Source: Bradyrhizobium prioriisuperbiae (lineage in GTDB: Bacteria > Pseudomonadota > Alphaproteobacteria > Rhizobiales > Xanthobacteraceae). From it: 64,000 nt of DNA. Positions 1 through 64,000 of the stretch are shown in pieces. A program made the position numbers and the translations under genes. A model generated the notes under the pieces. It ran no database searches. It was not told the origin of the DNA and worked only from the letters and a program-made list of their open reading frames with translations. The DNA is taken from NCBI RefSeq assembly GCF_032397745.1, contig NZ_CP135921.1:3708501-3772500 (forward strand), read 5' to 3'. Numbering within the stretch: the first letter of the stretch is position 1; the number at the start of each line of letters is the position of its first letter.

Positions 1-306
1 AGGATATCAGGAGATCATTATATCTTCTGCGGCAACGGATCGAGCGGCAATCCGGAACCGTCTGTGATCCAGATGATTTATGACTCGCGGCTGGGACCTA
101 AGAAAGTACGCGCCCTCGCTCCTGAAGCTGACGGGCGACCGTTCAAGTTCTGGTTCAGTACAACGTCCGATGCACAAGTGGAGGAAAGTAAGGAGAGCGA
201 GGTTTTCGCCGCAGTTGAGGAACTGGTCGCAGATCTGGAGGCCAAGTCCGGAGGTCTTATGTCGTCGTCATTCAATAAATCGATAAGTACGACGCTCGAG
301 GTCTAG
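1..306 (+). CDS. C-terminal part of a probable metallo-beta-lactamase-fold protein (5' end outside window)
   Basis: The frame is open from base 1 to the TAG at 304-306, about 101 residues, so the gene begins left of the window. The early residues GDHYIFCGNGSSGNPE followed by a hydrophobic QMIYDSRLG helix resemble the 'sGdG.hGNPe..tL.ml' segment near the C-terminus of ComEC-like MBL-fold hydrolases that often sit in accessory and defence loci. The rest (acidic helix, Ser-rich tail) is not recognised. The zinc-binding HxHxDH part, if present, would be upstream, so the family call is inference from one motif. It could equally be an unrelated hypothetical protein. Confidence 0.4.
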   Translation, partial: RISGDHYIFCGNGSSGNPEPSVIQMIYDSRLGPKKVRALAPEADGRPFKFWFSTTSDAQVEESKESEVFAAVEELVADLEAKSGGLMSSSFNKSISTTLEV

Positions 307-694
307 ATTAGCGCCAATATCGGTGTTCGATTAGCAAAAGAATTGCGGACACTCAATTTTGCGCTGTCACCATAAAGGGTTGTTGAGCCCAATTAAGAGC
401 GAGTCGATTCCAATGAATCGAGAATCCATTTCCAAGAAAGAAGACTCGATCTCCGCGAGTTTCCAACGAAATGTGAGTCGGTCTAACCTAAGAAAGCTTT
501 TTGCGATGAGAATCAGAGACGTTGATCGCCTTTATCACAGCGATTGGTGTGCGCGGCGCATCGGCTATGAACTCGGCGAAATCATTACGCAGGCTGCGGT
601 GCGCGCCTCTTAAGTGGAATACCAACACAAGTTCGCCGCTGCTGACGGCATGTCGGAAAGCTTTCTTCGGCCCTGGTGCCATAAGGAGAGTGCG
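307..694. other. AT-richer intergenic stretch with a cluster of GANTC sites
   Basis: No convincing gene lies here; a possible 66-codon frame from ATG 413 to 613 has no ribosome binding site. The stretch contains seven GANTC motifs at 401, 406, 415, 422, 443, 475 and 510, within 114 bp. GANTC is the target of the CcrM adenine methyltransferase in alphaproteobacteria. The cluster lies upstream of the coiled-coil gene that starts at 695. Confidence 0.5.
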
Positions 695-1465
695 ATGGCG
701 ACTGGATCGCAGGATAATCTTGACCACCTCATCAAGGAACTCGAGCGAGAAACGCGGGAGGAAGAGCTACGGCAACTTAAGGCGAATGCGAAGGTCCGTT
801 GGATTACTCCAACAGTCATGGCTGCCTTACTCCCTCTCCTCGCAGGCTTCGGTATATGGGTTTTAGGGGAGATCAAGCAGTACAGCGAGGGCTACCGGGC
901 TCTTAAGGATAAAGCAGGACTCGAACGCGACAAAGAAGCTTTGCTAAAGCAGAAAGACAGCCTCAACATCGAAATCGGAACGCTGCTGAAGCTCAAAGAG
1001 CACTATGCTGAGCAGGCTGGGCGGCTTGGCCAGGAGGTTGAGGCAAAGCAGGAGATTATGGACAAGACATATCTCCGTGCGGTGTTTCTGGGCTCGGAAT
1101 TCGAGTACGCGCTTGGTCACATCAAAGGGCTAGAGCCGGGCCCTGATCGAAAGGCGCTAGACGCGATCAAAGTGGACATAATGACTTTGCCAAAAGAGTC
1201 CGCGGCCCGGCTAGCGAAGCTACTCCAGCGCTACGATTTGATGGGGACTATCATCAATGCATCCCGCGGATCGGCCGATTTATTTCAACAGGCAGTGAGG
1301 CTCATTCCTGCCTCGGGCTGGGCCACGCGCCTGAGGCCTATGCCTTCCGGCTCCATCCTTCCAGGGCGCAATGTCATGTTCAGCGATGGTCCGGATGGAC
1401 GGCGCTATTACGACATCACGGAAGGGCGCTTCCTTACGAAAGATGAAGCAAAAGAGGCGCAATAG
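695..1465 (+). CDS. Membrane-anchored coiled-coil protein of unknown function
   Basis: 256 residues from the ATG at 695, chosen because AAGGAGAG lies at 683-690; the frame is open further up to a GTG at 614 but without such a site. A charged N-terminus is followed by one hydrophobic segment (about residues 37-58, TVMAALLPLLAGFGIWVLGE). A long Lys/Glu/Leu-rich segment predicted to be coiled coil covers about residues 60-130. The C-terminal half is of unrecognised fold and ends in a small YYDITEGRFLTKDE module. The layout suggests a single-pass membrane protein with a cytoplasmic or periplasmic sensor/adaptor role. It follows the probable MBL-fold gene after a 388-bp gap, so co-function is only a possibility. 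Confidence 0.75.
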   Translation: MATGSQDNLDHLIKELERETREEELRQLKANAKVRWITPTVMAALLPLLAGFGIWVLGEIKQYSEGYRALKDKAGLERDKEALLKQKDSLNIEIGTLLKLKEHYAEQAGRLGQEVEAKQEIMDKTYLRAVFLGSEFEYALGHIKGLEPGPDRKALDAIKVDIMTLPKESAARLAKLLQRYDLMGTIINASRGSADLFQQAVRLIPASGWATRLRPMPSGSILPGRNVMFSDGPDGRRYYDITEGRFLTKDEAKEAQ

Positions 1466-1635
1466 CGAACGTTGTCATTCGTTTTCGCCTGTTCGATGTA
1501 TTCGAAGACATTTGCCTGGCCTTGCTCATTGGTCCGACAGGTTTCCCAATGAAACGTAGAGTGTGCTGGACTGCTTTGTCTCGGCATGGACATGCACGAT
1601 TGCGAAACTGGAGTTCTCGGTCGGTGAGAGCGCAT

Positions 1636-1989
1636 TCAACCGTCATTCCACCGGATACCGAAGGTCGGCAGGTTTAATGGGGAATTACGGTGCACACTCA
1701 ATTCTTGCGCGATCATGATCTGGCACGCGGTTCGGGGGCGCATTTTCTGGATTAGTGCGCCGTAACCCGCGTAACCCGTAACCATCACCGTAACTCCGCC
1801 ATCGATCCAGCCGCCGGTCGCGCCGGACTCCCTGGGCTCGGCAACGAAGAATTTCGGCGAGAAAACGCAGTCGCCATTCCAGGTCTTCGCCTGTACGATC
1901 CCCGCCTGTATGATCCTCTTGCGATCCCCGGTGGTCCAATTCAAAAGCCAGACCGCCGATGGTGTTTCGAAATCAATTGATCCCGGCAT
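1636..1989 (-). CDS. Hypothetical protein
   Basis: 117 residues from the ATG at 1989; the frame extends to 2028 but that would run into the ribosome binding site of the divergent gene at 2007. Codon use is gene-like, with mostly G or C at third positions. The middle is glycine-rich with beta-strand character (GGWIDGGVTVMVTGYAGYG) and ends in an amphipathic MIAQELSVHRN segment. No family is recognised and no clear Shine-Dalgarno sequence precedes the start. The alternative is that this is a chance open frame in an intergenic region. Confidence 0.4.
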   Translation of the reverse strand: MPGSIDFETPSAVWLLNWTTGDRKRIIQAGIVQAKTWNGDCVFSPKFFVAEPRESGATGGWIDGGVTVMVTGYAGYGALIQKMRPRTACQIMIAQELSVHRNSPLNLPTFGIRWNDG

Positions 1990-2006
1990 GACAGGAGTTT
2001 GATCCC

Positions 2007-2219
2007 GTGACTGACGACCATCGCACAACCGACATGTCGACCTCGCCCGGTTCGTACGGCCTCGTCATCGACAGCACGCGACAGTTGATCGCGCAATGCG
2101 CGAAGGCGCTGGAAGGGGGAACTCTCGGGGACGTGCAGAGCGAGTATGTCGGGGAATTCGTGGGCGTCTTGGCGAACTGGTTCGACACGCTGGAGAGCGC
2201 GGCATCGGACATGGCCTAG
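2007..2219 (+). CDS. Small acidic hypothetical protein
   Basis: 70 residues from a GTG start with AGGAG at 1993-1997, nine bases upstream, which is the main support for the call. The sequence is acidic and helical (STRQLIAQCAKALEGG, then EFVGVLANWFDTLESAASDM) with no signal peptide or membrane segment. No family is recognised. It stands alone between a divergent hypothetical gene and the convergent IclR regulator. Confidence 0.6.
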   Translation: MTDDHRTTDMSTSPGSYGLVIDSTRQLIAQCAKALEGGTLGDVQSEYVGEFVGVLANWFDTLESAASDMA

Positions 2220-2300
2220 CCTCTCGGCGTCGAAGCCGCCTTGACGTCATCCCTCGTCATGCGTGCAGCGCCTCTGCGCACCATCGCGCCGTTCGTTGCA

Positions 2301-3119
2301 TCAGCGCGACTGGCTGCCTGCTATTTCCATTGCCGCGCCAGCGCGGCTCAGCGTCGGGTCGAATGGATTGAGTTTCGCGCCGATCTGCCGCGCCTCGCTC
2401 ATGAGGATCTCGGCAATCACCGCGTTGCGCTCCGGCGTCATCCGGTCCGTCGTGCTGCCAACGCTCAGGGCTGCGACGGCGCGTCCGTCGGGGGTTACGA
2501 TCGGAACGCCCAGGCCCGCCATGCCCGGAATTAATCCTTGCGCGCCGTCGCAAAAGCCTTTCGCGCGCACCCGCGCCATCTCGGCACGCAGGAATGCTTC
2601 GTCGAGGCCGGCGAAGTCGCGCATGCGTGGGAGATTGTAGCGAATAACCTCGTCCTGCTCGCCGGGGGGCAAGTGCGCAAGAATAGCCATCGCGCCCTGA
2701 CCGATTCCGAGCATGACACTGCCGCCGATATCGCCCGTGAAGGAGCGGATCGGCAGCGGGCCTGCGGTCCGGTCGATGCAGACCGCATCGAAACCGCTGC
2801 GAACCAGCAGGAAAATGGTCTCGCCGAGAGACCCCGTCAGCCGCAGCAGGGCAGGCCGGCAAAGCTCGCGCAGGTTCATGGGATTGCCGGCCCGCGCAGC
2901 CAGCATGAACAGATCAAGACCAAGCCGATAAACCTTGGCGCCCGCATCACGTTCGACCATTCCCTCGACGATCAAACTTGCCAGGATGCGGTGCGTCGTC
3001 GGCCGTGGAAGCCCGGCGGCGTCCGCGATGTCCTTCAAACGCAGGCCGCGTCCGTCTGCTGTCGCGAGGAGACGCAGCAGAGCGATGGTGCGATGAATGC
3101 CTCCACTCGGGTCGCTCAT
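2301..3119 (-). CDS. IclR-family transcriptional regulator
   Basis: 272 residues from the ATG at 3119 (another ATG lies 12 bases upstream). The N-terminal winged helix-turn-helix (about residues 8-65) carries LKDIADAAGLPRPTTHRIL, the usual recognition-helix segment of IclR proteins. The rest is the IclR effector domain, with the typical LxRLxxxxGETIFLLVRSGxDAVCID stretch and a GAQGLIPGMAGLGVPI ligand-pocket segment. It is divergently transcribed from hyuA, so by position it is the likely local regulator of the hyu/ABC/oxidase operon. The effector is unknown; a substrate of the pathway is the natural guess. Confidence 0.9.
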   Translation of the reverse strand: MSDPSGGIHRTIALLRLLATADGRGLRLKDIADAAGLPRPTTHRILASLIVEGMVERDAGAKVYRLGLDLFMLAARAGNPMNLRELCRPALLRLTGSLGETIFLLVRSGFDAVCIDRTAGPLPIRSFTGDIGGSVMLGIGQGAMAILAHLPPGEQDEVIRYNLPRMRDFAGLDEAFLRAEMARVRAKGFCDGAQGLIPGMAGLGVPIVTPDGRAVAALSVGSTTDRMTPERNAVIAEILMSEARQIGAKLNPFDPTLSRAGAAMEIAGSQSR

Positions 3120-3280
3120 TATTCCGAACATATGAATGATTGCGCGATTTAGTCCATAAGAATTCCGATCAGTGAAACTTCAGGGAAAAATTTGTCGGAT
3201 TTTGGAATGCTTCTTGCATCTCGCATGGCGATCCCTGAGCTTTGCGGAGCCGGGAAGCGATCGAAATGGGGACATCGAGT
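3120..3280. promoter_or_regulatory. Divergent promoter region between the IclR gene and hyuA
   Basis: AT-richer than its flanks. It contains the heptamer ATTCCGA twice in direct orientation (3121-3127 and 3162-3168) and a partial inverted copy (TCGGAT at 3195-3200 followed by GGAAT at 3204-3208). These could be half-sites for the divergent IclR regulator. No -35/-10 pair could be assigned with confidence. Confidence 0.3.
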
Positions 3281-5350
3281 ATGTCGCGTTGGCGCGTAGG
3301 TGTGGATTCCGGCGGGACGTTCACCGACATCTGCCTGTTCGAGGAGAATGAAGGGCGCGTCGAGGTCTGGAAAGTGTCTTCCACACCGGACGATCCTTCG
3401 CGCGGCATTGCGCAGGGTGTCGAGGAAGGCATGCGCCGGGTAGCACCAGAGGCCGGCGATCAGCCGGCATCGCCGGTCAGCTATTTCGGTCACGGCACTA
3501 CGGTCGCGACCAACGCGCTGATCCAGCACAAGGGTGTGCCCACCGGCCTGATCACCACCGACGGGTTTCGCGATCTCCTGGAGATCGGCCGGCAGAAGCG
3601 GCCCGACCTCTACGACATTTTCGCCGACAAGCCGCCGACCCTGGTCGAGCGCAGTCTGCGCCTCGAAGTCACTGAGCGCCTGCGTCACACCGGCGAGGTG
3701 GAGACTGCGCTCGACGAAGAGGCGGTTCGCGCCGCGGCGCGCAAGCTGCGCGCGGCCGGTGTCAGCGCAATTGCGATCTCGTTTCTCTACAGTTTCATCC
3801 GCCCCGAGCATGAGCGTCGCGCCAAGGAGATCGTGCAGCAGGAATATCCCGAAGCCTTCATCTGCACGAGCCACGAGATCGCGCCGGAATTCCGCGAATT
3901 CGAACGGCTCTCGACCGCGGTGGTGAACGCCTATCTCGGTCCGGTGATGAAGCGCTACATCGACCGTCTCGCCCCGCGACTCGCCGGGCTCGGCATGTCG
4001 GTCACGCCGCATCTCACGCAATCGAACGGCGGCGTCATCGGCTTCGAGACTGCGGCCGACAAGCCGGTGCGCACGGTGCTGTCCGGACCGTCGACCGGCG
4101 TGGTCGGCGCGCAGGCGATCGGCCGGGCCGCGGGCTTGCCCGACCTCATCACCTTCGACATGGGCGGGACCTCGACCGACGTTGCGCTGCTCAAGGGCGG
4201 CGAGGCGCGGCTCGCCTCGGAGGCGATCGTGCACGGCCATCCGATCAAGGCGCCGATGCTCGATATCCATACCGTCGGCGCCGGTGGCGGCTCGATCGCC
4301 TATGTCGACAATGGCGGGCTTTTGAAGGTGGGGCCACGCAGCGCAGGTGCGGATCCCGGTCCGGTCTGTTACGGCAAGGGCAATGTCGAGCCTGCCGTAA
4401 CCGACGCCAATATTGTGCTGCAAACCCTGAACCCGCGCTATCTACTAGGCGGCCGCATGCCGGTGCGTCACGACCTTGCGAAGGATGCCATCGGAAAGCT
4501 CGCGGAGCAGCTTGGCCTTGGGCTGATGGAGACGGCGCAAGGCATCATCTCGGTCGTCACCGCCAATATGGCCAAGGCCATCCGCGTCATCTCGGTGCAG
4601 CGCGGGCATGATCCACGCGACTATACGCTGATGGCGTTCGGCGGCGCGGGCCCTCTGCACGCCGCACGTCTCGCCAAGGAGCTCGATATCAAGCGTATTC
4701 TGGTGCCGCGCAATCCCGGTATCCTGTGCGCCATGGGGCTTCTGCTGACGGACCTGCGCGCCGACTTCGCCGCGACGCGGCTGTTGCCGCTCGACAGCGC
4801 CGTGCTCGGCGAGATCGATGCTGCGTTCGCGACGCTGGGTGAGCAGGCGGACGCCTGGTTTGCCCGCGAGGAGATCGCCGCCGACGATCGCCGCCTGCTG
4901 CGTACGGTCGACATGCGCTACGCGGGACAGAACTACGAACTCGCAATTCCGCTCCCCGACGGCCCGATCACATCCAGGACGCTGGACCTCCTCGCCCAGG
5001 GGTTTGCCGATGCGCATCAGCGCATGTACGGCTTCCTCGCCGACAACGAGCCGGTGCAACTGGTCACCTTCCGTCTCGAGGCGACCGGCCTCGTCAGCAA
5101 GGCGACGCTGGCGGCGCACCCGTCCGCCGGCGCGGATGCGAGCGGCGCGATCCGCGAAAGCCGCGATGTCTGGTTCACCGAAAGCGGCGACTTCGTCACC
5201 TGCCCGGTCTATGCGCGCGAAGACCTGAAATCCGGCAACCGCTTCTCGGGGCCGGCCATCGTCGAGCAAATGGATGCGACCACGGTGGTCCTGCCCGGCA
5301 TGACTGCGCGGGTCGATCCTTACCTCAACCTGATCCTGGAGGTTGCATGA
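3281..5350 (+). CDS. hyuA: Hydantoinase/5-oxoprolinase family subunit A (ATP-dependent amidohydrolase)
   Basis: 689 residues from the ATG at 3281; an ATG at 3266 and a TTG at 3242 are alternative starts. The Hydant_A_N motif GVDSGGTFTDI (residues 7-17) is the first phosphate loop of the actin/ASKHA-like ATPase fold. A second ATPase motif, FDMGGTSTDVALL, starts at residue 292, followed near 330 by HTVGAGGGSIA. The C-terminal segment VEQMDATTVVLPGM is typical of the family. Members open cyclic amides (hydantoins, 5-oxoproline) with ATP, or carboxylate ketones, working as a complex with subunit B. It overlaps hyuB by four bases (ATGA) and heads an operon with an importer and an amino acid oxidase, which favours a cyclic amide as substrate. 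The exact substrate cannot be read from the sequence. Confidence 0.93.
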   Translation: MSRWRVGVDSGGTFTDICLFEENEGRVEVWKVSSTPDDPSRGIAQGVEEGMRRVAPEAGDQPASPVSYFGHGTTVATNALIQHKGVPTGLITTDGFRDLLEIGRQKRPDLYDIFADKPPTLVERSLRLEVTERLRHTGEVETALDEEAVRAAARKLRAAGVSAIAISFLYSFIRPEHERRAKEIVQQEYPEAFICTSHEIAPEFREFERLSTAVVNAYLGPVMKRYIDRLAPRLAGLGMSVTPHLTQSNGGVIGFETAADKPVRTVLSGPSTGVVGAQAIGRAAGLPDLITFDMGGTSTDVALLKGGEARLASEAIVHGHPIKAPMLDIHTVGAGGGSIAYVDNGGLLKVGPRSAGADPGPVCYGKGNVEPAVTDANIVLQTLNPRYLLGGRMPVRHDLAKDAIGKLAEQLGLGLMETAQGIISVVTANMAKAIRVISVQRGHDPRDYTLMAFGGAGPLHAARLAKELDIKRILVPRNPGILCAMGLLLTDLRADFAATRLLPLDSAVLGEIDAAFATLGEQADAWFAREEIAADDRRLLRTVDMRYAGQNYELAIPLPDGPITSRTLDLLAQGFADAHQRMYGFLADNEPVQLVTFRLEATGLVSKATLAAHPSAGADASGAIRESRDVWFTESGDFVTCPVYAREDLKSGNRFSGPAIVEQMDATTVVLPGMTARVDPYLNLILEVA

Positions 5351-6999
5351 ACGTCGCACTCGCGGCTCAACAGTCCGTCGCGCTCGACCCGATCACCGTC
5401 GAGGTCATCGGCGCGGCGTTGTCCTCGATCGTGGAGGAAACCGGTGAGGCGCTGATCCGCGCCTCCTACTCGACCAACATCAAGGAGCGGCGCGACTGCT
5501 CGACCGCACTGTTCAATGTCGAGGGCCAGACGCTTTGCCAGGCCGAGCACATCCCGATCCATCTCGGCAGCTTCATCGGCATCGTACCGCAGATTCTGCA
5601 GCAGCACGCGGTCGAAACCATGCGTCCCGGCGATGTCTTCATCGGCAACGATGCCTATGCGGGCGGCGGCACGCATCTGCCTGATATCGTGCTGGCCGAG
5701 CCGATCTTCGTCGACGGCCGCATTGTCGCCTGGACGGTCAATCTTGCGCATCATTCGGATTTCGCCGACCGCGGTCACGCCCATATCTATCAGGAAGGCC
5801 TGCGCATCCCGACCATCCGGCTCTACAGGGCCGGCGAACTGCAGAAGGACGTGCTCGACCTGATCCTGCTGAACTGCCAGGTGCCGCGCGAACGGCTGTC
5901 GGACTTGCGGGCGCAAATGGCCGCGAACCGTGTCGGTGTGCAGCGCTTCCAGGCGCTGTGCGCGAAGTATGGCACCGCGGTGGTGCTCGCCGCCGGCGAG
6001 GCATTGCTCGATTACGCGGAACGCAAGATGCGCGCCGGCATTGCCGCGATGCCGGATGGCACCTACCATTTCGAGGATGTGTTCGACAATCCGGAGATCG
6101 ACGGCGTGCTGCCGATCGCCGTGACCATCACGATTGCCGGCGACGAGATGCGGCTGCACTTTGTCAGCCCGCCGCAGGTGCGCGCCGGGATCAACATGAC
6201 GTATACGGCGCTGCTTGCCACCGCCTACTACATGGTCAAGTCGGTGGTCGATCCGACCATCCTGCCGAATGCCGGCCTGGCCCGGCCGCTGACGATCACC
6301 GCACCGGACGGCACGATTCTCAATTGCAGGCATCCCGCCGCGGTGAACGGCCGCGTGCAAACCTGCCAGCGCACCGCGGACGTCATTCTCGGTGCGCTGG
6401 CACAGGCGGTTCCCGCGCGCGTGTCGGCCTGCACCAACAGCTCGTGCTGTGTCGCCACCTTCAGCGGCGAGATGCCGAAAGACGGCACCATCTGGGTCTA
6501 TGTCGAGACCATGGGGGGCGGCGCCGGTGCGCGGCCCGGCAAGGACGGCCTCGATGGCGTGCACGTGCATGTCACCAACACCTCGAACCTGCCGGTGGAG
6601 GCGCTCGAGCTCGAATATCCGCTCACGCTCATGCGTTATGAACTGGTCGATGGCTCCGGCGGCGCCGGCACGTATCGCGGCGGCATGGGGCTGCGGCGCG
6701 TCTATCGCGCCGAAGCGGACTGCCGGGTCCGGGTCGATGTCTCGCGCTTGCGCTCGCAATCCTGGGGCCTGCTCGGCGGATTGCCGGGGGCGCATGGGCG
6801 CATGGTTCCGGGGCCGGGCGTCACGTTCAAGCGCGACGCCGCCGAATTGAAAGCTGGCGACTGGTTCGAGGTGATCACGCCGGGCGCGGGAGGCTACGGC
6901 CCGCCGGCCGGGCGTGATCGCGCAGCCATCGCCCGCGATCTTGCCGAGAGCGTCATCGACACTGCCGCGGCCCGTGACATCTATGGTTTCAACCCGTGA
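5347..6999 (+). CDS. hyuB: Hydantoinase/5-oxoprolinase family subunit B
   Basis: 550 residues, starting in the ATGA that overlaps the hyuA stop. The N-terminus (DPITVEVIGAALSSIVEE, then RASYSTNIKERRDCSTALF) and GNDAYAGGGTHLPDI around residue 100 are diagnostic of the HyuB family. The C-terminal GGAGTYRGGMGLRRVYR and TPGAGGYGPP motifs are also present, so the protein is full length. It partners HyuA to hydrolyse the cyclic amide; the split A/B arrangement contrasts with the single-chain eukaryotic 5-oxoprolinase. Translational coupling to hyuA suggests stoichiometric synthesis. Confidence 0.93.
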   Translation: MNVALAAQQSVALDPITVEVIGAALSSIVEETGEALIRASYSTNIKERRDCSTALFNVEGQTLCQAEHIPIHLGSFIGIVPQILQQHAVETMRPGDVFIGNDAYAGGGTHLPDIVLAEPIFVDGRIVAWTVNLAHHSDFADRGHAHIYQEGLRIPTIRLYRAGELQKDVLDLILLNCQVPRERLSDLRAQMAANRVGVQRFQALCAKYGTAVVLAAGEALLDYAERKMRAGIAAMPDGTYHFEDVFDNPEIDGVLPIAVTITIAGDEMRLHFVSPPQVRAGINMTYTALLATAYYMVKSVVDPTILPNAGLARPLTITAPDGTILNCRHPAAVNGRVQTCQRTADVILGALAQAVPARVSACTNSSCCVATFSGEMPKDGTIWVYVETMGGGAGARPGKDGLDGVHVHVTNTSNLPVEALELEYPLTLMRYELVDGSGGAGTYRGGMGLRRVYRAEADCRVRVDVSRLRSQSWGLLGGLPGAHGRMVPGPGVTFKRDAAELKAGDWFEVITPGAGGYGPPAGRDRAAIARDLAESVIDTAAARDIYGFNP

Positions 7000-7009
7000 G
7001 GATCGCGCC

Positions 7010-8530
7010 ATGTCCCTGACCGTCTCCCGTCGCGCCGTCCTTGCCGGTGCCGCCGCCCTGCCGTTGCTGCGTGTGCCGGGCGCGCGTGCCGCCTCTCCGG
7101 GGACGCTCACATTCGGCCTGTCGAGCTACCCGCCCAGCGTGCTGCCCTGGGCCAATACCGGCACCGCGGCCGCCACCGTGAAGCTGATGATCTATCGCGG
7201 CCTCACCGGCTTTGCGCCCGATGGCAGTCTGCGCGCCGAACTCGCCGAGAGCTGGGCGCCGGAGGGAACCGCAGCCTGGGTGTTCAAGCTGCGCGACGCC
7301 ATGTTCCAGAACGGCGAGAAGGTCACGAGCGCCGACGTGAAATGGACGATCGAACAGGTCGTCGGCGAGAAATCCACCGCCTATCTGCGTTCCCAAATGC
7401 AGGCCATCGAAAAAGTCGAGACACCCGACGACAAGACCGTGCGCTTCGTGATGAAAGAGCCCGCGGCGACGTTGCCGCTGCTGTTTGCCAACTTCCACAT
7501 GCCGATGATCTGGCGCGGTTCCGACGCAAAGTCGCCGGTCGGCGCAGGCCCGTTCGTGATCAAGGCTCAGGAGCGCGGGGTTTCGATCGATCTCGAGGCG
7601 TCGGACAAATATTACAAGCCCGGCCTTCCCAGGCTGAAAGCGATCCGCGCGATAGCCTATGCGGACGAGAACCTGCGCGTCGCGGCCTTGCAGGCGGGCG
7701 ACGTCGATCTCATCGAGTATGTCCCGTGGCAGTCGATGGAGGCGATCAGCGGGGATTCCAGGCTCGCGCTCGACGCAGTCGACGGGCCGTACATGTATCT
7801 TGTCTTCAATGCCGGCAAACCGCCGTTCAACGACGCGCGCGTGCGCAAGGCGGTGGCGCACGCGGTCAAGCGCGACGAGGTCGTAAAGGCCGCGTTCTTC
7901 GGCCGTGGCTCGGGCCTCGCGCATTTGCCGATCCCGAAGGCCAGCGAGTTCTTCAATCCCGCCTACGAAAACGCCTGGCAATTCGATGCCGTGCTGGCCA
8001 GGAAGCTGCTGGTCGACGCGGGCCATCCCAACGGATTCACCTGTTCGTTCCTGTCGACCGCGCAATACGGCATGCACAAGGATTCCGCCGAAATCGTTCA
8101 ACAGAACCTCGCCGCCATCGGCATCAAGGCGGAACTCAACCTGCCCGACTGGGCCACGCGCGTCACCATCGGCAACAAGGGCCAGTATGACCTGGCGATG
8201 ATGGGCGACGCGGCCGACAGCAACGATCCTGACGGCATCGCCAAGGCCATCGACGGCTCGCTGTCGTCCTCCTATACGCGTTCGTTCGGGCTGAAGAGCG
8301 ACAAGATCTCCGCGCTCATCAAGGCCGGACGTGCCGAATTCGATCTGGCGAAGCGCAAGGCGATCTACCAGGAGCTGGAAGCCCTGGTGATCGAGGAGGC
8401 GCCGATCGTCGGCCTTGCCTGGCGCAGCCAGGGATATGCCATGCAGAAACGCGTGACCGGCTTCAAGAACCTTCCGGGCGCGCTCACCTTCTACGCGGGA
8501 ACCACCTTCGAAGACGCAGCGGTCGGGTGA
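7010..8530 (+). CDS. Peptide/nickel-type ABC transporter substrate-binding protein (SBP family 5)
   Basis: 506 residues from the ATG at 7010, eleven bases after the hyuB stop, with GAGG overlapping that stop. The frame is open further upstream but only inside hyuB. A twin-arginine-like signal peptide (SRRAVLAGAAALPLL...ARA, residues 5-29) predicts periplasmic export. The mature part has the family 5 layout: LTFGLSSYPPSVLPW, the LAESW(A)PEGTAAWVFKLRD strand and a VRKAVAHAVKRDEVV helix near residue 280. It delivers substrate to the permeases encoded next. Its position after hyuAB suggests that it binds the hydantoin/lactam or peptide-like substrate of the pathway. Confidence 0.9.
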   Translation: MSLTVSRRAVLAGAAALPLLRVPGARAASPGTLTFGLSSYPPSVLPWANTGTAAATVKLMIYRGLTGFAPDGSLRAELAESWAPEGTAAWVFKLRDAMFQNGEKVTSADVKWTIEQVVGEKSTAYLRSQMQAIEKVETPDDKTVRFVMKEPAATLPLLFANFHMPMIWRGSDAKSPVGAGPFVIKAQERGVSIDLEASDKYYKPGLPRLKAIRAIAYADENLRVAALQAGDVDLIEYVPWQSMEAISGDSRLALDAVDGPYMYLVFNAGKPPFNDARVRKAVAHAVKRDEVVKAAFFGRGSGLAHLPIPKASEFFNPAYENAWQFDAVLARKLLVDAGHPNGFTCSFLSTAQYGMHKDSAEIVQQNLAAIGIKAELNLPDWATRVTIGNKGQYDLAMMGDAADSNDPDGIAKAIDGSLSSSYTRSFGLKSDKISALIKAGRAEFDLAKRKAIYQELEALVIEEAPIVGLAWRSQGYAMQKRVTGFKNLPGALTFYAGTTFEDAAVG

Positions 8531-8534
8531 AGCG

Positions 8535-9488
8535 ATGTTCGGCTATGCGCTGACTCGGATCGCAGTCGCGCTCGGGCTCATCTGGGCGGTCGTCACGCTG
8601 GTCTTCCTGATCATTCATTTCGTGCCTGGCGATCCCGCCGAACTGCTGCTCTCCCAGGGCGGTGTCGCGCCGGATCCCGCCGCGGTCACCGAATTGCGGG
8701 AAAAGCTCGGCCTCGATCGGCCGATCCTCGCCCAGTATGTCAGTCATATTGGCGGCCTTCTCAAGGGTGATCTCGGCTCTTCGCTGCTCGACGATCATTC
8801 CGTTGCGGAGGAGATTGCGCTGCGCCTGCCGCGTACGCTGGAGCTGATCTTCGCCGCCAGCCTGATCGCGGTTCTGTTCGGCCTGCCGCTCGGCACGCTT
8901 GCGGCTCTGCGGTCCGGCAGCGCGATCGATCGCGTCCTTGCGGGCGTTGCGGGCCTTGGTCTGTCGATTCCGGTGTTCGTGGTCGGCACCGTCGCGATTC
9001 TGGTGTTTGCGCAGAAGCTGCACTGGGTGCCAGCCGGCGGCTTCGTGCCGTTTTCGCGCGACCCGCTGCAGCACCTCATCCTGCTGCTGATGCCGGCAAG
9101 CGCCATCGCGGTCGGACTTGGTGCCGTCGTGTTCCGCATGACGCGGTCCTCCGTGCTGGAGGTGCTGCAGCGCGACTACGTGCGCGCGGCGCACGCCAAG
9201 GGGCTCCGCCCCTCCCGTATCGTGCTGCATCACGTGCTGCGCAACGCGCTGATCCCGGTCGTCACGGTGCTTGCGCTTCATATGGGCTCGCTGCTCGGCG
9301 GAACGGTGCTGGTCGAGTTCGTGTTCAACTGGCCAGGCCTCTCCGGCTACCTTGTGCGCGCCGTCGAACAGCGCGATTACCCGGAGGTCGTCGGCATCGT
9401 GCTGGTGATTTCCATCGCTTTCGTCCTCATCAATCTGGCGGTCGATCTGCTGTATGCGGTGATCGACCCGCGCGTGCGGCACGGCTGA
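8535..9488 (+). CDS. ABC transporter permease, DppB type
   Basis: 317 residues, starting five bases after the binding-protein stop. The DppB-like N-terminus has a first membrane helix followed by a periplasmic loop (HFVPGDPAELLLSQGGVAPD, then LREKLGLDRPILAQY). The inner-membrane permease domain has about six helices. The EAA loop RAAHAKGLRPSRIVLHHVLR, near residues 217-236, contacts the ATPase. It forms the transmembrane heterodimer with the permease half of the fused protein encoded next. Confidence 0.92.
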   Translation: MFGYALTRIAVALGLIWAVVTLVFLIIHFVPGDPAELLLSQGGVAPDPAAVTELREKLGLDRPILAQYVSHIGGLLKGDLGSSLLDDHSVAEEIALRLPRTLELIFAASLIAVLFGLPLGTLAALRSGSAIDRVLAGVAGLGLSIPVFVVGTVAILVFAQKLHWVPAGGFVPFSRDPLQHLILLLMPASAIAVGLGAVVFRMTRSSVLEVLQRDYVRAAHAKGLRPSRIVLHHVLRNALIPVVTVLALHMGSLLGGTVLVEFVFNWPGLSGYLVRAVEQRDYPEVVGIVLVISIAFVLINLAVDLLYAVIDPRVRHG

Positions 9489-11344
9489 TGGCCGCGCGAC
9501 CGGTCCATCGCCTCTATCTGCCGGGCGCAATCGTCGCCGCCGTCATCGTCGTTGCCCTCGCGGCGCCGCTGCTTCCGTTGGCCGATCCAGTGAAGATGGA
9601 GGTGTCGTCGCGGCTTGCGCTGCCATCGCTCGGACATCCGCTCGGCCAGGACGAATACGGCCGCGACGTGCTGTCACGGATCATCTGGGGCGCGCGCGCC
9701 TCGCTGGCGGTGGCTTTCTTCTCGGCGATATCCGCCGGCCTTGTCGGCATCGCGCTCGGTCTGATCGGCGGCTATGCGCGCGGCGTTCTCGAGATCCTGA
9801 CCGTGCGGTCCATGGAGGCCATCGTCTGTTTTCCGCCGATCCTGCTGGCGCTGCTGGTCGTCACCCTGATGGGGCCGGGGGCTGCGACACTGGTGATCGC
9901 GCTGACTATTCTGTATGCGCCAGGCTACACGCGCGTCGCTTTCGCCGCAACGCTGGCGACTCGCGGGCTCGACTACGTCACCGCGCAGCAGGCGCTCGGC
10001 GCCAAACCGGTGCGCATTCTCGTTCGCACCATCCTGCCCAACATCGCGCCGCCGCTGCTGGTACAGTTTTCGCTGACCGTCGCCGCCGCCATGGTGCTGG
10101 AGAGCGGGCTTTCCTTTCTCGGCCTGGGCGTCGTGCCACCCGCGCCGTCCTGGGGGCTGATGATCCGTGGCGCACGCTCGACCATGGAGCAAGCGCCATG
10201 GTTGCTGCTGTGGCCCTGCCTCGCGCTCACCAGCACCATTCTGACATTCAATCAGCTGTGCGATCGTCTGCGCGATGCGCTCGACCCGCGCGCGGGATCG
10301 GCCGGCGGGGGTTGGCTCGAGCGCGCGGCAGCCCGGGTCTGGCCCGACGCATCGCCCGCCCCGGCGCCTTCGTTGCTGCGTGTCGAAGGCCTCACCATCG
10401 AGATCGAGACGCCGACGGCCCGCATTCGCCCGGTGCGTGACGTGTCGCTTTCGCTCGCCCCCGGCGAGACATTGGCGCTAGTGGGAGAAAGCGGCTCGGG
10501 CAAAACCCTGACCGGCCTCGCATTGATGGGCCTGCTGCCACCGACGATGGAGATCATCGCCGGCCGGGTGCTGTTCGTCGACCGCGCCGGGCGGGCGCGC
10601 GATCTCGCGCATTTGCCCGAGACCGAGATGCGCCGGTTGCGTGGCGACGAGATCGCCATGGTATTCCAGGACCCGGGCAGCAACCTCAATCCCGTGCATC
10701 GCATCGGCGATCAGGTGGCCGAGGTGATCCGCGCGCACCGCGATGTGTCACGCACGGGGGCTGCAGCACAAGCAGTCGCATTGCTGAAGGACGTTGGCCT
10801 GCCTGACCCGGGGCCGCGCTCACGTGCCTATCCGCATGAGCTTTCCGGTGGTCAGCGCCAGCGCACCATGATCGCCGCCGCGATCGCCAACGGGCCGCGA
10901 CTCCTGATCGCGGACGAGCCGACCACGGCGCTCGACGTGACCATTCAGGCGCAGATCCTCGATCTGCTCGCCGCGTTCAAGACAAAAGGCGAGATGGGCG
11001 TCGTCTTCATCACCCACAATCTCGCGGTCGTCGCCGAGATCGCCGACCGCGTGTGCGTGATGTATGCCGGCGAAATCGTCGAAGAGGGACCAGTCGCCGA
11101 AGTGTTCGCGCGTCCGCGCCACCCCTATACGGCAGCCTTGATCGCGAGCGCGCCAGAGGGTTCTGACGCACAACTCGCCGCCATTCCGGGGACCGTCCCG
11201 CTGCCGCAGGCGCTGCCCGCGGGCTGCAACTTCGCGCCGCGTTGCGCATGCGCGGCGGAGCCATGCCATACCGCAAAGCCCGCCTTTGCCGAAGTAAGCC
11301 CCGGCCATGCCTCGCGCTGCTTTCGGTGGAAGGAGGTCGCATGA
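9488..11344 (+). CDS. Fused ABC permease (DppC type) and ATP-binding protein (DppD type)
   Basis: 618 residues in one uninterrupted frame. Residues 1 to about 275 are a DppC-like permease: GHPLGQDEYGRDVLSRIIWG near residue 49, about five to six membrane helices, and the EAA loop TAQQALGAKPVRILVRTILP. A Pro/Ala-rich linker near 280-295 leads into a complete ABC ATPase: Walker A GESGSGKT at about 332, LSGGQRQR near 452, Walker B LLIADEPTTALD near 472, and the oligopeptide-type C-terminal Cys segment (CNFAPRCACAAEPC). In most species these are two genes. The ATG overlaps the previous stop (TGATG), and the end overlaps the next gene by ATGA. A sequencing frameshift cannot explain the fusion, because both halves and the linker share one frame. 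Confidence 0.92.
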   Translation: MAARPVHRLYLPGAIVAAVIVVALAAPLLPLADPVKMEVSSRLALPSLGHPLGQDEYGRDVLSRIIWGARASLAVAFFSAISAGLVGIALGLIGGYARGVLEILTVRSMEAIVCFPPILLALLVVTLMGPGAATLVIALTILYAPGYTRVAFAATLATRGLDYVTAQQALGAKPVRILVRTILPNIAPPLLVQFSLTVAAAMVLESGLSFLGLGVVPPAPSWGLMIRGARSTMEQAPWLLLWPCLALTSTILTFNQLCDRLRDALDPRAGSAGGGWLERAAARVWPDASPAPAPSLLRVEGLTIEIETPTARIRPVRDVSLSLAPGETLALVGESGSGKTLTGLALMGLLPPTMEIIAGRVLFVDRAGRARDLAHLPETEMRRLRGDEIAMVFQDPGSNLNPVHRIGDQVAEVIRAHRDVSRTGAAAQAVALLKDVGLPDPGPRSRAYPHELSGGQRQRTMIAAAIANGPRLLIADEPTTALDVTIQAQILDLLAAFKTKGEMGVVFITHNLAVVAEIADRVCVMYAGEIVEEGPVAEVFARPRHPYTAALIASAPEGSDAQLAAIPGTVPLPQALPAGCNFAPRCACAAEPCHTAKPAFAEVSPGHASRCFRWKEVA

Positions 11345-12318
11345 CCGCGCCGCTGGTCCGGGCCGAGAACGTGTCACGCAGCTTCGCCAGCCGCTCCGGC
11401 TGGTTCGCGCGGCGCACCGAAGTCAAAGCGGTGCGTGAGGTCGATATCACGGTTGGGCGTGGTGAGGCATTGGGTGTCGTCGGCGAGTCGGGGTGCGGCA
11501 AGTCCACCCTCGGCCGCATGCTGCTGCACCTCTTGCCGCCGACCAGCGGCCGGGTGTTCTTCGACGGGCACGCACTGCAAGATCTGGCACCGGCAACGCG
11601 CCGCCGGCTGCGCGCCCGCATGCAGATGATCTTTCAAGATCCCTACGGCAGCCTCGATCCGCGCCGCCGTGCGGGCGAGCAGATCGCCGATGGCATCATG
11701 ATCCATGGCCTCGCGGATCCCACCGAGGCGCGCGCGCGCGTCGCGGATCTCCTGCAGCGCGTCGGTCTCGATCCTGCTCACGGCGATCGTCTCCCGCACG
11801 AGTTCTCTGGCGGGCAGCGTCAGCGCATTGCCATTGCGCGCGCGCTCGCGACCACGCCTGACTTCATCGTTGCCGATGAACCGGTCTCCGCGCTCGACGT
11901 CTCGGTACAGGCCCAGATCGTCACGCTGATGGCCGAATTGCGTTCCAGTTTCGGCCTCGCGCTTCTCTTCATCAGCCACGACCTGCATGTGGTGCGGCAC
12001 CTGTGTGAGCGCGTGGTGGTGATGTATCTCGGCCGCGTGGTCGAGGAAGGGGACGTGTCGGAGATCTTCCGCAGGCCCGCCCATCCCTACACCCGCGCGC
12101 TGACCGCCGCGACGCCGTCGATCCGGCCGCGGTCTGGCAAGGTTGTGCTGTCCGGGGACCTGCCGAACCCGGCCGCGCCGCCTTCCGGCTGTGTGTTCCG
12201 CACGCGCTGTCCACACGCGGTTGCCCCTTGTGCCGAAAGCATTCCTGCGCTGCGCCAGATCGCGCGCGGCCGGCGCGTTGCCTGCCTGCGTGACGACATT
12301 GTGGCTCAGCATGGATGA
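11341..12318 (+). CDS. ABC transporter ATP-binding protein, DppF type
   Basis: 325 residues; the ATG at 11341 lies in the ATGA overlap with the upstream stop (longer frames upstream lie inside that gene). Walker A GESGCGKST is near residue 50, the signature FSGGQRQR near 156, Walker B FIVADEPVSALD and the switch histidine in FISHD follow. The C-terminal oligo/dipeptide domain has the cysteine pair segment CVFRTRCPHAVAPC. It is the second ATPase of the importer, pairing with the ATPase half of the fused upstream protein. Confidence 0.93.
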   Translation: MTAPLVRAENVSRSFASRSGWFARRTEVKAVREVDITVGRGEALGVVGESGCGKSTLGRMLLHLLPPTSGRVFFDGHALQDLAPATRRRLRARMQMIFQDPYGSLDPRRRAGEQIADGIMIHGLADPTEARARVADLLQRVGLDPAHGDRLPHEFSGGQRQRIAIARALATTPDFIVADEPVSALDVSVQAQIVTLMAELRSSFGLALLFISHDLHVVRHLCERVVVMYLGRVVEEGDVSEIFRRPAHPYTRALTAATPSIRPRSGKVVLSGDLPNPAAPPSGCVFRTRCPHAVAPCAESIPALRQIARGRRVACLRDDIVAQHG

Positions 12319-12395
12319 GGCTTCGGGGTCGGCGGAATGTGAATCTCTTCGTTAAGCGCCGTCGACGGCGCGGACCATGGAAACTGGACATATCG

Positions 12396-13091
12396 ATGCG
12401 AAGAGTTGCGATGATATCGGGCGCTAATCGGGGCATTGGTCTCGCGATCGCGCGTGAATTGAGACAGGCCGGCCTCGCGCTGTCGCTGGGTATTCGTCGG
12501 CCTGGCGATTTTTCCGACCCCCTTGCGGCCGATGGCGAAGTACAGGTCCATTGCTATGACGCGGGTGATCGCAACGCCGCGGCGCCCTGGGTTGATGCCA
12601 CCATCGCACGGTTCGGACGCATCGATGTGCTGGTGAACAATGCGGGGATTTCGCGGTTCGTCGGCCTCGAGGATGGCGATGAAGACGACCTCGACGCGTT
12701 GCTCGCGATCAATGTCACGGCGCCGTTCCGACTGACCCGCGTCGCCCTCCCTTATCTGAAGGTCGCAGGCAGCGGCCGTGTCATCAATGTTGCATCGCTC
12801 TCCGGCAAGCGCGTGATGGGCCTCAATGCCGGCTACCAGATGTCGAAGCATGCGATCGTCGCGCTCACCCATGCGGTGCGCCGGATCGGTTGGGAGCACG
12901 GTATCCGCGCCACGGCGTTGTGCCCAGGGTTCGTCAGCACGGACCTGACCGCGCGTGTGACCGACGTACCCCATGACCAGATGATCGACCCGGCCGACCT
13001 CGCGAAGCTGGTTGCCACGGTCATCGCTCTGCCGAACACGGCGGCGGTCGCCGAACTGCTGGTCAATTGTCGATACGAACACACGCTGTGA
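12396..13091 (+). CDS. Short-chain dehydrogenase/reductase
   Basis: 231 residues from the ATG at 12396, chosen because SDR proteins normally start just before the first beta strand (MRRVAMISGANRGIG). An ATG at 12315 overlapping the dppF-type stop would add a 27-residue Arg-rich extension. The cofactor loop GANRGIG is at residues 9-15, NNAG near 80, the catalytic Ser in NVASLSGK, and the YQMSK Tyr-Lys pair near 149-153. It is an NAD(P)-dependent oxidoreductase acting on an alcohol or carbonyl. By position it handles an intermediate of the HyuAB/amino acid oxidase pathway, though its substrate is unknown. Confidence 0.9.
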   Translation: MRRVAMISGANRGIGLAIARELRQAGLALSLGIRRPGDFSDPLAADGEVQVHCYDAGDRNAAAPWVDATIARFGRIDVLVNNAGISRFVGLEDGDEDDLDALLAINVTAPFRLTRVALPYLKVAGSGRVINVASLSGKRVMGLNAGYQMSKHAIVALTHAVRRIGWEHGIRATALCPGFVSTDLTARVTDVPHDQMIDPADLAKLVATVIALPNTAAVAELLVNCRYEHTL

Positions 13092-13105
13092 ACGAGGAAC
13101 TTCCG

Positions 13106-13417
13106 ATGATCGAAGGCGTTTCGCAAACGGGCCTGTTTCGACGCCTCGTTCCACGGTCCGGTGCGGTGATCCCGTTTACGATCGATGGCGAACCGACCGA
13201 GGCTCGCGAGGGCGACCTGCTGCTCACAGCCATTCTGTTGCACCGTCCCGCCTTGCGGCGCTTCGAGTTCGGCAATGCCGATCGCGCGGGCTTCTGTCTC
13301 ATGGCGGCCTGTCAGGACTGCTGGGTGAGCCTCGCCGACGGTCGCCGGATGCGGGCCTGTACGACACCCATCGAGCCCGGCATGGCGGTCGTCATCGATG
13401 GGGTTGCCCATGACTGA
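13106..13417 (+). CDS. (2Fe-2S)-binding subunit of an HcnA/hydroxyproline-dehydrogenase-like complex
   Basis: 103 residues from the ATG at 13106, preceded by GAGGAA. The Fer2_4-type fold has cluster cysteines in FCLMAACQDC and a fourth cysteine in MRACTT (C-x4-C-x2-C ... C). This is the small subunit of three-component amino acid/opine dehydrogenases (HcnA, OoxA-like, HypA-like), which passes electrons between the flavin subunits and the respiratory chain. The next gene starts in an eight-base overlap with its 3' end, so the three subunits are translationally linked. Confidence 0.88.
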   Translation: MIEGVSQTGLFRRLVPRSGAVIPFTIDGEPTEAREGDLLLTAILLHRPALRRFEFGNADRAGFCLMAACQDCWVSLADGRRMRACTTPIEPGMAVVIDGVAHD

Positions 13418-14783
13418 TCTGGCGACTGATCCGGCGGTCGTCGTTGTCGGCGCAGGCCCGGCGGGTTTGCGCGCGGCCGAAGCACTGACCAGGGGCGGCG
13501 TGCGTCCGATTCTCATCGACGAGGCGGAACGGCCGGGCGGCCAGATCTATCGTCAACCGCCGCCGGGCGCCGCCCGTTCACCCAGGACACTCTATGGCTT
13601 CGAGGCCAGGAAGGCCGTCGCGATTCATGTCATTCCCGCTCGCCTTGGTGATGCGATCGACTACCGTCCCCAGACGCTGGTCTGGAATGTCTTCGGGCAA
13701 CACCTCGACACAATCGGGCCGTCCGGGCATCACAGGCTCGGGTTCAACCGGCTCGTGATCGCGAGCGGCGCGATGGATCGGGTTCTGCCATTTCCAGGTT
13801 GGACGCTGCCCGGCGTGTTCACACTCGGCGGTGCGCAAATTGCCCTCAAGGCGCAAGGCGTATCGATCGGCCGGCGCGTCGCCCTGGTCGGGGCCGGACC
13901 GTTGCTGCCGCTGGTCGCCTATCAATATGCCAAGGCGGGCGCCGAGATCGCCGCGGTGCTGGACGTCACCCCGTTCTCGGCAAAGCTCCGCAATGCTCCG
14001 GGGCTTCTGGCGCAAACAGGCACGCTCGCAAAGGGCCTCTGGTACGTTGCGCGCAACCTTCTTTCGGATCTCGTGGTCTGTTCCGGCGTTCGTGCTATCG
14101 GCGTGATGGGCCAGGATCGGGTTCGCGGCCTTTGGTGGCACGATGCAGCCGATAAGGAGCATCGCGTCGCCTGCGATGCCGTCGGGGCCTCATTCGGGCT
14201 CCGGAGCGAAACACAACTCGCCGACCTCGCCGGTTGTGGCTTTGCGTATGACGACATCACCAGGCAGTGGCTTCCCCAGCGCGACGCTACGGGCCGCTCG
14301 AGCGTGCCCGGCGTCTACCTCGCCGGCGACGGCGCCGGCATCGGCGGTGCCGACGTCGCCGAATTGCAAGGAGAGCGCGCGGCGCTGGCTGTGCTCGAGG
14401 ATCTTGGCGCGCCCATCGACACGGCTCGCGTTGCCGCGCTCGATCGCAAGCTCGCGCGTCAGGGGCGCTTTCGCAATGCGCTTGAGCGTGCCTACCCGTA
14501 TCCCGCGCATCTGCTCAATGACGTGGACAACGCGGAAATCATATGCCGCTGCGAGGGCATTACGGCCGGAACCTTACGCGCCGCCGCGACAGAGCGCGAC
14601 GCGCAGGAAATGAACCGCTTGAAGGCCTTTACGCGCATCGGCATGGGCCGCTGCCAGGGCCGGGTCTGTGGACCCGCCGCCGCGGAGATCCTTGCGCGGA
14701 CGCTTGGCAAAAATATCGCCGCCGTCGGCCGCCTGCGCGGCAATCCCCCCGTCAAGCCGATCCCGGTTGGAGGCTTGCCATGA
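13410..14783 (+). CDS. FAD/NAD(P)-binding subunit of an HcnB/OoxA-like amino acid dehydrogenase
   Basis: 457 residues from the ATG at 13410; an in-frame ATG 12 bases upstream is also possible. The dinucleotide-binding VVVGAGPAGLRAAEAL is near residue 10 and PGGQIYRQPPPG near 45. A second nucleotide fold, VALVGAGPLLPLVAYQ, is near 155, and the FAD site GVYLAGDGAGIGGADVAELQG near 310. The C-terminal BFD-like [2Fe-2S] domain has CRCEGIT...GRCQGRVCGP. This is the middle subunit in the HcnABC gene order. In HcnABC the complex oxidises glycine to cyanide; related complexes oxidise D-hydroxyproline or opines, and here the HyuAB context favours amino acid catabolism. Confidence 0.88.
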   Translation: MTDLATDPAVVVVGAGPAGLRAAEALTRGGVRPILIDEAERPGGQIYRQPPPGAARSPRTLYGFEARKAVAIHVIPARLGDAIDYRPQTLVWNVFGQHLDTIGPSGHHRLGFNRLVIASGAMDRVLPFPGWTLPGVFTLGGAQIALKAQGVSIGRRVALVGAGPLLPLVAYQYAKAGAEIAAVLDVTPFSAKLRNAPGLLAQTGTLAKGLWYVARNLLSDLVVCSGVRAIGVMGQDRVRGLWWHDAADKEHRVACDAVGASFGLRSETQLADLAGCGFAYDDITRQWLPQRDATGRSSVPGVYLAGDGAGIGGADVAELQGERAALAVLEDLGAPIDTARVAALDRKLARQGRFRNALERAYPYPAHLLNDVDNAEIICRCEGITAGTLRAAATERDAQEMNRLKAFTRIGMGRCQGRVCGPAAAEILARTLGKNIAAVGRLRGNPPVKPIPVGGLP

Positions 14784-15934
14784 CGGAGCACCTCGCGGTT
14801 GATGTCGCGATCATTGGAGGCGGGACGGCCGCCTGTGCTGCGGCGGTCGCGCTGCGCGAGGCGGGGCTCACGGTGGCTGTGCTGGAAAAGCGCTTGTGCG
14901 GTGCGGGCGCCAGCGGCGTCAATTTCGGAGGCGTGCGCCAGCAGGGGCGTCATCTCGCCGAACTGCCGCTCGCGCGCCGGGCACGGGCGTTGTGGGACAA
15001 TCTCAATCAGCTTCTCGGCGAGGATGTCGAGTTCGAGGCGTCCGGACATATCAAACTGGCGCGCTCCGAAACTGACATGGCGGAACTGGAGCGTTACGCG
15101 GAGAGTGCGCGTGAGCATGGTCTCGCACTGACATTGCTCGGCGCCAACGCGGTGCGCGACGAACTGCCCTGTATCGGACCCAAGGTGCATGGTGCTTCGC
15201 TATCGCCGACCGACGGCCACGCTAATCCGCGCGTAGTGGGACCGGCCTATGCGCGGCTGGCGCGCCGGCGCGGTGTCGCGGTTCGGGAATGCGCGCCGGT
15301 GCGCCATGCGGTGTCGACCGGCGTAGGATTCGAGATCGAGGCCGATGGCTTGACCGTGAAGAGCTGCTGGTTGGTCAACGCGGCAGGCGTCGGAGCGGGC
15401 GTTGTCGCATCCTGGTTCGGTGAACCTGCCCCGGTTTCCCCGCTGATGCCCAACATGCTGGTGACAGAGCCGCTGCCATATGTCATTTCGCGCTCCATCG
15501 GCGTGTGCGGTGGCGACGTCTATGTCCGGCAGATCCGGCGCGGCAACGTCATCCTCGGGGGCGGACACGGATGGGGCGATGCCGAACTCGGTCTCGCGCG
15601 GCCGCAGGTAGAGGAATCTCTCGGCAGCATGCGACGCGCCGTTGATATCGTGCCCGCACTCGCAGGCGTGCAGGTCATCCGTACCTGGAGCGGCATGGAC
15701 GGGCAGATGCCGGATCATATTCCCGTCATCGGCTTCTCCTCAACCACGCCGCGTCTCGTGCATGCCTTTGGTTTTTCCGGGCATGGATTTCAGCTAGGTC
15801 CGGTTATCGGTCTGATCATCGCGGAACTCATTGACGAGGGGCACACCATTTCGCCGATTGCACCATTTGCACCCCAGCGCTTCGCTAACTGGACTGACGA
15901 ACCCGTAGCAGCATATGGGGGCGTCCAGCATTGA
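14780..15934 (+). CDS. FAD-dependent amino acid oxidase subunit (HcnC/DAO family)
   Basis: 384 residues, starting in an ATGA overlap with the upstream stop. The N-terminal FAD-binding VAIIGGGTAACAAAVALREA is near residue 9, then GASGVNFGGVRQQGRH. The C-terminal DAO signature has RTWSGMDGQMPDHIPVIG and FGFSGHGFQLGP. It is the catalytic subunit that oxidises a D-amino acid, sarcosine-like or imino acid substrate. The (2Fe-2S)-FAD/NAD-DAO order matches hcnABC. It ends the operon; no terminator hairpin was found after it. Confidence 0.88.
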   Translation: MTEHLAVDVAIIGGGTAACAAAVALREAGLTVAVLEKRLCGAGASGVNFGGVRQQGRHLAELPLARRARALWDNLNQLLGEDVEFEASGHIKLARSETDMAELERYAESAREHGLALTLLGANAVRDELPCIGPKVHGASLSPTDGHANPRVVGPAYARLARRRGVAVRECAPVRHAVSTGVGFEIEADGLTVKSCWLVNAAGVGAGVVASWFGEPAPVSPLMPNMLVTEPLPYVISRSIGVCGGDVYVRQIRRGNVILGGGHGWGDAELGLARPQVEESLGSMRRAVDIVPALAGVQVIRTWSGMDGQMPDHIPVIGFSSTTPRLVHAFGFSGHGFQLGPVIGLIIAELIDEGHTISPIAPFAPQRFANWTDEPVAAYGGVQH

Positions 15935-16412
15935 GCTCGGACGCTCGACGCGGTCTGTACCGGGATGTCGGTGCGTGCCGGCGCCGATCATTTTACACGG
16001 TCGCCGGTGCACTGAAATCGACGTAGCCGCCGGGCAGTCGCGCCAACGCGTCGGTGCAAGTGCCGTACTAAGCTCTGAGACACCAGGCAGTTTGAGATGG
16101 TTGCGGTTCCCCGATTTGAGCCCGCAACTCGACGGCTCTCTGGGGACTTTGGGCGGATGATCGGAGGAAATGTCGCAGATCTGGGGCGTTTGGGGAAAGG
16201 CGGTAGCGCTCTCCCGACTCGAACCCCGACAGCACTCTCTCAGCGGCTCATCGTCTCGACGACTGTTCGATTAAACCTAGCGATCGGGTATCCGGAGTCT
16301 ACCCATTCTGCCGCACCAGTTTTCGCACAAAAACGACCTCAATGAAGGGCAACAAACGCGCTCGAAATTGGCCAAAAATCTAGGAAAATCAACACCAGCA
16401 ACCTTTATCCCG
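15935..16412. other. Gene-free stretch before the tRNA fragment
   Basis: About 480 bases of lower coding quality. Only short frames occur, none with a ribosome binding site or a recognisable product. The segment 16098-16130 faintly resembles the 3' end of a tRNA read on the minus strand, but its T-arm does not pair. Confidence 0.4.
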
Positions 16413-16460
16413 CCGCTCATAACGGTCTGGTTGCAGGTTCGAGTCCTGCCGGGCCCACCA
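16413..16460 (+). other. 3' half of a CAT-anticodon tRNA gene; candidate integration (att) site
   Basis: The segment reads as an anticodon arm with loop CTCATAA (anticodon CAT), a five-base variable loop, a perfectly paired T-arm (GCAGG TTCGAGT CCTGC) and an acceptor 3' strand CGGGCCC followed by ACCA. Upstream bases show no D-arm and no matching GGGCCCG 5' acceptor strand, so this is not a functional tRNA. Integrases commonly use this 3' half as att core, leaving the intact gene at one end and such a copy at the other. With this orientation the element should lie to the left. Confidence 0.75.
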
Positions 16461-16977
16461 TCGCCTCCATCACTTCGCGAGCAACAATCCGCCCTGATCG
16501 CAAAATCCGGGATGTTGCCTACTGCCGTGTCGATCGGGATCGAGCGCGCCTCCAGGTTTCGAGGGAGGATCTGATTGCGCTAAAGGAAGTCGTGCTGTCG
16601 AAAATCGATGCATTCGCCACTCGCAAAAATCTCGAAGTTTTCGCCAAGGCATTTCGGTCCGCGAAGGAGCTCCTCTTTTCAGACGAGCGGCTTTCGAAGA
16701 CCTTGTCATTCCGATCTTGCACCGGCATCCGATGCCTCAATCGAGCGAACTGTACTGGCGTAAATTCGTCTCGTTTGGGCGCGAGCGGTCGAGCTCGATG
16801 GACGCCCGCCGGGTTGTGCGATCATTCGTAATTCCAGCGGAAGGGATATGTTGATGGACGAGCTTCTTATGCCAGTTCCAACTTCAAGACATTTAATGAA
16901 AATCCCACGGATCGAATTAGACCGGCGGTCACGGGCCGTTGCTAACCAAGCCCGCTGCTAGAGATGGAGGATTCGAT
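16461..16977 (+). other. Region right of the att-like site; possible gene remnant
   Basis: No complete gene can be supported. One frame stays open from the tRNA fragment to 16831 and translates to a protein-like stretch (for example REDLIALKEVVLSKIDAF and NLEVFAKAFRSAKELL) without a convincing start. It could be the 3' remnant of a gene broken by integration, or chance. From 16832 to 16977 only the ribosome binding site of the next gene (16966-16970) is seen. Confidence 0.3.
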
Positions 16978-17229
16978 TTGGTTAACTACGCCGCGGTGAG
17001 GGACTTGCTGATAAACGCGCAATTCGAGCTGGATGGCGGCGATATGCAGAGCGAACGCATCAGCAAGGCGATCGACTATTTGATCGAGGTGGTCGAGGAC
17101 GAGTGCCCCAAGACTAGCGGCCCCAAGACCAGTGGCCCCAAGACTTTCGGCTTGAAGACTTTCGTCTCGAAGACTTGCCGCGCGCAAGTCATCCCCTTCC
17201 CGCAGGATCGTCGGTTGGCGCGGATGTAG
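16978..17229 (+). CDS. Small protein with a pentapeptide tandem repeat
   Basis: 83 residues from a TTG at 16978, chosen because GGAGG lies at 16966-16970, seven bases upstream. The N-terminal half is helical and acidic (VRDLLINAQFELDGGDM, then SKAIDYLIEVVEDE). A run of five pentapeptides of type (C/G/V)(P/L/S)KT(S/F/C) covers about residues 43-67, followed by VIPFPQDRR. Function unknown. The repeat unit is 15 bp in the DNA, so copy number could vary by slippage without frameshift. Confidence 0.65.
   Translation: MVNYAAVRDLLINAQFELDGGDMQSERISKAIDYLIEVVEDECPKTSGPKTSGPKTFGLKTFVSKTCRAQVIPFPQDRRLARM
17104..17178 (+). repeat. Five tandem copies of a 15-bp unit inside a small gene
   Basis: Units start at 17104, 17119, 17134, 17149 and 17164. 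All share AAGAC at the same phase; the first three are nearly identical (GGCCCCAAGAC core) and the last two have drifted. The in-frame unit length gives a pentapeptide repeat in the small protein encoded here. Confidence 0.85.
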
Positions 17230-17246
17230 CGGTCTCCGCGAGCAAA

Positions 17247-18221
17247 CTACTGCTTTTCGATGCGGGCGGAGTCCCGCACCTTCTCCCAGCGGACAAGCTC
17301 GTTCGTCATGTGCTGGCCAAACGCCTCGGGATTGGACGTTCGGGCGACGGCACCGGCCTTCGCGAGCCTTTCCTGCACGGCAGGCTCTTTCGCAATCTCC
17401 GCGAGCGTCTTGTTCAGTTTTTCGATCACGGCGGGCGGCGTCCCAACTGGAGCCACGAGGCCATACCAGGTCGTCGTATCGTAATCCGTCAACCCGGCAG
17501 CTTCGCTCACGGTCGGCACCTCGGGAAAGCCTGGGAAGCGTTCGCGGCCCGTCACGGCGAGCGCCTTGAGATCGCCGGACTGAACCTGGCCCAGCACGGC
17601 CTGGATGGTTTCGAACAACACCTCGATCTCCCGGCCGATCACGGCGGTGATCGCCGCGGGGGAGCCACGGAAAGGCACATGCAGCATGTCCACCCCGGCC
17701 GATTGCTTGAAGAGCTCTCCCGAGAAATGCTGGGTCGATCCAACGCCGACGCTTGCAAAGTTCAGCTTGCCCGGCTCGGCTTTGGCGCGCGCGATGAGAT
17801 CCTTGAGGTTGTCGGCCGGAAACTTCGGATGGACGACAATGACGAGTCCCGCCGTCGCCAGCAGCGAGACGGGTTCGAAGGACTTCACCGTGTCGTAGGG
17901 CAGCGATTTCTGCATCACGCCGGTGATCACGTGACCATTGTTCACGAGATACAGCGTGCGCCCATCCGGCGTCGCCTTGGCCACCTGGCCCGCCGCGATC
18001 ATGCCGCCGGCGCCGGGCTTGTTATCGACCACGACGGGCTTGCCGAGCCGCTCCTGCAGCGACTGGGCGAAGATGCGCGCAACAACATCCGTTCCGCCGC
18101 CCGCGGCGAAACCGACAACGAGCTGAACCGGCCGATTGGGCCACTCCTGTGCGGTGACAGGCGAACAGGCAAGCACCAGGACGATTGCAGCTCCCACCAG
18201 ATCACGACAACGCAAGGTCAC
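17247..18221 (-). CDS. Bug/TctC-family tripartite tricarboxylate transporter substrate-binding protein
   Basis: 324 residues with an N-terminal signal peptide ending near SPVTAQ (about residue 24). Family hallmarks are WPNRPVQLVVGFAAGGGTDVVAR, VVVDNKPGAGG near residue 65, the DGRTLYLVNNGHVIT loop, and MLHVPFRGSPAA near 180. These periplasmic proteins bind carboxylates or aromatic acids for the TctAB permease. No tctA or tctB gene is present in the window, so it is an orphan receptor, as is common in Bradyrhizobium and Bordetella. A pair of TAGTTTG repeats lies upstream. Confidence 0.92.
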   Translation of the reverse strand: MTLRCRDLVGAAIVLVLACSPVTAQEWPNRPVQLVVGFAAGGGTDVVARIFAQSLQERLGKPVVVDNKPGAGGMIAAGQVAKATPDGRTLYLVNNGHVITGVMQKSLPYDTVKSFEPVSLLATAGLVIVVHPKFPADNLKDLIARAKAEPGKLNFASVGVGSTQHFSGELFKQSAGVDMLHVPFRGSPAAITAVIGREIEVLFETIQAVLGQVQSGDLKALAVTGRERFPGFPEVPTVSEAAGLTDYDTTTWYGLVAPVGTPPAVIEKLNKTLAEIAKEPAVQERLAKAGAVARTSNPEAFGQHMTNELVRWEKVRDSARIEKQ

Positions 18222-18287
18222 GGACGCCTCCCTTCAAGGATGCGAGTTGATTCCGAGCCCTCGCCATTGACGGTTTTGATACTGTGA

Positions 18288-18312
18288 TAGTTTGACATAT
18301 GCAACTAGTTTG
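18288..18312. promoter_or_regulatory. TAGTTTG direct repeat upstream of the Bug-protein gene
   Basis: TAGTTTG occurs at 18288-18294 and again at 18306-18312, 18 bp apart start to start. The pair lies 67-91 bases upstream of the minus-strand start at 18221, in the only AT-rich part of the gap. The spacing of under two helical turns suits a dimeric regulator. No regulator gene is adjacent, so this is a candidate only. Confidence 0.3.
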
Positions 18313-18446
18313 CACTCATGAACTATTCGGCCGGTGTTGGGGGCGCTCCGGCTGCTCGTTGGTGAGTTCGTGGACCATGAGGTCGTCCGGTGGGATGCTG
18401 ATGATCGGGATCGCTGCGTCGCCGCGGCGCCTCCTCTTGCCCGCCC

Positions 18447-18545
18447 TTGTTCGCTGCGATCAAGGCAGCGATCGATGCTGAGGCAAAGCCTGTCATTCTG
18501 GTCTGTTATTCCTTCGGCGGGATAGTGATCACGGAATCCAGCACC
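18447..18545 (+). pseudogene. Fragment resembling an alpha/beta-hydrolase nucleophile elbow
   Basis: A short frame reads FAAIKAAIDAEAKPVILV followed by CYSFGGIVIT, which matches the strand-nucleophile-helix segment of EstC-like alpha/beta hydrolases (usually GHSYGGxVIT). There is no full-length frame on either side and no ribosome binding site, so at most it is a remnant. The rest of the gap 18222-18668 holds no other gene. Confidence 0.3.
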
Positions 18546-18668
18546 GAAGGTGGTTTGTGTACATCACCGCCAAGCGAGTCGATTTCGTCGCTCATCGCCA
18601 ATCCTCCGCCCGGCGCGTCACAGACACTGGTCGCATAACAAGATGTCACAGCGCCGTTAGGGTCGACT

Positions 18669-19739
18669 TCAATCGCGCAGCAGGGGGAGCAGCAGATCCC
18701 CTTGTCGCTTGATCTCGGACAGATATGGTGTGTCCGACAGTATGAAGTGGCTGACGCCCAGATTCTGATACTTGCGGAGCGAACGGGCGACATCCTCAGC
18801 TGAGCCGACCAGCCAGGTCGTGCCGGCGCCACCGCCGCCGAACTTGCCGGGGGCGGTGTAGAGGTTGTCGTCGAGGACGTCGCCGCGCTTGTGCAGGTCA
18901 AGCAGTCGCCGCTGCCCCACCGCGACGGCCTCCCGGTGGTCCTGCCAGCCGCTGCCGCTGGTCCTGGCCATCTCGGCGACCTTGGCTTCGGCGTCCGCCC
19001 AGGCCTGTGCTGTGGTCTCGCGAACCAGGGTTGTGATCCGCAACCCGAATTCAAGGGGAGCGAGATCGCGATCCAGCTCTCGGCTCAGCTCCTTAAGTCT
19101 TTCGATGCGTGTCCTGACGCCGTCGAGCGGTTCACCCCAGAACAACTGGACGTCGGCTTCCGTGGCCGCGACGCGCTCGGCCGGCTCCGATGCGCCGCCA
19201 AAATAGAGTTTGGGGTGCCGGCGGTCGCCGCGACTCTGGAGACGCGGTGCGGCGGTCGATCCGGTGACCCGGAAATGCTGGCCCGCGAAGGTGACGTTCT
19301 CTTCGGTCCACAATCGGCGAACCAGCCGCATGAATTCCCTGGTGCGGGAATAGCGGTGCTCCTGGTCTCCCTCGCTGTCGCCATAGGCAGCGAGATTGTC
19401 CTTGCCGGATACAATATTGATACGCACGCGGCCGTCGCTCAGCTGATCCAGCGTTGCCGCGGCGGACGCGAAATGAGCCGGTTGCCAATAGCCCGGGCGG
19501 ATCGCGATCAGCGGCTCGAAGGTGGTTGTTTGTGCGGCCAGCGCGGCTGCGACGGTGAAGGTATCGGGACGGCCCCAGCCGGTTCCGATCAGCGCGCCCT
19601 TCCAGCCATGCTGTTCGAGCGCCTTCGCCTGGTTCGTCAGGGTTGCCAGGCTGTTGTGATTCTCGACAACAGCGTCGCCGCGATGGCCGGCTTTGACATC
19701 GTTGGGGATGTACCAAAGAAATTCGGATGTGTTGATCAT
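18669..19739 (-). CDS. LLM-class flavin-dependent monooxygenase (SsuD-like)
   Basis: 356 residues from the ATG at 19739 (MINTSEFLWYIPND); a TTG at 19802 would add 21 residues. The TIM-barrel luciferase-like fold of FMNH2-dependent alkanesulfonate/alkyl-sulfone monooxygenases is marked by ALIGTGWGRPDTF near residue 60, PLIAIRPGYWQP, the RVRINIVSGKDNLAAYGD phosphate-site segment, and RYSRTREFMRLVRRLW. A flavin reductase partner would be needed and none is encoded here. The substrate is probably an organosulfur compound, but substrate specificity cannot be told from the sequence. Confidence 0.85.
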   Translation of the reverse strand: MINTSEFLWYIPNDVKAGHRGDAVVENHNSLATLTNQAKALEQHGWKGALIGTGWGRPDTFTVAAALAAQTTTFEPLIAIRPGYWQPAHFASAAATLDQLSDGRVRINIVSGKDNLAAYGDSEGDQEHRYSRTREFMRLVRRLWTEENVTFAGQHFRVTGSTAAPRLQSRGDRRHPKLYFGGASEPAERVAATEADVQLFWGEPLDGVRTRIERLKELSRELDRDLAPLEFGLRITTLVRETTAQAWADAEAKVAEMARTSGSGWQDHREAVAVGQRRLLDLHKRGDVLDDNLYTAPGKFGGGGAGTTWLVGSAEDVARSLRKYQNLGVSHFILSDTPYLSEIKRQGDLLLPLLRD

Positions 19740-19990
19740 GGGAAGGGTCAATGACTCGCGAGGTATCGGGGCAATGGTGCCAATCTCGCTAATCCCGGAC
19801 AATCAACGATCTCGGTGTTTTCGCACGGGGAGGGAGATACGCCGTAACGGTTGGCTTGAAAAGCGACAAGGCGGCTGCCCGCGTTTGGGAGAAGCATGTC
19901 CCTCAAAACGGCGCGGTCGCGCAGCAGGCATGCTGCGCAACGGCGGCTGCGGGCCAAAGTATTCTGGTGCGTTGCGGGGAGCAGGAGCCC

Positions 19991-20223
19991 ATGAACCTCA
20001 ATGGGCTGTTCGGCAGCGCTGCAATGATCGGCGCGCTGGTGTCGGATGCTTTCGGGGCGGTTGTCGCCGAGCTTTTCCCCGCCTACCTTCGGTTTGGCGC
20101 TGTGATCAGGCCGTGCCCGGCATTTTCCTGTCTGGCTTGGCAGCGATTGGATTTTGTTCGATCCTGCTGCTCAAGCGCGTTGGTCACGATGAAGAAGAAT
20201 TGAACCGCCAGGTCGGAGCCCGT
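19991..20223 (+). pseudogene. Possible frameshifted remnant of a membrane transporter
   Basis: From ATG 19991 (AGGAG just upstream) the frame gives a hydrophobic stretch with VAELFPAYLRFGA, similar to the ELFP-x-x-R segment of MFS transporters. Near 20105 the protein-like reading moves to another frame, which continues as PGIFLSGLAAIGFCSILLLK and HDEEELNRQ up to the aminotransferase start. A single indel would join the two. It could also be coincidence; the stretch 19740-19990 shows nothing else. Confidence 0.25.
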
Positions 20224-21417
20224 ATGTTCGAGACCCTCAAGAATCCGCCGCCCGACAGCCTTCTTGCCCTGATCAAGGCGTTTGCCGACGATCCCCGAGC
20301 CGGCAAGATCGACCTGGGCGTCGGGGTCTATCGCGATGACAGCGGAGCGACGCCGATCATGCAGGCCGTGAAAGACGCGGAGCGAATCCTGTTCGAGGCC
20401 CAGGATACCAAGTCCTATCTTGGCCCCGAAGGCGACATGCGGTTCGTGGCCGCGCTGCAACCGCTGGTGTTCGACAAGAGCACCAGCCATGTCACCGGCA
20501 TTCAGACCCCGGGCGGAAGCGGCGCGCTGCGGCTTGGGGCCGAATTGATAACCGCCGCTCGTCCCGGTGCGCGGGTCTGGGTCGGCACGCCCACGTGGCC
20601 CAACCATGGTCCGGTTTTCCAGTCCGGCGGTCTCACCGTGTGCCGGTATCGCTTTTTCGACACCAAAACACAGACAATCCTCTTCGACGAGATGATGGCC
20701 GCCTTGTCCGGTGCGGCTCAAGGCGATGTCGTGCTCCTGCATGGATGCTGCCACAACCCGACTGGCGCAGACCTCGATCTTGATCAATGGCGCGAGGTCG
20801 CAGATCTCATTGCCCGGCGTGGGCTGTTTCCGTTCATCGACCTGGCCTATCAAGGGCTCGGGCGTGGTCTGGATGAGGATGTGGCCGGATTGCGGCTGGT
20901 CCTGGATGCGACTGATGAGGCGTTGGTCGCCTATTCCTGCGACAAGAACTTCGCGCTTTATCGCGATCGGACGGGAGCGCTGTTTGCCCAGGCACGCACC
21001 GCGGCCCATGCCGGTGCTGTTTTCGGCAGTTTGGCCGGCCTGGCGCGCGTCAACTGGTCGATGCCGCCGGATCATGGCGCCGCGCTGGTGCGCATCGTGC
21101 TGGAGTCGCCTGACCTGACCCGCTCATGGCGCGAGGAGCTCGTGAGCATGTGCGCGCGTATCGGCGATGTCCGACGCGCACTGGCGACGCTTGAGCCTCA
21201 ACTGGCATTCCTGGATCGGCAGCGCGGCTTGTTTTCAAACCTGGCGCTGGCGCCGGAGCAAATCGACGCGCTGCGCACCCGGCACGCCATCTATATGGCG
21301 CCGTCGGGGCGCGCCAATCTGGCCGGCATGCGCGCTTCGGACGCCGGTAAGTTCGTTGCGGCCCTGGCCGACGTGGGAGGTCTCGAGCGCGCGAAAGCCG
21401 CGGTGATCGCGCCGTAG
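20224..21417 (+). CDS. tyrB: Aromatic/aspartate-type amino acid aminotransferase (class I)
   Basis: 397 residues from the ATG at 20224 with GGAG upstream; the frame is open much further up but homologues begin at MFETLKNPPPDSLLAL. PLP-enzyme landmarks of the AspC/TyrB subgroup are GVGVYRDDSGATPIM near residue 30, HGCCHNPTGAD near 175, the PLP lysine in SCDKNFALY (Lys about 241), and the substrate-carboxylate arginine in GRANLAGM near the C-terminus. It reversibly transfers amino groups between aromatic or acidic amino acids and 2-oxoglutarate. It stands alone; tyrosine versus aspartate preference is not decided by the sequence. Confidence 0.85.
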   Translation: MFETLKNPPPDSLLALIKAFADDPRAGKIDLGVGVYRDDSGATPIMQAVKDAERILFEAQDTKSYLGPEGDMRFVAALQPLVFDKSTSHVTGIQTPGGSGALRLGAELITAARPGARVWVGTPTWPNHGPVFQSGGLTVCRYRFFDTKTQTILFDEMMAALSGAAQGDVVLLHGCCHNPTGADLDLDQWREVADLIARRGLFPFIDLAYQGLGRGLDEDVAGLRLVLDATDEALVAYSCDKNFALYRDRTGALFAQARTAAHAGAVFGSLAGLARVNWSMPPDHGAALVRIVLESPDLTRSWREELVSMCARIGDVRRALATLEPQLAFLDRQRGLFSNLALAPEQIDALRTRHAIYMAPSGRANLAGMRASDAGKFVAALADVGGLERAKAAVIAP

Positions 21418-21429
21418 CGATCGAACGTC

Positions 21430-22452
21430 CTAGCGCCATCCCAGTGCTGGCGCGACATGGGTCAGGATCGCCTCGATGACGTGGGCGTTGTAGGCGACGC
21501 CCAGCTGGTTGGGGACGGTCAGGAGCAGCGTGTCGGCTTCGGCGATGGCTTCGTCCTGCCTGAGCTGCGCGATGAGGGCATCCGGCTCGGCTGCATAACT
21601 GCGGCCGAAGATCGCCCGGGTCTTCTCGTCGATGAAGCCGACCTTGTCCTGTTCCTCGCGGCCGCGTCCGAAGTAGGCGCGATCGCGATCGTCGACCAGC
21701 GCAAAGATACTTCGGCTGACAGAGACGCGTGGCTCGCGGGTGTGGCCGGCCTCCTTCCAGGCGGCGCGGTAGCCGCGGATCTGGGCGGCTTGCTGGACGT
21801 GGAACGGCTCTCCGGTCTCGTCGTCCTTCAGTGTCGAACTCTGCAGGTTCATACCGAGTTTCGCAGCCCACACCGCGGTGGCGTTGGAGCCGGCGCCCCA
21901 CCAGATTCGCTCGCGCAAGCCCGCGGAATAGGGCTCCAGGCGCAGCATGCCAGGAGGATTGGGAAACATCGGCCGCGGGTTCGGCTGTGCGAATCCCTTG
22001 CCGTGCAGCACATCGAAAAACACTTCGGCATGGCGGCGGCCCATGTCGGCATCGCTCTGGCCCTCGGCCGGGCTGTAACCGAAATAGCGCCAGCCATCGA
22101 TCACCTGCTCGGGAGATCCGCGGCTGATCCCGAGTTGCAGCCGCCCGCCGGCGATCAGATCGGCGGCGCCTGCATCTTCAGCCATGTAAAGCGGGTTCTC
22201 GTAGCGCATGTCGATCACGGCCGTGCCGATTTCGATGCGGCTGGTCTTCGCGCCGATCGCTGCCAGCAGCGGAAAGGGCGAGGCGAGCTGGCGCGCGAAA
22301 TGATGGACACGAACATAGGCTCCGTCGGCACCCAGATCCTCGGCCGCCTGGGCCAGATCGATCGACTGCAGCAGCGCATCGCCGGCCGAGCGGGTCTGCG
22401 ACTGGGGCGAGGGTGTCCAGTGGCCGAACGAGAGGAAGCCGATCTTTTTCAT
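21430..22452 (-). CDS. LLM-class flavin-dependent oxidoreductase
   Basis: 340 residues (start MKKIGFLSFGHW). Luciferase-like TIM-barrel family: DLGADGAYVRVHHFARQL near residue 40, the EIGTAVIDMRYENPLYMAED strand-loop, GGRLQLGISRGSPEQVIDGW, and GSNATAVWAAKLGMNLQSST near 195. It is likely to use reduced FMN or F420-like flavin to oxygenate an unknown substrate. It converges on the aminotransferase gene with a 12-bp gap. It differs clearly from the SsuD-like protein encoded nearby and belongs to the MsnO8-like branch at best guess. Confidence 0.85.
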   Translation of the reverse strand: MKKIGFLSFGHWTPSPQSQTRSAGDALLQSIDLAQAAEDLGADGAYVRVHHFARQLASPFPLLAAIGAKTSRIEIGTAVIDMRYENPLYMAEDAGAADLIAGGRLQLGISRGSPEQVIDGWRYFGYSPAEGQSDADMGRRHAEVFFDVLHGKGFAQPNPRPMFPNPPGMLRLEPYSAGLRERIWWGAGSNATAVWAAKLGMNLQSSTLKDDETGEPFHVQQAAQIRGYRAAWKEAGHTREPRVSVSRSIFALVDDRDRAYFGRGREEQDKVGFIDEKTRAIFGRSYAAEPDALIAQLRQDEAIAEADTLLLTVPNQLGVAYNAHVIEAILTHVAPALGWR

Positions 22453-22648
22453 GCGCAGTAAACCTGTCGATGGTTCGATGCAGAACCGGATATTAGGTGT
22501 CTGGGCGGGACAGCGTAGCCCCGGTGAAACGTAATTTGAGGCCGTGCAGGCCTTCTGGAGTTTCCAGCAAAGTGGATACGGGGTCGCGTAAAAAAAGCGT
22601 CAGAACAGAAATCCAGAGTTTCCGTTTCGATCCGATCGGAACGGAACT

Positions 22649-23542
22649 CTAGGCTCTGACCGAGAAACGATCAAACGCGGTGAGGGCCCGGGTCGGGAGA
22701 TCAGTCTCACGCTGGTAGATGGTCTTCTGCAGGAATTCAATTTCTCCGCTGCGATCCCGCTCGTCCACATCGATGTACCAGGCCTTTGGGCGGCCGTCCG
22801 TACCGTCGCTCCAGCGATATCCGCGCCGCTTCAGTTCGTCCTTCAACTCGAACGGCGAATGCTGGGCCCAAATCCGGATGGTTTTGCGTCTCGCACGTTC
22901 CAGCAGAACGGACAAAATCGTCCGATCGGCCTGCGGAAGCGGGGAGGCGAGAATCTCGAGAAGAGCCCGGCAGTCGTCAACGGCGCGATGCGCCTCGTGA
23001 AAGAAGCCGGCCTTCATCAAAAGGTACGACAGCCGCGAGCCTTCGAAACCGTGGTTGCGCCACTCGATCTCGCTGACCGAGCAGGCCCAGGCCTTGTGTT
23101 CGAAGGCCGTGGAATATCGTTCCATGAACCGGCGATCGAAGGCTGCATTGTGAGCGATGACAATGACTGCGTCGGACGCAAACCGGGCCACGCGATCGGT
23201 CTCGAACGTGTGCCCGCGGACCATCTCGTCGGTGATCCCGGTGAGGGAGGTGATTTCAGCTGGAATCGAAACGGACGGCTGGTTGAAACAACTGAAGGTG
23301 TCGATCACCCGCGTGATCCGACCGTCCGGGAGATACCTGAACTTGACCATCCCCAGTTCGATGATTTCGTCGCGCGTGGTGTCGAGCCCGGTGGTTTCGA
23401 CATCGAGAAGCAGGCCGGTTCGCGCCCCCTCGCCGTCATAGGGCGCATAGTCCTGTCGCGGGACCAGGCGACGCAGAATGCGGTAATCGGGTGACCGCTC
23501 CAGCGTGGCCGCTATCTCAACAAGGGTATCTTGATCGCTCAT
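22649..23542 (-). CDS. DnaQ-like 3'-5' exonuclease (DEDDh)
   Basis: 297 residues. The exonuclease core starts with LLLDVETTGLD, giving the catalytic Asp47 and Glu49, continues with ITSLTGITDEMVRG (Exo II region) and AHNAAFDRRFM, and ends with the general-base histidine in HRAVDDCRAL. A C-terminal extension of about 100 residues (WSDGTDGRPKAWYIDVDE) is unlike the polymerase III epsilon subunit, which is shorter. This suggests a stand-alone repair or RNA/DNA trimming exonuclease. The gap 22453-22648 upstream of its stop shows nothing. Confidence 0.88.
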   Translation of the reverse strand: MSDQDTLVEIAATLERSPDYRILRRLVPRQDYAPYDGEGARTGLLLDVETTGLDTTRDEIIELGMVKFRYLPDGRITRVIDTFSCFNQPSVSIPAEITSLTGITDEMVRGHTFETDRVARFASDAVIVIAHNAAFDRRFMERYSTAFEHKAWACSVSEIEWRNHGFEGSRLSYLLMKAGFFHEAHRAVDDCRALLEILASPLPQADRTILSVLLERARRKTIRIWAQHSPFELKDELKRRGYRWSDGTDGRPKAWYIDVDERDRSGEIEFLQKTIYQRETDLPTRALTAFDRFSVRA

Positions 23543-23610
23543 CCCGACGGATTATACGTGATTCGCGGGCTTTCCGGCCGTGCCGGCCTGGAGCGATCGG
23601 TTGGTTGTGT

Positions 23611-23634
23611 CGGGCGGCCAGGGGCAGCCGCCCG
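23611..23634 (-). terminator. GC-rich hairpin after the yghU-type gene
   Basis: Perfect 8-bp stem CGGGCGGC/GCCGCCCG with an 8-base loop, 13 bp downstream of the stop of the minus-strand gene above it. There is no T-run on the minus strand, so termination strength is uncertain. Confidence 0.4.
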
Positions 23635-23646
23635 ATCAGGTGCCCA

Positions 23647-24522
23647 TCAGCTTGCCGGTGAAACCTTGTCCTGGGTCTTGGTGTCGAAGTCGCTGGCATC
23701 GTGGCGCTCGTGCAACTGGCTTGATGGCTCGCCGAAGGTCCGATTGACCATGCGCCCGCGCCGGACGGCAGGGCGCTGTGCGATCGCGTCGGCCCAGCGC
23801 TGCACATGGGTGTACTCCTTCACCTGCAGGAATTCGCCCGCGCCATACAGCACGCCCTTGGCGAGTGCGCCGTACCAGGGCCAGATCGCAATGTCCGCGA
23901 TCGTGTAAGTCTCACCGGCGATGTAAGTGTTGTTCGCCAGACGCTTGTCCAGGACGTCGAGCTGGCGCTTGGTCTCCATCGCAAAACGATCGATCGCATA
24001 TTCGATCTTGCTTGGCGCATAGGCATAAAAATGCCCGAACCCGCCGCCGAGATAAGGGGCGCTGCCCATCTGCCAGAACAGCCATGAGAGGCATTCAGTC
24101 CGTGCCGGGATCTCGGTCGGCAGGAACGCGCCGAATTTTTCGGCAAGATACATCAGGATCGAGGCGGATTCGAACACCCGGATCGGCGTGGGGCCGCTGC
24201 GATCCACCAGGGCCGGGATCTTGGAATTCGGGTTGGCGTCCACGAAGCCGCTGCCGAACTGATCGCCATTGCCGATCTGGATCAGCCAGGCATCGTATTC
24301 CGCGCCGCTGTGGCCAAGAGCAAGCAGCTCCTCCAGCATCACCGTCACCTTCACGCCGTTCGGGGTGCCGAGGGAATAGAGCTGGAGCGGGTGGCGGCCG
24401 ATGGGCAGCTCCTTCTGGTGCGTGGCGCCGGAGATGGGGCGATTGATATTCGCGAACCGGCCCCCACTCTCCTTGTTCCAGGTCCAGACGGCGGGCGGCG
24501 TATAATCGGTCGAGCTGGTCAT
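23647..24522 (-). CDS. yghU: Glutathione S-transferase-like disulfide-bond oxidoreductase (YghU/Nu class)
   Basis: 291 residues from the ATG at 24522 (MTSSTDYTPPAVWTW); E. coli YghU has a similar length (about 288). The long N-terminal arm with WTWNKESGGRFANINRP is specific for YghU-type Nu-class GSTs. A thioredoxin-like domain follows (LYSLGTPNGVKVTVMLEE; PNSKIPALVD; VFESASILMYLAEKFG) and then the all-helical domain (GGGFGHFYAYAP; YTIADIAIWPW). It binds two glutathiones and reduces organic disulfides or peroxides. Frames further upstream lack the family N-terminus. Confidence 0.92.
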   Translation of the reverse strand: MTSSTDYTPPAVWTWNKESGGRFANINRPISGATHQKELPIGRHPLQLYSLGTPNGVKVTVMLEELLALGHSGAEYDAWLIQIGNGDQFGSGFVDANPNSKIPALVDRSGPTPIRVFESASILMYLAEKFGAFLPTEIPARTECLSWLFWQMGSAPYLGGGFGHFYAYAPSKIEYAIDRFAMETKRQLDVLDKRLANNTYIAGETYTIADIAIWPWYGALAKGVLYGAGEFLQVKEYTHVQRWADAIAQRPAVRRGRMVNRTFGEPSSQLHERHDASDFDTKTQDKVSPAS

Positions 24523-24885
24523 TCGGGGGCTCCAGGCCTGAAAGGGGCGGTCTGGGCAGACACATAGGCGCTGGACCCGTCCCTCGCCATGATTTTGTCG
24601 CATGATCGCAATGCGCCCGGCAGAGCCAGGTAGCCGATGGAGAAGGCTCGTTTGCTGGCCCTGCGCCACTATCCATGAGTTTTGTCGCAGCCGATTGCGC
24701 AACGACAGTCATATCGATGTCTTTCCTTTGCGTGGAATTTGGAGGGCGAATGCGAAACGGTCGATCGCCTAGCGCTGCCTCGCGCTTGCATTGGCCGCAC
24801 GTCCTCACCTAACCTTGGAAGCTCGGTCGCGTCCCGCCGATTATCATTGCGGGAGCGGCTCAATAACAAAGGGAGGGGTATTTCA
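24523..24885. other. Divergent intergenic region
   Basis: Separates the minus-strand yghU-type gene from the plus-strand Bug-protein gene. It must hold both promoters, but no clear -35/-10 pair or operator was recognised. The ribosome binding site GGGAGGGG of the downstream gene starts at 24871. Confidence 0.4.
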
Positions 24886-25872
24886 GTGCAAAGAACGTGT
24901 CGTGCAATCCTGGCGTCGGTTGCGATTGCGGTGCTGACCAGCGCGCCGGCGTTGTCACAGACGTCATCGTCACAGACTTGGCCGGATCGAACGATCAGGA
25001 TGATCGTGCCGTACAGCGGCGGCGGCTACACCGACATCACGGCGCGCGCCATCAGTGCGAAGCTGTCCGCTGCTCTTGGCCAAACTATCGTTGTGGAAAA
25101 TCGGCCGGGCGCGAACAGCGTGATCGGAGCGGATGCCGTCGCGAAGGCAGCGCCGGACGGCTATACGTTCGGCACGGTTATTGCGGGGCACGCCGTCAAC
25201 GCGACACTCAACCCGAAGCTCCCCTTCGACGTCGTGAAGGACTTCACCTATGTCTCGCTGGTCAATGTGGCGCCGCTCATGCTGGTGGCCCGCAAGGATC
25301 TGCCGATCAACAACATCCAGGAATTGATCGCCTACGCAAAGGCGAACCCCGGCAAACTCAGCTTTGCGTCCAGCGGCATCGGTGCGGCGGCGCATCTGAC
25401 CATGGAGCTCTTGAAAGCCCGTGTCGGCATCGACCTTCAGCACATTCCCTATCGCGGGACACAACCGGCGTTGACCGACCTGCTCGGCGGGCGGGTGGAC
25501 GTCATGTTCGACACCGTCAGCGCATTCGCCGAGCATGTCGCGGCGGGCACGGTCAAGCCGCTTGCGGTGACGGCAAAGGCCCGCGTGCCCGTCAGCCCCA
25601 ACGTCCCGACCATGGGTGAGCAGGGTGTGCCGGACTTCGTGACCGGAACGTGGGCCGGCATCATCGCCCCGGCGAACATGCCGAAGCCCATTGTCGACCG
25701 CATCGCGGCCGAAACAAAGAAGGCGGTGAACGATCCGACGCTGAAGGCGGATTTCGAGAGGCTCGGTTACGAAGTCGTCGGCAGTTCGCCTGAGGAATTT
25801 ACGATATTCCTCAAAGACGAGGTCGCGCGTTGGGGCAGCGTCGTCAAAAGTGCGAATATCAAAATGGAATGA
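24886..25872 (+). CDS. Bug/TctC-family substrate-binding protein
   Basis: 328 residues from the GTG at 24886, chosen for the strong GGGAGGGG site eight bases upstream and because it directly precedes a signal peptide (CRAILASVAIAVLTSAPALSQ). Family motifs are WPDRTIRMIVPYSGGGYTDI, VVENRPGANSVIGAD near residue 70, LQHIPYRGTQPALTDLLGG near 190, and VPTMGEQGVPDF. It is a periplasmic receptor of the tripartite tricarboxylate transporter type without permease genes nearby, the second of three such orphans in the window. Ligand unknown; carboxylic acids are typical. Confidence 0.9.
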   Translation: MQRTCRAILASVAIAVLTSAPALSQTSSSQTWPDRTIRMIVPYSGGGYTDITARAISAKLSAALGQTIVVENRPGANSVIGADAVAKAAPDGYTFGTVIAGHAVNATLNPKLPFDVVKDFTYVSLVNVAPLMLVARKDLPINNIQELIAYAKANPGKLSFASSGIGAAAHLTMELLKARVGIDLQHIPYRGTQPALTDLLGGRVDVMFDTVSAFAEHVAAGTVKPLAVTAKARVPVSPNVPTMGEQGVPDFVTGTWAGIIAPANMPKPIVDRIAAETKKAVNDPTLKADFERLGYEVVGSSPEEFTIFLKDEVARWGSVVKSANIKME

Positions 25873-25894
25873 CGAACTAACGGATGGCGTCGCA

Positions 25895-27406
25895 TCATGG
25901 AGATGCGACGCTGTCCTCCGCCGGCAGATCCTCGGCATTGGGATCGCCCGGTGCCGTCGCCCAGGCCAGTTCGACCAGGGTCACGGTGCGCCGGCCGGTG
26001 CCGTCGAGCTGGCACACGATCAGGCCCTGCTCCTCGATATAGCTCAAAAGGCGTCGCGCGCGGCGCAGCGAGTGGGTGCCATAGGCGCGCGCAAGCGCCG
26101 CATCGCCCGGGCAGGGCCAGCCTTCTTTCGCCGCGCGGGCGATCATCATGAATACGCCCTGCATGTCGTCGGGCAGGACACTGGCGCGCAGCGAAACATC
26201 CTGCCAGCCGTCATCGTCGGCCATCTCGGCGCCGAGCCCGGCGCGGGCACGCGTCAGCATGCGGCGGAATTCACCGAGGTCCGGTGCGGCCGAACCAAGG
26301 CCCTCGATGCGGCAGCGGACCACGAACTCCTGATAGAGCACGCCGATCGCGCGAAAGCCTGCGTCGGGTTCCGACAGGATGGCGCGCAGGATACGGTCCA
26401 GCCGTTCGCGCCGCGCCGCCAGCTCCTCCGCACTGGGGGGCTGCTCCACCGCTTCGGGAGGGAACTCCAGCGCTGCGGATTTCGCCGCCATCAACTGGCC
26501 GAGGAGATCCGGCGAGGGTGGTGGCCGGCGCGGGGACCGGATGGCCTCGGGTGGCGGAGCGGCCAGGATAATGGCGCGTGCGTCCTCCAGGCTGGCTTCG
26601 GGCAGCGGCATCAGTCGCGGGGTCGCATTGCGCGGGCTGGTCTCCGTGGGACCGATGCGCAATCCCAGGGGACGGCGGGAGAGCGCCGGGCCCAGTGCCA
26701 TAAATTGTCCGCGTTCGAGATCCCGGAAGGCCTCGGCCTGTCGCCGCTCCATGCCCAGGAGATCGGCGGCGCGCGCCATGTCGATATCCAGGAAAGTTCG
26801 GCCCATAAGGAAATTGGACGCCTCTGCGGCCACGTTCTTGGCGAGCTTCGCCAGCCGCTGGGTGGCGATGATTCCGGCAAGGCCGCGCTTGCGGCCCCGG
26901 CACATCAGGTTGGTCATGGCGCCCAGCGAAAGCTTGCGCGCTTCGTCCGAGACTTCGCCGGCGACGGCCGGCGCGAACAGCTGCGCTTCATCCACCACCA
27001 CGAGCATCGGATACCAGTGGTCGCGGGCGACCTCGAAAAGGCCACCGAGGAAGGCGGCTGCGCGCCGCATCTGATTCTCGGCGTCGAGCCCCTCGAGATT
27101 GAGCACGGTGGAGACACGATGGATGCGCGCGCGCTCGCCGGCAGCCTGCAGGCCCCGCTCGGTATGTTCCTCGCCATCGATCACGAGGTGACCGAATCGC
27201 TCGGCCAGGGTGACGAAGTCACCTTCGGGGTCGATAATGGTCTGCTGCACCCAGGGGGCGCTCTGTTCCAGCAACCGGCGCAGCAGATGGGATTTGCCGG
27301 AGCCTGAATTGCCCTGCACGAGCAGGCGGGTTGCCAGCAGTTCCTCGAGGTCCAGAGCCGCTGAGCCGCCTGCCGTCGTCTGCCCCATTTCGATTGCAAC
27401 GGTCAT
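25895..27406 (-). CDS. HerA-like ATP-binding protein (DUF87-type P-loop ATPase)
   Basis: 503 residues from the ATG at 27406 (MTVAIEMGQ); longer frames begin in the upstream gap. The P-loop is GNSGSGKSH (residues 32-40), an IIDPEGDF strand follows near 60, then Walker B MLVVVDEAQLFAP near 130 and the CRGRKRGLAGIIATQR arginine/sensor segment, as in HerA/FtsK-fold ATPases. The C-terminal 200 residues are helical with a Pro-rich linker (about 260-310) and a winged-helix-like end (RRLLSYIEEQGLIVCQLD). HerA partners NurA in archaea; no nuclease gene is adjacent here, so its DNA role is inferred from the fold only. It converges on the Bug-protein gene. Confidence 0.85.
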   Translation of the reverse strand: MTVAIEMGQTTAGGSAALDLEELLATRLLVQGNSGSGKSHLLRRLLEQSAPWVQQTIIDPEGDFVTLAERFGHLVIDGEEHTERGLQAAGERARIHRVSTVLNLEGLDAENQMRRAAAFLGGLFEVARDHWYPMLVVVDEAQLFAPAVAGEVSDEARKLSLGAMTNLMCRGRKRGLAGIIATQRLAKLAKNVAAEASNFLMGRTFLDIDMARAADLLGMERRQAEAFRDLERGQFMALGPALSRRPLGLRIGPTETSPRNATPRLMPLPEASLEDARAIILAAPPPEAIRSPRRPPPSPDLLGQLMAAKSAALEFPPEAVEQPPSAEELAARRERLDRILRAILSEPDAGFRAIGVLYQEFVVRCRIEGLGSAAPDLGEFRRMLTRARAGLGAEMADDDGWQDVSLRASVLPDDMQGVFMMIARAAKEGWPCPGDAALARAYGTHSLRRARRLLSYIEEQGLIVCQLDGTGRRTVTLVELAWATAPGDPNAEDLPAEDSVASP

Positions 27407-28039
27407 GTCTCGACTCAAACCTCTCTGCGGAGAGGGGCTTATCAATCTCACCGCGCCCCGTCGAGCGCCCACGGCCGAATCGTCCCGTGATTCGCAGAGT
27501 TGATCATCACATGGCGCCTGGATAGCGCAGATTGGACACAGGTGGGCGCGACCTCTTGACAATCGGCGCAGTCGCTCCGGACGCAGTCGCCAGCCGAATC
27601 CGATTCCAATCGTGTGCGATGGTCGGTGACCGATCGGACGGGCGATGTCCCCCGTAGGTGGGGCACGTCATCGTCATGATCGTCTGATCGCTCGCAACGC
27701 GAGTCCACAGGCGTGAGTGTTTCGATCTCTCACGCAGAACGGATCGATTGGACTCCGAGCCAATTCTCGAAGCTGCGTCGATGTATCGCGGAACCACGCG
27801 TGATCTATGTGCGGTTCCACGCGACGCTGTCCGCGCGTGCAAACTGCTTGTTTCAGGCGATGTCTGCGATGTGCACGCCGCAGATCTGGAGCAATTCTAT
27901 CTGCCGGCTATCGAACTCCGAAGACGCCTGCGTTAGAGCGAGCCCTCAACAATCATACCGGCCAAGCCGGCAAACTTCGGGGCATCTCAGCTTGACACCA
28001 CCTGCATTTCGTTCGCCATCCGCCACTCGACTTCAATTC
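27407..28039. other. Divergent gap between the HerA-like ATPase and the siderophore receptor
   Basis: About 630 bases with only weak open frames (27713 onward extends the receptor frame without a signal peptide or ribosome binding site). It should contain the receptor's iron-regulated promoter, but no Fur/Irr/RirA-type box could be assigned by eye. Confidence 0.4.
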
Positions 28040-30286
28040 ATGCGAATGATCTGTCTTGGTGCAGTCAGTGGATTGAGTCTCTTCCTGCCGACAGGGGCTG
28101 CGCTCGCGCAATCGTCTCTTCCTGCGGTGACTGTGGATGCGCCACAGCAACGTTTACGTCCAGCTGCGACGCAATCATCTCGCCGTGCTGCGACCACGCG
28201 CGCTGCGCGCGCCAATCGTGCGGCCCGCGCACCGCAAGCCGCAACAACCGCGGCTGCATCAGGTCCGGGCGTCGGCGAGCGCGCCAATGGTCCGGTGCGA
28301 GGTTTCGTCGCAACCCGCACCGGCACCGCGACCAAGACCGACACCCCGATCGTCGAAACGCCGCAGTCGATTTCCGTCGTCACCACCGACCAGGTCAAGA
28401 ACCAGGGTGCGGAATCGGTTGGCGCGGCGCTGCGCTACACCGCAGGCGTCAGCGGCGACGTCAACGGCGGCTCCGATACGCGCTTCGGGGGCTTGCAGAT
28501 CCGCGGCTTCGACATGACCATGCCGGGCCTCTATCTCGATGGGCTGCGGCAGCCGAGCAGCAATTATGTGCACTTTCTCGGCCTCGAGCCCTATGGCGCC
28601 GAGCGTCTCGAAGTGCTGAAGGGGCCGTCCTCGGTGATGTACGGCGGCAGCGGTACCGGCGGCATTCTCAACTACGTCAGCAAGCTGCCCACCGCCCAGC
28701 AGTTCGGCGAGATCTCGGTGTCCGGCGGCAGCTTCAACCGCTACCAGGGCCAGTTCGACATGGGCGGTTCCGCCAACAAGGACGGCACCGTGCTGTGGCG
28801 CCTGACCGGCGCGGTCCGCGATGGCGAAACCCAGGTCGATTTCACCAAGGACAACCGCATCTTCATTGCGCCGGCGGTGACGTTCAAGCCGAACGAGGCC
28901 ACCACCATCACGCTGCTGGCCAACTATCAGAAGGATACCGCGGGCTGGGGCCTGCAATTCCTGCCGGCGTCGGGTACGGCGTTTGCCAACAATGGCCGCA
29001 CCATCTCGAATACGCGATTCGGCGGCGAGCCGAACTTCAACCAGTTCAACACCGAGCTGGCCACCGTGGGCTATCTGTTCTCGCACGATTTCAACGACGC
29101 GATCACCTTCCGGCAGAACCTGCGCTATTCGTGGATGCATAACGAGCAGCGCAGCTTCTACGGCACAGGTTATGCCTCGGCCGCCGACGAAGCCGCCGGC
29201 CTGATGTCGCGCGCCGGCAGCGCCGGCGAATCGACCATCAACTCCTTTGCCGTCGACAACCAGTTGCAGGGAAAATTCGTTACCGGTGCCCTCAGCCACA
29301 CCACGCTGTTCGGCATCGACTATCGCAACACATCGTTTCGCGATTATGCGTCCACCTACAGCACCGACAAGATCAACCTGTTTGCGCCCGTCTACACCAA
29401 CAGCTGGACCGATCTCGGCCTCACCGACGATACGGGCATCAAGCAGTCGCAGGTCGGGATTTATGCGCAGGACCAGATCAAGATCGGCAAGCTGTCATTC
29501 CTGCTGGGCGGCCGGCAGGATTTCGTGACCACCGATCTCGACAGCTATCTCTACTCGACGTCCGCCAAGACGGATGCTTCTGCCTTCACCAGCCGCGCGG
29601 CCGTGATCTACAATTTCGACAACGGCGTCGCGCCTTATTTCAGCTATTCCGAATCGTTCCTGCCGGTGCTCAGCGTCAACGCCGCGGGTGATCTGCTGAA
29701 GCCGGAAACCGGCGTCCAGTATGAAGTCGGCGTGAAGTATCAGCCTGCCGGAATCAATGCGCTGATTACGCTGGCAGCCTTCGATCTGACGCGTTCCAAT
29801 GTCGTCACCTACGCGCCTCCGTCATACTATGCAGAACAAACGGGACAGGTGCGGTCGCGCGGCATCGAACTCGAAGGCACCGCCACGCTGGCGGAAGGCT
29901 TCAACGTCCGCGCCGCTTATGCCTATGTCGACGCCGTGGTCACCCAGGACCCCGTGAACGTTGGCAATCGGCCGACCACGGTGCCGCTCAATCGCTTCTC
30001 GCTGTGGGGCGACTACACGCTGCAGGGCGGCCCGCTCGCCGGCGTGCAGGTCGGTGGCGGCATTCGGTATGTCGGCGCGACCTTCGGCGACGAGGCCAAC
30101 ACCTTCAAGGTGCCGGCGTCGACCGTGGTCGATGCGCTGCTTGCCTACACCAGGGACAATTATCGCTTGGCGCTGAACGTCACCAACATCGCCGACACCC
30201 GTTATGTCGCGGCCTGCTACGGCTACACGAGCTGCTTCTATGCCGAAGGCCGCAAGGCGGTCGCGAAGCTGACTTACCGCTGGTAG
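28040..30286 (+). CDS. TonB-dependent siderophore receptor
   Basis: 748 residues from the ATG at 28040, chosen because it begins a signal peptide (MRMICLGAVSGLSLFLPTG...ALAQ); the frame is open back to 27713. After an Ala/Arg-rich linker comes the plug domain (ETPQSISVVTTDQVKNQGA; LQIRGFDMTMPGLYLDGLR; LEVLKGPSSVMYGGSGTGG), then the beta-barrel, ending in the outer-membrane signal AVAKLTYRW with a C-terminal aromatic residue. This is the FhuA/FoxA-type hydroxamate siderophore receptor family. The following PepSY protein fits an iron-uptake unit. The specific siderophore is not determined. Confidence 0.92.
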   Translation: MRMICLGAVSGLSLFLPTGAALAQSSLPAVTVDAPQQRLRPAATQSSRRAATTRAARANRAARAPQAATTAAASGPGVGERANGPVRGFVATRTGTATKTDTPIVETPQSISVVTTDQVKNQGAESVGAALRYTAGVSGDVNGGSDTRFGGLQIRGFDMTMPGLYLDGLRQPSSNYVHFLGLEPYGAERLEVLKGPSSVMYGGSGTGGILNYVSKLPTAQQFGEISVSGGSFNRYQGQFDMGGSANKDGTVLWRLTGAVRDGETQVDFTKDNRIFIAPAVTFKPNEATTITLLANYQKDTAGWGLQFLPASGTAFANNGRTISNTRFGGEPNFNQFNTELATVGYLFSHDFNDAITFRQNLRYSWMHNEQRSFYGTGYASAADEAAGLMSRAGSAGESTINSFAVDNQLQGKFVTGALSHTTLFGIDYRNTSFRDYASTYSTDKINLFAPVYTNSWTDLGLTDDTGIKQSQVGIYAQDQIKIGKLSFLLGGRQDFVTTDLDSYLYSTSAKTDASAFTSRAAVIYNFDNGVAPYFSYSESFLPVLSVNAAGDLLKPETGVQYEVGVKYQPAGINALITLAAFDLTRSNVVTYAPPSYYAEQTGQVRSRGIELEGTATLAEGFNVRAAYAYVDAVVTQDPVNVGNRPTTVPLNRFSLWGDYTLQGGPLAGVQVGGGIRYVGATFGDEANTFKVPASTVVDALLAYTRDNYRLALNVTNIADTRYVAACYGYTSCFYAEGRKAVAKLTYRW

Positions 30287-30312
30287 GCCGGTTCCGCTTC
30301 ACTGCGACGATA

Positions 30313-30345
30313 CGTCATCGCCGGTCGGGAAGACCCGCGGTGACG
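30313..30345 (+). terminator. Imperfect hairpin between receptor and PepSY gene
   Basis: CGTCATCGCCGG (30313-30324) pairs with CCCGCGGTGACG (30334-30345) at ten or eleven of twelve positions. It is not followed by a strong T-run and lies 16 bases before the next start, so it may act as an attenuator or mRNA stabiliser rather than a full terminator. Confidence 0.35.
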
Positions 30346-30360
30346 ATGTTTGGTAACTGA

Positions 30361-31677
30361 GTGAAATTAACGACACGGGCGAAGGCCATGAGATCGATCT
30401 TCGGGCGACTGCATCGCTGGGCCGGCCTTCTCACCGCCGGCTTTCTGTTTTTCTCGGGCATCACCGGTGCGATCATCTCGTGGGATCACGAGATCGACGA
30501 GGTGTTGAACAAGACTCTGTTCGATGTGACCACGAGCGGTCCCGCGATTCCCTCCATCGAGCTTGCCAGGCAGATCGAGCAGCGCGATCCCCGCGCCCGC
30601 GTCGTCCACATGTTCATGACGCCGGAGACAGGCCACTCGCTGTCGTTCTTCGTGATGCCGCGGATCGATCCCGTCACCGGCAAGCGGTTCAGCCTCGATT
30701 ACAACCAGATCTTCCTCGATCCCAACACCGGCGAGGAGCTCGGGCGGCGCTATTGGGGCGCGGTGTGGCCGGTGACGCGGGAGAACTTCGTCTCGTTTCT
30801 CTACAAGCTGCACTATACCATGCACATTCCCGAGTTCTGGGGCAGCGATCGCTGGGGCATGCGCGTGCTCGGCGTCATCGCCGTGATCTGGACCATCGAT
30901 TGCTTTGTCGGGTTCTATCTGACGCTGCCGTCCCGCCGCCGCGCCAAAGCGGGTCGTGCGCCTGCGGTTGAACGCGAACTCGGCCGCGGCTTCTGGGCGC
31001 GCTGGGCGCCGGCCTGGAAGATCAAGACCTCGGGCAGTGCCTATCGTATCAATTTCGACATCCACCGCGCCTTCAGCCTGTGGACCTGGGCGCTGCTGTT
31101 CATCATCGCCTTCACGGCGTTTTCGCTCAATCTGTACTTCGAGGTGTTTTCGCCGCTGATGAAGACGGTGTCGGATTACACCCCGACGCCGTATGAGCAG
31201 CGTCCGTATCGGCATCTCGACGATCCGATCGAGCCCAAAATGACGTTTGCGGAGATCGCCGCGCGTGCGGCGGCCGATGGCAGGAGTCGCGGATGGACCA
31301 CGCCGGTCGGCTCGATCAATTATGGTCCGGCCCATGGCGTGTATGCGGCGGCCTTCTTCGAGCCCGGTGACGATCATGGCGCCGGTGGCGTCGGTCCGGC
31401 GCAGCTTTATTACGACAGCGAGGACGGGCGTCCGATCGGCGAGCGGCTGCCGTGGGTCGGCACCGCCGCCGATATCTTCGTGCAGGCGCAGTTTCCGCTG
31501 CACTCCGGCCGCATCGTCGGGCTGCCCGGCCGCATCCTGATCTCGGTCATGGGACTGGTGGTCGCGGCATTGTCGGTGACCGGCGTGGTGATCTGGTGGC
31601 GCAAGCGACGCGCCCGCGTCCGGGTGCGCGAAACAGCTGAAGCACGCACGAGCGGACGACTCGCACCTGCGGAATAG
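30361..31677 (+). CDS. PepSY-domain membrane protein, iron-uptake associated
   Basis: 438 residues from a GTG at 30361; an ATG at 30388 (MRSIFGRLHRWAGLL) with GAAGG just upstream is an equally good start. Four or so membrane helices: LHRWAGLLTAGFLFFSGITG at the N-terminus, VLGVIAVIWTIDCFVGFYLT near 180, WTWALLFIIAFTAFSLNLYF near 250, and a last helix near 395-415 followed by an Arg-rich tail. The LHRW...G..L..SG..G motif is diagnostic of PepSY_TM/PiuB proteins. These are often next to TonB-dependent receptors and are thought to reduce ferric siderophores at the inner membrane. It converges on the next gene with a 9-bp gap. Confidence 0.9.
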   Translation: MKLTTRAKAMRSIFGRLHRWAGLLTAGFLFFSGITGAIISWDHEIDEVLNKTLFDVTTSGPAIPSIELARQIEQRDPRARVVHMFMTPETGHSLSFFVMPRIDPVTGKRFSLDYNQIFLDPNTGEELGRRYWGAVWPVTRENFVSFLYKLHYTMHIPEFWGSDRWGMRVLGVIAVIWTIDCFVGFYLTLPSRRRAKAGRAPAVERELGRGFWARWAPAWKIKTSGSAYRINFDIHRAFSLWTWALLFIIAFTAFSLNLYFEVFSPLMKTVSDYTPTPYEQRPYRHLDDPIEPKMTFAEIAARAAADGRSRGWTTPVGSINYGPAHGVYAAAFFEPGDDHGAGGVGPAQLYYDSEDGRPIGERLPWVGTAADIFVQAQFPLHSGRIVGLPGRILISVMGLVVAALSVTGVVIWWRKRRARVRVRETAEARTSGRLAPAE

Positions 31678-31686
31678 CGCCGCGGC

Positions 31687-32670
31687 TCAGATCCGCGGGA
31701 GCCTGGCCTTGTCCACCAGCGCCGACCATTTGGCGATCTCGGTGCCGATCAGCCGCTTCATCTCCTCGGGCGAACTGCCGCGGGTTTCGCCGCCGATGGC
31801 TGTCTCCAGCCGTGTCCTGATGTCGGGATCCCTGAGCATCTCGCGCGTTGCAGTGTTGAGCTTCTCGACGATGGCGGGCGGCGTTCCCTTCGGGGCGAGC
31901 AGCCCGGCCCAAGTGCGTACGTCGAACCCCTTCAGGCCGGCTTCATCGGCCGAGGGGATGTTGGGCAGCAGCGCGGTTCGCGTCGGCGAGGTCACAGCGA
32001 GGCCGCGGACCGCGCCGCTTTCGATCTGTGGCGCGAGCAGCACGCTGGTCGCGACGATCACCGGGACCTCGCCGCCGAGCAGCGCCGTCAGCGATTGCGA
32101 GTCGCCGCGGTAGGGCACGTGGACCATCTCGATCCCCGCCATCGCATTGAGCAGTTCGCCGGCCAGATGATGGGTGCTGCCGAAGCCGACCGAGCCGAAG
32201 CTGATGGCGCCGGGTTTTGCCTTCGCCATCGCGATGAGATCACCGAGCGACTTCGCCGGATGATCGCTGCGTACCGCCACCACCAGCGCATAATAGACCA
32301 CCGTCGAGATCATGTCGAAGCTCTCGACCGGCTGATAGCTGAGGCTCTTGTAGGTCGCGGCCGAAATGGCGTGAGCGCCGGTGACGAGGCCGAGGGTGTA
32401 GCCGTCGGGCGCGGCCTTGGCGACGGCATCGGCCGCGATGTTGCCGCCGGCGCCGGGTTTCGCTTCGACGATCACCGGCTGGCCGAATTTTTTCTGCAGC
32501 CCTTCCGCCACGATGCGCGACAAGGTGTCGGCGGCGCCGCCGGCGGCAAAGCCATGGATCAGGCGGATCGGCCGCGACGGATAGGCGTCGGCGAACGCCG
32601 GCGCGGTGAGCAAACCGAGCGCTGCCGCGAGCGCAAGCCGCCGCGTGATGCTCGTTGAACGGCTGAGCAT
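31687..32670 (-). CDS. Bug/TctC-family substrate-binding protein
   Basis: 327 residues from the ATG at 32670 with AAGGAGG upstream on the minus strand. Signal peptide SITRRLALAAALGLLTAPAF, then YPSRPIRLIHGFAAGGAAD, VIVEAKPGAGGNIAAD, MVHVPYRGDSQSLTALLGG and ADEAGLKGFDVRTWAG. It is the third orphan TTT receptor of the window. It lies downstream of, and on the same strand as, the VOC and alcohol dehydrogenase genes, so it probably captures the substrate of that pathway (aromatic or carboxylic acid). Confidence 0.92.
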   Translation of the reverse strand: MLSRSTSITRRLALAAALGLLTAPAFADAYPSRPIRLIHGFAAGGAADTLSRIVAEGLQKKFGQPVIVEAKPGAGGNIAADAVAKAAPDGYTLGLVTGAHAISAATYKSLSYQPVESFDMISTVVYYALVVAVRSDHPAKSLGDLIAMAKAKPGAISFGSVGFGSTHHLAGELLNAMAGIEMVHVPYRGDSQSLTALLGGEVPVIVATSVLLAPQIESGAVRGLAVTSPTRTALLPNIPSADEAGLKGFDVRTWAGLLAPKGTPPAIVEKLNTATREMLRDPDIRTRLETAIGGETRGSSPEEMKRLIGTEIAKWSALVDKARLPRI

Positions 32671-32813
32671 GGATCGATCCTCCTTGATGTGCACCCGTCC
32701 TGACACGGCGGGCGTTATTTTGTGTGTTGGTGCTTGATCAGCTTCTTTTTTGTTTTGACGCGTTTTCTTCACGCGAACCGGTATCCACTTCGCTTGAAAA
32801 CGCTTTGGAAACC

Positions 32814-33722
32814 TCAGCGCGCGAACTCCACGCATTCGGGCGAGGGCGCCATGCCCCAGATGTCGCGGGGACGGCCGCCCCACACTTTCGGGCGCTGCGG
32901 CCGGTCGCGATGCCAGGGGCGCGGATCGAAATAGCCGAGCTCCTCGTCCGCCATGCGGTCGAGGTCATAGAACAGCTCGACCAGGTGACCGTCGGGACTG
33001 CGATGGTAGATCGCGATGTTGTGGCCGGGGCCGTGCCGCACCGGCCCCCAGAGAACCGGGTGCTTGCTGCGCGCGAGAAGGTCGCAGGCCTGCTGCATGT
33101 GGGCCGCGCCGCGCAGCTCGAAGGCGATGTGGTGCAGGCGGCGCTCGGGCGCCTGCGCGAAATTCAGGGTGTGATGGTCATGGCCGCTGCGCAGGAACAC
33201 GAACCGATCCTCGATCCAGTCGGAGACGCGCAGGCCCATCACGCTTTCGCAGAATTTGGCTGTCGCAGCCGGATCCGGCGTGCACATCGCGACATGGCCG
33301 AGCTTTGTCACCGACAATCCGCCGATCGGCTCCTTCGCGGACGTGGGCGTCCAGCCGGACACCAACTCGAATTCGGTGCCTTCCGGATCGGTGAAAACAA
33401 CAGCGGTGGCAATTCCGGGCAATGCGTCGCTGCGCTGCTCGGCGCGCAGGCCCGCCTCCGACAGCTTGCGGCGCATGGCCGCGAGGTCCGCATCGGGCGC
33501 GATCTCGAAGGCGATGCGGCGCAGGCCCGGCTGCTCGCCCGCCTCGATCACCAGCGACAGCTGTTCGGACTCGCTGGTGAGATGGATTCGTTCTTTGTCG
33601 CGGGCGATCTCGCCGAGGCCGATTACCTGGCGGTAGTAATCGGCGAGGCGCTGCGGATCCACTGACGCGAGGGTCGCGTGCCGCAGCCGTGTCAGTCTGG
33701 CGATCGCCTGTGGTTTGCTCAT
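32814..33722 (-). CDS. VOC-family extradiol dioxygenase-like protein
   Basis: 302 residues with two VOC modules (about 10-120 and 140-265). Candidate metal ligands lie in the second module: His in KLGHVAMC, His in RLHHIAFELR, Glu in DGHLVELFYD. HGPGHNIAIYHRSPDG just before the Glu matches type I extradiol dioxygenases (BphC/catechol 2,3-dioxygenase). These use Fe(II) to cleave aromatic rings next to two hydroxyls. The downstream FAA-hydrolase gene of the same regulon is a typical partner for meta-cleavage products. The ring substrate is unknown, and a glyoxalase-like role cannot be excluded. Confidence 0.85.
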   Translation of the reverse strand: MSKPQAIARLTRLRHATLASVDPQRLADYYRQVIGLGEIARDKERIHLTSESEQLSLVIEAGEQPGLRRIAFEIAPDADLAAMRRKLSEAGLRAEQRSDALPGIATAVVFTDPEGTEFELVSGWTPTSAKEPIGGLSVTKLGHVAMCTPDPAATAKFCESVMGLRVSDWIEDRFVFLRSGHDHHTLNFAQAPERRLHHIAFELRGAAHMQQACDLLARSKHPVLWGPVRHGPGHNIAIYHRSPDGHLVELFYDLDRMADEELGYFDPRPWHRDRPQRPKVWGGRPRDIWGMAPSPECVEFAR

Positions 33723-33747
33723 CTGCGTTTCCCCCGAGCGCCGCGTG

Positions 33748-34740
33748 TCACGGCGTCATGATGATCTTGCCGAGCGCCGCGCCCTGCTCCAGCAGCGTGT
33801 GCGCCTTGCGGACATCGGCGAGATTAAACCGCGCCGAGATCACCGGCTTGATCTCGCCCTGCGCCAGTGCCGCGATGACCTCGGTCATCAGCGCGCGACG
33901 GCCTTCGCGGTCATGGTCGTAGATGTGAAATGAGAAGCAGCGCACCGCCGGACAGATGTCGAGGAGGTTGCGCATCGCCGCCATCAGGTTCTCTTCGGGC
34001 AGGCCGGCGAAGGCATTGTAGGAGACGAGGGTGCCCCATTTGCCGAGCGCGCGGAGATAGCCGGTGAACTCGGGTCCGCAGATGTGGTCGAGCACGAGGC
34101 CGACGCCGCGGCCGCCGGTGAGCTCTCGGGTTCGCTCCACCACGTCCTCGCGGCGATAGAAGATGACGTGGTCGGCGCCGTTGCGGCGGGCGAATTCGGC
34201 CTTCTCCTCGGTGCTGACGGTGCCGATCACCGTCATGCCGGCGCGTTTGGCGAGTTGCACCAGCGCGGTGCCGACACCGCCGGCCGCACCAATCACCAGC
34301 ACGCTGCTGTCCGCGCGCGGATGGCCGCATTCCCGCAGCAGCGCCAGCGCCACCTGATAGTTGGCGAGGCAGACGGCGGCCTCAAGATCGATGCCGTCGC
34401 CGAGCCTGTGCACGGCATCGGCCGGCGCCACGACATAGTCGGCATAACAACCGCCGCGCTGGGACAGATCGCGAGCGCTGAGCAGCACCTTCTCGCCCAC
34501 CGCGATATCGGTGACGCCGGCACCCACCGCCGAGATCCGGCCCGCGACATCATTGCCGGGATTCGTCGGCAGCGGCGGCATCCATTTGTAGACGCCGCGA
34601 CGGATCAACGCGTCCGGCTGGCCGACGCCGAACGCCTCGGCGCGGATCTGCACCTCGCCGGGGCCGGGCGAGGGAATCGGGAGTTCGACATAATCGAGCG
34701 CATCCGGCCCTCCGGGACGATGCACCAATACAGCCTTCAT
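33748..34740 (-). CDS. Quinone oxidoreductase-type zinc-independent alcohol dehydrogenase (MDR)
   Basis: 330 residues from the ATG at 34740 (MKAVLVHRPGGPDAL) with AGGAC upstream on the minus strand. The MDR GroES-like N-terminal domain has PGPGEVQIRAEAFGVGQPDAL and NPGNDVAGRISAVG. The Rossmann fold has VLVIGAAGGVGTALVQLAKR near residue 140. The catalytic zinc cysteine/histidine set is missing, which places it with NADPH quinone oxidoreductases/enoyl reductases. It is the first gene of the minus arm of the GntR regulon, with the double operator about 57 bp upstream. Confidence 0.9.
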   Translation of the reverse strand: MKAVLVHRPGGPDALDYVELPIPSPGPGEVQIRAEAFGVGQPDALIRRGVYKWMPPLPTNPGNDVAGRISAVGAGVTDIAVGEKVLLSARDLSQRGGCYADYVVAPADAVHRLGDGIDLEAAVCLANYQVALALLRECGHPRADSSVLVIGAAGGVGTALVQLAKRAGMTVIGTVSTEEKAEFARRNGADHVIFYRREDVVERTRELTGGRGVGLVLDHICGPEFTGYLRALGKWGTLVSYNAFAGLPEENLMAAMRNLLDICPAVRCFSFHIYDHDREGRRALMTEVIAALAQGEIKPVISARFNLADVRKAHTLLEQGAALGKIIMTP

Positions 34741-34796
34741 GGTGATGTCAGTCCTGTCCTTGGTGTTTCTGTGGGTCTTTATTGGGGGGCTCGATC

Positions 34797-34828
34797 TATT
34801 TTCGAAAATAGTATCCATTACGAAAATT
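34797..34828. promoter_or_regulatory. Double operator, site 1 (GntR/FCD regulator)
   Basis: Begins with the perfect 14-bp palindrome TATTTTCGAAAATA (34797-34810). A second CGAAAAT starts exactly 18 bp after the first (34803 and 34821). The site lies in the divergent promoter between the dehydrogenase gene and the GntR gene. 26 of 32 bases match site 2 at 35634, including both CGAAAAT cores at the same spacing. Confidence 0.75.
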
Positions 34829-34891
34829 ATTGCAAGATGGTTCTAGGCGCGGCATGTTCGCCGCAGCTTCAATGACTCGGCACGGAAGGCG

Positions 34892-35596
34892 ATGTCCGCA
34901 GGCGCCCCCCAATCGCGCAAGGAATTCGGCAAGACGATCGCGGCTGACATCACCCATCGGCTGCGCGAAGACATCGTCAGTTGCCGGATGACGCCGGATG
35001 AACCGCTGCGCTTCGACGTGCTGAAGCAGCGCTACGGCGCGAGCTTCACCACCCTGCGCGAGGCGCTGACCGCGCTCGCCGCCGAGGGCCTGGTCGACGC
35101 GCAGGAGCAGCGCGGCTTTCGCGTGGCGCCGGTGAGCCGGCGTGACCTCATCGAGGTGACCGACGCGCGCGTGCTGATCGAGGTCGAACTGCTGCGCCGG
35201 TCGATCGAAAAAGGCGGCGATGACTGGGAAATCGCCGTCATTTCCACGCTGCATCGGCTGCGCCGCATCGAAGAGCGGGCGGACGACAACCCGCTCCAGG
35301 ATCCGGAATGGACGGCGGCGCACCGCCAGTTCCATCAGGCGCTGGTCTCGGCCTGCGAGTCCAAGACCCTGCTCGCGATCCGCGCCGACCTGTTCGATCG
35401 CGCCGAGCGCTATCGGCATCTCTCCGCGAGCTTCCGGCCGCGGCCACGCGACAAGGCGGGTGAGCACCAGGCGATCATGCAGTCGGCGATCTCCCGCAAT
35501 GCCGATCTCGCGGTGAAGCTGATCGAATCCCACATCCGGACCACCGCCGAAAACGTACTCGCCTACGCCGGCCATCTGCTCGCCGACGCGAAATAA
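34892..35596 (+). CDS. GntR-family transcriptional regulator, FadR/FCD subgroup
   Basis: 234 residues. The winged helix-turn-helix (about 10-75) contains RLREDIVSCRMTPDEPLRF and YGASFTTLREALTALAAEGLV. The C-terminal FCD all-helical effector domain has metal/ligand positions in DARVLIEVELLRRSI (Asp/Arg near 85), HRQFHQALVSAC near 145 and EHQAIMQSAISRN near 190. FCD regulators usually bind carboxylic acid intermediates. It sits between the two arms of a catabolic regulon, each preceded by the same CGAAAAT double site, and its own promoter carries one, so autoregulation is likely. Confidence 0.92.
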   Translation: MSAGAPQSRKEFGKTIAADITHRLREDIVSCRMTPDEPLRFDVLKQRYGASFTTLREALTALAAEGLVDAQEQRGFRVAPVSRRDLIEVTDARVLIEVELLRRSIEKGGDDWEIAVISTLHRLRRIEERADDNPLQDPEWTAAHRQFHQALVSACESKTLLAIRADLFDRAERYRHLSASFRPRPRDKAGEHQAIMQSAISRNADLAVKLIESHIRTTAENVLAYAGHLLADAK

Positions 35597-35633
35597 GCCG
35601 CCTGACGGAGCGGGAATGGCTTGCGTTCGGCTT

Positions 35634-35665
35634 TAATTTCGAAAATAATATAAATATCGAAAATT
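35634..35665. promoter_or_regulatory. Double operator, site 2 (GntR/FCD regulator)
   Basis: TAATTTCGAAAATA at 35634-35647 (13 of 14 bases of the site 1 palindrome), then a second CGAAAAT at 35658, 18 bp after the first at 35640, the same spacing as in site 1. It lies between the GntR stop and the FAA-hydrolase start (35687), overlapping its expected promoter. Confidence 0.75.
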
Positions 35666-35686
35666 TTCTTATCTCGGGGTGGAAGC

Positions 35687-36559
35687 ATGAAGCTGTTGTC
35701 GTTTTCCGAAGGCGGACGGGAGAGCTGGGGGGCCGTGACGGGCGACGCGGTGACCGATCTCGGCCGTGCGTTACCGCAGTATCCGACCCTGGCGGACTTC
35801 CTCGGCAGCGTCGATTTCGCTCGCCGCGACGCCATCGTCGCCGCGCACAAGCCGGGGCCCAGGCTGTCGGAGATCAGCTTCCTGCCCGTAATCCCGCGTC
35901 CGGAAAAGATCGTCTGCGCCGTGCGCAACTATCTCGATCACCACAACGAGGCAGTGGCGTTCGGGATGAAGCGGGAGATCACCGAGTACCCGCCGATATT
36001 CCTGCGGGTCTGGCGCTCCCAGGTCGGCCACAACGCGCCGGTGATCCGGCCGAAAGTCTCCGACAATTTCGATTGGGAGGGCGAGCTTGCGGTGGTGATC
36101 GGCAAGGGCGGACGGCACATCAGCCAAGCCGATGCCTGGGATCATGTCGCCGGCTATTCGGCCTACAACGATGTCAGCGTTCGCGACTGGCAGCGCCACG
36201 CCCAGCAGATCGCTTCCGGCAAGAATTTCGTTGGTACCGGCCCATTCGGTCCATGGCTGGTGACGCCGGACGAGATCGGCGATCCGACCAAACTCAAGCT
36301 GGAGACGCGGGTCAACGGCACGGTGGTGCAGTCGTCGGATACGTCGATGCTGATCTTTTCGATTCCGCGCCTGATCGAATATAGCTCGACCATCTTCGAC
36401 CTGGTGCCGGGCGACGTCATCGCCACCGGCACGCCGGCGGGCGTCGGCTTCACCCGCAAGCCGCCGGTTTTCCTCAAGGCTGGCGACGTGGTCGAGGTCG
36501 AGATCGAGAATATCGGCGTGCTGCGCAATCCTGTGGTAGACGAGGTCTTGGACGAGTGA
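35687..36559 (+). CDS. Fumarylacetoacetate hydrolase family protein
   Basis: 290 residues, preceded by GGTGGAAG. The FAA-hydrolase fold has an N-terminal cap (MKLLSFSEGGRESWGAV) and IVCAVRNYLDHHNE near residue 75. Metal-binding acidic residues lie in NFDWEGELAVVIGKGGRHIS near 125, and GDVIATGTPAGVGFTRKPP is near 243. It cleaves C-C bonds in acylpyruvates, or hydrates/decarboxylates meta-cleavage products. It is directly downstream of GntR operator site 2 and shares a regulon with the extradiol-dioxygenase-like protein, which suggests a ring-cleavage pathway. Confidence 0.92.
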   Translation: MKLLSFSEGGRESWGAVTGDAVTDLGRALPQYPTLADFLGSVDFARRDAIVAAHKPGPRLSEISFLPVIPRPEKIVCAVRNYLDHHNEAVAFGMKREITEYPPIFLRVWRSQVGHNAPVIRPKVSDNFDWEGELAVVIGKGGRHISQADAWDHVAGYSAYNDVSVRDWQRHAQQIASGKNFVGTGPFGPWLVTPDEIGDPTKLKLETRVNGTVVQSSDTSMLIFSIPRLIEYSSTIFDLVPGDVIATGTPAGVGFTRKPPVFLKAGDVVEVEIENIGVLRNPVVDEVLDE

Positions 36560-37152
36560 GCGCTGCGATGACCGCAGCCTATGAGGTGCGCAAGACCGCG
36601 CTCAGTGTCGAGACCATCTGGCACGAGCGCGGTCCGCGCCTGCCGCAGCCGCTGCTGGTCGGCACGTCGATTGCGGTGATCCGCAATCCGTTCGCAGGCC
36701 GCTACGAAGAAAACCTGCTGCCGTTCCAGGCGGCGCTGCGCGAGCTCGGTCGCGAGCTTGCTGATCAACTGATTGCGCAGCTCGGGGGGGCCGCGCGCAT
36801 CGAGGCCTATGGCAAGGGCATCATTGTCGGCGAGGACGGCGAGCTCGAGCACGGCGCGGTGTGGCATGAGGCCGGCGGCTGGGCGATGCGCGCAGCGCTC
36901 GGTGATCCCAAAGCCATCGTGCCCGCCGCCAAGACCATCGGCGGTCCGGGCACGCGGCTGATGGTGCCGCTCGGACACATTCATGCCGCCTATGTGCGCA
37001 GTCATTTCGGCACCGCCGAGATGACCTTGTGGGATGCGCCCCGGCGTGACGAGATTGCCTTTGCGCTGGTGATGGCGACCGGCGGCCGGCCGCATGCGCG
37101 GATCGGCGGTCTCAAGGGGTCCGAGATTTCGGTGCACGACGGCCAGCGCTGA
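36556..37152 (+). CDS. DUF1185 'amino acid synthesis' family protein
   Basis: 198 residues from a GTG overlapping the FAA-hydrolase stop (GTGA); an ATG at 36568 is an alternative. The family shows AVIRNPFAGRYEENL near residue 38, EAYGKGIIVGEDGELEHGAVWH near 85, GGPGTRLMVPLGHIHAAYVR near 130, and ends with GRPHARIGGLKGSEI. DUF1185 proteins have a known structure but no assigned reaction, and often accompany amidohydrolases or aromatic catabolic genes. Translational coupling to the hydrolase supports a shared pathway. Its 3' end overlaps the convergent LacI gene by 41 bp. Confidence 0.88.
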   Translation: MSAAMTAAYEVRKTALSVETIWHERGPRLPQPLLVGTSIAVIRNPFAGRYEENLLPFQAALRELGRELADQLIAQLGGAARIEAYGKGIIVGEDGELEHGAVWHEAGGWAMRAALGDPKAIVPAAKTIGGPGTRLMVPLGHIHAAYVRSHFGTAEMTLWDAPRRDEIAFALVMATGGRPHARIGGLKGSEISVHDGQR

Positions 37153-38164
37153 CGGCGGGCGTCGCTGGTGGTGCGGCGGTGGTCTTGCGGATCACCAGGC
37201 TGGTGCCGAGCACATAACGCACATCACTGACCACGCGCGTCTTCAGCATCTCCATCAGCAGCGACACCGCGGCACGGCCCGCCTCCGGGCATGCATTGGA
37301 GACGCTGGACAACGCCGGATAAGTCATCGCGCCGAGCACGTCGTCGCAGCCGATCACGCTAAAATCCCTGGGTACGGCCACGCCGCGTGCGGCAAGGCCG
37401 GCGAGCGTGCCCTGCGCCATCAGATCGTCAAACGCCACGGCAGCCGTTGCGCGATAGTCGAGCAGGGCAGGGGCGGCGGCGTTACCGGTCTCGAAAGACG
37501 CCATCTGCGCCGGCACCATCAGCACCTGCAGATTGTGGACTTTCGCCCTGCGCTGAACGGCGGTACGCCGTTGCGCATTCGACCACGAGCTCTTCGGCCC
37601 ACTGATATAGGCGATGCGTTTGTGGCCGAGATCAGCGAGATGATCGACCGCCTCGGCGACTCCGACGCCGCTGTCCATCAGCACGCGCGGGATGCCCTTG
37701 ATGTCCCGGTTGATCAGCACCAGCGGCCGCCGTGCGGCCTGAGCGCGAATCTGCTCTTCGGACAGCCGCGACGAGGCGAGAATGAACCCTTCCACCTGGG
37801 TCGCGAAGCGGCTGACCAGCTTTTCCTCCTGGTCCGGATTTTCGTCGGAATTGCCCAGGAACACGCAGAAGTCGAGTTTCTCCGCCTCGACCTGTGCCGC
37901 ACGGATCAGCGGCGGGAAAAACGGATTGGCCACATCAGGCACCACCAGAGCGACATTGCCGTAGCGTCCGGTCGACAGCGCCCGCGCCGTATGGTTCGGC
38001 ACGTAGCCGATCTTTTTCGCGATTGCCTTCACCTTGCGCACGGTGTCCGCGTTCAGCATGTCGGGGCGGGTGAAAGCGCGTGACACGGTCGCACGCGAAA
38101 CCCCGGCGGCGTCCGCCACCTGGCTGATCGTCGGCGCGTCCGGGCGGCTCGATAGGTCGTCCAT
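37112..38164 (-). CDS. LacI-family repressor, probable regulator of the nag genes
   Basis: 350 residues from the ATG at 38164 (MDDLSSRPDAPTISQ). The LacI helix-turn-helix TISQVADAAGVSRATVSRAF is at about residues 12-31 with the hinge helix NHTARALSTG near 60. The periplasmic-binding-protein-like core (NVALVVPDVANPFFPPLIR; VIGCDDVLGAMTYPALSSV) binds a sugar or sugar phosphate. A perfect GCAACCGGTTGC palindrome, the classical LacI-type site with a central CG, lies 70 bp upstream in the divergent nagB promoter and recurs before the sugar-binding-protein gene. Glucosamine-6-phosphate or GlcNAc-6-phosphate is the likely inducer. Confidence 0.93.
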   Translation of the reverse strand: MDDLSSRPDAPTISQVADAAGVSRATVSRAFTRPDMLNADTVRKVKAIAKKIGYVPNHTARALSTGRYGNVALVVPDVANPFFPPLIRAAQVEAEKLDFCVFLGNSDENPDQEEKLVSRFATQVEGFILASSRLSEEQIRAQAARRPLVLINRDIKGIPRVLMDSGVGVAEAVDHLADLGHKRIAYISGPKSSWSNAQRRTAVQRRAKVHNLQVLMVPAQMASFETGNAAAPALLDYRATAAVAFDDLMAQGTLAGLAARGVAVPRDFSVIGCDDVLGAMTYPALSSVSNACPEAGRAAVSLLMEMLKTRVVSDVRYVLGTSLVIRKTTAAPPATPAVSAGRRAPKSRTP

Positions 38165-38233
38165 CAATCGTCCCGTGCGGGGGCAGGCCCGGCCGTTGCC
38201 ACGTCCTGGCTCGATTTCCCAGCCGCTTGACCC

Positions 38234-38245
38234 GCAACCGGTTGC
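38234..38245. promoter_or_regulatory. LacI-type operator, copy 1
   Basis: Perfect 12-bp palindrome GCAACCGGTTGC in the divergent promoter between the LacI gene (start 38164) and nagB (start 38327). An identical copy occurs at 40314-40325. Confidence 0.8.
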
Positions 38246-38326
38246 AGAGAATAGTACAGGTCGCCGGTGCCGGGAGCAACAACCGCGCGGGACCATTTCC
38301 GCTCAGCTGCTTGACGAGTCGTTCAG

Positions 38327-39121
38327 ATGGATTTCGCTGCTGCCACACGCACGCCGACGCACCACCGCATGGTGGAGCGCCTGCGCGTGCGCTCCTTTGC
38401 GACGCGCGGAGACATGAGCGAGGCTGCGGCCCGCGATATCGCCGATGAGATCCGCGCAAGGCTGGCTGTCGCCGACGGCGTGCGTTTGATTTTTGCTGCC
38501 GCTCCGAGCCAGGCCGGCATGATCGGGGCGCTGATCGCCGAGCCCGGCATCGACTGGTCTCGCGTCACGGCGTTTCACATGGATGAGTATATCGGCCTCG
38601 CCACCGAGGCGCCGCAGCGTTTCGCGTTGTGGCTTCAGCAGCGCCTGTTCAATCGCGTGGCGTTCGCCGCCGTGCACCCGATCATCCCGGAGCCCGAGCC
38701 GCGTGCCGCCGCCGCGCATTATGCCGAGTTGCTGACCGCGGCGCCGATCGACATCGTGTGTCTCGGCATCGGCGTCAACGGCCACATCGCATTCAATGAT
38801 CCGCCGGTCGCCGATTTTGCCGATCCGCTGGATGTCAAGATCGTCGCACTCGACGATGCCTGCCGCCGGCAGCAGGTCGACGACGATTGCTTCGCGAATC
38901 TCACTGACGTGCCCGAACGCGCGGTGACCTTGACCATTCCTCGACTGCTGCGCGCGCAACGGCTGTTTTGCGTGGTGCCGGGCGCACAAAAACGCACAGC
39001 CGTTGAGCGAACGCTTCGCGGTCCGATCACCACCGACTGCCCGGCCAGTGTCCTGCGTCGGCATGCCGATTGCACGCTGTATCTCGACGTGGAGTCTGAC
39101 CCCGATGTCTGGAACGGTTGA
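38327..39121 (+). CDS. nagB: Glucosamine-6-phosphate deaminase
   Basis: 264 residues. The family signature is AFHMDEYIGL (catalytic Asp in the MDEY segment, near residue 83) and LGIGVNGHIAFNDPP near 146, with the usual active-site Asn-Gly-His-Ile. The end PASVLRRHADCTLYLD matches the C-terminal strand. It converts glucosamine-6-phosphate to fructose-6-phosphate plus ammonia, the last step of GlcNAc catabolism. The start has no strong Shine-Dalgarno. It follows the LacI operator by 80 bp and overlaps nagA by 17 bp. Confidence 0.9.
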   Translation: MDFAAATRTPTHHRMVERLRVRSFATRGDMSEAAARDIADEIRARLAVADGVRLIFAAAPSQAGMIGALIAEPGIDWSRVTAFHMDEYIGLATEAPQRFALWLQQRLFNRVAFAAVHPIIPEPEPRAAAAHYAELLTAAPIDIVCLGIGVNGHIAFNDPPVADFADPLDVKIVALDDACRRQQVDDDCFANLTDVPERAVTLTIPRLLRAQRLFCVVPGAQKRTAVERTLRGPITTDCPASVLRRHADCTLYLDVESDPDVWNG

Positions 39122-40265
39122 TCATATCGTAGGCCGCGATGTCGGCACCGGGCAGGGGCTCTCCGTCACGGTCGCCGATGGCCGCATCACGGCGATTGCG
39201 CCGCTGGACCTGGAGTTGGCATCAACGCCTTATCTTTCCGCGGGCCTGATCGACCTGCAGGTCAACGGTTTTCGCGGCCTGGATTTCAATGATGGTGCAT
39301 TGACGGCTGAGCGGGTGTTGGCGTTGACCCGCATGATGGCCGGCCTTGGCGTCACCACCTATCTGCCGACCCTGATCACCGCGTCCCGTGCCTCGCTTGG
39401 TTCGGCGCTCGCGGCCATCGCCGCGGCGCGGCGGCAGGATCCGCTGTGCGAACGGATGATTCCCTTCGTCCATGTCGAGGGGCCGTTTCTTGCAGCCGAA
39501 GACGGTCCGCGCGGCGGGCATCCGCGCGAGCATGTGCGTCCGCCCGATCTCGACGAAGTGGCAGAATGGCAGCGCGTCAGTGGTGGCCTGGTCGGCAAGA
39601 TTACGTTGTCGCCGCATTACGATCAAGCGCCAGCTTTCATTCGCGCGCTGGTCGCACAAGGCATCCTGGTCGCCATCGGTCACACCTCGGCCACGGTTGC
39701 GCAGATCCAGGATGCGGTCGCAGCCGGGGCCCGGCTGTCGACGCATCTCGGCAACGGCGCGGCGGCGATGTTGCCGCGGCATCCGAATTTCATCTGGGCC
39801 CAGCTGGCCGACGATCGGCTCGATGCCGGTTTCATCGCCGACGGTTTCCACCTGCCGGCCGAGACGTTCAAGGCGATGCTGCGGGCGAAGGGGCTGGGTC
39901 GCTCCTACCTTGTCTCCGATACGACGGCGCCTGGTGGCCTGTCGCCCGGCATCTACGATCAGCCGATCGGCGGGCGTGTCGAGGTTGGCAGCGACGGCCG
40001 CCTCAGCGTAGTGGGAACGCCGTATCTCGCCGGCGCAAGCCGGCCGCTGTGCGAGGACGTGGCGCTGGCCATCCGCATGGCCGACCTGACGCTGGCCGAC
40101 GGCATCCAGTTGGCAACGCTCAATCCCGGCCGTTTTGTCGGCGGTCGCGGCCGTCTCGCCATCGGCGAGGTAGCGGATCTCATTCTGTTCGATTGGGAGC
40201 AGGGCACGGCATCGCTGGCGATCCGCGAGACCTATGTGTCCGGGGAAAAATACAGTCCTGCGTGA
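39105..40265 (+). CDS. nagA: N-acetylglucosamine-6-phosphate deacetylase
   Basis: 386 residues from the ATG at 39105, inside the 3' end of nagB. Amidohydrolase fold: GLIDLQVNGFRGLDFND near residue 45 (the usual HxH is QxN here, as in most NagA), the metal Glu in HVEGPFLA near 120, His in AIGHTSAT near 190, His in STHLGNGA near 213, and the catalytic Asp in YLVSDTTAPGG. It removes acetate from GlcNAc-6-phosphate to feed NagB. A few segments differ from E. coli NagA (THLGNGA instead of HLFNAM), so a related N-acyl amino sugar phosphate is possible. Confidence 0.9.
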   Translation: MSGTVDHIVGRDVGTGQGLSVTVADGRITAIAPLDLELASTPYLSAGLIDLQVNGFRGLDFNDGALTAERVLALTRMMAGLGVTTYLPTLITASRASLGSALAAIAAARRQDPLCERMIPFVHVEGPFLAAEDGPRGGHPREHVRPPDLDEVAEWQRVSGGLVGKITLSPHYDQAPAFIRALVAQGILVAIGHTSATVAQIQDAVAAGARLSTHLGNGAAAMLPRHPNFIWAQLADDRLDAGFIADGFHLPAETFKAMLRAKGLGRSYLVSDTTAPGGLSPGIYDQPIGGRVEVGSDGRLSVVGTPYLAGASRPLCEDVALAIRMADLTLADGIQLATLNPGRFVGGRGRLAIGEVADLILFDWEQGTASLAIRETYVSGEKYSPA

Positions 40266-40313
40266 TGCGGACGACGGGGCGCTGTTCGCCGGGCTACGCT
40301 TCGCCTTGACGCC

Positions 40314-40325
40314 GCAACCGGTTGC
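40314..40325. promoter_or_regulatory. LacI-type operator, copy 2
   Basis: Perfect palindrome GCAACCGGTTGC, identical to the copy at 38234. It lies 49 bp after the nagA stop and 47 bp before the sugar-binding-protein start, so the transporter genes appear to have their own regulated promoter. Confidence 0.8.
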
Positions 40326-40371
40326 ATATCAAATCGGCTGCCGGCCGTTTTTGCCACGGGAGGGGATCATC

Positions 40372-41691
40372 ATGGCTGAAACCTGCTTCGGGAGACGCGG
40401 CACCAGGTCTCGCCGGGTTGGATGGCGCTGTCTCGCCGCCTCGGTGATCGCAGTGTGTTTGGCCGGGATCACCAGCGCGCAGGCGCAGAAGCTGATCGTG
40501 TGGAGCGGCTATCCCGAGATGGAGCCGTTCTACCGCCATGTCGCCGACGGCATGAAAGCGAAATTCCCCAATCTCCAGGTGTCGGTCGAAGCGATCCCGC
40601 TGCGCGAGCATGAGAAGCGCGTCGCGCTTGGCCTGGCGTCGGGCGGGAGTGGCGCCCTGGTGATCGAGCTCGGTACCGCCGGCGCGGCGCGCTATCTCAA
40701 CAATGATCTCTTGCCGAAGGCGCCGGCCAATGTGGTCGGTTTCGTCGGCAATCCCGCGAATTTCAGCGCCTTCTTCCGCGACAGCGCCAGCCTTGGTGGC
40801 GCGGTCTATGGCGTGCCGCTGTTCCATGGCCAGGTGTCGTTGTTCTACAACCTCGACATGTTCAGGGAGGCCGGGCTGACACGCCCGCCCGCGACCATGG
40901 CGGAGTACGACGCCTATGCCGAGAAACTGACGCGGCGTGACAGCGCCGGCAAGTCCACGGTCTCCGGCTGGAGCCTGCGCCTCTCGGGCGGTGGTCAGGG
41001 CATTGCTGAAAAATTCTGGATCAATCTGTTCCAGTTTGGCGGCAATATCCTCAGCCCGACGGCCGACGGCAAATGGCGGGTGACGCTGGTCAATGAAGCG
41101 GGCCGAAACGCGCTGAAGCAATATCTGGTCAACGTCCACAAGACCAAGACCGTGTCGCCGGAGATGCCGGCCGATGCGGAGGCCTTCGAGCGCGGCCAGA
41201 CCGCGATGTTCATCCGTGAATCCTGGGTCATCGCCGACATCGCCAAGAAGGCGCCGAGCCTCAATTACGCGACCGCGCCGCTGCCGCGGGGGTCGATCAG
41301 CATCCCGACCAATCTCTATGTCAGCGCCAAGGGCGCGGAGGCCGATGCCGCCTGGGCTTTCGCTCTGGCCGCCAACGAACCCGACAACCAGATCTGGCTG
41401 CTGAAGAACGTGGGGTGGCTGCCGAGCCGCGCCAATATCGACTATTCGCCAGTCACCACATCCGTGCCGGCCTTCAGTGCGTTTGTCGACTATCCCAAGG
41501 ATTATGGTTTCTTCGCCCTTCCGGCTATCGATGCCAGTGAGGAAGTGCTCGCGCGGGTCGCAGCCAGGCTGGTCACCGCTTTCGCCGACAGCAAGCTTGC
41601 GGATGACGACAAGGCGATCGACGCGAACCTCCTGGCTACCGAGACCGAGGTCAACGGAATCCTCAAGCGAGAGGGCCTGCTTGGCAAGTGA
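40372..41691 (+). CDS. Sugar ABC transporter substrate-binding protein (family 1)
   Basis: 439 residues from the ATG at 40372 with GGAGGGG upstream. A long basic signal peptide (RRVGWRCLAASVIAVCLAG...AQA, to about residue 38) is followed by KLIVWSGYPEMEPFYRHVAD and the SBP_bac_1 core: FHGQVSLFYNLDMFREAGL, EYDAYAEKLTRRD, FERGQTAMFIRESWV. It is the periplasmic receptor of the carbohydrate uptake (CUT1) importer encoded next. Shared LacI operators with nagBA suggest GlcNAc, chitobiose or another amino sugar as ligand. Confidence 0.9.
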   Translation: MAETCFGRRGTRSRRVGWRCLAASVIAVCLAGITSAQAQKLIVWSGYPEMEPFYRHVADGMKAKFPNLQVSVEAIPLREHEKRVALGLASGGSGALVIELGTAGAARYLNNDLLPKAPANVVGFVGNPANFSAFFRDSASLGGAVYGVPLFHGQVSLFYNLDMFREAGLTRPPATMAEYDAYAEKLTRRDSAGKSTVSGWSLRLSGGGQGIAEKFWINLFQFGGNILSPTADGKWRVTLVNEAGRNALKQYLVNVHKTKTVSPEMPADAEAFERGQTAMFIRESWVIADIAKKAPSLNYATAPLPRGSISIPTNLYVSAKGAEADAAWAFALAANEPDNQIWLLKNVGWLPSRANIDYSPVTTSVPAFSAFVDYPKDYGFFALPAIDASEEVLARVAARLVTAFADSKLADDDKAIDANLLATETEVNGILKREGLLGK

Positions 41692-41767
41692 ACCTCACCA
41701 CATGATGGTCCATCTCATGCCGCGAGACCTCCTCAAGGCCCTGCGCCTTCACCGCGTCTGAGGGCGA

Positions 41768-42655
41768 ATGCTGCAGCGAAAGAAACTGATCTTTGTAAGT
41801 TTGGTGCTGCTGCCGACGCTGGCGATCTATGCCGCGGTCAGGCTGTATCCGATCGGCGAGACGCTCCGGCTCAGCCTGCACCAATGGAACATCCTCTCCA
41901 AGAACAAGCCCTTCATCGGCTTCGACAACTTTCGCGAACTGACCGGCGATCCGCTGTTCCTCGAAGCTCTGGTCAACACCACGATCATCGCTTTCGGCGT
42001 GCTGATCGTGACCATCCCGCTGGCGCTTTGCCTCGCGGCGCTGATCCACCACCGCACCAAATCGCGCCTCGCCGGCTTCTACGAAACCGCGATCTTCCTT
42101 CCTCACGTGGTGTCGCTGGTGCCGGCCGCGATGGCCTGGAAGTGGATTTTCGATGCGCGGCTCGGGCCGCTCAACGCCATGCTTGACTGGTTTGGTGTGG
42201 CGCCGAAAGCGTGGCTGTTCGATCCGGTGCTTTCTCTCGTCTGCATTATCGTGCTCTGCTCATGGCAGACGCTCGGTTATGCCGTGCTGATCTATCTTGT
42301 CGGCTTCAAGAACCTGCCGCATGCGCTGTACGAAGCGGCGCGCCTCGACGGTGCCTCGGCGCGGCAATCGTTCTGGTTTCTATCGATCCCGCTGCTGAAG
42401 CCGATCACCTTGTATGTATCGGTGGTCACCCTGGTTTCCGGCTTCAATGTTTATGCACAGGCCTTCGTCCTGGCCTCGGATTCGCAGGGCGCGCCCGGCC
42501 GCCAGGTGCGCGTGCTGGTGCTCGATATGCTGGAGAACAGCTTCCGCAACTACCGCGTCGGTTACGCGGCTTCCGAAGCCGTGGTCCTGCTGGTCATCGT
42601 GCTCGTCCTCACGCTGATCCAATTTTCGCTCTTGCGCGAGAAGGGCCGGGCATGA
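41768..42655 (+). CDS. Sugar ABC transporter permease (MalF type)
   Basis: 295 residues. Six membrane helices with a periplasmic loop after the first (LSLHQWNILSKNKPFIGFDN). The EAA loop ALYEAARLDGASARQSFWFL is near residue 196 and contacts the ATPase. It forms the CUT1 membrane channel with the next gene, which starts in an ATGA overlap. No ATP-binding subunit is encoded in the cluster. Confidence 0.92.
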   Translation: MLQRKKLIFVSLVLLPTLAIYAAVRLYPIGETLRLSLHQWNILSKNKPFIGFDNFRELTGDPLFLEALVNTTIIAFGVLIVTIPLALCLAALIHHRTKSRLAGFYETAIFLPHVVSLVPAAMAWKWIFDARLGPLNAMLDWFGVAPKAWLFDPVLSLVCIIVLCSWQTLGYAVLIYLVGFKNLPHALYEAARLDGASARQSFWFLSIPLLKPITLYVSVVTLVSGFNVYAQAFVLASDSQGAPGRQVRVLVLDMLENSFRNYRVGYAASEAVVLLVIVLVLTLIQFSLLREKGRA

Positions 42656-43536
42656 CGCTCTCCGCCAACGCCATTCCCTTCGACGATGTCGCCGGCGACC
42701 GCCGCCGTCGTCTGAAGACTCTGCTGACGAACCTCGTCATCGACATCATCTTGACCGCGTTTTCCATCGCGATGCTGCTGCCGCTGGTCTTCCTGGTCGC
42801 CAATGCCTTCAAGACGCCGCAGGAGATGCTGCTCTGGCCGCCGCCGATCGTGCCGCACCATCCGACCCTGGATAACTTCAAGTCCGTGCTCAGCGACACG
42901 CCGCTGCTGACCTGGATCTGGAACAGCCTGCTGTTCGCCTGTCTCTCGACCCTGTCGATCATGACGACGTCGGCGATCGCCGGCTATGTCCTCGGCAAGT
43001 TCTCGTTCAAGATTCTCAACATCGTTTTTGCGATCATCCTGGGGACCGCGATCATCCCGTTCGAGGTCTACATGATTCCGCTCTATTTCCAGGTGAAGGC
43101 GCTGGGCGCGCTGAATTCCGTCTGGGGGTTGCTTGTCGGCTATCTGGTGATGAGCTTTGGCATTTTCTTGATTCGGCAGAACGTCATTCACTCCATTCCG
43201 GATGAATTGCTGGAGGCCGCGCGTATTGATGGCGCCGGCGAACTCTGGGTGTTTGTCTATATCGTGCTGCCGCTGCTGCGCGCCCCGCTTGCCGCGCTTG
43301 GCGTGCTGGCCTTCTTCCAGGCCTGGACGGCATTCGCCTGGCCGCTGATCGTCACCTCGACCAAGACGGCCTACACCATCGAGGTTGGCCTCGCGCTATT
43401 TCAGACCGGCTTTACGGTCGACCTCGGCCGTCTCAGCGCCGCATCGTCGATTGTGCTGATTCCCAGCATCACCCTCTTTGTGTTCCTGCGCCGCCAGTTC
43501 GTTCAGGGCGTGGCGAGCACCGGCCTCAAAGAGTGA
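42652..43536 (+). CDS. Sugar ABC transporter permease (MalG type)
   Basis: 294 residues from the ATG at 42652, overlapping the upstream stop by ATGA (longer frames are inside that gene). Six helices, with the MalG-like NAFKTPQEMLLWPPPIVP loop near residue 50, EAA loop LLEAARIDGAGELWVFVYIV near 185, and a C-terminus ending QFVQGVASTGLKE as in CUT1 permeases. It completes the membrane part of the amino-sugar importer. An ATPase (MalK/UgpC type) must come from elsewhere in the genome. Confidence 0.92.
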   Translation: MTLSANAIPFDDVAGDRRRRLKTLLTNLVIDIILTAFSIAMLLPLVFLVANAFKTPQEMLLWPPPIVPHHPTLDNFKSVLSDTPLLTWIWNSLLFACLSTLSIMTTSAIAGYVLGKFSFKILNIVFAIILGTAIIPFEVYMIPLYFQVKALGALNSVWGLLVGYLVMSFGIFLIRQNVIHSIPDELLEAARIDGAGELWVFVYIVLPLLRAPLAALGVLAFFQAWTAFAWPLIVTSTKTAYTIEVGLALFQTGFTVDLGRLSAASSIVLIPSITLFVFLRRQFVQGVASTGLKE

Positions 43537-43582
43537 GCCGGCGCTGTCGCCACCGCATCAGAGCGGCCTGCTGCAGAGCTCC

Positions 43583-43879
43583 TCAATACTGCGCCCGCCA
43601 TCCATTCGGCGTCCGCACGATCTGGCCGGGAAAGTCGATGTTCGCCACACAGTTGGCGTTCATGTCGGCCGCGGCCTGCAGGCATTCCTGGTAGCTATAG
43701 TAGCCGCAGATCTGCGGCGCGCCGCCCGGACCGTTGGAGGAGCCCGGCAGCAGACAGAACGGCGACGGCCCCTGCCGCGATGGCGTGGCCTGCGCCGACG
43801 TTGTCGAGATGGCAAACGGCACTGCTGCTGCAAACGCCAGAGCGGCGGCCAGGAAAGTTGCTTTTCGATTGAATCTCAT
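43583..43879 (-). CDS. DUF3551-like small exported protein
   Basis: 98 residues with a signal peptide (ATFLAAALAFAAAVPFAIS...AQA, cleaved near 30). The mature part has four cysteines (SPFCLL, QICGYYSYQECLQAA, NANCVAN) in the DUF3551 pattern common in Bradyrhizobium, where the second and third bracket a G-x-x-S-x-x-x-C element. It is probably a periplasmic or secreted disulfide-bonded protein of unknown function. It converges on the permease gene. Confidence 0.8.
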   Translation of the reverse strand: MRFNRKATFLAAALAFAAAVPFAISTTSAQATPSRQGPSPFCLLPGSSNGPGGAPQICGYYSYQECLQAAADMNANCVANIDFPGQIVRTPNGWRAQY

Positions 43880-44315
43880 GGTTCGTCTCGGTGTGCTGGA
43901 GTGGATGGCCGTGCCGGGCGCGCACCTGCCCGAACCGGGAAACGCGAAACGTCGCGCCGGTGTCGAGCTGCCGCGGGCGGCAGGCCGTCTAGATCATGTT
44001 CGTGATCGTCAGTTGGGAGGCTTCCGAAGAAGTCTCATGCCACAAAGATAGTGAGCAGGCGCAGCATTCCCAATTAAATACGCGTTTATTCCTTTGTTCG
44101 TGATTGATTGTGTTTGGTCGTAAACGCAGCTTGCCAACATGAATTTGAATTTAGTTTTGGCTGCTATGACGGGGTGCTTACCTCTGCGTGCGCTCACCGG
44201 CACGAATGCTGCATGACCGAACCCATGTCGTTCGACACATCTGGGGCTCGACATCTCCTCGGGCATCCGGTTCGATGCGCACGGCCGCTGGCAGTGAATA
44301 CCGTGAAAGTTCGCA
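43880..44315. other. Divergent gap without a recognisable gene
   Basis: About 430 bases between the DUF3551-like gene and the flavoprotein gene. Part of it (44040-44180) is AT-rich and likely carries promoters; no operator or RNA gene was recognised. Confidence 0.4.
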
Positions 44316-46004
44316 ATGCATATTGAGACGGATGTCCTGGTGATTGGCGCTGGCGGGGCCGGCATGTATGCGGCGCTCGAAGCAGCTAGCGCGGGAGCCA
44401 GCGTTGTCCTGGCCGATCGCAGTTTGATTGGCCGTGGCGGGGCCACCGTGATGGCGCAGATGACGGTGGCGGCCGCGCTCGGCGAACAAACCCCCGATCA
44501 TTGGGAATATCATCTTGCCGACACGCTTGCGGCTGGTCGTGGCCTATGTGACGAGCGGCTCGCGGCTCTCGTGTGTGAGGACGGGCCGCGGCGAATCCGC
44601 GAGATGGATGCCTGGAAGGTCGGCTGGGCCCGCGAGGGCGATCACATCACCCAGGCGCAGGCGCCCGGCCACGATCGGCCGCGCTGCGTCTATGTGGATT
44701 TTCTGTCCACCGGGCCCGCGGTGTCCCGGACGCTGCGGGCACGGCTGATCGGCGCGGGCGGCGTCCGCCGTATTGGTGATCTCGCCATCGTCGATATCGC
44801 CGTGCGCGACGGCGAAGCCTGCGGCGCGACCGCGCTGCATCTTCCGACCGGGCGCATTGTCACGCTTGCAGCGAAGGCTGTCGTGATCGCGACCGGTGGA
44901 CTGACGCGGCTCTATCGGCGCAACAGCGCCTCCGCCAACATGGGCGGCGATGGCTATGCGCTGGCGCTGCGCGCCGGTGCCGAGCTCATCGACATGGAGT
45001 TTGTGCAGTTCTTCCCCATCGGTCATTTGGCGCCGCGTCTGGTCGGCATGGATCCGATCATGTGGGATCCGTTCCGCTACAAGCTTGGCGGCAAGTTGCT
45101 GAACGCCGAGATGCGCGAATTCGAAGACGATTACGCCACCCGCGATGCGCGCAACGACGGCCGCTACGTGCTGACACGCGATCTCGCCACCTATGCGATC
45201 TCCAAAGAAGTCGAAGCCGGGCGCGGCAGCCCGGCCGGCGGCGCGTATCTCAGTTTTCAGCACGTCCCCGAAGCCGACATCCGCCGTGCCTTCGGCCCCG
45301 TCGTCGATCGGCTGGCGGCGAACGGCATCGATCTGGCTCGCCAGCCGGTGGAGGTGGCGCCGATCGCGCATTATCACATGGGTGGTGTCCGCGTGGACGA
45401 GACATTGCAGACGCGCGTTCCGGGCCTCTACGCCTGCGGTGAGGCGGTCGGCGGCGCCAATGGTGCCAACCGCCTGTCGGGCAATGCGATCACCGAGGCT
45501 TTTGTGTTCGGCGCGCGCGCCGGCCGCTATGCGGCGCTGCGGGCACTGAGGCAGTCATCGGCATGGTCCGAAGCGGCTGTGCATCCCACGGTCGACCTGT
45601 TGCGCAGCGCATCGCGACGGTCTGGGCCGAATCTGGCGACGACCGTCGCAGAATTGCAGACGCTGATGGCCGAAAAGGTAGGCCCGTTTCGCACCGAAGA
45701 GAAACTTCGCGTGGCTTCCGAGGGGCTCGCACGGCTTACTGCAGACATCGGCGAGATACCGCTTGCGTCGGCGGATGGATTCGATCCTGTGCTGGTCGAT
45801 TGGCTGGATCTCCGCAACATGCTGCTGGTCGCGCGTGCGGTCACCCAGCCGGCGCTGGCCCGCACCGAAAGCCGCGGCGCCCACCAGCGGGAAGATCATC
45901 CAGGGCTCGATGATGCCTGGAGCGTCAATCAGATCGTGTCTCTTGTCGAGGGCAAGCTCGCCCTCGATCGCCATGCGCCACAGCCGGGGAGGGTTGCGGC
46001 ATGA
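44316..46004 (+). CDS. SdhA/FrdA-like FAD-dependent oxidoreductase
   Basis: 562 residues. The FAD-binding VLVIGAGGAGMYAALEAASAG is near residue 7. The covalent-flavin-type histidine region is not clearly present (GGATVMAQMTVAA). The FAD_binding_2 core has LIDMEFVQFFPIGH near 230, AHYHMGGVRVDE near 353 (substrate His as in fumarate reductase) and ACGEAVGGANGANRLSGNA near 375. A helical C-terminal domain completes the fold. It resembles fumarate reductase, succinate dehydrogenase and L-aspartate oxidase flavoproteins. It overlaps a short iron-sulfur gene by ATGA, and no membrane anchor genes exist, so the pair may be a soluble dehydrogenase for a dicarboxylate-like substrate. Confidence 0.88.
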   Translation: MHIETDVLVIGAGGAGMYAALEAASAGASVVLADRSLIGRGGATVMAQMTVAAALGEQTPDHWEYHLADTLAAGRGLCDERLAALVCEDGPRRIREMDAWKVGWAREGDHITQAQAPGHDRPRCVYVDFLSTGPAVSRTLRARLIGAGGVRRIGDLAIVDIAVRDGEACGATALHLPTGRIVTLAAKAVVIATGGLTRLYRRNSASANMGGDGYALALRAGAELIDMEFVQFFPIGHLAPRLVGMDPIMWDPFRYKLGGKLLNAEMREFEDDYATRDARNDGRYVLTRDLATYAISKEVEAGRGSPAGGAYLSFQHVPEADIRRAFGPVVDRLAANGIDLARQPVEVAPIAHYHMGGVRVDETLQTRVPGLYACGEAVGGANGANRLSGNAITEAFVFGARAGRYAALRALRQSSAWSEAAVHPTVDLLRSASRRSGPNLATTVAELQTLMAEKVGPFRTEEKLRVASEGLARLTADIGEIPLASADGFDPVLVDWLDLRNMLLVARAVTQPALARTESRGAHQREDHPGLDDAWSVNQIVSLVEGKLALDRHAPQPGRVAA

Positions 46005-46330
46005 AGGCGACCCTTGCCATTCAGCGCGGCACACCTGATGCGGGTGTGCACGTTGAGTCGTTTGACGTTGCATTTGAATCCGGACAATCGGTGCTCGACG
46101 GCTTGCGTGCGCTCCGCCGTGAAGCCGATCCGTCCCTGGCGTTTCGCTTCGCCTGCATCAATGCCAACGCCTGCAAGGAGTGCATGATGCTGATCGACGG
46201 CAAGGTCGATTACGCCTGCACGGTTCGTCTGAAAGAGGGCGTGACCGCGCTCGCGCCGCTGCCGAAAAAGGCACTGATCCGCGATCTCGTGACCGAGATC
46301 GCGCCACCGGATGAACGGCTCCAGTTTTAA
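46001..46330 (+). CDS. Short SdhB/FrdB-like iron-sulfur protein (2Fe-2S domain only)
   Basis: 109 residues, starting in ATGA overlap with the flavoprotein gene. It matches only the N-terminal ferredoxin domain of SdhB/FrdB: SGQSVLDGLRALRREADPSL, then RFACINANACKEC, MMLIDGKVDYACTV, and a proline-lysine segment (LAPLPKKALIRDL). The C-terminal [4Fe-4S]/[3Fe-4S] domain is absent; the usual length is about 240. The cysteine spacing is C-x5-C-x2-C rather than the usual C-x4-C-x2-C. It probably takes electrons from the SdhA-like partner. Its stop overlaps that of the convergent kinase gene. Confidence 0.85.
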   Translation: MKATLAIQRGTPDAGVHVESFDVAFESGQSVLDGLRALRREADPSLAFRFACINANACKECMMLIDGKVDYACTVRLKEGVTALAPLPKKALIRDLVTEIAPPDERLQF

Positions 46331-48111
46331 CTGGACAAGACCAGAAATTTCGACGGCCAATCGTCTGAAATCTGCTGGCGCCTCATGTTCTGGCTGGCGA
46401 GCAGCAGCACAATAATGAGTGCCAGACCGAGAGTCAGGCATTTCCAGAACAGCAGCGGATTGCGTTCCATGAGCGGCCTGGGTCGGGAGTCGAGAAACGC
46501 CGCGTTGGGTTGGCGAAAGTCGTGGATCAATTCGGAGAGCGCCTCATGGCGCTGGTACGGATCCGGATGCACGGCCTTGCGGAGAACCCCATCGATCCAT
46601 GCCGGAATCTCGCGATTCTCGTCCAAAGCGGATCTGTATTTCAGCTTTCTTTGTTGTGACTTTGTGCGCGCCTTGGCCATCTCCGTGCCGTAGGGCAGTC
46701 GTCCCGTCAGCATCTGATATGTGATCACCCCAAGAGAGAACAGATCGGAGCGGGGCGAGCCGTTCTCGCCGAGGAAGTATTCGGGCGCCGTGTACTGAGC
46801 GGTGCCCAGGATGTCGTCGTGGCCGGCGAGGGGGGCGGCTTCGACCACGCCGGTGACCTTGGTGGAGCCGAAATCGATAATTCTCACCGTTCCGTTCCTG
46901 TCGATCATGACATTGGCGGGCCGTAGATCCTGATGCAGCATTTCCTTGCGGTGAAAGGCGCGCAATCCCTTGGCGATCTGCTCCGCTATGCCGCGGACCG
47001 TTTCCAGATCGGGCCTTGGATTGTCGATCATCCACTGGGCCAGCGTCTGCCCGTCGATGAATTCGGTGACGATGTACAGGAAGTTGCGTTTTCTGGATAA
47101 CAGGCTGGGCTTCAGGACGTGGGCGCTGTCGATGCGCCGGGCCACCCACTCCTCCATCATGAAGCGCTTGATATAAGCGGCATCGCCGCGCAGATCGATC
47201 GAAGGGATCTTGATCGCGACGACAGCGTCGGTCTCGATGTCGGCGGCGAGATAGATGTGGCTCCGGCTGCTGGCGTGCAGCTCTCTCAGGATTCGATAGC
47301 CGTCGAATACCATGCGGGCCTCCAACAGCGGCGGCAGTGGCAATTCGGACGCCTGGCCGGCAGCTTCGCTCGCCTCGCCGAGGGGCAGGTCGTCGATACG
47401 GACGATCTGAACCGTGAGATTGTCTGCGCTACCGCGCCGGTATGCCTCATCGACAATGGCGTGGGCGACGGCGTCGAGATTGTCCGCGCCGCCCTTGATT
47501 GCCTCGGCAATGAAGCGGGCGGGGACGTGCTCGTAAATGCCGTCGGTCACCAGCAGAAACGTATCCCCCTTTTCGATTTGCTGCGCCTGGTAGTCGATTT
47601 CGATCTGCGGATTGATCCCCAGCGCCCGGCTCAAATAGCTTTGCTGCGATGAGACGGCGACGCGGTGGTCGTTGGTGAGTTGCTCGAGGGCGTTGCCGGT
47701 GAGGCGATAAATCCGGGAGTCGCCGATATGGAAAATATGCGCAGTGGTGGATTTGATGACCATCGCGCTCATCGTGCAGACGTAACCCTTGTCCTTGTCG
47801 TAAGGGTTCTGGCTCTGCCGTGTCTGTGCATACAGCCAGGAATTGGTCGCTGCGATGACACGTTGCGCCGACGTCTTGACCGACCAGGAGTCCGATGTGC
47901 AATAGTAGTCGGTCAGGAAACCCTTGACGGTCGATTCACTGGCGATGCGGCTGACCCTGCTGCTGCTGATGCCATCGGCGAGGACGACGGCGATCCCCTT
48001 CAATCCCAGCAGCGGTTCTTCGGGGATCAAGGCGCCATGGAAGTCCTGATTGGTCTCCTTGCGACCTCTGTTCGAATGCTGCCCGATCGATATCTGAAGC
48101 TGCCGCGTCAT
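46327..48111 (-). CDS. Bifunctional PP2C-type phosphatase / Ser-Thr protein kinase with C-terminal membrane helix
   Basis: 594 residues. The N-terminal PP2C domain (about 1-240) has metal-binding NQDFHG, VVLADGISSS and HIGDSRIYRL. The kinase domain (about 262-540) has Lys in AVVAIKIPS, catalytic loop LHQDLRPANVMI (HQD in place of HRD), DFG in IIDFGSTKV, APEYFLGE and SDLFSLGVITYQMLTGRLPY. The glycine-rich loop is degenerate (RELHASSRSHIYLA). One membrane helix (WKCLTLGLALIIVLLL) is near 565-585. Kinases of this kind sit next to nitrate/nitrite assimilation genes in several proteobacteria, and here it ends the nirB-nirD-FNT series. The target is unknown; control of nitrite uptake or reduction is inference. 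Confidence 0.9.
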   Translation of the reverse strand: MTRQLQISIGQHSNRGRKETNQDFHGALIPEEPLLGLKGIAVVLADGISSSRVSRIASESTVKGFLTDYYCTSDSWSVKTSAQRVIAATNSWLYAQTRQSQNPYDKDKGYVCTMSAMVIKSTTAHIFHIGDSRIYRLTGNALEQLTNDHRVAVSSQQSYLSRALGINPQIEIDYQAQQIEKGDTFLLVTDGIYEHVPARFIAEAIKGGADNLDAVAHAIVDEAYRRGSADNLTVQIVRIDDLPLGEASEAAGQASELPLPPLLEARMVFDGYRILRELHASSRSHIYLAADIETDAVVAIKIPSIDLRGDAAYIKRFMMEEWVARRIDSAHVLKPSLLSRKRNFLYIVTEFIDGQTLAQWMIDNPRPDLETVRGIAEQIAKGLRAFHRKEMLHQDLRPANVMIDRNGTVRIIDFGSTKVTGVVEAAPLAGHDDILGTAQYTAPEYFLGENGSPRSDLFSLGVITYQMLTGRLPYGTEMAKARTKSQQRKLKYRSALDENREIPAWIDGVLRKAVHPDPYQRHEALSELIHDFRQPNAAFLDSRPRPLMERNPLLFWKCLTLGLALIIVLLLASQNMRRQQISDDWPSKFLVLSS

Positions 48112-48130
48112 CGCTCACGCTATAGGAAAG

Positions 48131-48159
48131 AGGGGGCCTCGCCCGAGGTGAGACCCCCT
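48131..48159 (-). terminator. Hairpin between the FNT channel and kinase genes
   Basis: AGGGGGCCTCGC pairs with GTGAGACCCCCT (one mismatch, one wobble) around a five-base loop, and an inner CCTCGCCCGAGG can also fold. On the minus strand it is followed by CTTTCCTATA, only moderately T-rich. It lies in the 57-bp gap, so it may attenuate transcription into the kinase gene. Confidence 0.45.
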
Positions 48160-48167
48160 GATTTCGA

Positions 48168-48980
48168 TCAGTAAGCCACTCGTTTCGGCGCCGTCTTCAC
48201 ATGCGTGGCATACAAAGTCAGCCCGGTGAAGGCCAGCCCGCCCACCAGATTGCCGACGACGGTGGGGATTTCATTCCAGAGCAGGTAGTCCACCAGCGTG
48301 TAGTGTCCCCCCATCAGCAATCCCGAGGGGAACAGGAACATGTTCACGATGGAATGTTCGAAGGTCATGGCGAAGAACAGCATGATCGGCATCCACATCG
48401 CAATCACTTTGCCGCTGACCGAGGTGGAGATCATCGCGCCGACGACGCCCGCCGACACCATCCAGTTGCAGAGCATGCCCCGAACAAACAGCGTCAGCAT
48501 GCCGGCCGCGCCGTGTTGCGCGTAGCCGACCGTGCGGGATTCACCGATGCCGGCGATCACGGCGCCCACCTTGTCCGGTGGGCTGGAAAAGCCGAACGTG
48601 TAGACAATCGACATCATCACCGCGACGGTGAAGGCGCCGCCGAAGTTGCCGATGAAAACCAGGCCCCAGTTGCGCAACACCCCGCCGATCGTCACGCCGG
48701 GGCGCTTGTCGATCAACGCCAGCGGCGCCAGCACGAAAACGCCGGTCAGGAGATCGAAGCCGAACAGATACAGCATGCAGAAGCCGACGGGGAACAGGAT
48801 CGCACCGATAATCGGATAACCGGTCTGAACGTTGACCGAAACAGCGAAGGCAGCGGCGAGCGCCAGGATCGCACCGGCCATGTAAGCACGGATGATGGTG
48901 TCTCTGGTCGACATGAAGATCTTGGATTCGCCGGCGTCCACCATCTTGGTCACGAATTCCGACGGCACGAGATAGGCCAT
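48168..48980 (-). CDS. Formate/nitrite transporter family channel
   Basis: 270 residues with six membrane helices and the FNT repeats: AGAILALAAAFAVSVNVQTG near residue 33, LLTGVFVLAPLALIDKRPG near 76, RGMLCNWMVSAGVVGAMIST near 160 (the N-W-M/L-V motif of the second pore half), AMTFEHSIVNMFLFPSGLLM near 205 and GNLVGGLAFTGLTLYATH. It conducts nitrite or formate across the inner membrane; its place directly after nirD points to nitrite (NirC-like). Confidence 0.92.
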   Translation of the reverse strand: MAYLVPSEFVTKMVDAGESKIFMSTRDTIIRAYMAGAILALAAAFAVSVNVQTGYPIIGAILFPVGFCMLYLFGFDLLTGVFVLAPLALIDKRPGVTIGGVLRNWGLVFIGNFGGAFTVAVMMSIVYTFGFSSPPDKVGAVIAGIGESRTVGYAQHGAAGMLTLFVRGMLCNWMVSAGVVGAMISTSVSGKVIAMWMPIMLFFAMTFEHSIVNMFLFPSGLLMGGHYTLVDYLLWNEIPTVVGNLVGGLAFTGLTLYATHVKTAPKRVAY

Positions 48981-49026
48981 TAAAGCTCCCCTTGATTATT
49001 CGATAAAAAGCGAAAGTGCGTTGTCT

Positions 49027-49377
49027 TCACGGCGCCGCGGCGACGCTCATGTCGAGATAGATGCGGCCGTTCTCCAGTTTGACTGGAAAGCTTCTGGCGC
49101 AGCCGCTGTCCGCGCCGGTGGCTTTGCCGTCATCGAGATTGATGATCCAGTTGTGCAGCGGGCAGGCAACCTTGCGGCCGTGCACGATCCCGTCACTCAG
49201 GGGACCGCCCTTGTGGGGACAGCGGTTCTCGAGCGCGAACACCTCGTCGCTTGCTGTGCGGAAAACCGCGATCTCGCGCCGCGGTGTCTTGACCGTGCGG
49301 GCACCTCTTGGAGGGATTGCGTGCAGTGGTCCGACATCGAACCAGAAATCGTTTGATTGTTTCATGTCTTTGCTCAT
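49027..49377 (-). CDS. nirD: Nitrite reductase (NADH) small subunit
   Basis: 116 residues from an ATG overlapping the nirB stop (ATGA); a second ATG four codons in is possible. Rieske-type fold: NRCPHKGGPLSDG and VACPLHNWIINLDDG provide the C-x-H ... C-x2-H pattern. Unlike many short assimilatory NirD proteins that have lost these ligands, all four are present, so it should bind a [2Fe-2S] cluster. It works with NirB in the cytoplasm to reduce nitrite to ammonium. Confidence 0.92.
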   Translation of the reverse strand: MSKDMKQSNDFWFDVGPLHAIPPRGARTVKTPRREIAVFRTASDEVFALENRCPHKGGPLSDGIVHGRKVACPLHNWIINLDDGKATGADSGCARSFPVKLENGRIYLDMSVAAAP

Positions 49378-51851
49378 TCGGCAGCGGCTGGCATGATGAG
49401 ATTGAGTTCGGCGAGCGGCATGAATTCATGCAGCTCCCGGCCCGCGGCACGCTCGGCCCAGGGGTCTTTGCGCACCGCGCGTTGCGATTGCTGGAAGCGA
49501 TCGAACAGCGCGCGGCGGCCTTCGTGATCGTCCATGATGGCGGCGCGAACCTTGTCGAGGCCGACCTTCTCGACCCACTTCCAGACCCGCTCCAGATAGC
49601 CGGCCTGTTCGCGATAGAGCTGCATGGTTGCGGCGACGTATTCCAGCGCTTCCTCTTCGGTATCGACATGGCCGAGCAGGTCGGTTGCCCGGACATGGAG
49701 TCCGGCCGCGCCGGCAATGTGGATGTCGTAGCCGGACTCGACGCAGATGATGCCGATGTCCTTCACCGTCGCCTCGGCGCAGTTGCGCGGACAGCCGGAG
49801 ACCGCAAGCTTCACCTTCGCCGGGGTCCAGGAGCCGCAGAGCAGCCGCTCGAGCTTGACGCCAAGGCCGGTCGAATCCTGTGTTCCGAACCTGCACCAGT
49901 CGGTGCCCACGCAGGTCTTCACGGTACGCAAGCTCTTGGCGTAGGCCTGGCCGGACACCAGGCCGGCCGCATTGAGCTGGGCCCACACCGCCGGCAGATC
50001 CTCTTTCCGGACACCGAGCAGATCGATCCGCTGGCCACCCGTCACCTTGACGGTCGGGATCTTGAATCGATCGGCGACATCGGCGATCGCCCGCAATTCG
50101 TTCGGCGTCGTCAGTCCGCCCCACATCCGCGGCACGACCGAGAACGTGCCGTCCTTCTGGATGTTGGCATGCACGCGCTCGTTGATGAAGCGCGATTGGG
50201 CGTCATCCCGATATTCGCCCGGCCACGCACACAGCAGGTAGTAGTTGAGTGCGGGCCGGCAGGACGGGCAGCCGCAGGAGGTTTTCCAGCCCAGTTCCTG
50301 CATCACGGCCGGAACCGACTTCAGCTCTTTCGAAACGATGAAGCCGCGGACTTCTTCATGGGTCAGGTCAACGCATTTACACATCGGCTTGCGGGCGCCG
50401 CCGGCATACTTGTCGCCCAGTGTTGCAACCAGAAGCGCTTCGACCTTCGACGTGCACTGCCCGCAGGAGGCCGAGGCCTTGGTCTGAGCGCGGAGTTCGT
50501 CGAGCGTGGTCAGGCCCTTCGCCGTGATCGCCTGGGTGATGGTCCCCTTGCAGACGCCGTTGCAGCCGCAGATTTCGACATCATCCGACAGGCCGGCGAC
50601 GGCTGCGATGGGGTCGAGGGGAACGCCGCCCTGGTAGGCCTGCCCGGAAATCAGGGTGTCGCGCATTGCCGTGATGTCGGCATTCTTCTTGAGCAAGTCG
50701 AAGTACCAGGCGCCGTCGGCGGTGTCGCCATACAGCACCGCGCCGATAACGCGGTTATCCTGCAGCACGATGCGCTTGTAGACGCCGCGCCGGGGATCGC
50801 GCAGGACGATTTCGTCGTTCTCGTCGCCTTCCGCGAAATTACCCGCCGAGAAAAGATCGACGCCCGTGACCTTGAGTTTTGTCGATGTGACCGAGCCCGC
50901 ATAGCCCGGCACTTGCTCCCCCGCGAGCGTCGCCGCGAGCGTCCGGGCCATTTCATAGAGGGGGGCGACCAACCCGTAGCATTGGCCGCGATGCTCGACG
51001 CATTCGCCGACAGCGAAGATGTTGTCGTCGCTGGTGCGGAGAAAATCGTCGACCACAAGACCTCGCTTCACCTCGAGGCCGGCCTCCTTGGCGAGGATTG
51101 CGTTCGGGCGAATGCCGACGGCCATCACCACGAGATCGGCCGGCAGGGTGCGGCCGTCGTCCAGCCGCACCGCTTCAACCTTGTCGCTGCCGAGAATGGC
51201 GCTGGTATTGGCGCCCGTCAGGATCTCGATGCCGCGCTGTTCAATCGCCTTCTGCAGCAGATAGGCGGCGTTCGGATCGAGTTGCCGTTCCATCAGGGTC
51301 GGCATGAGATGCACGACTGATGTCTTCATCCCGTTGGCCGCGAGACCTGCGGCTGCCTCCAGGCCAAGCAGGCCGCCGCCGATGACCACGGCATTGCCGC
51401 CCTTCCTTGCGGCTGTCAGCATGGCGTCCACGTCATCGAGATCGCGGAAGGTCACGACACCGGGCAGTTCGGCGCCGGGGACGGGGATCAGGATGGGCCG
51501 CGATCCCGTTGCGATGATCAGTGCGTCGTAGGGGTGAATCGCGCCCGTTTCGGTGCGAACGGTGCGCGCAGCGCGGTCGATCGCGACAACCGGCTCGCCC
51601 TTGCGCAGATCGATATTGTGCCGCGCATACCATGCGTCGTCATGCACGACGATATCGTCGAACTGCTTGTCCCCGGCGAGCACCGGTGACAGCATGATCC
51701 GGTCGTAATTGACGCGCGGCTCGGCGCCGAAAATGGTGACGTCGTAGCGTTCGGGCGCGCGCTCGAACAACTCTTCGAGCACGCGGCCTGCCGCCATTCC
51801 GTTGCCGAGAACGACGAGCTTCTGCCTTGGTGCGGTGGACCGGTGTTCCAT
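49374..51851 (-). CDS. nirB: Nitrite reductase (NADH) large subunit
   Basis: 825 residues from the ATG at 51851 (AGGA upstream on the minus strand), usual length for assimilatory NirB. FAD/NADH domain: LVVLGNGMAAGRVLEEL at residue 12 and AVVIGGGLLGLEAAAGLA near 150. Two BFD-like [2Fe-2S] domains: CGCNGVCKG...CGQC near 420 and CKCVDLT...CGCPSC near 490. Ferredoxin-like and siroheme/[4Fe-4S] domain: TCVGTDWCRFG and SGCPRNCAEA near 660. It carries electrons from NADH to siroheme for six-electron nitrite reduction. Siroheme synthase and nitrate reductase genes are not in the window. Confidence 0.96.
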   Translation of the reverse strand: MEHRSTAPRQKLVVLGNGMAAGRVLEELFERAPERYDVTIFGAEPRVNYDRIMLSPVLAGDKQFDDIVVHDDAWYARHNIDLRKGEPVVAIDRAARTVRTETGAIHPYDALIIATGSRPILIPVPGAELPGVVTFRDLDDVDAMLTAARKGGNAVVIGGGLLGLEAAAGLAANGMKTSVVHLMPTLMERQLDPNAAYLLQKAIEQRGIEILTGANTSAILGSDKVEAVRLDDGRTLPADLVVMAVGIRPNAILAKEAGLEVKRGLVVDDFLRTSDDNIFAVGECVEHRGQCYGLVAPLYEMARTLAATLAGEQVPGYAGSVTSTKLKVTGVDLFSAGNFAEGDENDEIVLRDPRRGVYKRIVLQDNRVIGAVLYGDTADGAWYFDLLKKNADITAMRDTLISGQAYQGGVPLDPIAAVAGLSDDVEICGCNGVCKGTITQAITAKGLTTLDELRAQTKASASCGQCTSKVEALLVATLGDKYAGGARKPMCKCVDLTHEEVRGFIVSKELKSVPAVMQELGWKTSCGCPSCRPALNYYLLCAWPGEYRDDAQSRFINERVHANIQKDGTFSVVPRMWGGLTTPNELRAIADVADRFKIPTVKVTGGQRIDLLGVRKEDLPAVWAQLNAAGLVSGQAYAKSLRTVKTCVGTDWCRFGTQDSTGLGVKLERLLCGSWTPAKVKLAVSGCPRNCAEATVKDIGIICVESGYDIHIAGAAGLHVRATDLLGHVDTEEEALEYVAATMQLYREQAGYLERVWKWVEKVGLDKVRAAIMDDHEGRRALFDRFQQSQRAVRKDPWAERAAGRELHEFMPLAELNLIMPAAAE

Positions 51852-52265
51852 GTGCCATCCTGTTGTCCAACCGCGATCGATCGGAAACAGGGCTGCGCAG
51901 GCCATCCTCGGATGACGTCACGACGACCGCACCAAGCCTCCTGAATAAACGAGGTTGCTTCGAGCTGTCCCTGCGCCATGGCCAGCATTGGCCTCGGCAA
52001 TCCGATGGACGGCGGTCGTCATTGACTGAACACTTGCAAGCAATCAACATGCCAACGTGCGGCGTGGACCAAGCAACTGAAATCACGCAGTATTTTTCCG
52101 CCGAGAACCGAGGCTCCGGTTGGCGTTGCTGCTTCGTGCTTGTGCAGATGCACAGATCTCGCGCACCGGAAGCCTCGCGACGTCGTCCGGTTGTCGCAGA
52201 AATGTCGGCCCCCTGTCAGACGACGCAGGCAGCGTCCGCCGCATCGATTCGGCGGCGGAGGCCAA
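51852..52265. other. Divergent promoter gap of nirB and the PhoD-type gene
   Basis: About 410 bases without a gene. It must contain the nirB promoter on the minus strand and the phosphatase promoter on the plus strand; no NtrC, NasT-type hairpin or Pho box could be assigned by eye. GGAGG for the phosphatase gene is at 52257-52261. Confidence 0.4.
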
Positions 52266-53816
52266 ATGGTCGTCACTCAGCGCAACGGCGCGGCGCTCAC
52301 GCGGCGCCGGTTTCTGACGGCGGTATCGTCGGCGGCGATCACCGCCGTGGGCGGCATCGCCAGGCCGTCTCTTAGCCGCGCAGCCGACCGCCCGGTGATC
52401 ACCCACGGTGTCCAGTCCGGTGATGTCTCCCTCGAGTCCGGCATCGTTTGGACACGCACCGATCGGCCTGCGCGCATGTTGGCAGAGATCGCCACCAGTG
52501 ACAGCTTCAAAACCATCCATGGCGCCGTCTCCGTCGATGCGCTCCCCGACACCGACTTCACCGCCAAGGCGCTGCTTCAGGGCCTGCCGGCGGGACAGGA
52601 CGTGTTCTATCGCGTTCGCTTCCAGGACCACTCTTTCTCCGGCGCGTTGAGCGAGCCGCAGGTCGGGCGTTTTCGCACGGCGCCGCGCGACCGCCGCTCG
52701 ATTTCTTTTGTGTGGTCGGGCGATACTGGTGCGTGGGGCATAGACGAAGCGCGCGGCGGAATGCGCACCTATGCGACCATGGCGAAATGCCGGCCCGACT
52801 TCTTCATCCACTCGGGCGATCACATCTATGCCGACAGCCCGATCCCGGCGGAGAGCACGCTTCCCAATGGCGAGATCTGGAGAAACCTTGTCACCGAGGA
52901 GAAATCCAAGGTCGCCGAGACGCTGGCGGAGTTTCGCGGCAACTACAAATATAACCTGCTGGATCGCAATCTGCGCGCTTTCAATGCGGAGGTGCCGATG
53001 CTCGCGCAATGGGACGATCACGAGGTCACCAATGACTGGTGTCCCGATGGCGACCCGCGCATGGTTCAGCTCGCGGCGCGCGGCGGCCGCGCCTTTCATG
53101 AATTCATGCCGATCCGCCGGATCGGGGCGGAGGCCAGCCGTGTCTACCGTAAGGTCGCCTATGGCCCGCTGCTCGATGTGTTTCTGCTCGACATGCGATC
53201 CTATCGTACCGCCCTCGACGAGCAGGGCGCGGCCGCGGCGATCCTCGGCCCGGCGCAGATGGCATGGCTCAAGCACGAACTGATGAATTCGCACGCCACC
53301 TGGAAGATCATCGCGGCCGATCTCCCGATCGGTGTTGTGAGCGGCGATGCGGTCGCGCAAGGCGATGGCCCCGCACGCGGCCGCGAGATCGAGATCGCCG
53401 ACCTGCTGACCTTCATCAAGCGCGCCGGCATTCGCAACACCGTGTGGCTGACCGCCGACATGCATTATACGGCAGCGCATTATTACGATCCGAATGCCGC
53501 GGTGTTTCAGGATTTCGAACCGTTCTGGGAGTTCATCTCCGGCCCGCTGCATGCCGGGACCTGGCCGCCGCAACGGCTGGACAACACCTTCGGACCGCGC
53601 GCGGTATTCCAGAAGGGCTGCAGCGGTGATCAGCCGGACGACCTCGCGCCCTGCTTCGGCCTGCAGTTCTTCGGCCATGTCGCGATCGACGGCGCGACCG
53701 AAGTGATGACGGTCACATTGAAGGACGTCGACGACCGCGACCTCTGGGCCACCCGGATCGAGCCGCAGACAGAGAAGCGATCGCGCGAATCTCGATTGGT
53801 TCGCGGCGGGATCTGA
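52266..53816 (+). CDS. phoD: PhoD-like alkaline phosphatase (Tat-exported)
   Basis: 516 residues from the ATG at 52266, with GGAGG four bases upstream. A twin-arginine signal (LTRRRFLTAVSSAAI, residues 11-25) is followed by the PhoD N-terminal domain (ITHGVQSGDVSLESGIVWTR). The catalytic metallophosphatase core has VWSGDTGAW near 160, FFIHSGDHIYADSP near 185, AQWDDHEVTNDW near 250 and WLTADMHYTAAHYYDP near 395. PhoD uses Fe3+/Ca2+ and cleaves phosphomonoesters and diesters in the periplasm. Whether this copy acts on phosphate esters or another oxyester is not decided by motifs. Confidence 0.92.
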   Translation: MVVTQRNGAALTRRRFLTAVSSAAITAVGGIARPSLSRAADRPVITHGVQSGDVSLESGIVWTRTDRPARMLAEIATSDSFKTIHGAVSVDALPDTDFTAKALLQGLPAGQDVFYRVRFQDHSFSGALSEPQVGRFRTAPRDRRSISFVWSGDTGAWGIDEARGGMRTYATMAKCRPDFFIHSGDHIYADSPIPAESTLPNGEIWRNLVTEEKSKVAETLAEFRGNYKYNLLDRNLRAFNAEVPMLAQWDDHEVTNDWCPDGDPRMVQLAARGGRAFHEFMPIRRIGAEASRVYRKVAYGPLLDVFLLDMRSYRTALDEQGAAAAILGPAQMAWLKHELMNSHATWKIIAADLPIGVVSGDAVAQGDGPARGREIEIADLLTFIKRAGIRNTVWLTADMHYTAAHYYDPNAAVFQDFEPFWEFISGPLHAGTWPPQRLDNTFGPRAVFQKGCSGDQPDDLAPCFGLQFFGHVAIDGATEVMTVTLKDVDDRDLWATRIEPQTEKRSRESRLVRGGI

Positions 53817-53890
53817 CGGTTGCGGCCGGCATCGCCACATCCTCGCCGTCGATCCGGTCGCTGTGAGCCGGAACACGGCGGGCGGTGATC

Positions 53891-54463
53891 TCAAACGCCG
53901 TATTGCGCTTTGATCGCGACTCTGGCGCCGGTCAGAAGTTCGCTGGACAACTCGCGATCGGTGGCCGAGACCGATCGCGCCAGCGCCACGCTGCCGATCA
54001 TCGTGGAAATGATGGCGGCCGCTTGCTTCCTCGCTTGCGGCTTCCTGACGCCACGCGCGGCAAGCCGTTCGGCGATCCTGTCGACGTATTGGGAAACACC
54101 ACGGGAAAACTGCTTTTGGATGAGCCTGTCGAGGTTGGCGATCTTCGACACCAGCGATGCCATCGGGCAGCCGCTGCGGGCATCGTCGCGGTGCCCGACG
54201 CAGAAATAAAGATCCAGGGCCTCGGTCAGGGACATGTCGTCGGTCCATTCCGCCAGCCGTCTTTCAAAGGCGAGCCGGAGGGCCTCCGCCGCCAGTGCCG
54301 TCTTCGAGGCGAAATGCCCGTAAAACGCACCGTGGGTCAGGCCCGCCTCCTGCATGATGTCGACCACCGTGACGGCGTCGAAGCCACGCTCGCGGAACAG
54401 CCGGGACGCGGCATCGATGATCGCGCGGTGATGCTCCGCATTCTGCGCCTTGGTGACCCTCAT
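53891..54463 (-). CDS. TetR-family transcriptional regulator
   Basis: 190 residues from the ATG at 54463 (MRVTKAQNAEHHRAII); the frame runs further up without the family N-terminus. The helix-turn-helix (about 12-58) has AASRLFRERGFDAVTVVDIM and QEAGLTHGAFYGHFASK. The C-terminal ligand domain contains GCPMASLVSKIAN near 105, as in the TetR_C_33/YxaF-like regulators of detoxification genes. It converges on the PhoD-type gene and has no obvious divergent target in the gap to its right. Confidence 0.92.
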   Translation of the reverse strand: MRVTKAQNAEHHRAIIDAASRLFRERGFDAVTVVDIMQEAGLTHGAFYGHFASKTALAAEALRLAFERRLAEWTDDMSLTEALDLYFCVGHRDDARSGCPMASLVSKIANLDRLIQKQFSRGVSQYVDRIAERLAARGVRKPQARKQAAAIISTMIGSVALARSVSATDRELSSELLTGARVAIKAQYGV

Positions 54464-54844
54464 CGGTGCGCTCTGCCGGTCGCGCCGAGCCCCGGCAGCC
54501 TCGTCACGCGCGAGGCGCTCCTCGCAGCAAGTATCACCATGGCGTCTCTGCGCATCCAGGACCTGTTCAAAGAGGGCTTTCCGTCGAGCGGCCGGCTGGG
54601 GTCGATGAGGCGTGGGAATGGATTGTAAGCCGGGAATACCGGCCATGCATATCCCCAAAGGCCTGCACCGAGGTTGTCCTCACAGCCCGCGGCGCGCCGG
54701 AATCGAGGCTCCAAGGCCGAGGACCGGATAGGAATAGCAGACACGCCGGAGCCGAGCCGGAGCACATCGCATCCCGTCGCTGCCCTTGCGGCGCGCCAGG
54801 TGCGTGCTCATTTGAGGCCGGTTGGGGACACTGGGTGGCATGGC
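54464..54844. other. Gap without a supported gene
   Basis: Several open frames cross each other here but none has a good start or a recognisable sequence. The region should include the TetR promoter on the minus strand. Confidence 0.35.
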
Positions 54845-55123
54845 ATGAACGGGAGCAGTGTGGGCCCGTCCGCGACCGCATCGGGCAATGATGCGGGACG
54901 GACTGCGGTATCGTTCTCGAAGGGAGACCGGGTCTGCAGCTCCGAACTCGGCAGTCTGCGGCATCCGCGATACGCCAAGCTTCAGGGAACGGTGGTGCGG
55001 GATGGCAACGGACGTTATCCCAACAGCGTGCGCGTGCTTTGGGACGGCTCGCGGACGGCGGTGGCGATTCACCGGGACTATATCCAGCTGATTCCTTGCG
55101 CGTCGGCTTCATCCACGCCGTGA
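54845..55123 (+). CDS. Small hypothetical protein with a KOW/SH3-like beta domain
   Basis: 92 residues from the ATG at 54845; the frame is open to 54674 upstream, so the start is uncertain. The conserved-looking part is the C-terminal 60 residues: FSKGDRVCSSELG, RHPRYAKLQGTVVRD, SVRVLWDGSRTAVAIHRDYI. The GDxV ... G.V ... VxWDG pattern resembles small nucleic-acid-binding beta-barrels, and similar short proteins occur in Bradyrhizobium. The first 30 residues look disordered. Confidence 0.6.
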   Translation: MNGSSVGPSATASGNDAGRTAVSFSKGDRVCSSELGSLRHPRYAKLQGTVVRDGNGRYPNSVRVLWDGSRTAVAIHRDYIQLIPCASASSTP

Positions 55124-55687
55124 AAGCTGTGTGCTATTCGGTCCAGAATCCCGATCGCGAACGATCCATGAGCTGCGTGCCCAGACGGGATCACGTGCAT
55201 GCCTGCTCTGCGCCTCGCTCTGGAGTGCGTGCCTGAGCGATGACCGGGATGGCGAGTGATCACAACAAGGTGAGAATAATCCGAGCCGAAGGCATTATGA
55301 CTGTAATGTTATTTCGTGTGACGGCCCTTTCGCAGAACGATTCTGTCGTCATCCACGCTTCTTGCACAAAACAGCATCAACCATCGCGCGTTTGAATGAA
55401 TGATATGCGTCATTCCAAGCGTGTCAGGGCCTGTGACGGTGCTGTGACCAGCGTGCTACAGCTGCGGTAAGAGTTCTGCCGGCCCCCGGTTTGCTATTTG
55501 AGTTAGGTAATCATGTTGCATAACATGATTAAACGCTGGAAGGGGGCCCCTTCAAGTCGTCCCGAAGAGTGGTTTTGCAGCGCTGTCGCGCGGATCGCAA
55601 ACCTGTCGATGGGAGCAACCGACCCGGACGTTCCGCCGACGCATCGCGCCAGCCGAGGCCGGGTCTAAATTCACGCTTGGAGGTTAT
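55124..55687. other. Long upstream region of the porin gene
   Basis: About 560 bases without a gene, with AT-rich parts at 55260-55320 and 55490-55530. It should carry the strong porin promoter and a long 5' leader. GGAGG precedes the porin start. The perfect inverted repeat at 55509-55530 is listed separately. Confidence 0.5.
55509..55530. promoter_or_regulatory. Perfect inverted repeat upstream of the porin gene
   Basis: AATCATGTT and AACATGATT form a 9-bp perfect inverted repeat around the 4-base spacer GCAT, about 160 bp before the porin start. It could be an operator or a hairpin in the mRNA leader. Confidence 0.5.
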
Positions 55688-57193
55688 ATGAAAGTTATTC
55701 GGAGCGTTTTGCTCGGCACCGCCGCGGGTTTCGCCGCGCTGACCGCAGCACAAGCCGCCGATCTTCCCGTCAAGGCGAAGGCGGTCGAGTACGTCAAGGT
55801 CTGCTCGCTTTACGGCGCGGGCTTCTACTATATCCCTGGCACCGACACCTGCATTCGTATTGGTGGCGCCGTCCGCATCGCGACCACATTCAACGGTACG
55901 ACTTATGGCGTGCCGTTCTATCAGGGGGGCACCGGCGGCGCGAATTCGTACAACCGCAACTACTTCACCAACCGCGAGCGGTTCAACCTGTTCATGGATA
56001 CGCGTACTCAGACCGAGTACGGCGTGGTCCGCACCTATGCCAGCATCCTGTTCGACTACACGCAGGGCCGCGAGAATATTTCGGGCGGCTTTGTCGAGAA
56101 CGACTTCCTGTTCATCCAGTTCGCCGGCTTCACCTTCGGTAAGGCGGTTTCCCAGTTCGATCCGCAGTGGACGCTGTCGCGGCCCTGGATCGGCTCGACT
56201 GGCTTCTTCTCTGGCTCGTTCAACGCGACCGGCATTCCGCAATTGGCCTACACCGCGGAGTTCGGTAACGGCGTATCGGCGACGCTGTCGCTGGAAGACG
56301 CACAGCCCTACCGGTCGGCGGGCGTCGTCAACACGTCGCTCACCGGCGCCAACGCGCTGCTCGGCCCGTTCGGCGCTGCCACCACCGGCTACGGCACCAG
56401 CGCCAACACCTTCCAGGGCAATGCGCAGGCCGGCGACCACGTGCCGGATATCGTTGCCAACCTGCGGCTCGACCAGGCCTGGGGCTCGCTGCATGTCGCC
56501 GCCGCGGCGCATGAAGTCCACGGCACTTATTACACGCCGACCAGCAGCGACAGCGGGAAGCCCGACTCGACCTGGGGTTTCGCGGTCACCGGCGCGTTCG
56601 AGCTGAAGAACCTGCCCACCGGCCTGGGCGACAGCCTGAAGGTTGAAGCCACCTTCGCCAACGGCGCGGCGAAGTACACCTTCGGCGGCACCTGGGACAG
56701 CTCCGGCGCGGGGCGTCTCGCCAAGATCGGCGATGGCGGCCTGGCGTTCGGCTACATCCTGGACGGTGTCTACGGCACCGGCACCGGCATTGAAAAGAGC
56801 AATGCCTGGGACGTCAGCGCCTTCTATGAGCACTACTGGACCCCGGCATGGCGTACGTCGGTGTTCGGCTCCTACAGCCACATCTCCTACGGCTCGGGCG
56901 GCAACTCGCTGCTGCTTGCGGCGGCCAATGCCGGCCGGCTGAGCACGGGCAACACCAATGCGACGGGGAGTTTCGATCTCGGCGTTGCTCAGGTCGGCAC
57001 GCGCACGGCCTGGAGCCCGGTCAAGGATCTCACCCTTGCTCTCGAGTTCAGCTACACGCGGCTCGACCAGCACCTGGAAGGCACCTTTACCAGCACCGGC
57101 ACGGCGATCCCGGGTTATGCGGCTGGCAGCCAGTTCCAGCTGAAGGATCAGAACCTGTACACCGGTTCGGCACAGATCCTGCGCAGCTTCTAA
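55688..57193 (+). CDS. Outer-membrane porin (Porin_2 family)
   Basis: 501 residues with GGAGG just upstream. Signal peptide KVIRSVLLGTAAGFAALTAAQA, then the mature N-terminus ADLPVKAKAVEYVKVCSLYG and FYYIPGTDTCIRIGG, the two-cysteine opening typical of Rhizobiales porins. FMDTRTQTEYGVVRTYASI and FIQFAGFTFGKAVSQFDPQ follow in the barrel, and QLKDQNLYTGSAQILRSF ends in the C-terminal phenylalanine that directs outer-membrane assembly. It forms trimeric channels for small solutes. A strong terminator follows, as expected for an abundant monocistronic transcript. Confidence 0.95.
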   Translation: MKVIRSVLLGTAAGFAALTAAQAADLPVKAKAVEYVKVCSLYGAGFYYIPGTDTCIRIGGAVRIATTFNGTTYGVPFYQGGTGGANSYNRNYFTNRERFNLFMDTRTQTEYGVVRTYASILFDYTQGRENISGGFVENDFLFIQFAGFTFGKAVSQFDPQWTLSRPWIGSTGFFSGSFNATGIPQLAYTAEFGNGVSATLSLEDAQPYRSAGVVNTSLTGANALLGPFGAATTGYGTSANTFQGNAQAGDHVPDIVANLRLDQAWGSLHVAAAAHEVHGTYYTPTSSDSGKPDSTWGFAVTGAFELKNLPTGLGDSLKVEATFANGAAKYTFGGTWDSSGAGRLAKIGDGGLAFGYILDGVYGTGTGIEKSNAWDVSAFYEHYWTPAWRTSVFGSYSHISYGSGGNSLLLAAANAGRLSTGNTNATGSFDLGVAQVGTRTAWSPVKDLTLALEFSYTRLDQHLEGTFTSTGTAIPGYAAGSQFQLKDQNLYTGSAQILRSF

Positions 57194-57240
57194 CGGTTGA
57201 TCACGAGAAAGGAGCCAAGCTTCGTGTAGACCTCCAAGGA

Positions 57241-57272
57241 CCTCCGGTGGTGCCCCACCGGAGGTTTCTTTG
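57241..57272 (+). terminator. Intrinsic terminator after the porin gene
   Basis: Perfect 10-bp stem CCTCCGGTGG/CCACCGGAGG with a TGCC loop (57241-57264) followed by TTTCTTTG, 48 bp after the porin stop. Confidence 0.9.
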
Positions 57273-57388
57273 TGCCTGCTGCAATGTCGATGGCGCGACG
57301 GAGAATCGGACCGGCAAACAAATCTGCAAACAAAAAGGTCGCTGTCCTCTGAACAGCGACCCCTTGGTGATGTCAGGCGGAATTGCGT

Positions 57389-57700
57389 TCAGTACTGACG
57401 AACGGTGAAGCCATTGCCACGGTAGACGCCGGGGCGGTTCGGCGTGACGATCACCGCATCCGGGCCGCGGCGCGGGCCGGCATAGCCTCCGCGATAGCCA
57501 CGATCATAACCGCGATCGTAGCCACGATAACCATGACGATGCCTGCGATAACCGCGATCGTAGTCGCGATAGTATTGAACGCTGGTCACGTCATTTTGCG
57601 GAGCAACGATTGTGCTTGGAGCCTGTGCCTGGAAGGCGTGCGCGGGCAGTGATGCGGCGCTCAGTCCGAGCAAACCAATTGCGAGTGCGAGAGCTTTCAC
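57389..57700 (-). CDS. Exported Arg/Gly/Tyr-rich small protein
   Basis: 103 residues with a clear signal peptide (MKALALAIGLLGLSAASLPA, cleaved after AHA). The mature part contains degenerate repeats of RGYDRGY/RHRHGYRGY type (about residues 45-75) and ends with PNRPGVYRGNGFTVRQY. Such short tyrosine/arginine-rich exported proteins are frequent in Rhizobiales but have no assigned role; an envelope or stress function is a guess. The gap to 57898 shows nothing else. Confidence 0.75.
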   Translation of the reverse strand: MKALALAIGLLGLSAASLPAHAFQAQAPSTIVAPQNDVTSVQYYRDYDRGYRRHRHGYRGYDRGYDRGYRGGYAGPRRGPDAVIVTPNRPGVYRGNGFTVRQY

Positions 57701-57897
57701 GAATTTCTCCTAACTTCACGAGAAGCGCAGTGTGCGCGGACAGGAATGAACTCGTCATGAATGATCAAGTTCCATGCTGTCCTGTGCAGGTGCTTTGCAT
57801 CGCAAATCGAGGCGAATGATGGTGCGCGGTCCCGAGCGCGACCTTTGGTCGCGCCATGATTGGTCGAGTCGATTGTCGGCGGCGCCGCGATCGGCGA

Positions 57898-59067
57898 TCA
57901 GTCCGTACGGCCGACAAGCCGCCGCAGCCATTGTTTCGCCACAGACCATACCAATTGCCCAACGTTGAGCGAGGAGCCGGTCGCGCGCGACGCCAAGGTG
58001 TCGTCACCGAGTTGCGCGCCAATACTTGCCGCGAACTGTCCAACCAGGTGTCGGGCGAACTCCTGCGCCAGCCCCGAGCGCGAGAACTGCGCCAGCGCGC
58101 CCTGCAGATTATAGAGCACCGTCACTTCGACTCGCGTTGCCATATCCTGATCGAGCGATGTGAGCCTGTAGGCGATTTCGCCCCGGGTGCGCGAGCCCGA
58201 GCCGCTGTCGCTGCCGGCGCCGATGATGGTGCCGCTCCAATCGGCCTCGTTGCGCTCGATCGCTGCGGAGCCGGCGAAACTCGCCGCGATCGGGCCGAGC
58301 TTGGTGACCATGCGGCCTTTGACGGTCTTGCCATCATAGGACAGCACCTGCGCGCCGGCCAGGCAGGCCGCGACGCGCGGCACGTCGCCGAACAGCTCCC
58401 AGACCGCCGCGCGCGGTTTGCGGATGACAAAGCTCTCGTCGAAGCGGGTCCAGCCCTGTCGCGCGGTTTTTTCGTCGGCCGGCGCACGGGTCGCTTCGGC
58501 CGGCAGCGACGCGGCCGGCCGGGCCTGCGTCGCCACGGGTGTGAACCTCGGCAGTGCGGGGGCGGTGACGTGCGGGACGACGCTGTCCGCGGTCGCTTCG
58601 CACGGTTTGCGTTTGTCGATCACCGAGGCGACGGCGTCGACGATCCCGACATAACCCGTGCAGCGGCAGAGGTTGCCGGACAGTTCTTCGCGGATCCGGC
58701 GCTCGCCCGCGGCCGGCAGCCGCAGCACGATGTCGCGCGCGGCGATCAGCATGCCGGGGGTGCAGAACCCGCATTGCAGGCCATGTTCCCTGGTGAAGGC
58801 ATCGCGCAGTTCACCCATCACGCCGTCATGGTCGAAACCCTCGATGGTCGTGATGTCAGCGCCGTCGCAGGCGACCGCAAGGGTGATGCAGGACCGCGCC
58901 GGGGCGCCATTGAGCAGCACGGTGCAGGCGCCGCACACGCCATGCTCGCAACCCAGGTGGGTGCCCGACAGGCGCCGGTTGTCGCGCAGGAAATCGCCGA
59001 GATGGGTGCGCGGCTGCACATCGGCGGTGATCGGTGCCCCGTTAAGTGTGAAAGCGACGGTGGTCAT
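57898..59067 (-). CDS. Molybdenum hydroxylase (2Fe-2S) small subunit fused to a CoxG/SRPBCC domain
   Basis: 389 residues. Residues 1-155 are a CoxS-type subunit with two [2Fe-2S] clusters: Cys40, 45, 48 and 60, then Cys99, 102, 134 and 136 (LQCGFCTPGM; LCRCTGY). After a Pro/Ala-rich linker (about 160-205), residues 210-350 are a CoxG/SRPBCC domain (DESFVIRKPRAAVWELFGDV; DGKTVKGRMVTKLGPI). CoxG helps anchor or mature CO dehydrogenase at the membrane and is usually a separate gene. The fusion suggests a built-in assembly or membrane-docking module. It overlaps the FAD-subunit gene by ATGA. Confidence 0.92.
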   Translation of the reverse strand: MTTVAFTLNGAPITADVQPRTHLGDFLRDNRRLSGTHLGCEHGVCGACTVLLNGAPARSCITLAVACDGADITTIEGFDHDGVMGELRDAFTREHGLQCGFCTPGMLIAARDIVLRLPAAGERRIREELSGNLCRCTGYVGIVDAVASVIDKRKPCEATADSVVPHVTAPALPRFTPVATQARPAASLPAEATRAPADEKTARQGWTRFDESFVIRKPRAAVWELFGDVPRVAACLAGAQVLSYDGKTVKGRMVTKLGPIAASFAGSAAIERNEADWSGTIIGAGSDSGSGSRTRGEIAYRLTSLDQDMATRVEVTVLYNLQGALAQFSRSGLAQEFARHLVGQFAASIGAQLGDDTLASRATGSSLNVGQLVWSVAKQWLRRLVGRTD

Positions 59068-59885
59068 GATGCGAAGACATCCTTGAGGGCGCGCATGACG
59101 GCGGCGCGGCGCATCCTGCGCTCGGCGGGATCATGGCCGGCAATGGGATCGACCGCGGCGGCGACGGCAGCCTCGGTGATGGCCGTGATGCCGTTTTCTG
59201 CGATCGTGGTGGCGAGGTTGTCGAGCGGCTGCGGCGGGCCGGACAAGGCGCCAACATACAACCGGGCGCGCCGCGATACCGGATCGAACACGGCGGCGGC
59301 GCTGGCTTCCGGAAACTCACCGGTCTTGCGGCAGAATTTGTAGTAGCCGGTGCGTGCGGCTGGCGACAGTTTCGGCACGTCGACCGCCACCACGATTTCA
59401 TCATCAGTGATGCGGGTCTGGAACGCCGCGCGCATGAAGCTGTCGGCGGGCACCGCTCGGTTGCCGGATTTGCCCTCGACAATGATGGTTGCGCCGAGCG
59501 CGGCCAGCGCCAGCGGCCAGTCGGCGGCGGGGTCGGCATGCACCAGGCTGCCGCCGATGGTGCCGCGGTTGCGCACCGAGCGATAGGCGATGCCGGTCGC
59601 GACCGTGCGCAGCATGGCGCAGCCGGCGATATCGCGGTCTTCCAGTTCGGCGTGGGTGATTGCCGCGCCGATACGCACACTGGTGCCACGGTCGTCGATT
59701 GTGCGGAGTGCGTCGATGCGGGCGATGTCGATCAGCAGCGTCGGCCGCGCCAGCCGCAGATTGAGCATCGGCAGCAGCGATTGGCCCCCGGCCACCACCT
59801 TCGCCATGGCATGACCGCCCTGCAATGCGGCGAGCACTCCGCCGATGTCGCTTGGGCGGACATAGTCGAATGCCGGCGCCTTCAT
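59064..59885 (-). CDS. Molybdenum hydroxylase FAD-binding medium subunit
   Basis: 273 residues. CoxM-type FAD domain: FDYVRPSDIGGVLAALQGG at the N-terminus, the FAD-pyrophosphate loop VVAGGQSLLPMLNLRLARP near residue 32, RNRGTIGGSLVHADPAADWP near 107, and a C-terminal CO_deh_flav_C domain (ASAAAVFDPVSRRARLYVG). It passes electrons from the Fe-S clusters to the acceptor. Both ends overlap neighbours by ATGA, so the three subunits are translationally coupled. Confidence 0.92.
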   Translation of the reverse strand: MKAPAFDYVRPSDIGGVLAALQGGHAMAKVVAGGQSLLPMLNLRLARPTLLIDIARIDALRTIDDRGTSVRIGAAITHAELEDRDIAGCAMLRTVATGIAYRSVRNRGTIGGSLVHADPAADWPLALAALGATIIVEGKSGNRAVPADSFMRAAFQTRITDDEIVVAVDVPKLSPAARTGYYKFCRKTGEFPEASAAAVFDPVSRRARLYVGALSGPPQPLDNLATTIAENGITAITEAAVAAAVDPIAGHDPAERRMRRAAVMRALKDVFAS

Positions 59886-62242
59886 GATTGGGCCTCTGCG
59901 GGCAGAGGTTGGCGGGCAGATCCCCGTTCGATCGCAGTCAGCAGGCGGCGCGGCGTCAGCGGCGTTTCCGACACCTCGACGCCGAGATCGCGCAGGGCAT
60001 CGTTGACGGCGTTGAAAAGCACCGCCGGCGGCGCGATGGCGCCGCCTTCGCCCATGCCCTTGATGCCGAACGCGGTGTAGGGCGACAACGTCTCGGTGTG
60101 ATGGATGCGGAATTTCGGCACTTCGGTGGCGCCGGGCAGCAGGTAATCCATGAAGGTCGAGGCCAGCGGCTGGCCGTTGGCATCGTAGGGGCTCTCTTCA
60201 TAGAGTGCGGTGCCGATGCCTTGCGCGGCGCCGCCGATGGTCTGGCCATCGACCACCATCGGATTGACCATGCGTCCGCAATCCTCGGCGATCACATAGT
60301 CCAGGATCTCGATGGCGCCGAGTTCGGTATCGACCGCGACCACCGCGGCATGGGAGGCATAACTGAACGCCCCGGTGTCGACCTGCGGCTTGTAGCCGAT
60401 GGTCGCCTCCAGCCCGTTGACGTCGACGTCCGGTGGCAGCAGTTGCGGCCGGCGGTACCAGGCTTCGGCGATCTCCTTGATCGTAACAGACGATTGCGGC
60501 CCGACCACGCGACCGGGCATGTAGCTCACCGTATTGGTGGCGCACTGCATCAGATGCGCACCGATCGCGAGCAGACGCGGCACCAGCGCTTCGCAGGTTT
60601 TGGCCACGGCGCCGCCGGTCATCACGATGCTGCGCGAGGCGTAGGTGCCGGTCGAGAATGGTGTGGCGCCGGTGTCGCCGTGAATTACGCGAATATTGGC
60701 GACATCGACGCCGAGAATCTCATTGGCGATCTGCGCCAGCGTGGTTTCCATGCCCTGGCCGTGGGAATGCACCCCGACCCGCACCTCCAGGCTGCCGTCG
60801 ACCAGCATGCGCACCGTCGCCTGGTCGTAGCCCGGGATCAGCGGCAGGCCCCAGGCGGCAAATACGCTGGTGCCGTGGGCGGATTGCTCGCAATAGCTGG
60901 CGAAGCCGATGCCGATGCGCCGGCCGTCGGTTTCGCCCTGGCGCTGGCGGGCACGCCATGTGTCGAGGTCGATCTCGCGGCGAACCGTCTCCAGGCTGCG
61001 CGGATAGTCGCCGCTGTCGTAATGCTTGCGCGCGACATTGGTGTAGGGCATCGCCTGTGCCGTCACCAGATTCTCCATGCGGACTTCCCAGGGCTCGCGG
61101 CCGACCTCGCGGGCGATCGCGTCCATCAGCAGTTCGATGGCGAAGCAGACACTGGTGCGGGCCACGCCGCGGTAAGGCAGGAAGCCCGGCTTGTTGGTGG
61201 CGACGCAATAGGTCTTGCAGCGATAGCCGCGGATATCATACGGGCCCGGCAGATTGCCAGTGGCCTGTCCCGGTTCGAGCGCGACGGTGAACGGCCAATT
61301 CGAATAGGCGCCGCCGTCGATGGTGACTTCCGCATCCAGAGCCAGCAGGCGGCCGCGTTTGTCGGCATAGGCTTTCAGCTTGTAATGGTGCTGGCGGCTG
61401 TTGGCGCCGGCGATCAGGTGTTCGCGGCGATCCTCGATGTAGCGGAACGGGCGCTTGTAGGTCAGCGCCAGCCAGGCGACGCAGATTTCTTCCGGCTGCA
61501 GCACGCATTTGTAGCCGAAGCCGCCGCCGACATCGGGGGCGATCACCCGGATCTGTCCCTCGTCGAGGCCCAGGCATTGCGCGAGCCCGATCCGGATCAC
61601 ATGGGGCACCTGCGTCGAGGTGTAGACGGTCAGCTGCTCGGCCCGGAAATCCCAGTCAGCGACGATCGCCTTGCCTTCCAGCGGCACCATGGCCTGGCGC
61701 GACATCGTCATCTCGCGCTCGATCACCACGGGCGCGTTCTGCGCATGCTCCTCGAAACCGTTGTCGTAGTTCAGGGTGAGAAACAGATTGTCGTCCCATT
61801 CCTCATGCACCCGGGTCTCGGTCGTCGTGCGTGTCGCATGGGCGTCGACCAGCGGAGGCAGTTCCTCGAGATCGAGCTCGATTTTTTCCGCGAGATCCTC
61901 GGCGGCGGCACGGCTTGGGGCGATCGTCATGGCGATCAGTTCGCCGGCGAAGCGTACCTTGCCCTGCGCGAGCGGGTGCTGGATCGACACCTTGTAGCTG
62001 GGAACCGTGCAGGGCGCGGCGATGGCGTTGACGCCGGTGAGGTCGCCGCCGACGAAAACGGCGGATTCAAAGCCCTGCGGCTTGGTGACGCCGCGCAGCA
62101 CGGCATGCGCCACCGGGCTGCGCAGGAAGGCGACTTCGCTTTGGCCGGGAAGGATGATGTCGGACACATACTGGCCGCGGCCGTGCATCAGCCGCGCGTC
62201 TTCCTTCCGAGGCACCCGTGCGCCGATGCCCTGATTTGCCAT
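59882..62242 (-). CDS. Molybdenum hydroxylase large subunit (xanthine dehydrogenase/CoxL family)
   Basis: 786 residues from the ATG at 62242, chosen because GGGAAGGA lies at a proper distance; an ATG two codons upstream sits directly against that site. Landmarks: GIGARVPRKEDARLMHGRGQYVSDI at the N-terminus, VIAPDVGGGFGYKC near 240 (molybdopterin contact), active-site loop PYRGVARTSV near 365, and the catalytic glutamate in KGMGEGGAIAPPAV near 745. The loop lacks the AYxCSFR of true form I CO dehydrogenase, so it more likely hydroxylates an aldehyde or N-heterocycle. The cofactor is Mo-MCD. Substrate unknown. Confidence 0.92.
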   Translation of the reverse strand: MANQGIGARVPRKEDARLMHGRGQYVSDIILPGQSEVAFLRSPVAHAVLRGVTKPQGFESAVFVGGDLTGVNAIAAPCTVPSYKVSIQHPLAQGKVRFAGELIAMTIAPSRAAAEDLAEKIELDLEELPPLVDAHATRTTTETRVHEEWDDNLFLTLNYDNGFEEHAQNAPVVIEREMTMSRQAMVPLEGKAIVADWDFRAEQLTVYTSTQVPHVIRIGLAQCLGLDEGQIRVIAPDVGGGFGYKCVLQPEEICVAWLALTYKRPFRYIEDRREHLIAGANSRQHHYKLKAYADKRGRLLALDAEVTIDGGAYSNWPFTVALEPGQATGNLPGPYDIRGYRCKTYCVATNKPGFLPYRGVARTSVCFAIELLMDAIAREVGREPWEVRMENLVTAQAMPYTNVARKHYDSGDYPRSLETVRREIDLDTWRARQRQGETDGRRIGIGFASYCEQSAHGTSVFAAWGLPLIPGYDQATVRMLVDGSLEVRVGVHSHGQGMETTLAQIANEILGVDVANIRVIHGDTGATPFSTGTYASRSIVMTGGAVAKTCEALVPRLLAIGAHLMQCATNTVSYMPGRVVGPQSSVTIKEIAEAWYRRPQLLPPDVDVNGLEATIGYKPQVDTGAFSYASHAAVVAVDTELGAIEILDYVIAEDCGRMVNPMVVDGQTIGGAAQGIGTALYEESPYDANGQPLASTFMDYLLPGATEVPKFRIHHTETLSPYTAFGIKGMGEGGAIAPPAVLFNAVNDALRDLGVEVSETPLTPRRLLTAIERGSARQPLPAEAQS

Positions 62243-62316
62243 GCTCATTCCTTCCCACAGAAAATTATTGTGTTACCGGGCCCAGCGAGGCCCGGTAACA
62301 GCCGGCGACTTTGCGC

Positions 62317-63399
<1,083 letters not shown>

Positions 63400-63803
63400 C
63401 GTGATACTCCTTGAAGGTTGGCGCTCATGATCATGAGCGGGCATCAAACGGGATGGTAAAACCGCCGGTCCGCAGCGACAGCGCTGCGAACGCGGACAAC
63501 GCGACGACCAAACAGATCTCGTTCCGATTGCGCTGCGCGCATCGTTCCTCCGGAGAGTCTTCCCCAGTGCTTTCTTGCGCCAGGCTTCCTCACGATCCGG
63601 CAATGTCGCTGTCGGGCATGCCGGATAAATTATGCTGGTATACTGATGAAAATGTTAGAACCTGTCAAACAACAAACGCGCGCGCAATGCAGGCGACGCG
63701 AAGAATCTCGCCGGCGATCGTTTCGTTGTTGCAGGATTGAGCAGCGCGCATAAGGAAGCGGCGCTGCGCGAACAGCAATGCAGCAGCGCCAACGCGTGGT
63801 TGT
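63400..63803. other. Gap upstream of the TRAP-type gene
   Basis: About 400 bases without a supported gene, lying between the truncated permease gene at the right edge and the TRAP-type gene. It should hold the promoter of the TRAP/molybdenum-hydroxylase operon. No regulator gene or clear operator was seen. Confidence 0.4.
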
Positions 63804-64000
63804 TCAGTGCCCGGAAGATCGCGCTGCGCTGTGGTGCCACGGCAATGCAAGCCGTTCGGCGAGACTGACGGCTTCCATCAGCAGAACGCCGAGCACGGCC
63901 AGAAGCGTGATGGCGGCGAACACCCGGGGCGTGTCGAACATGCCCTGCGCGCTCAGGATGACGTAACCGAGGCCGCGCTGCGAGGACACGAACTCGCCGA
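63804..64000 (-). CDS. C-terminal end of an ABC transporter permease (SsuC/TauC type), cut by the window
   Basis: The minus-strand frame is open to the window edge and stops at 63804. About 65 residues are visible: GEFVSSQRGLGYVILSAQGM, then a final membrane helix (FAAITLLAVLGVLLMEAVSL) and the usual short tail AERLALPWHHS. This matches the C-terminus of nitrate/sulfonate/taurine-type permeases. The rest of the gene and its ATPase/binding-protein partners lie to the right of the window. Confidence 0.88.
   Translation of the reverse strand, partial: GEFVSSQRGLGYVILSAQGMFDTPRVFAAITLLAVLGVLLMEAVSLAERLALPWHHSAARSSGH

Follow-up and report, generated by a model that had tools for sequence, protein, structure and literature searches.

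A tRNA 3' fragment as the very probable right attachment site of a decayed 17.5-kb island at a tRNA(CAT) gene of Bradyrhizobium prioriisuperbiae

The DNA stretch analysed here (64,000 nucleotides of the Bradyrhizobium prioriisuperbiae genome, contig NZ_CP135921.1, positions 3,708,501–3,772,500; hereafter the window) contains the 3' half of a tRNA gene with the anticodon CAT that is not accompanied by a 5' half. This raises the question of whether the fragment is the trace of an integration and, if so, what was integrated, into which tRNA gene and in how many steps. A sequence-only reading of the window had described the fragment as 48 bp starting at position 16413 and proposed that it marks the right border of a genomic island, whose intact tRNA would lie to the left. 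A search of the genome revealed an intact tRNA(CAT) gene in the same orientation, the end of which is separated from the window start by 1,018 bases; the spacing between the fragment and this gene is 17,478 bp. The identity between the two copies was found to be one base longer than claimed, namely 49 bp (window positions 16412–16460 against tRNA positions 28–76) with 0 mismatches, and it is limited by tRNA position 28 on the left and by the CCA on the right. Of the anticodon arm, the fragment retains the larger part, CAT included; the T arm, the acceptor 3' strand and the CCA are also present. A D arm and a 5' acceptor strand are absent before the fragment. ARAGORN found no tRNA in the window, and no Rfam family reached its gathering score in it. 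The half-tRNA fold described earlier was reproduced in part: the minimum-energy fold of the 49-mer alone contains the T arm and the acceptor part, but not the anticodon arm.

To evaluate how specific this match is, a 32-bp core of the tRNA 3' end was searched for in the 9,083,454-base contig with up to 3 mismatches. Two places were found, both exact, and a reversed-pattern control gave 0 places in the same 9,083,454 bases; a third copy of the core was not found in the 9.08-Mb genome at this threshold. A chance likeness to half of a tRNA is refuted by the 49 bases shared exactly with one of the genome's own tRNA genes and by the two-place count with its empty control, and its probability is practically nil. 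The coordinates of the features are collected in the table.

Table. Features of the putative island and its ends. Positions refer to the window; negative numbers lie to the left of it.
Feature	Position	Strand	Basis
Intact CAT tRNA, left of the window	-1093 to -1018 (G000:C1:3707407-3707482)	+	ARAGORN
Tyrosine integrase C-terminal remnant, left of the window	-1016 to -801	-	Six-frame reading
Island gene, 256 aa, no named family	695..1465	+	Start from the 256-aa length of P0001
IclR-type regulator	2301..3131	-	Pfam PF09339, PF01614
HyuA, hydantoinase/oxoprolinase type	3242-5350	+	NCBIfam below cut-offs; annotated plasmid relatives
HyuB, hydantoinase/oxoprolinase type	5347-6999	+	NCBIfam below cut-offs; annotated plasmid relatives
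Peptide-type ABC transporter (binding protein, permease, fused permease-ATPase, ATPase)	6914..12318	+	Pfam SBP_bac_5; NCBIfam
Permease	8535-9488	+	Frame reading and conserved place
Fused permease-ATPase	9488-11344	+	
Short-chain dehydrogenase and two flavoprotein oxidoreductase genes	12315..15934	+	Pfam adh_short; Pyr_redox_2 with Fer2_BFD; DAO
tRNA 3' fragment (very probable right attachment site and right end of the island)	16412..16460	+	49 bases identical to tRNA 28-76

An integrase gene had also been expected next to the intact tRNA. Integrase sequence is indeed present there, not as a gene but as a decayed C-terminal piece that spans about 72 codons and is interrupted by a stop. A single base separates this piece from the intact tRNA; it is encoded on the other strand, so that the remnant faces the tRNA in convergent orientation. 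The remnant is 60% identical over 52 residues to the intact integrase of a relative (genome G027) and 43% identical over 74 columns to that of another relative (G025). The alignment has a gap opposite the HTLRH motif of the relatives, and the tyrosine near the end is retained. Pfam did not recognise the remnant; this and its short length weigh against the island reading. No convincing score for the N-terminal part of the integrase and no recognisable second integrase remnant were obtained in the 74 kb searched, and the G027 integrase gave no match in the own genome at E <= 1e-60. Since the integrase is reduced to a remnant, the island is probably immobile.

The position and orientation of the intact tRNA agree with the earlier view that the integrated DNA lies to the left of the fragment, and together with the integrase sequence they support the fragment as the right end of an island. 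All these characteristics allow us to assume, with high confidence, that a tyrosine integrase inserted a 17.5-kb island at a tRNA(CAT) gene, probably that of tRNA-Ile2, with the 3' half of the gene as its target, and that the fragment represents the right attachment site of this island. According to this scheme, a tyrosine-integrase element would have entered the 3' half of the gene and brought its own copy of this half; recombination in the anticodon-loop region would have made the tRNA whole again at the left end, and the old 3' half would have been pushed to the right end, where it forms the present fragment. The integrase would have been active at that time and decayed later, the ability of the island to excise itself would since have been lost, and all the DNA between the two ends would have arrived in one event.

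A counterpart with an intact integrase was found in G027. Here, the tRNA (L068:2826-2901) is faced by a 402-aa integrase (2908-4116), and a tRNA 3' fragment follows 13.1 kb on from the tRNA, ending near position 16050 of L068. A paired T-stem change distinguishes the intact tRNA of G027 from its fragment. Such a difference is expected if the element brings a 3' half, and it suggests which of the two halves arrived with the element. In G025, the integrase reading frame (L079:11800-13095) overlaps the 3' end of the facing tRNA gene. Copies of the 3' part alone, at least 47 bp long, were present in five of 60 genomes among the matches listed (G000, which is the genome under study, G012, G013, G025 and G027). 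Partial duplications of tRNA genes can occur without any integration, and the fragment could accordingly be a tRNA pseudogene with no island between the copies. The integrase remnant adjoining the intact tRNA and the fragments of equal extent in relatives that have an intact integrase argue against such a simple pseudogene, which was rejected as very improbable.

Relatives of this integrase were found in 31 of 198 genomes of the host family (E <= 1e-60), and the 33 matches yielded 30 loci for analysis with up to 1.5 kb on each side, some of these stretches being ended by the contig. A CAT tRNA lies beside the 3' end of the integrase in 16 of the 30 loci and a tRNA-Pro(CGG) beside the integrase in four; the available stretch of the other 10 contains no tRNA. 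The last two groups indicate that the integrase family is not restricted to a single tRNA, which counts against the scheme given above. In the 16 genomes with a CAT tRNA next to the integrase, a 32-base pattern was found at 21 places, comprising 11 intact CAT tRNAs, nine 3' fragments and one other tRNA, as distinguished by their sequence contexts. The fragments are spread over seven of these genomes, and their number is to be read as at least nine, because the pattern gave zero places in four genomes and failed to detect the intact tRNA of G160; another search gave two fragments for G025, which belongs to the four genomes without a place. Compared with the tRNA of G000, the identity of the nine fragments begins at position 30 in six cases and at positions 28, 29 and 32 in one case each. 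The window fragment, whose identity begins at 28, is inside this range.

A phylogenetic tree of the integrases was constructed from 27 loci; the remaining three of the 30, represented by short rows (one CAT-adjacent and two without tRNA), were left out. The distribution of the CAT-adjacent integrases on the tree takes six changes, at least four of them forced by well-supported branches; shuffled controls had a mean of 9.2 changes and were as low in 10 of 500 cases. The CAT-adjacent integrases are therefore clustered but do not form one clade, and a group of single origin dedicated to the CAT tRNA was rejected. These results are compatible with a broader proposal, which falls a little short of an even chance in our estimation: the tRNA-Ile2(CAU) gene may be a standing hotspot of the host family, reused by members of a single integrase family that belong to several lineages but share one recombination point in the anticodon loop, and the window island may represent a catabolic operon that entered there and was fixed by the loss of the integrase.

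The identity of the target tRNA was considered separately, since ARAGORN labels the intact gene as tRNA-Met (CAT). A search with the Rfam model followed by typing found 45 tRNAs in the genome, four of them with the anticodon CAT; none of the 45 carries an Ile label, and some tRNAs may therefore have escaped detection. Two of the three other CAT tRNAs have a C at position 1 opposite A72, which we take to be an initiator-like feature, and the third presumably resembles elongator Met. As the other three look initiator-like or like elongator Met, the target is most likely tRNA-Ile2 and not tRNA-Met. The C34 of tRNA-Ile2 is modified to lysidine by TilS, and a TilS domain is encoded in the genome (165.5 bits against a cut-off of 93.6). 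The second of the initiator-like CAT tRNAs (G000:C1:8346767-8346840; L178) is quite unlike the other (L106) in sequence.

The surroundings of the tRNA were then compared in 14 loci with an intact tRNA from 13 of 60 genomes of relatives, the 3' sides available being 7.9-17.1 kb each. An flhA and/or MFS gene is located 5' of the tRNA in six of the 14 loci (G001, G002, G007, G021, G025 and G030); in a seventh, G028, these genes are found 3' of it instead. Barring G028 and the integrase remnant, the 3' sides share with the own genome relatives of common protein families at no more than 36% identity, and no orthologous 3'-side content common to the own genome was found across the 14 loci. Among themselves, the 3' sides have the G025/G027 integrase region, scattered matches below 50% and little else in common. 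A flanking order kept in all relatives, which the earlier reading had named as an observation against an island, was thus not found. Judging from these comparisons, the DNA 3' of the tRNA is a variable site. Since the 3' side differs in all 14 loci, an empty site is not recognisable, and none was detected using the left flank plus tRNA DNA, the right flank or the 3' sides of the 14 loci, these last being compared with one another and with the own genome; this counts against the scheme. Among the matches listed, the stretch 18300-38200 is scattered in eight relatives, not at the tRNA. One right-flank match on the contig of the tRNA (G016) was dropped as an array of TctC genes at no more than 33% identity with no other right-flank genes. 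This locus (L255; G016:C14:40000-59800) contains 14 matches of TctC-type binding proteins in about 15 kb, 3' of the same tRNA. A dispersed repeat of about 58 bp was noticed in the right part of the window (32747-32806); it has many copies of about 90-97% identity in several relatives, with dozens of rows among the matches listed.

The cargo between the two ends includes ten genes (2301-15934), hereafter the operon. NCBIfam matched HyuAB with caprolactamase and acetophenone carboxylase models and the transporter with dipeptide/oligopeptide transporter models, all below the cut-offs (620.7 and 254.8 against 1000 bits for the caprolactamase models). Judging from the protein families, the operon looks like a catabolic module, in which the ABC transporter would provide uptake, HyuAB would open a ring or an amide, and the flavoproteins and dehydrogenase would carry out oxidation. 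The 256-aa gene at the left end has a longest reading frame of 283 codons (614-1465). Searches with its protein found 61 proteins, the query itself among them, and a precomputed Pfam domain was available for one of the 61; the 60 relatives come mostly from short contigs and, in a few cases, from named marine bacteria. Pfam, PADLOC and PHROGs gave no match for the 614-1465 frame or the small left-end frames submitted.

The distribution of the operon is patchy. All ten genes in identical order were found in Humitalea rosea (L111; the last gene is cut by the locus end), the sole one of 62 loci with the full set; many others hold parts. Relatives of the binding protein (E <= 1e-100) occur in six of 198 host-family genomes, the own genome included and neither congener among them. 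The five others have ten genes (G015, G082 and G107), eight (G100) and four (G140, on a 7-kb contig). HyuA is at least 69% identical in 45 of the 62 loci, mostly from Acetobacteraceae or Rhodospirillales by record title, but the identity in the host-family genomes G015, G082, G100 and G107 (75-78%) is as high as that of the best named records (78%). The Acetobacteraceae were therefore dropped as the donor, and no donor can be named. A plasmid search with positions 1-16460 gave no record covering at least 80% of the query among 197; the top match in the best 20 of the 197 records was HyuAB at 74%, and 30 of the 197, outside the best 20, had a best place of at least 95% identity. The patchy distribution fits a horizontal gain but is no proof of it.

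These data bear on an alternative that accepts the attachment site and differs on the history. The 17.5 kb could have been built stepwise, the HyuAB operon having joined an earlier integrase element, or the right-hand DNA could be an older tandem island with a decayed distal end. The uneven base composition speaks for such a history. The G+C content of the left end is 52.8% compared with 65.9% in the operon; the contrast with the left flank (64.4%) also speaks for the island as such, whereas neither the operon nor the whole island (63.4%) is distinct from the flanks. In addition, the first 700 bp past the fragment (16461-17160) have 55.0% G+C, and base composition therefore gives no sharp right border; this segment contains no listed frame of at least 100 codons and is possibly the remains of another insertion. 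The operon also occurs elsewhere without the tRNA 3' end (the core was found at 0 of 67 cargo loci with up to 5 substitutions), and the right flank is not located at this tRNA in the relatives compared. On the other hand, a stepwise history finds no counterpart in a third tRNA copy or a second integrase remnant in the searches described above. We consider it unlikely, though far less so than a simple pseudogene, and in the preferred reading the whole 17.5 kb would have been integrated in one event.

The island was finally compared with known systems. According to the Islander description (PMC4383910), an Islander island consists of an intact tRNA gene, a displaced fragment and the island between them; CAT tRNAs are sorted into Ile, initiator and elongator classes, and the sites into an anticodon-centred class (2083 islands) and a T-stem region class (1836). 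Within that description, the window island is similar in having an intact tRNA and a displaced end fragment on one replicon, with the 3' fragment downstream of the tRNA and both on the + strand, in its length (17,478 bp, within 2-200 kb) and in its site in the anticodon region, as in the anticodon-centred class. Unlike Islander islands, for which the same source requires an integrase ORF, it has a remnant of about 72 codons with a stop. The Islander integrase filter, as given there, would probably reject the island as not putatively active, and in the absence of an integrase ORF it is classed as a decayed island and not as an active one of the Islander type. In PMC9174649 and PMC9239051, Bradyrhizobium symbiosis elements at tRNA-Ile and remnants of them are described; the window island resembles them in its integration into a tRNA gene and, as a remnant, in the loss of parts. 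It differs from the monopartite symbiosis elements of these accounts, which are about 0.33-0.77 Mb long and carry symbiosis genes, in its length of 17.5 kb and its catabolic operon. The fragment and the intact tRNA define the borders of an acquired catabolic module and suggest that the module is locked in place. They also point to a tRNA hotspot, the ends of which are comparable in several relatives and could be useful for studies of the site choice of integrases. The entry of DNA at a tRNA gene is a common event that produces a well-known kind of island, and the general view of such islands is unchanged by the one described here.
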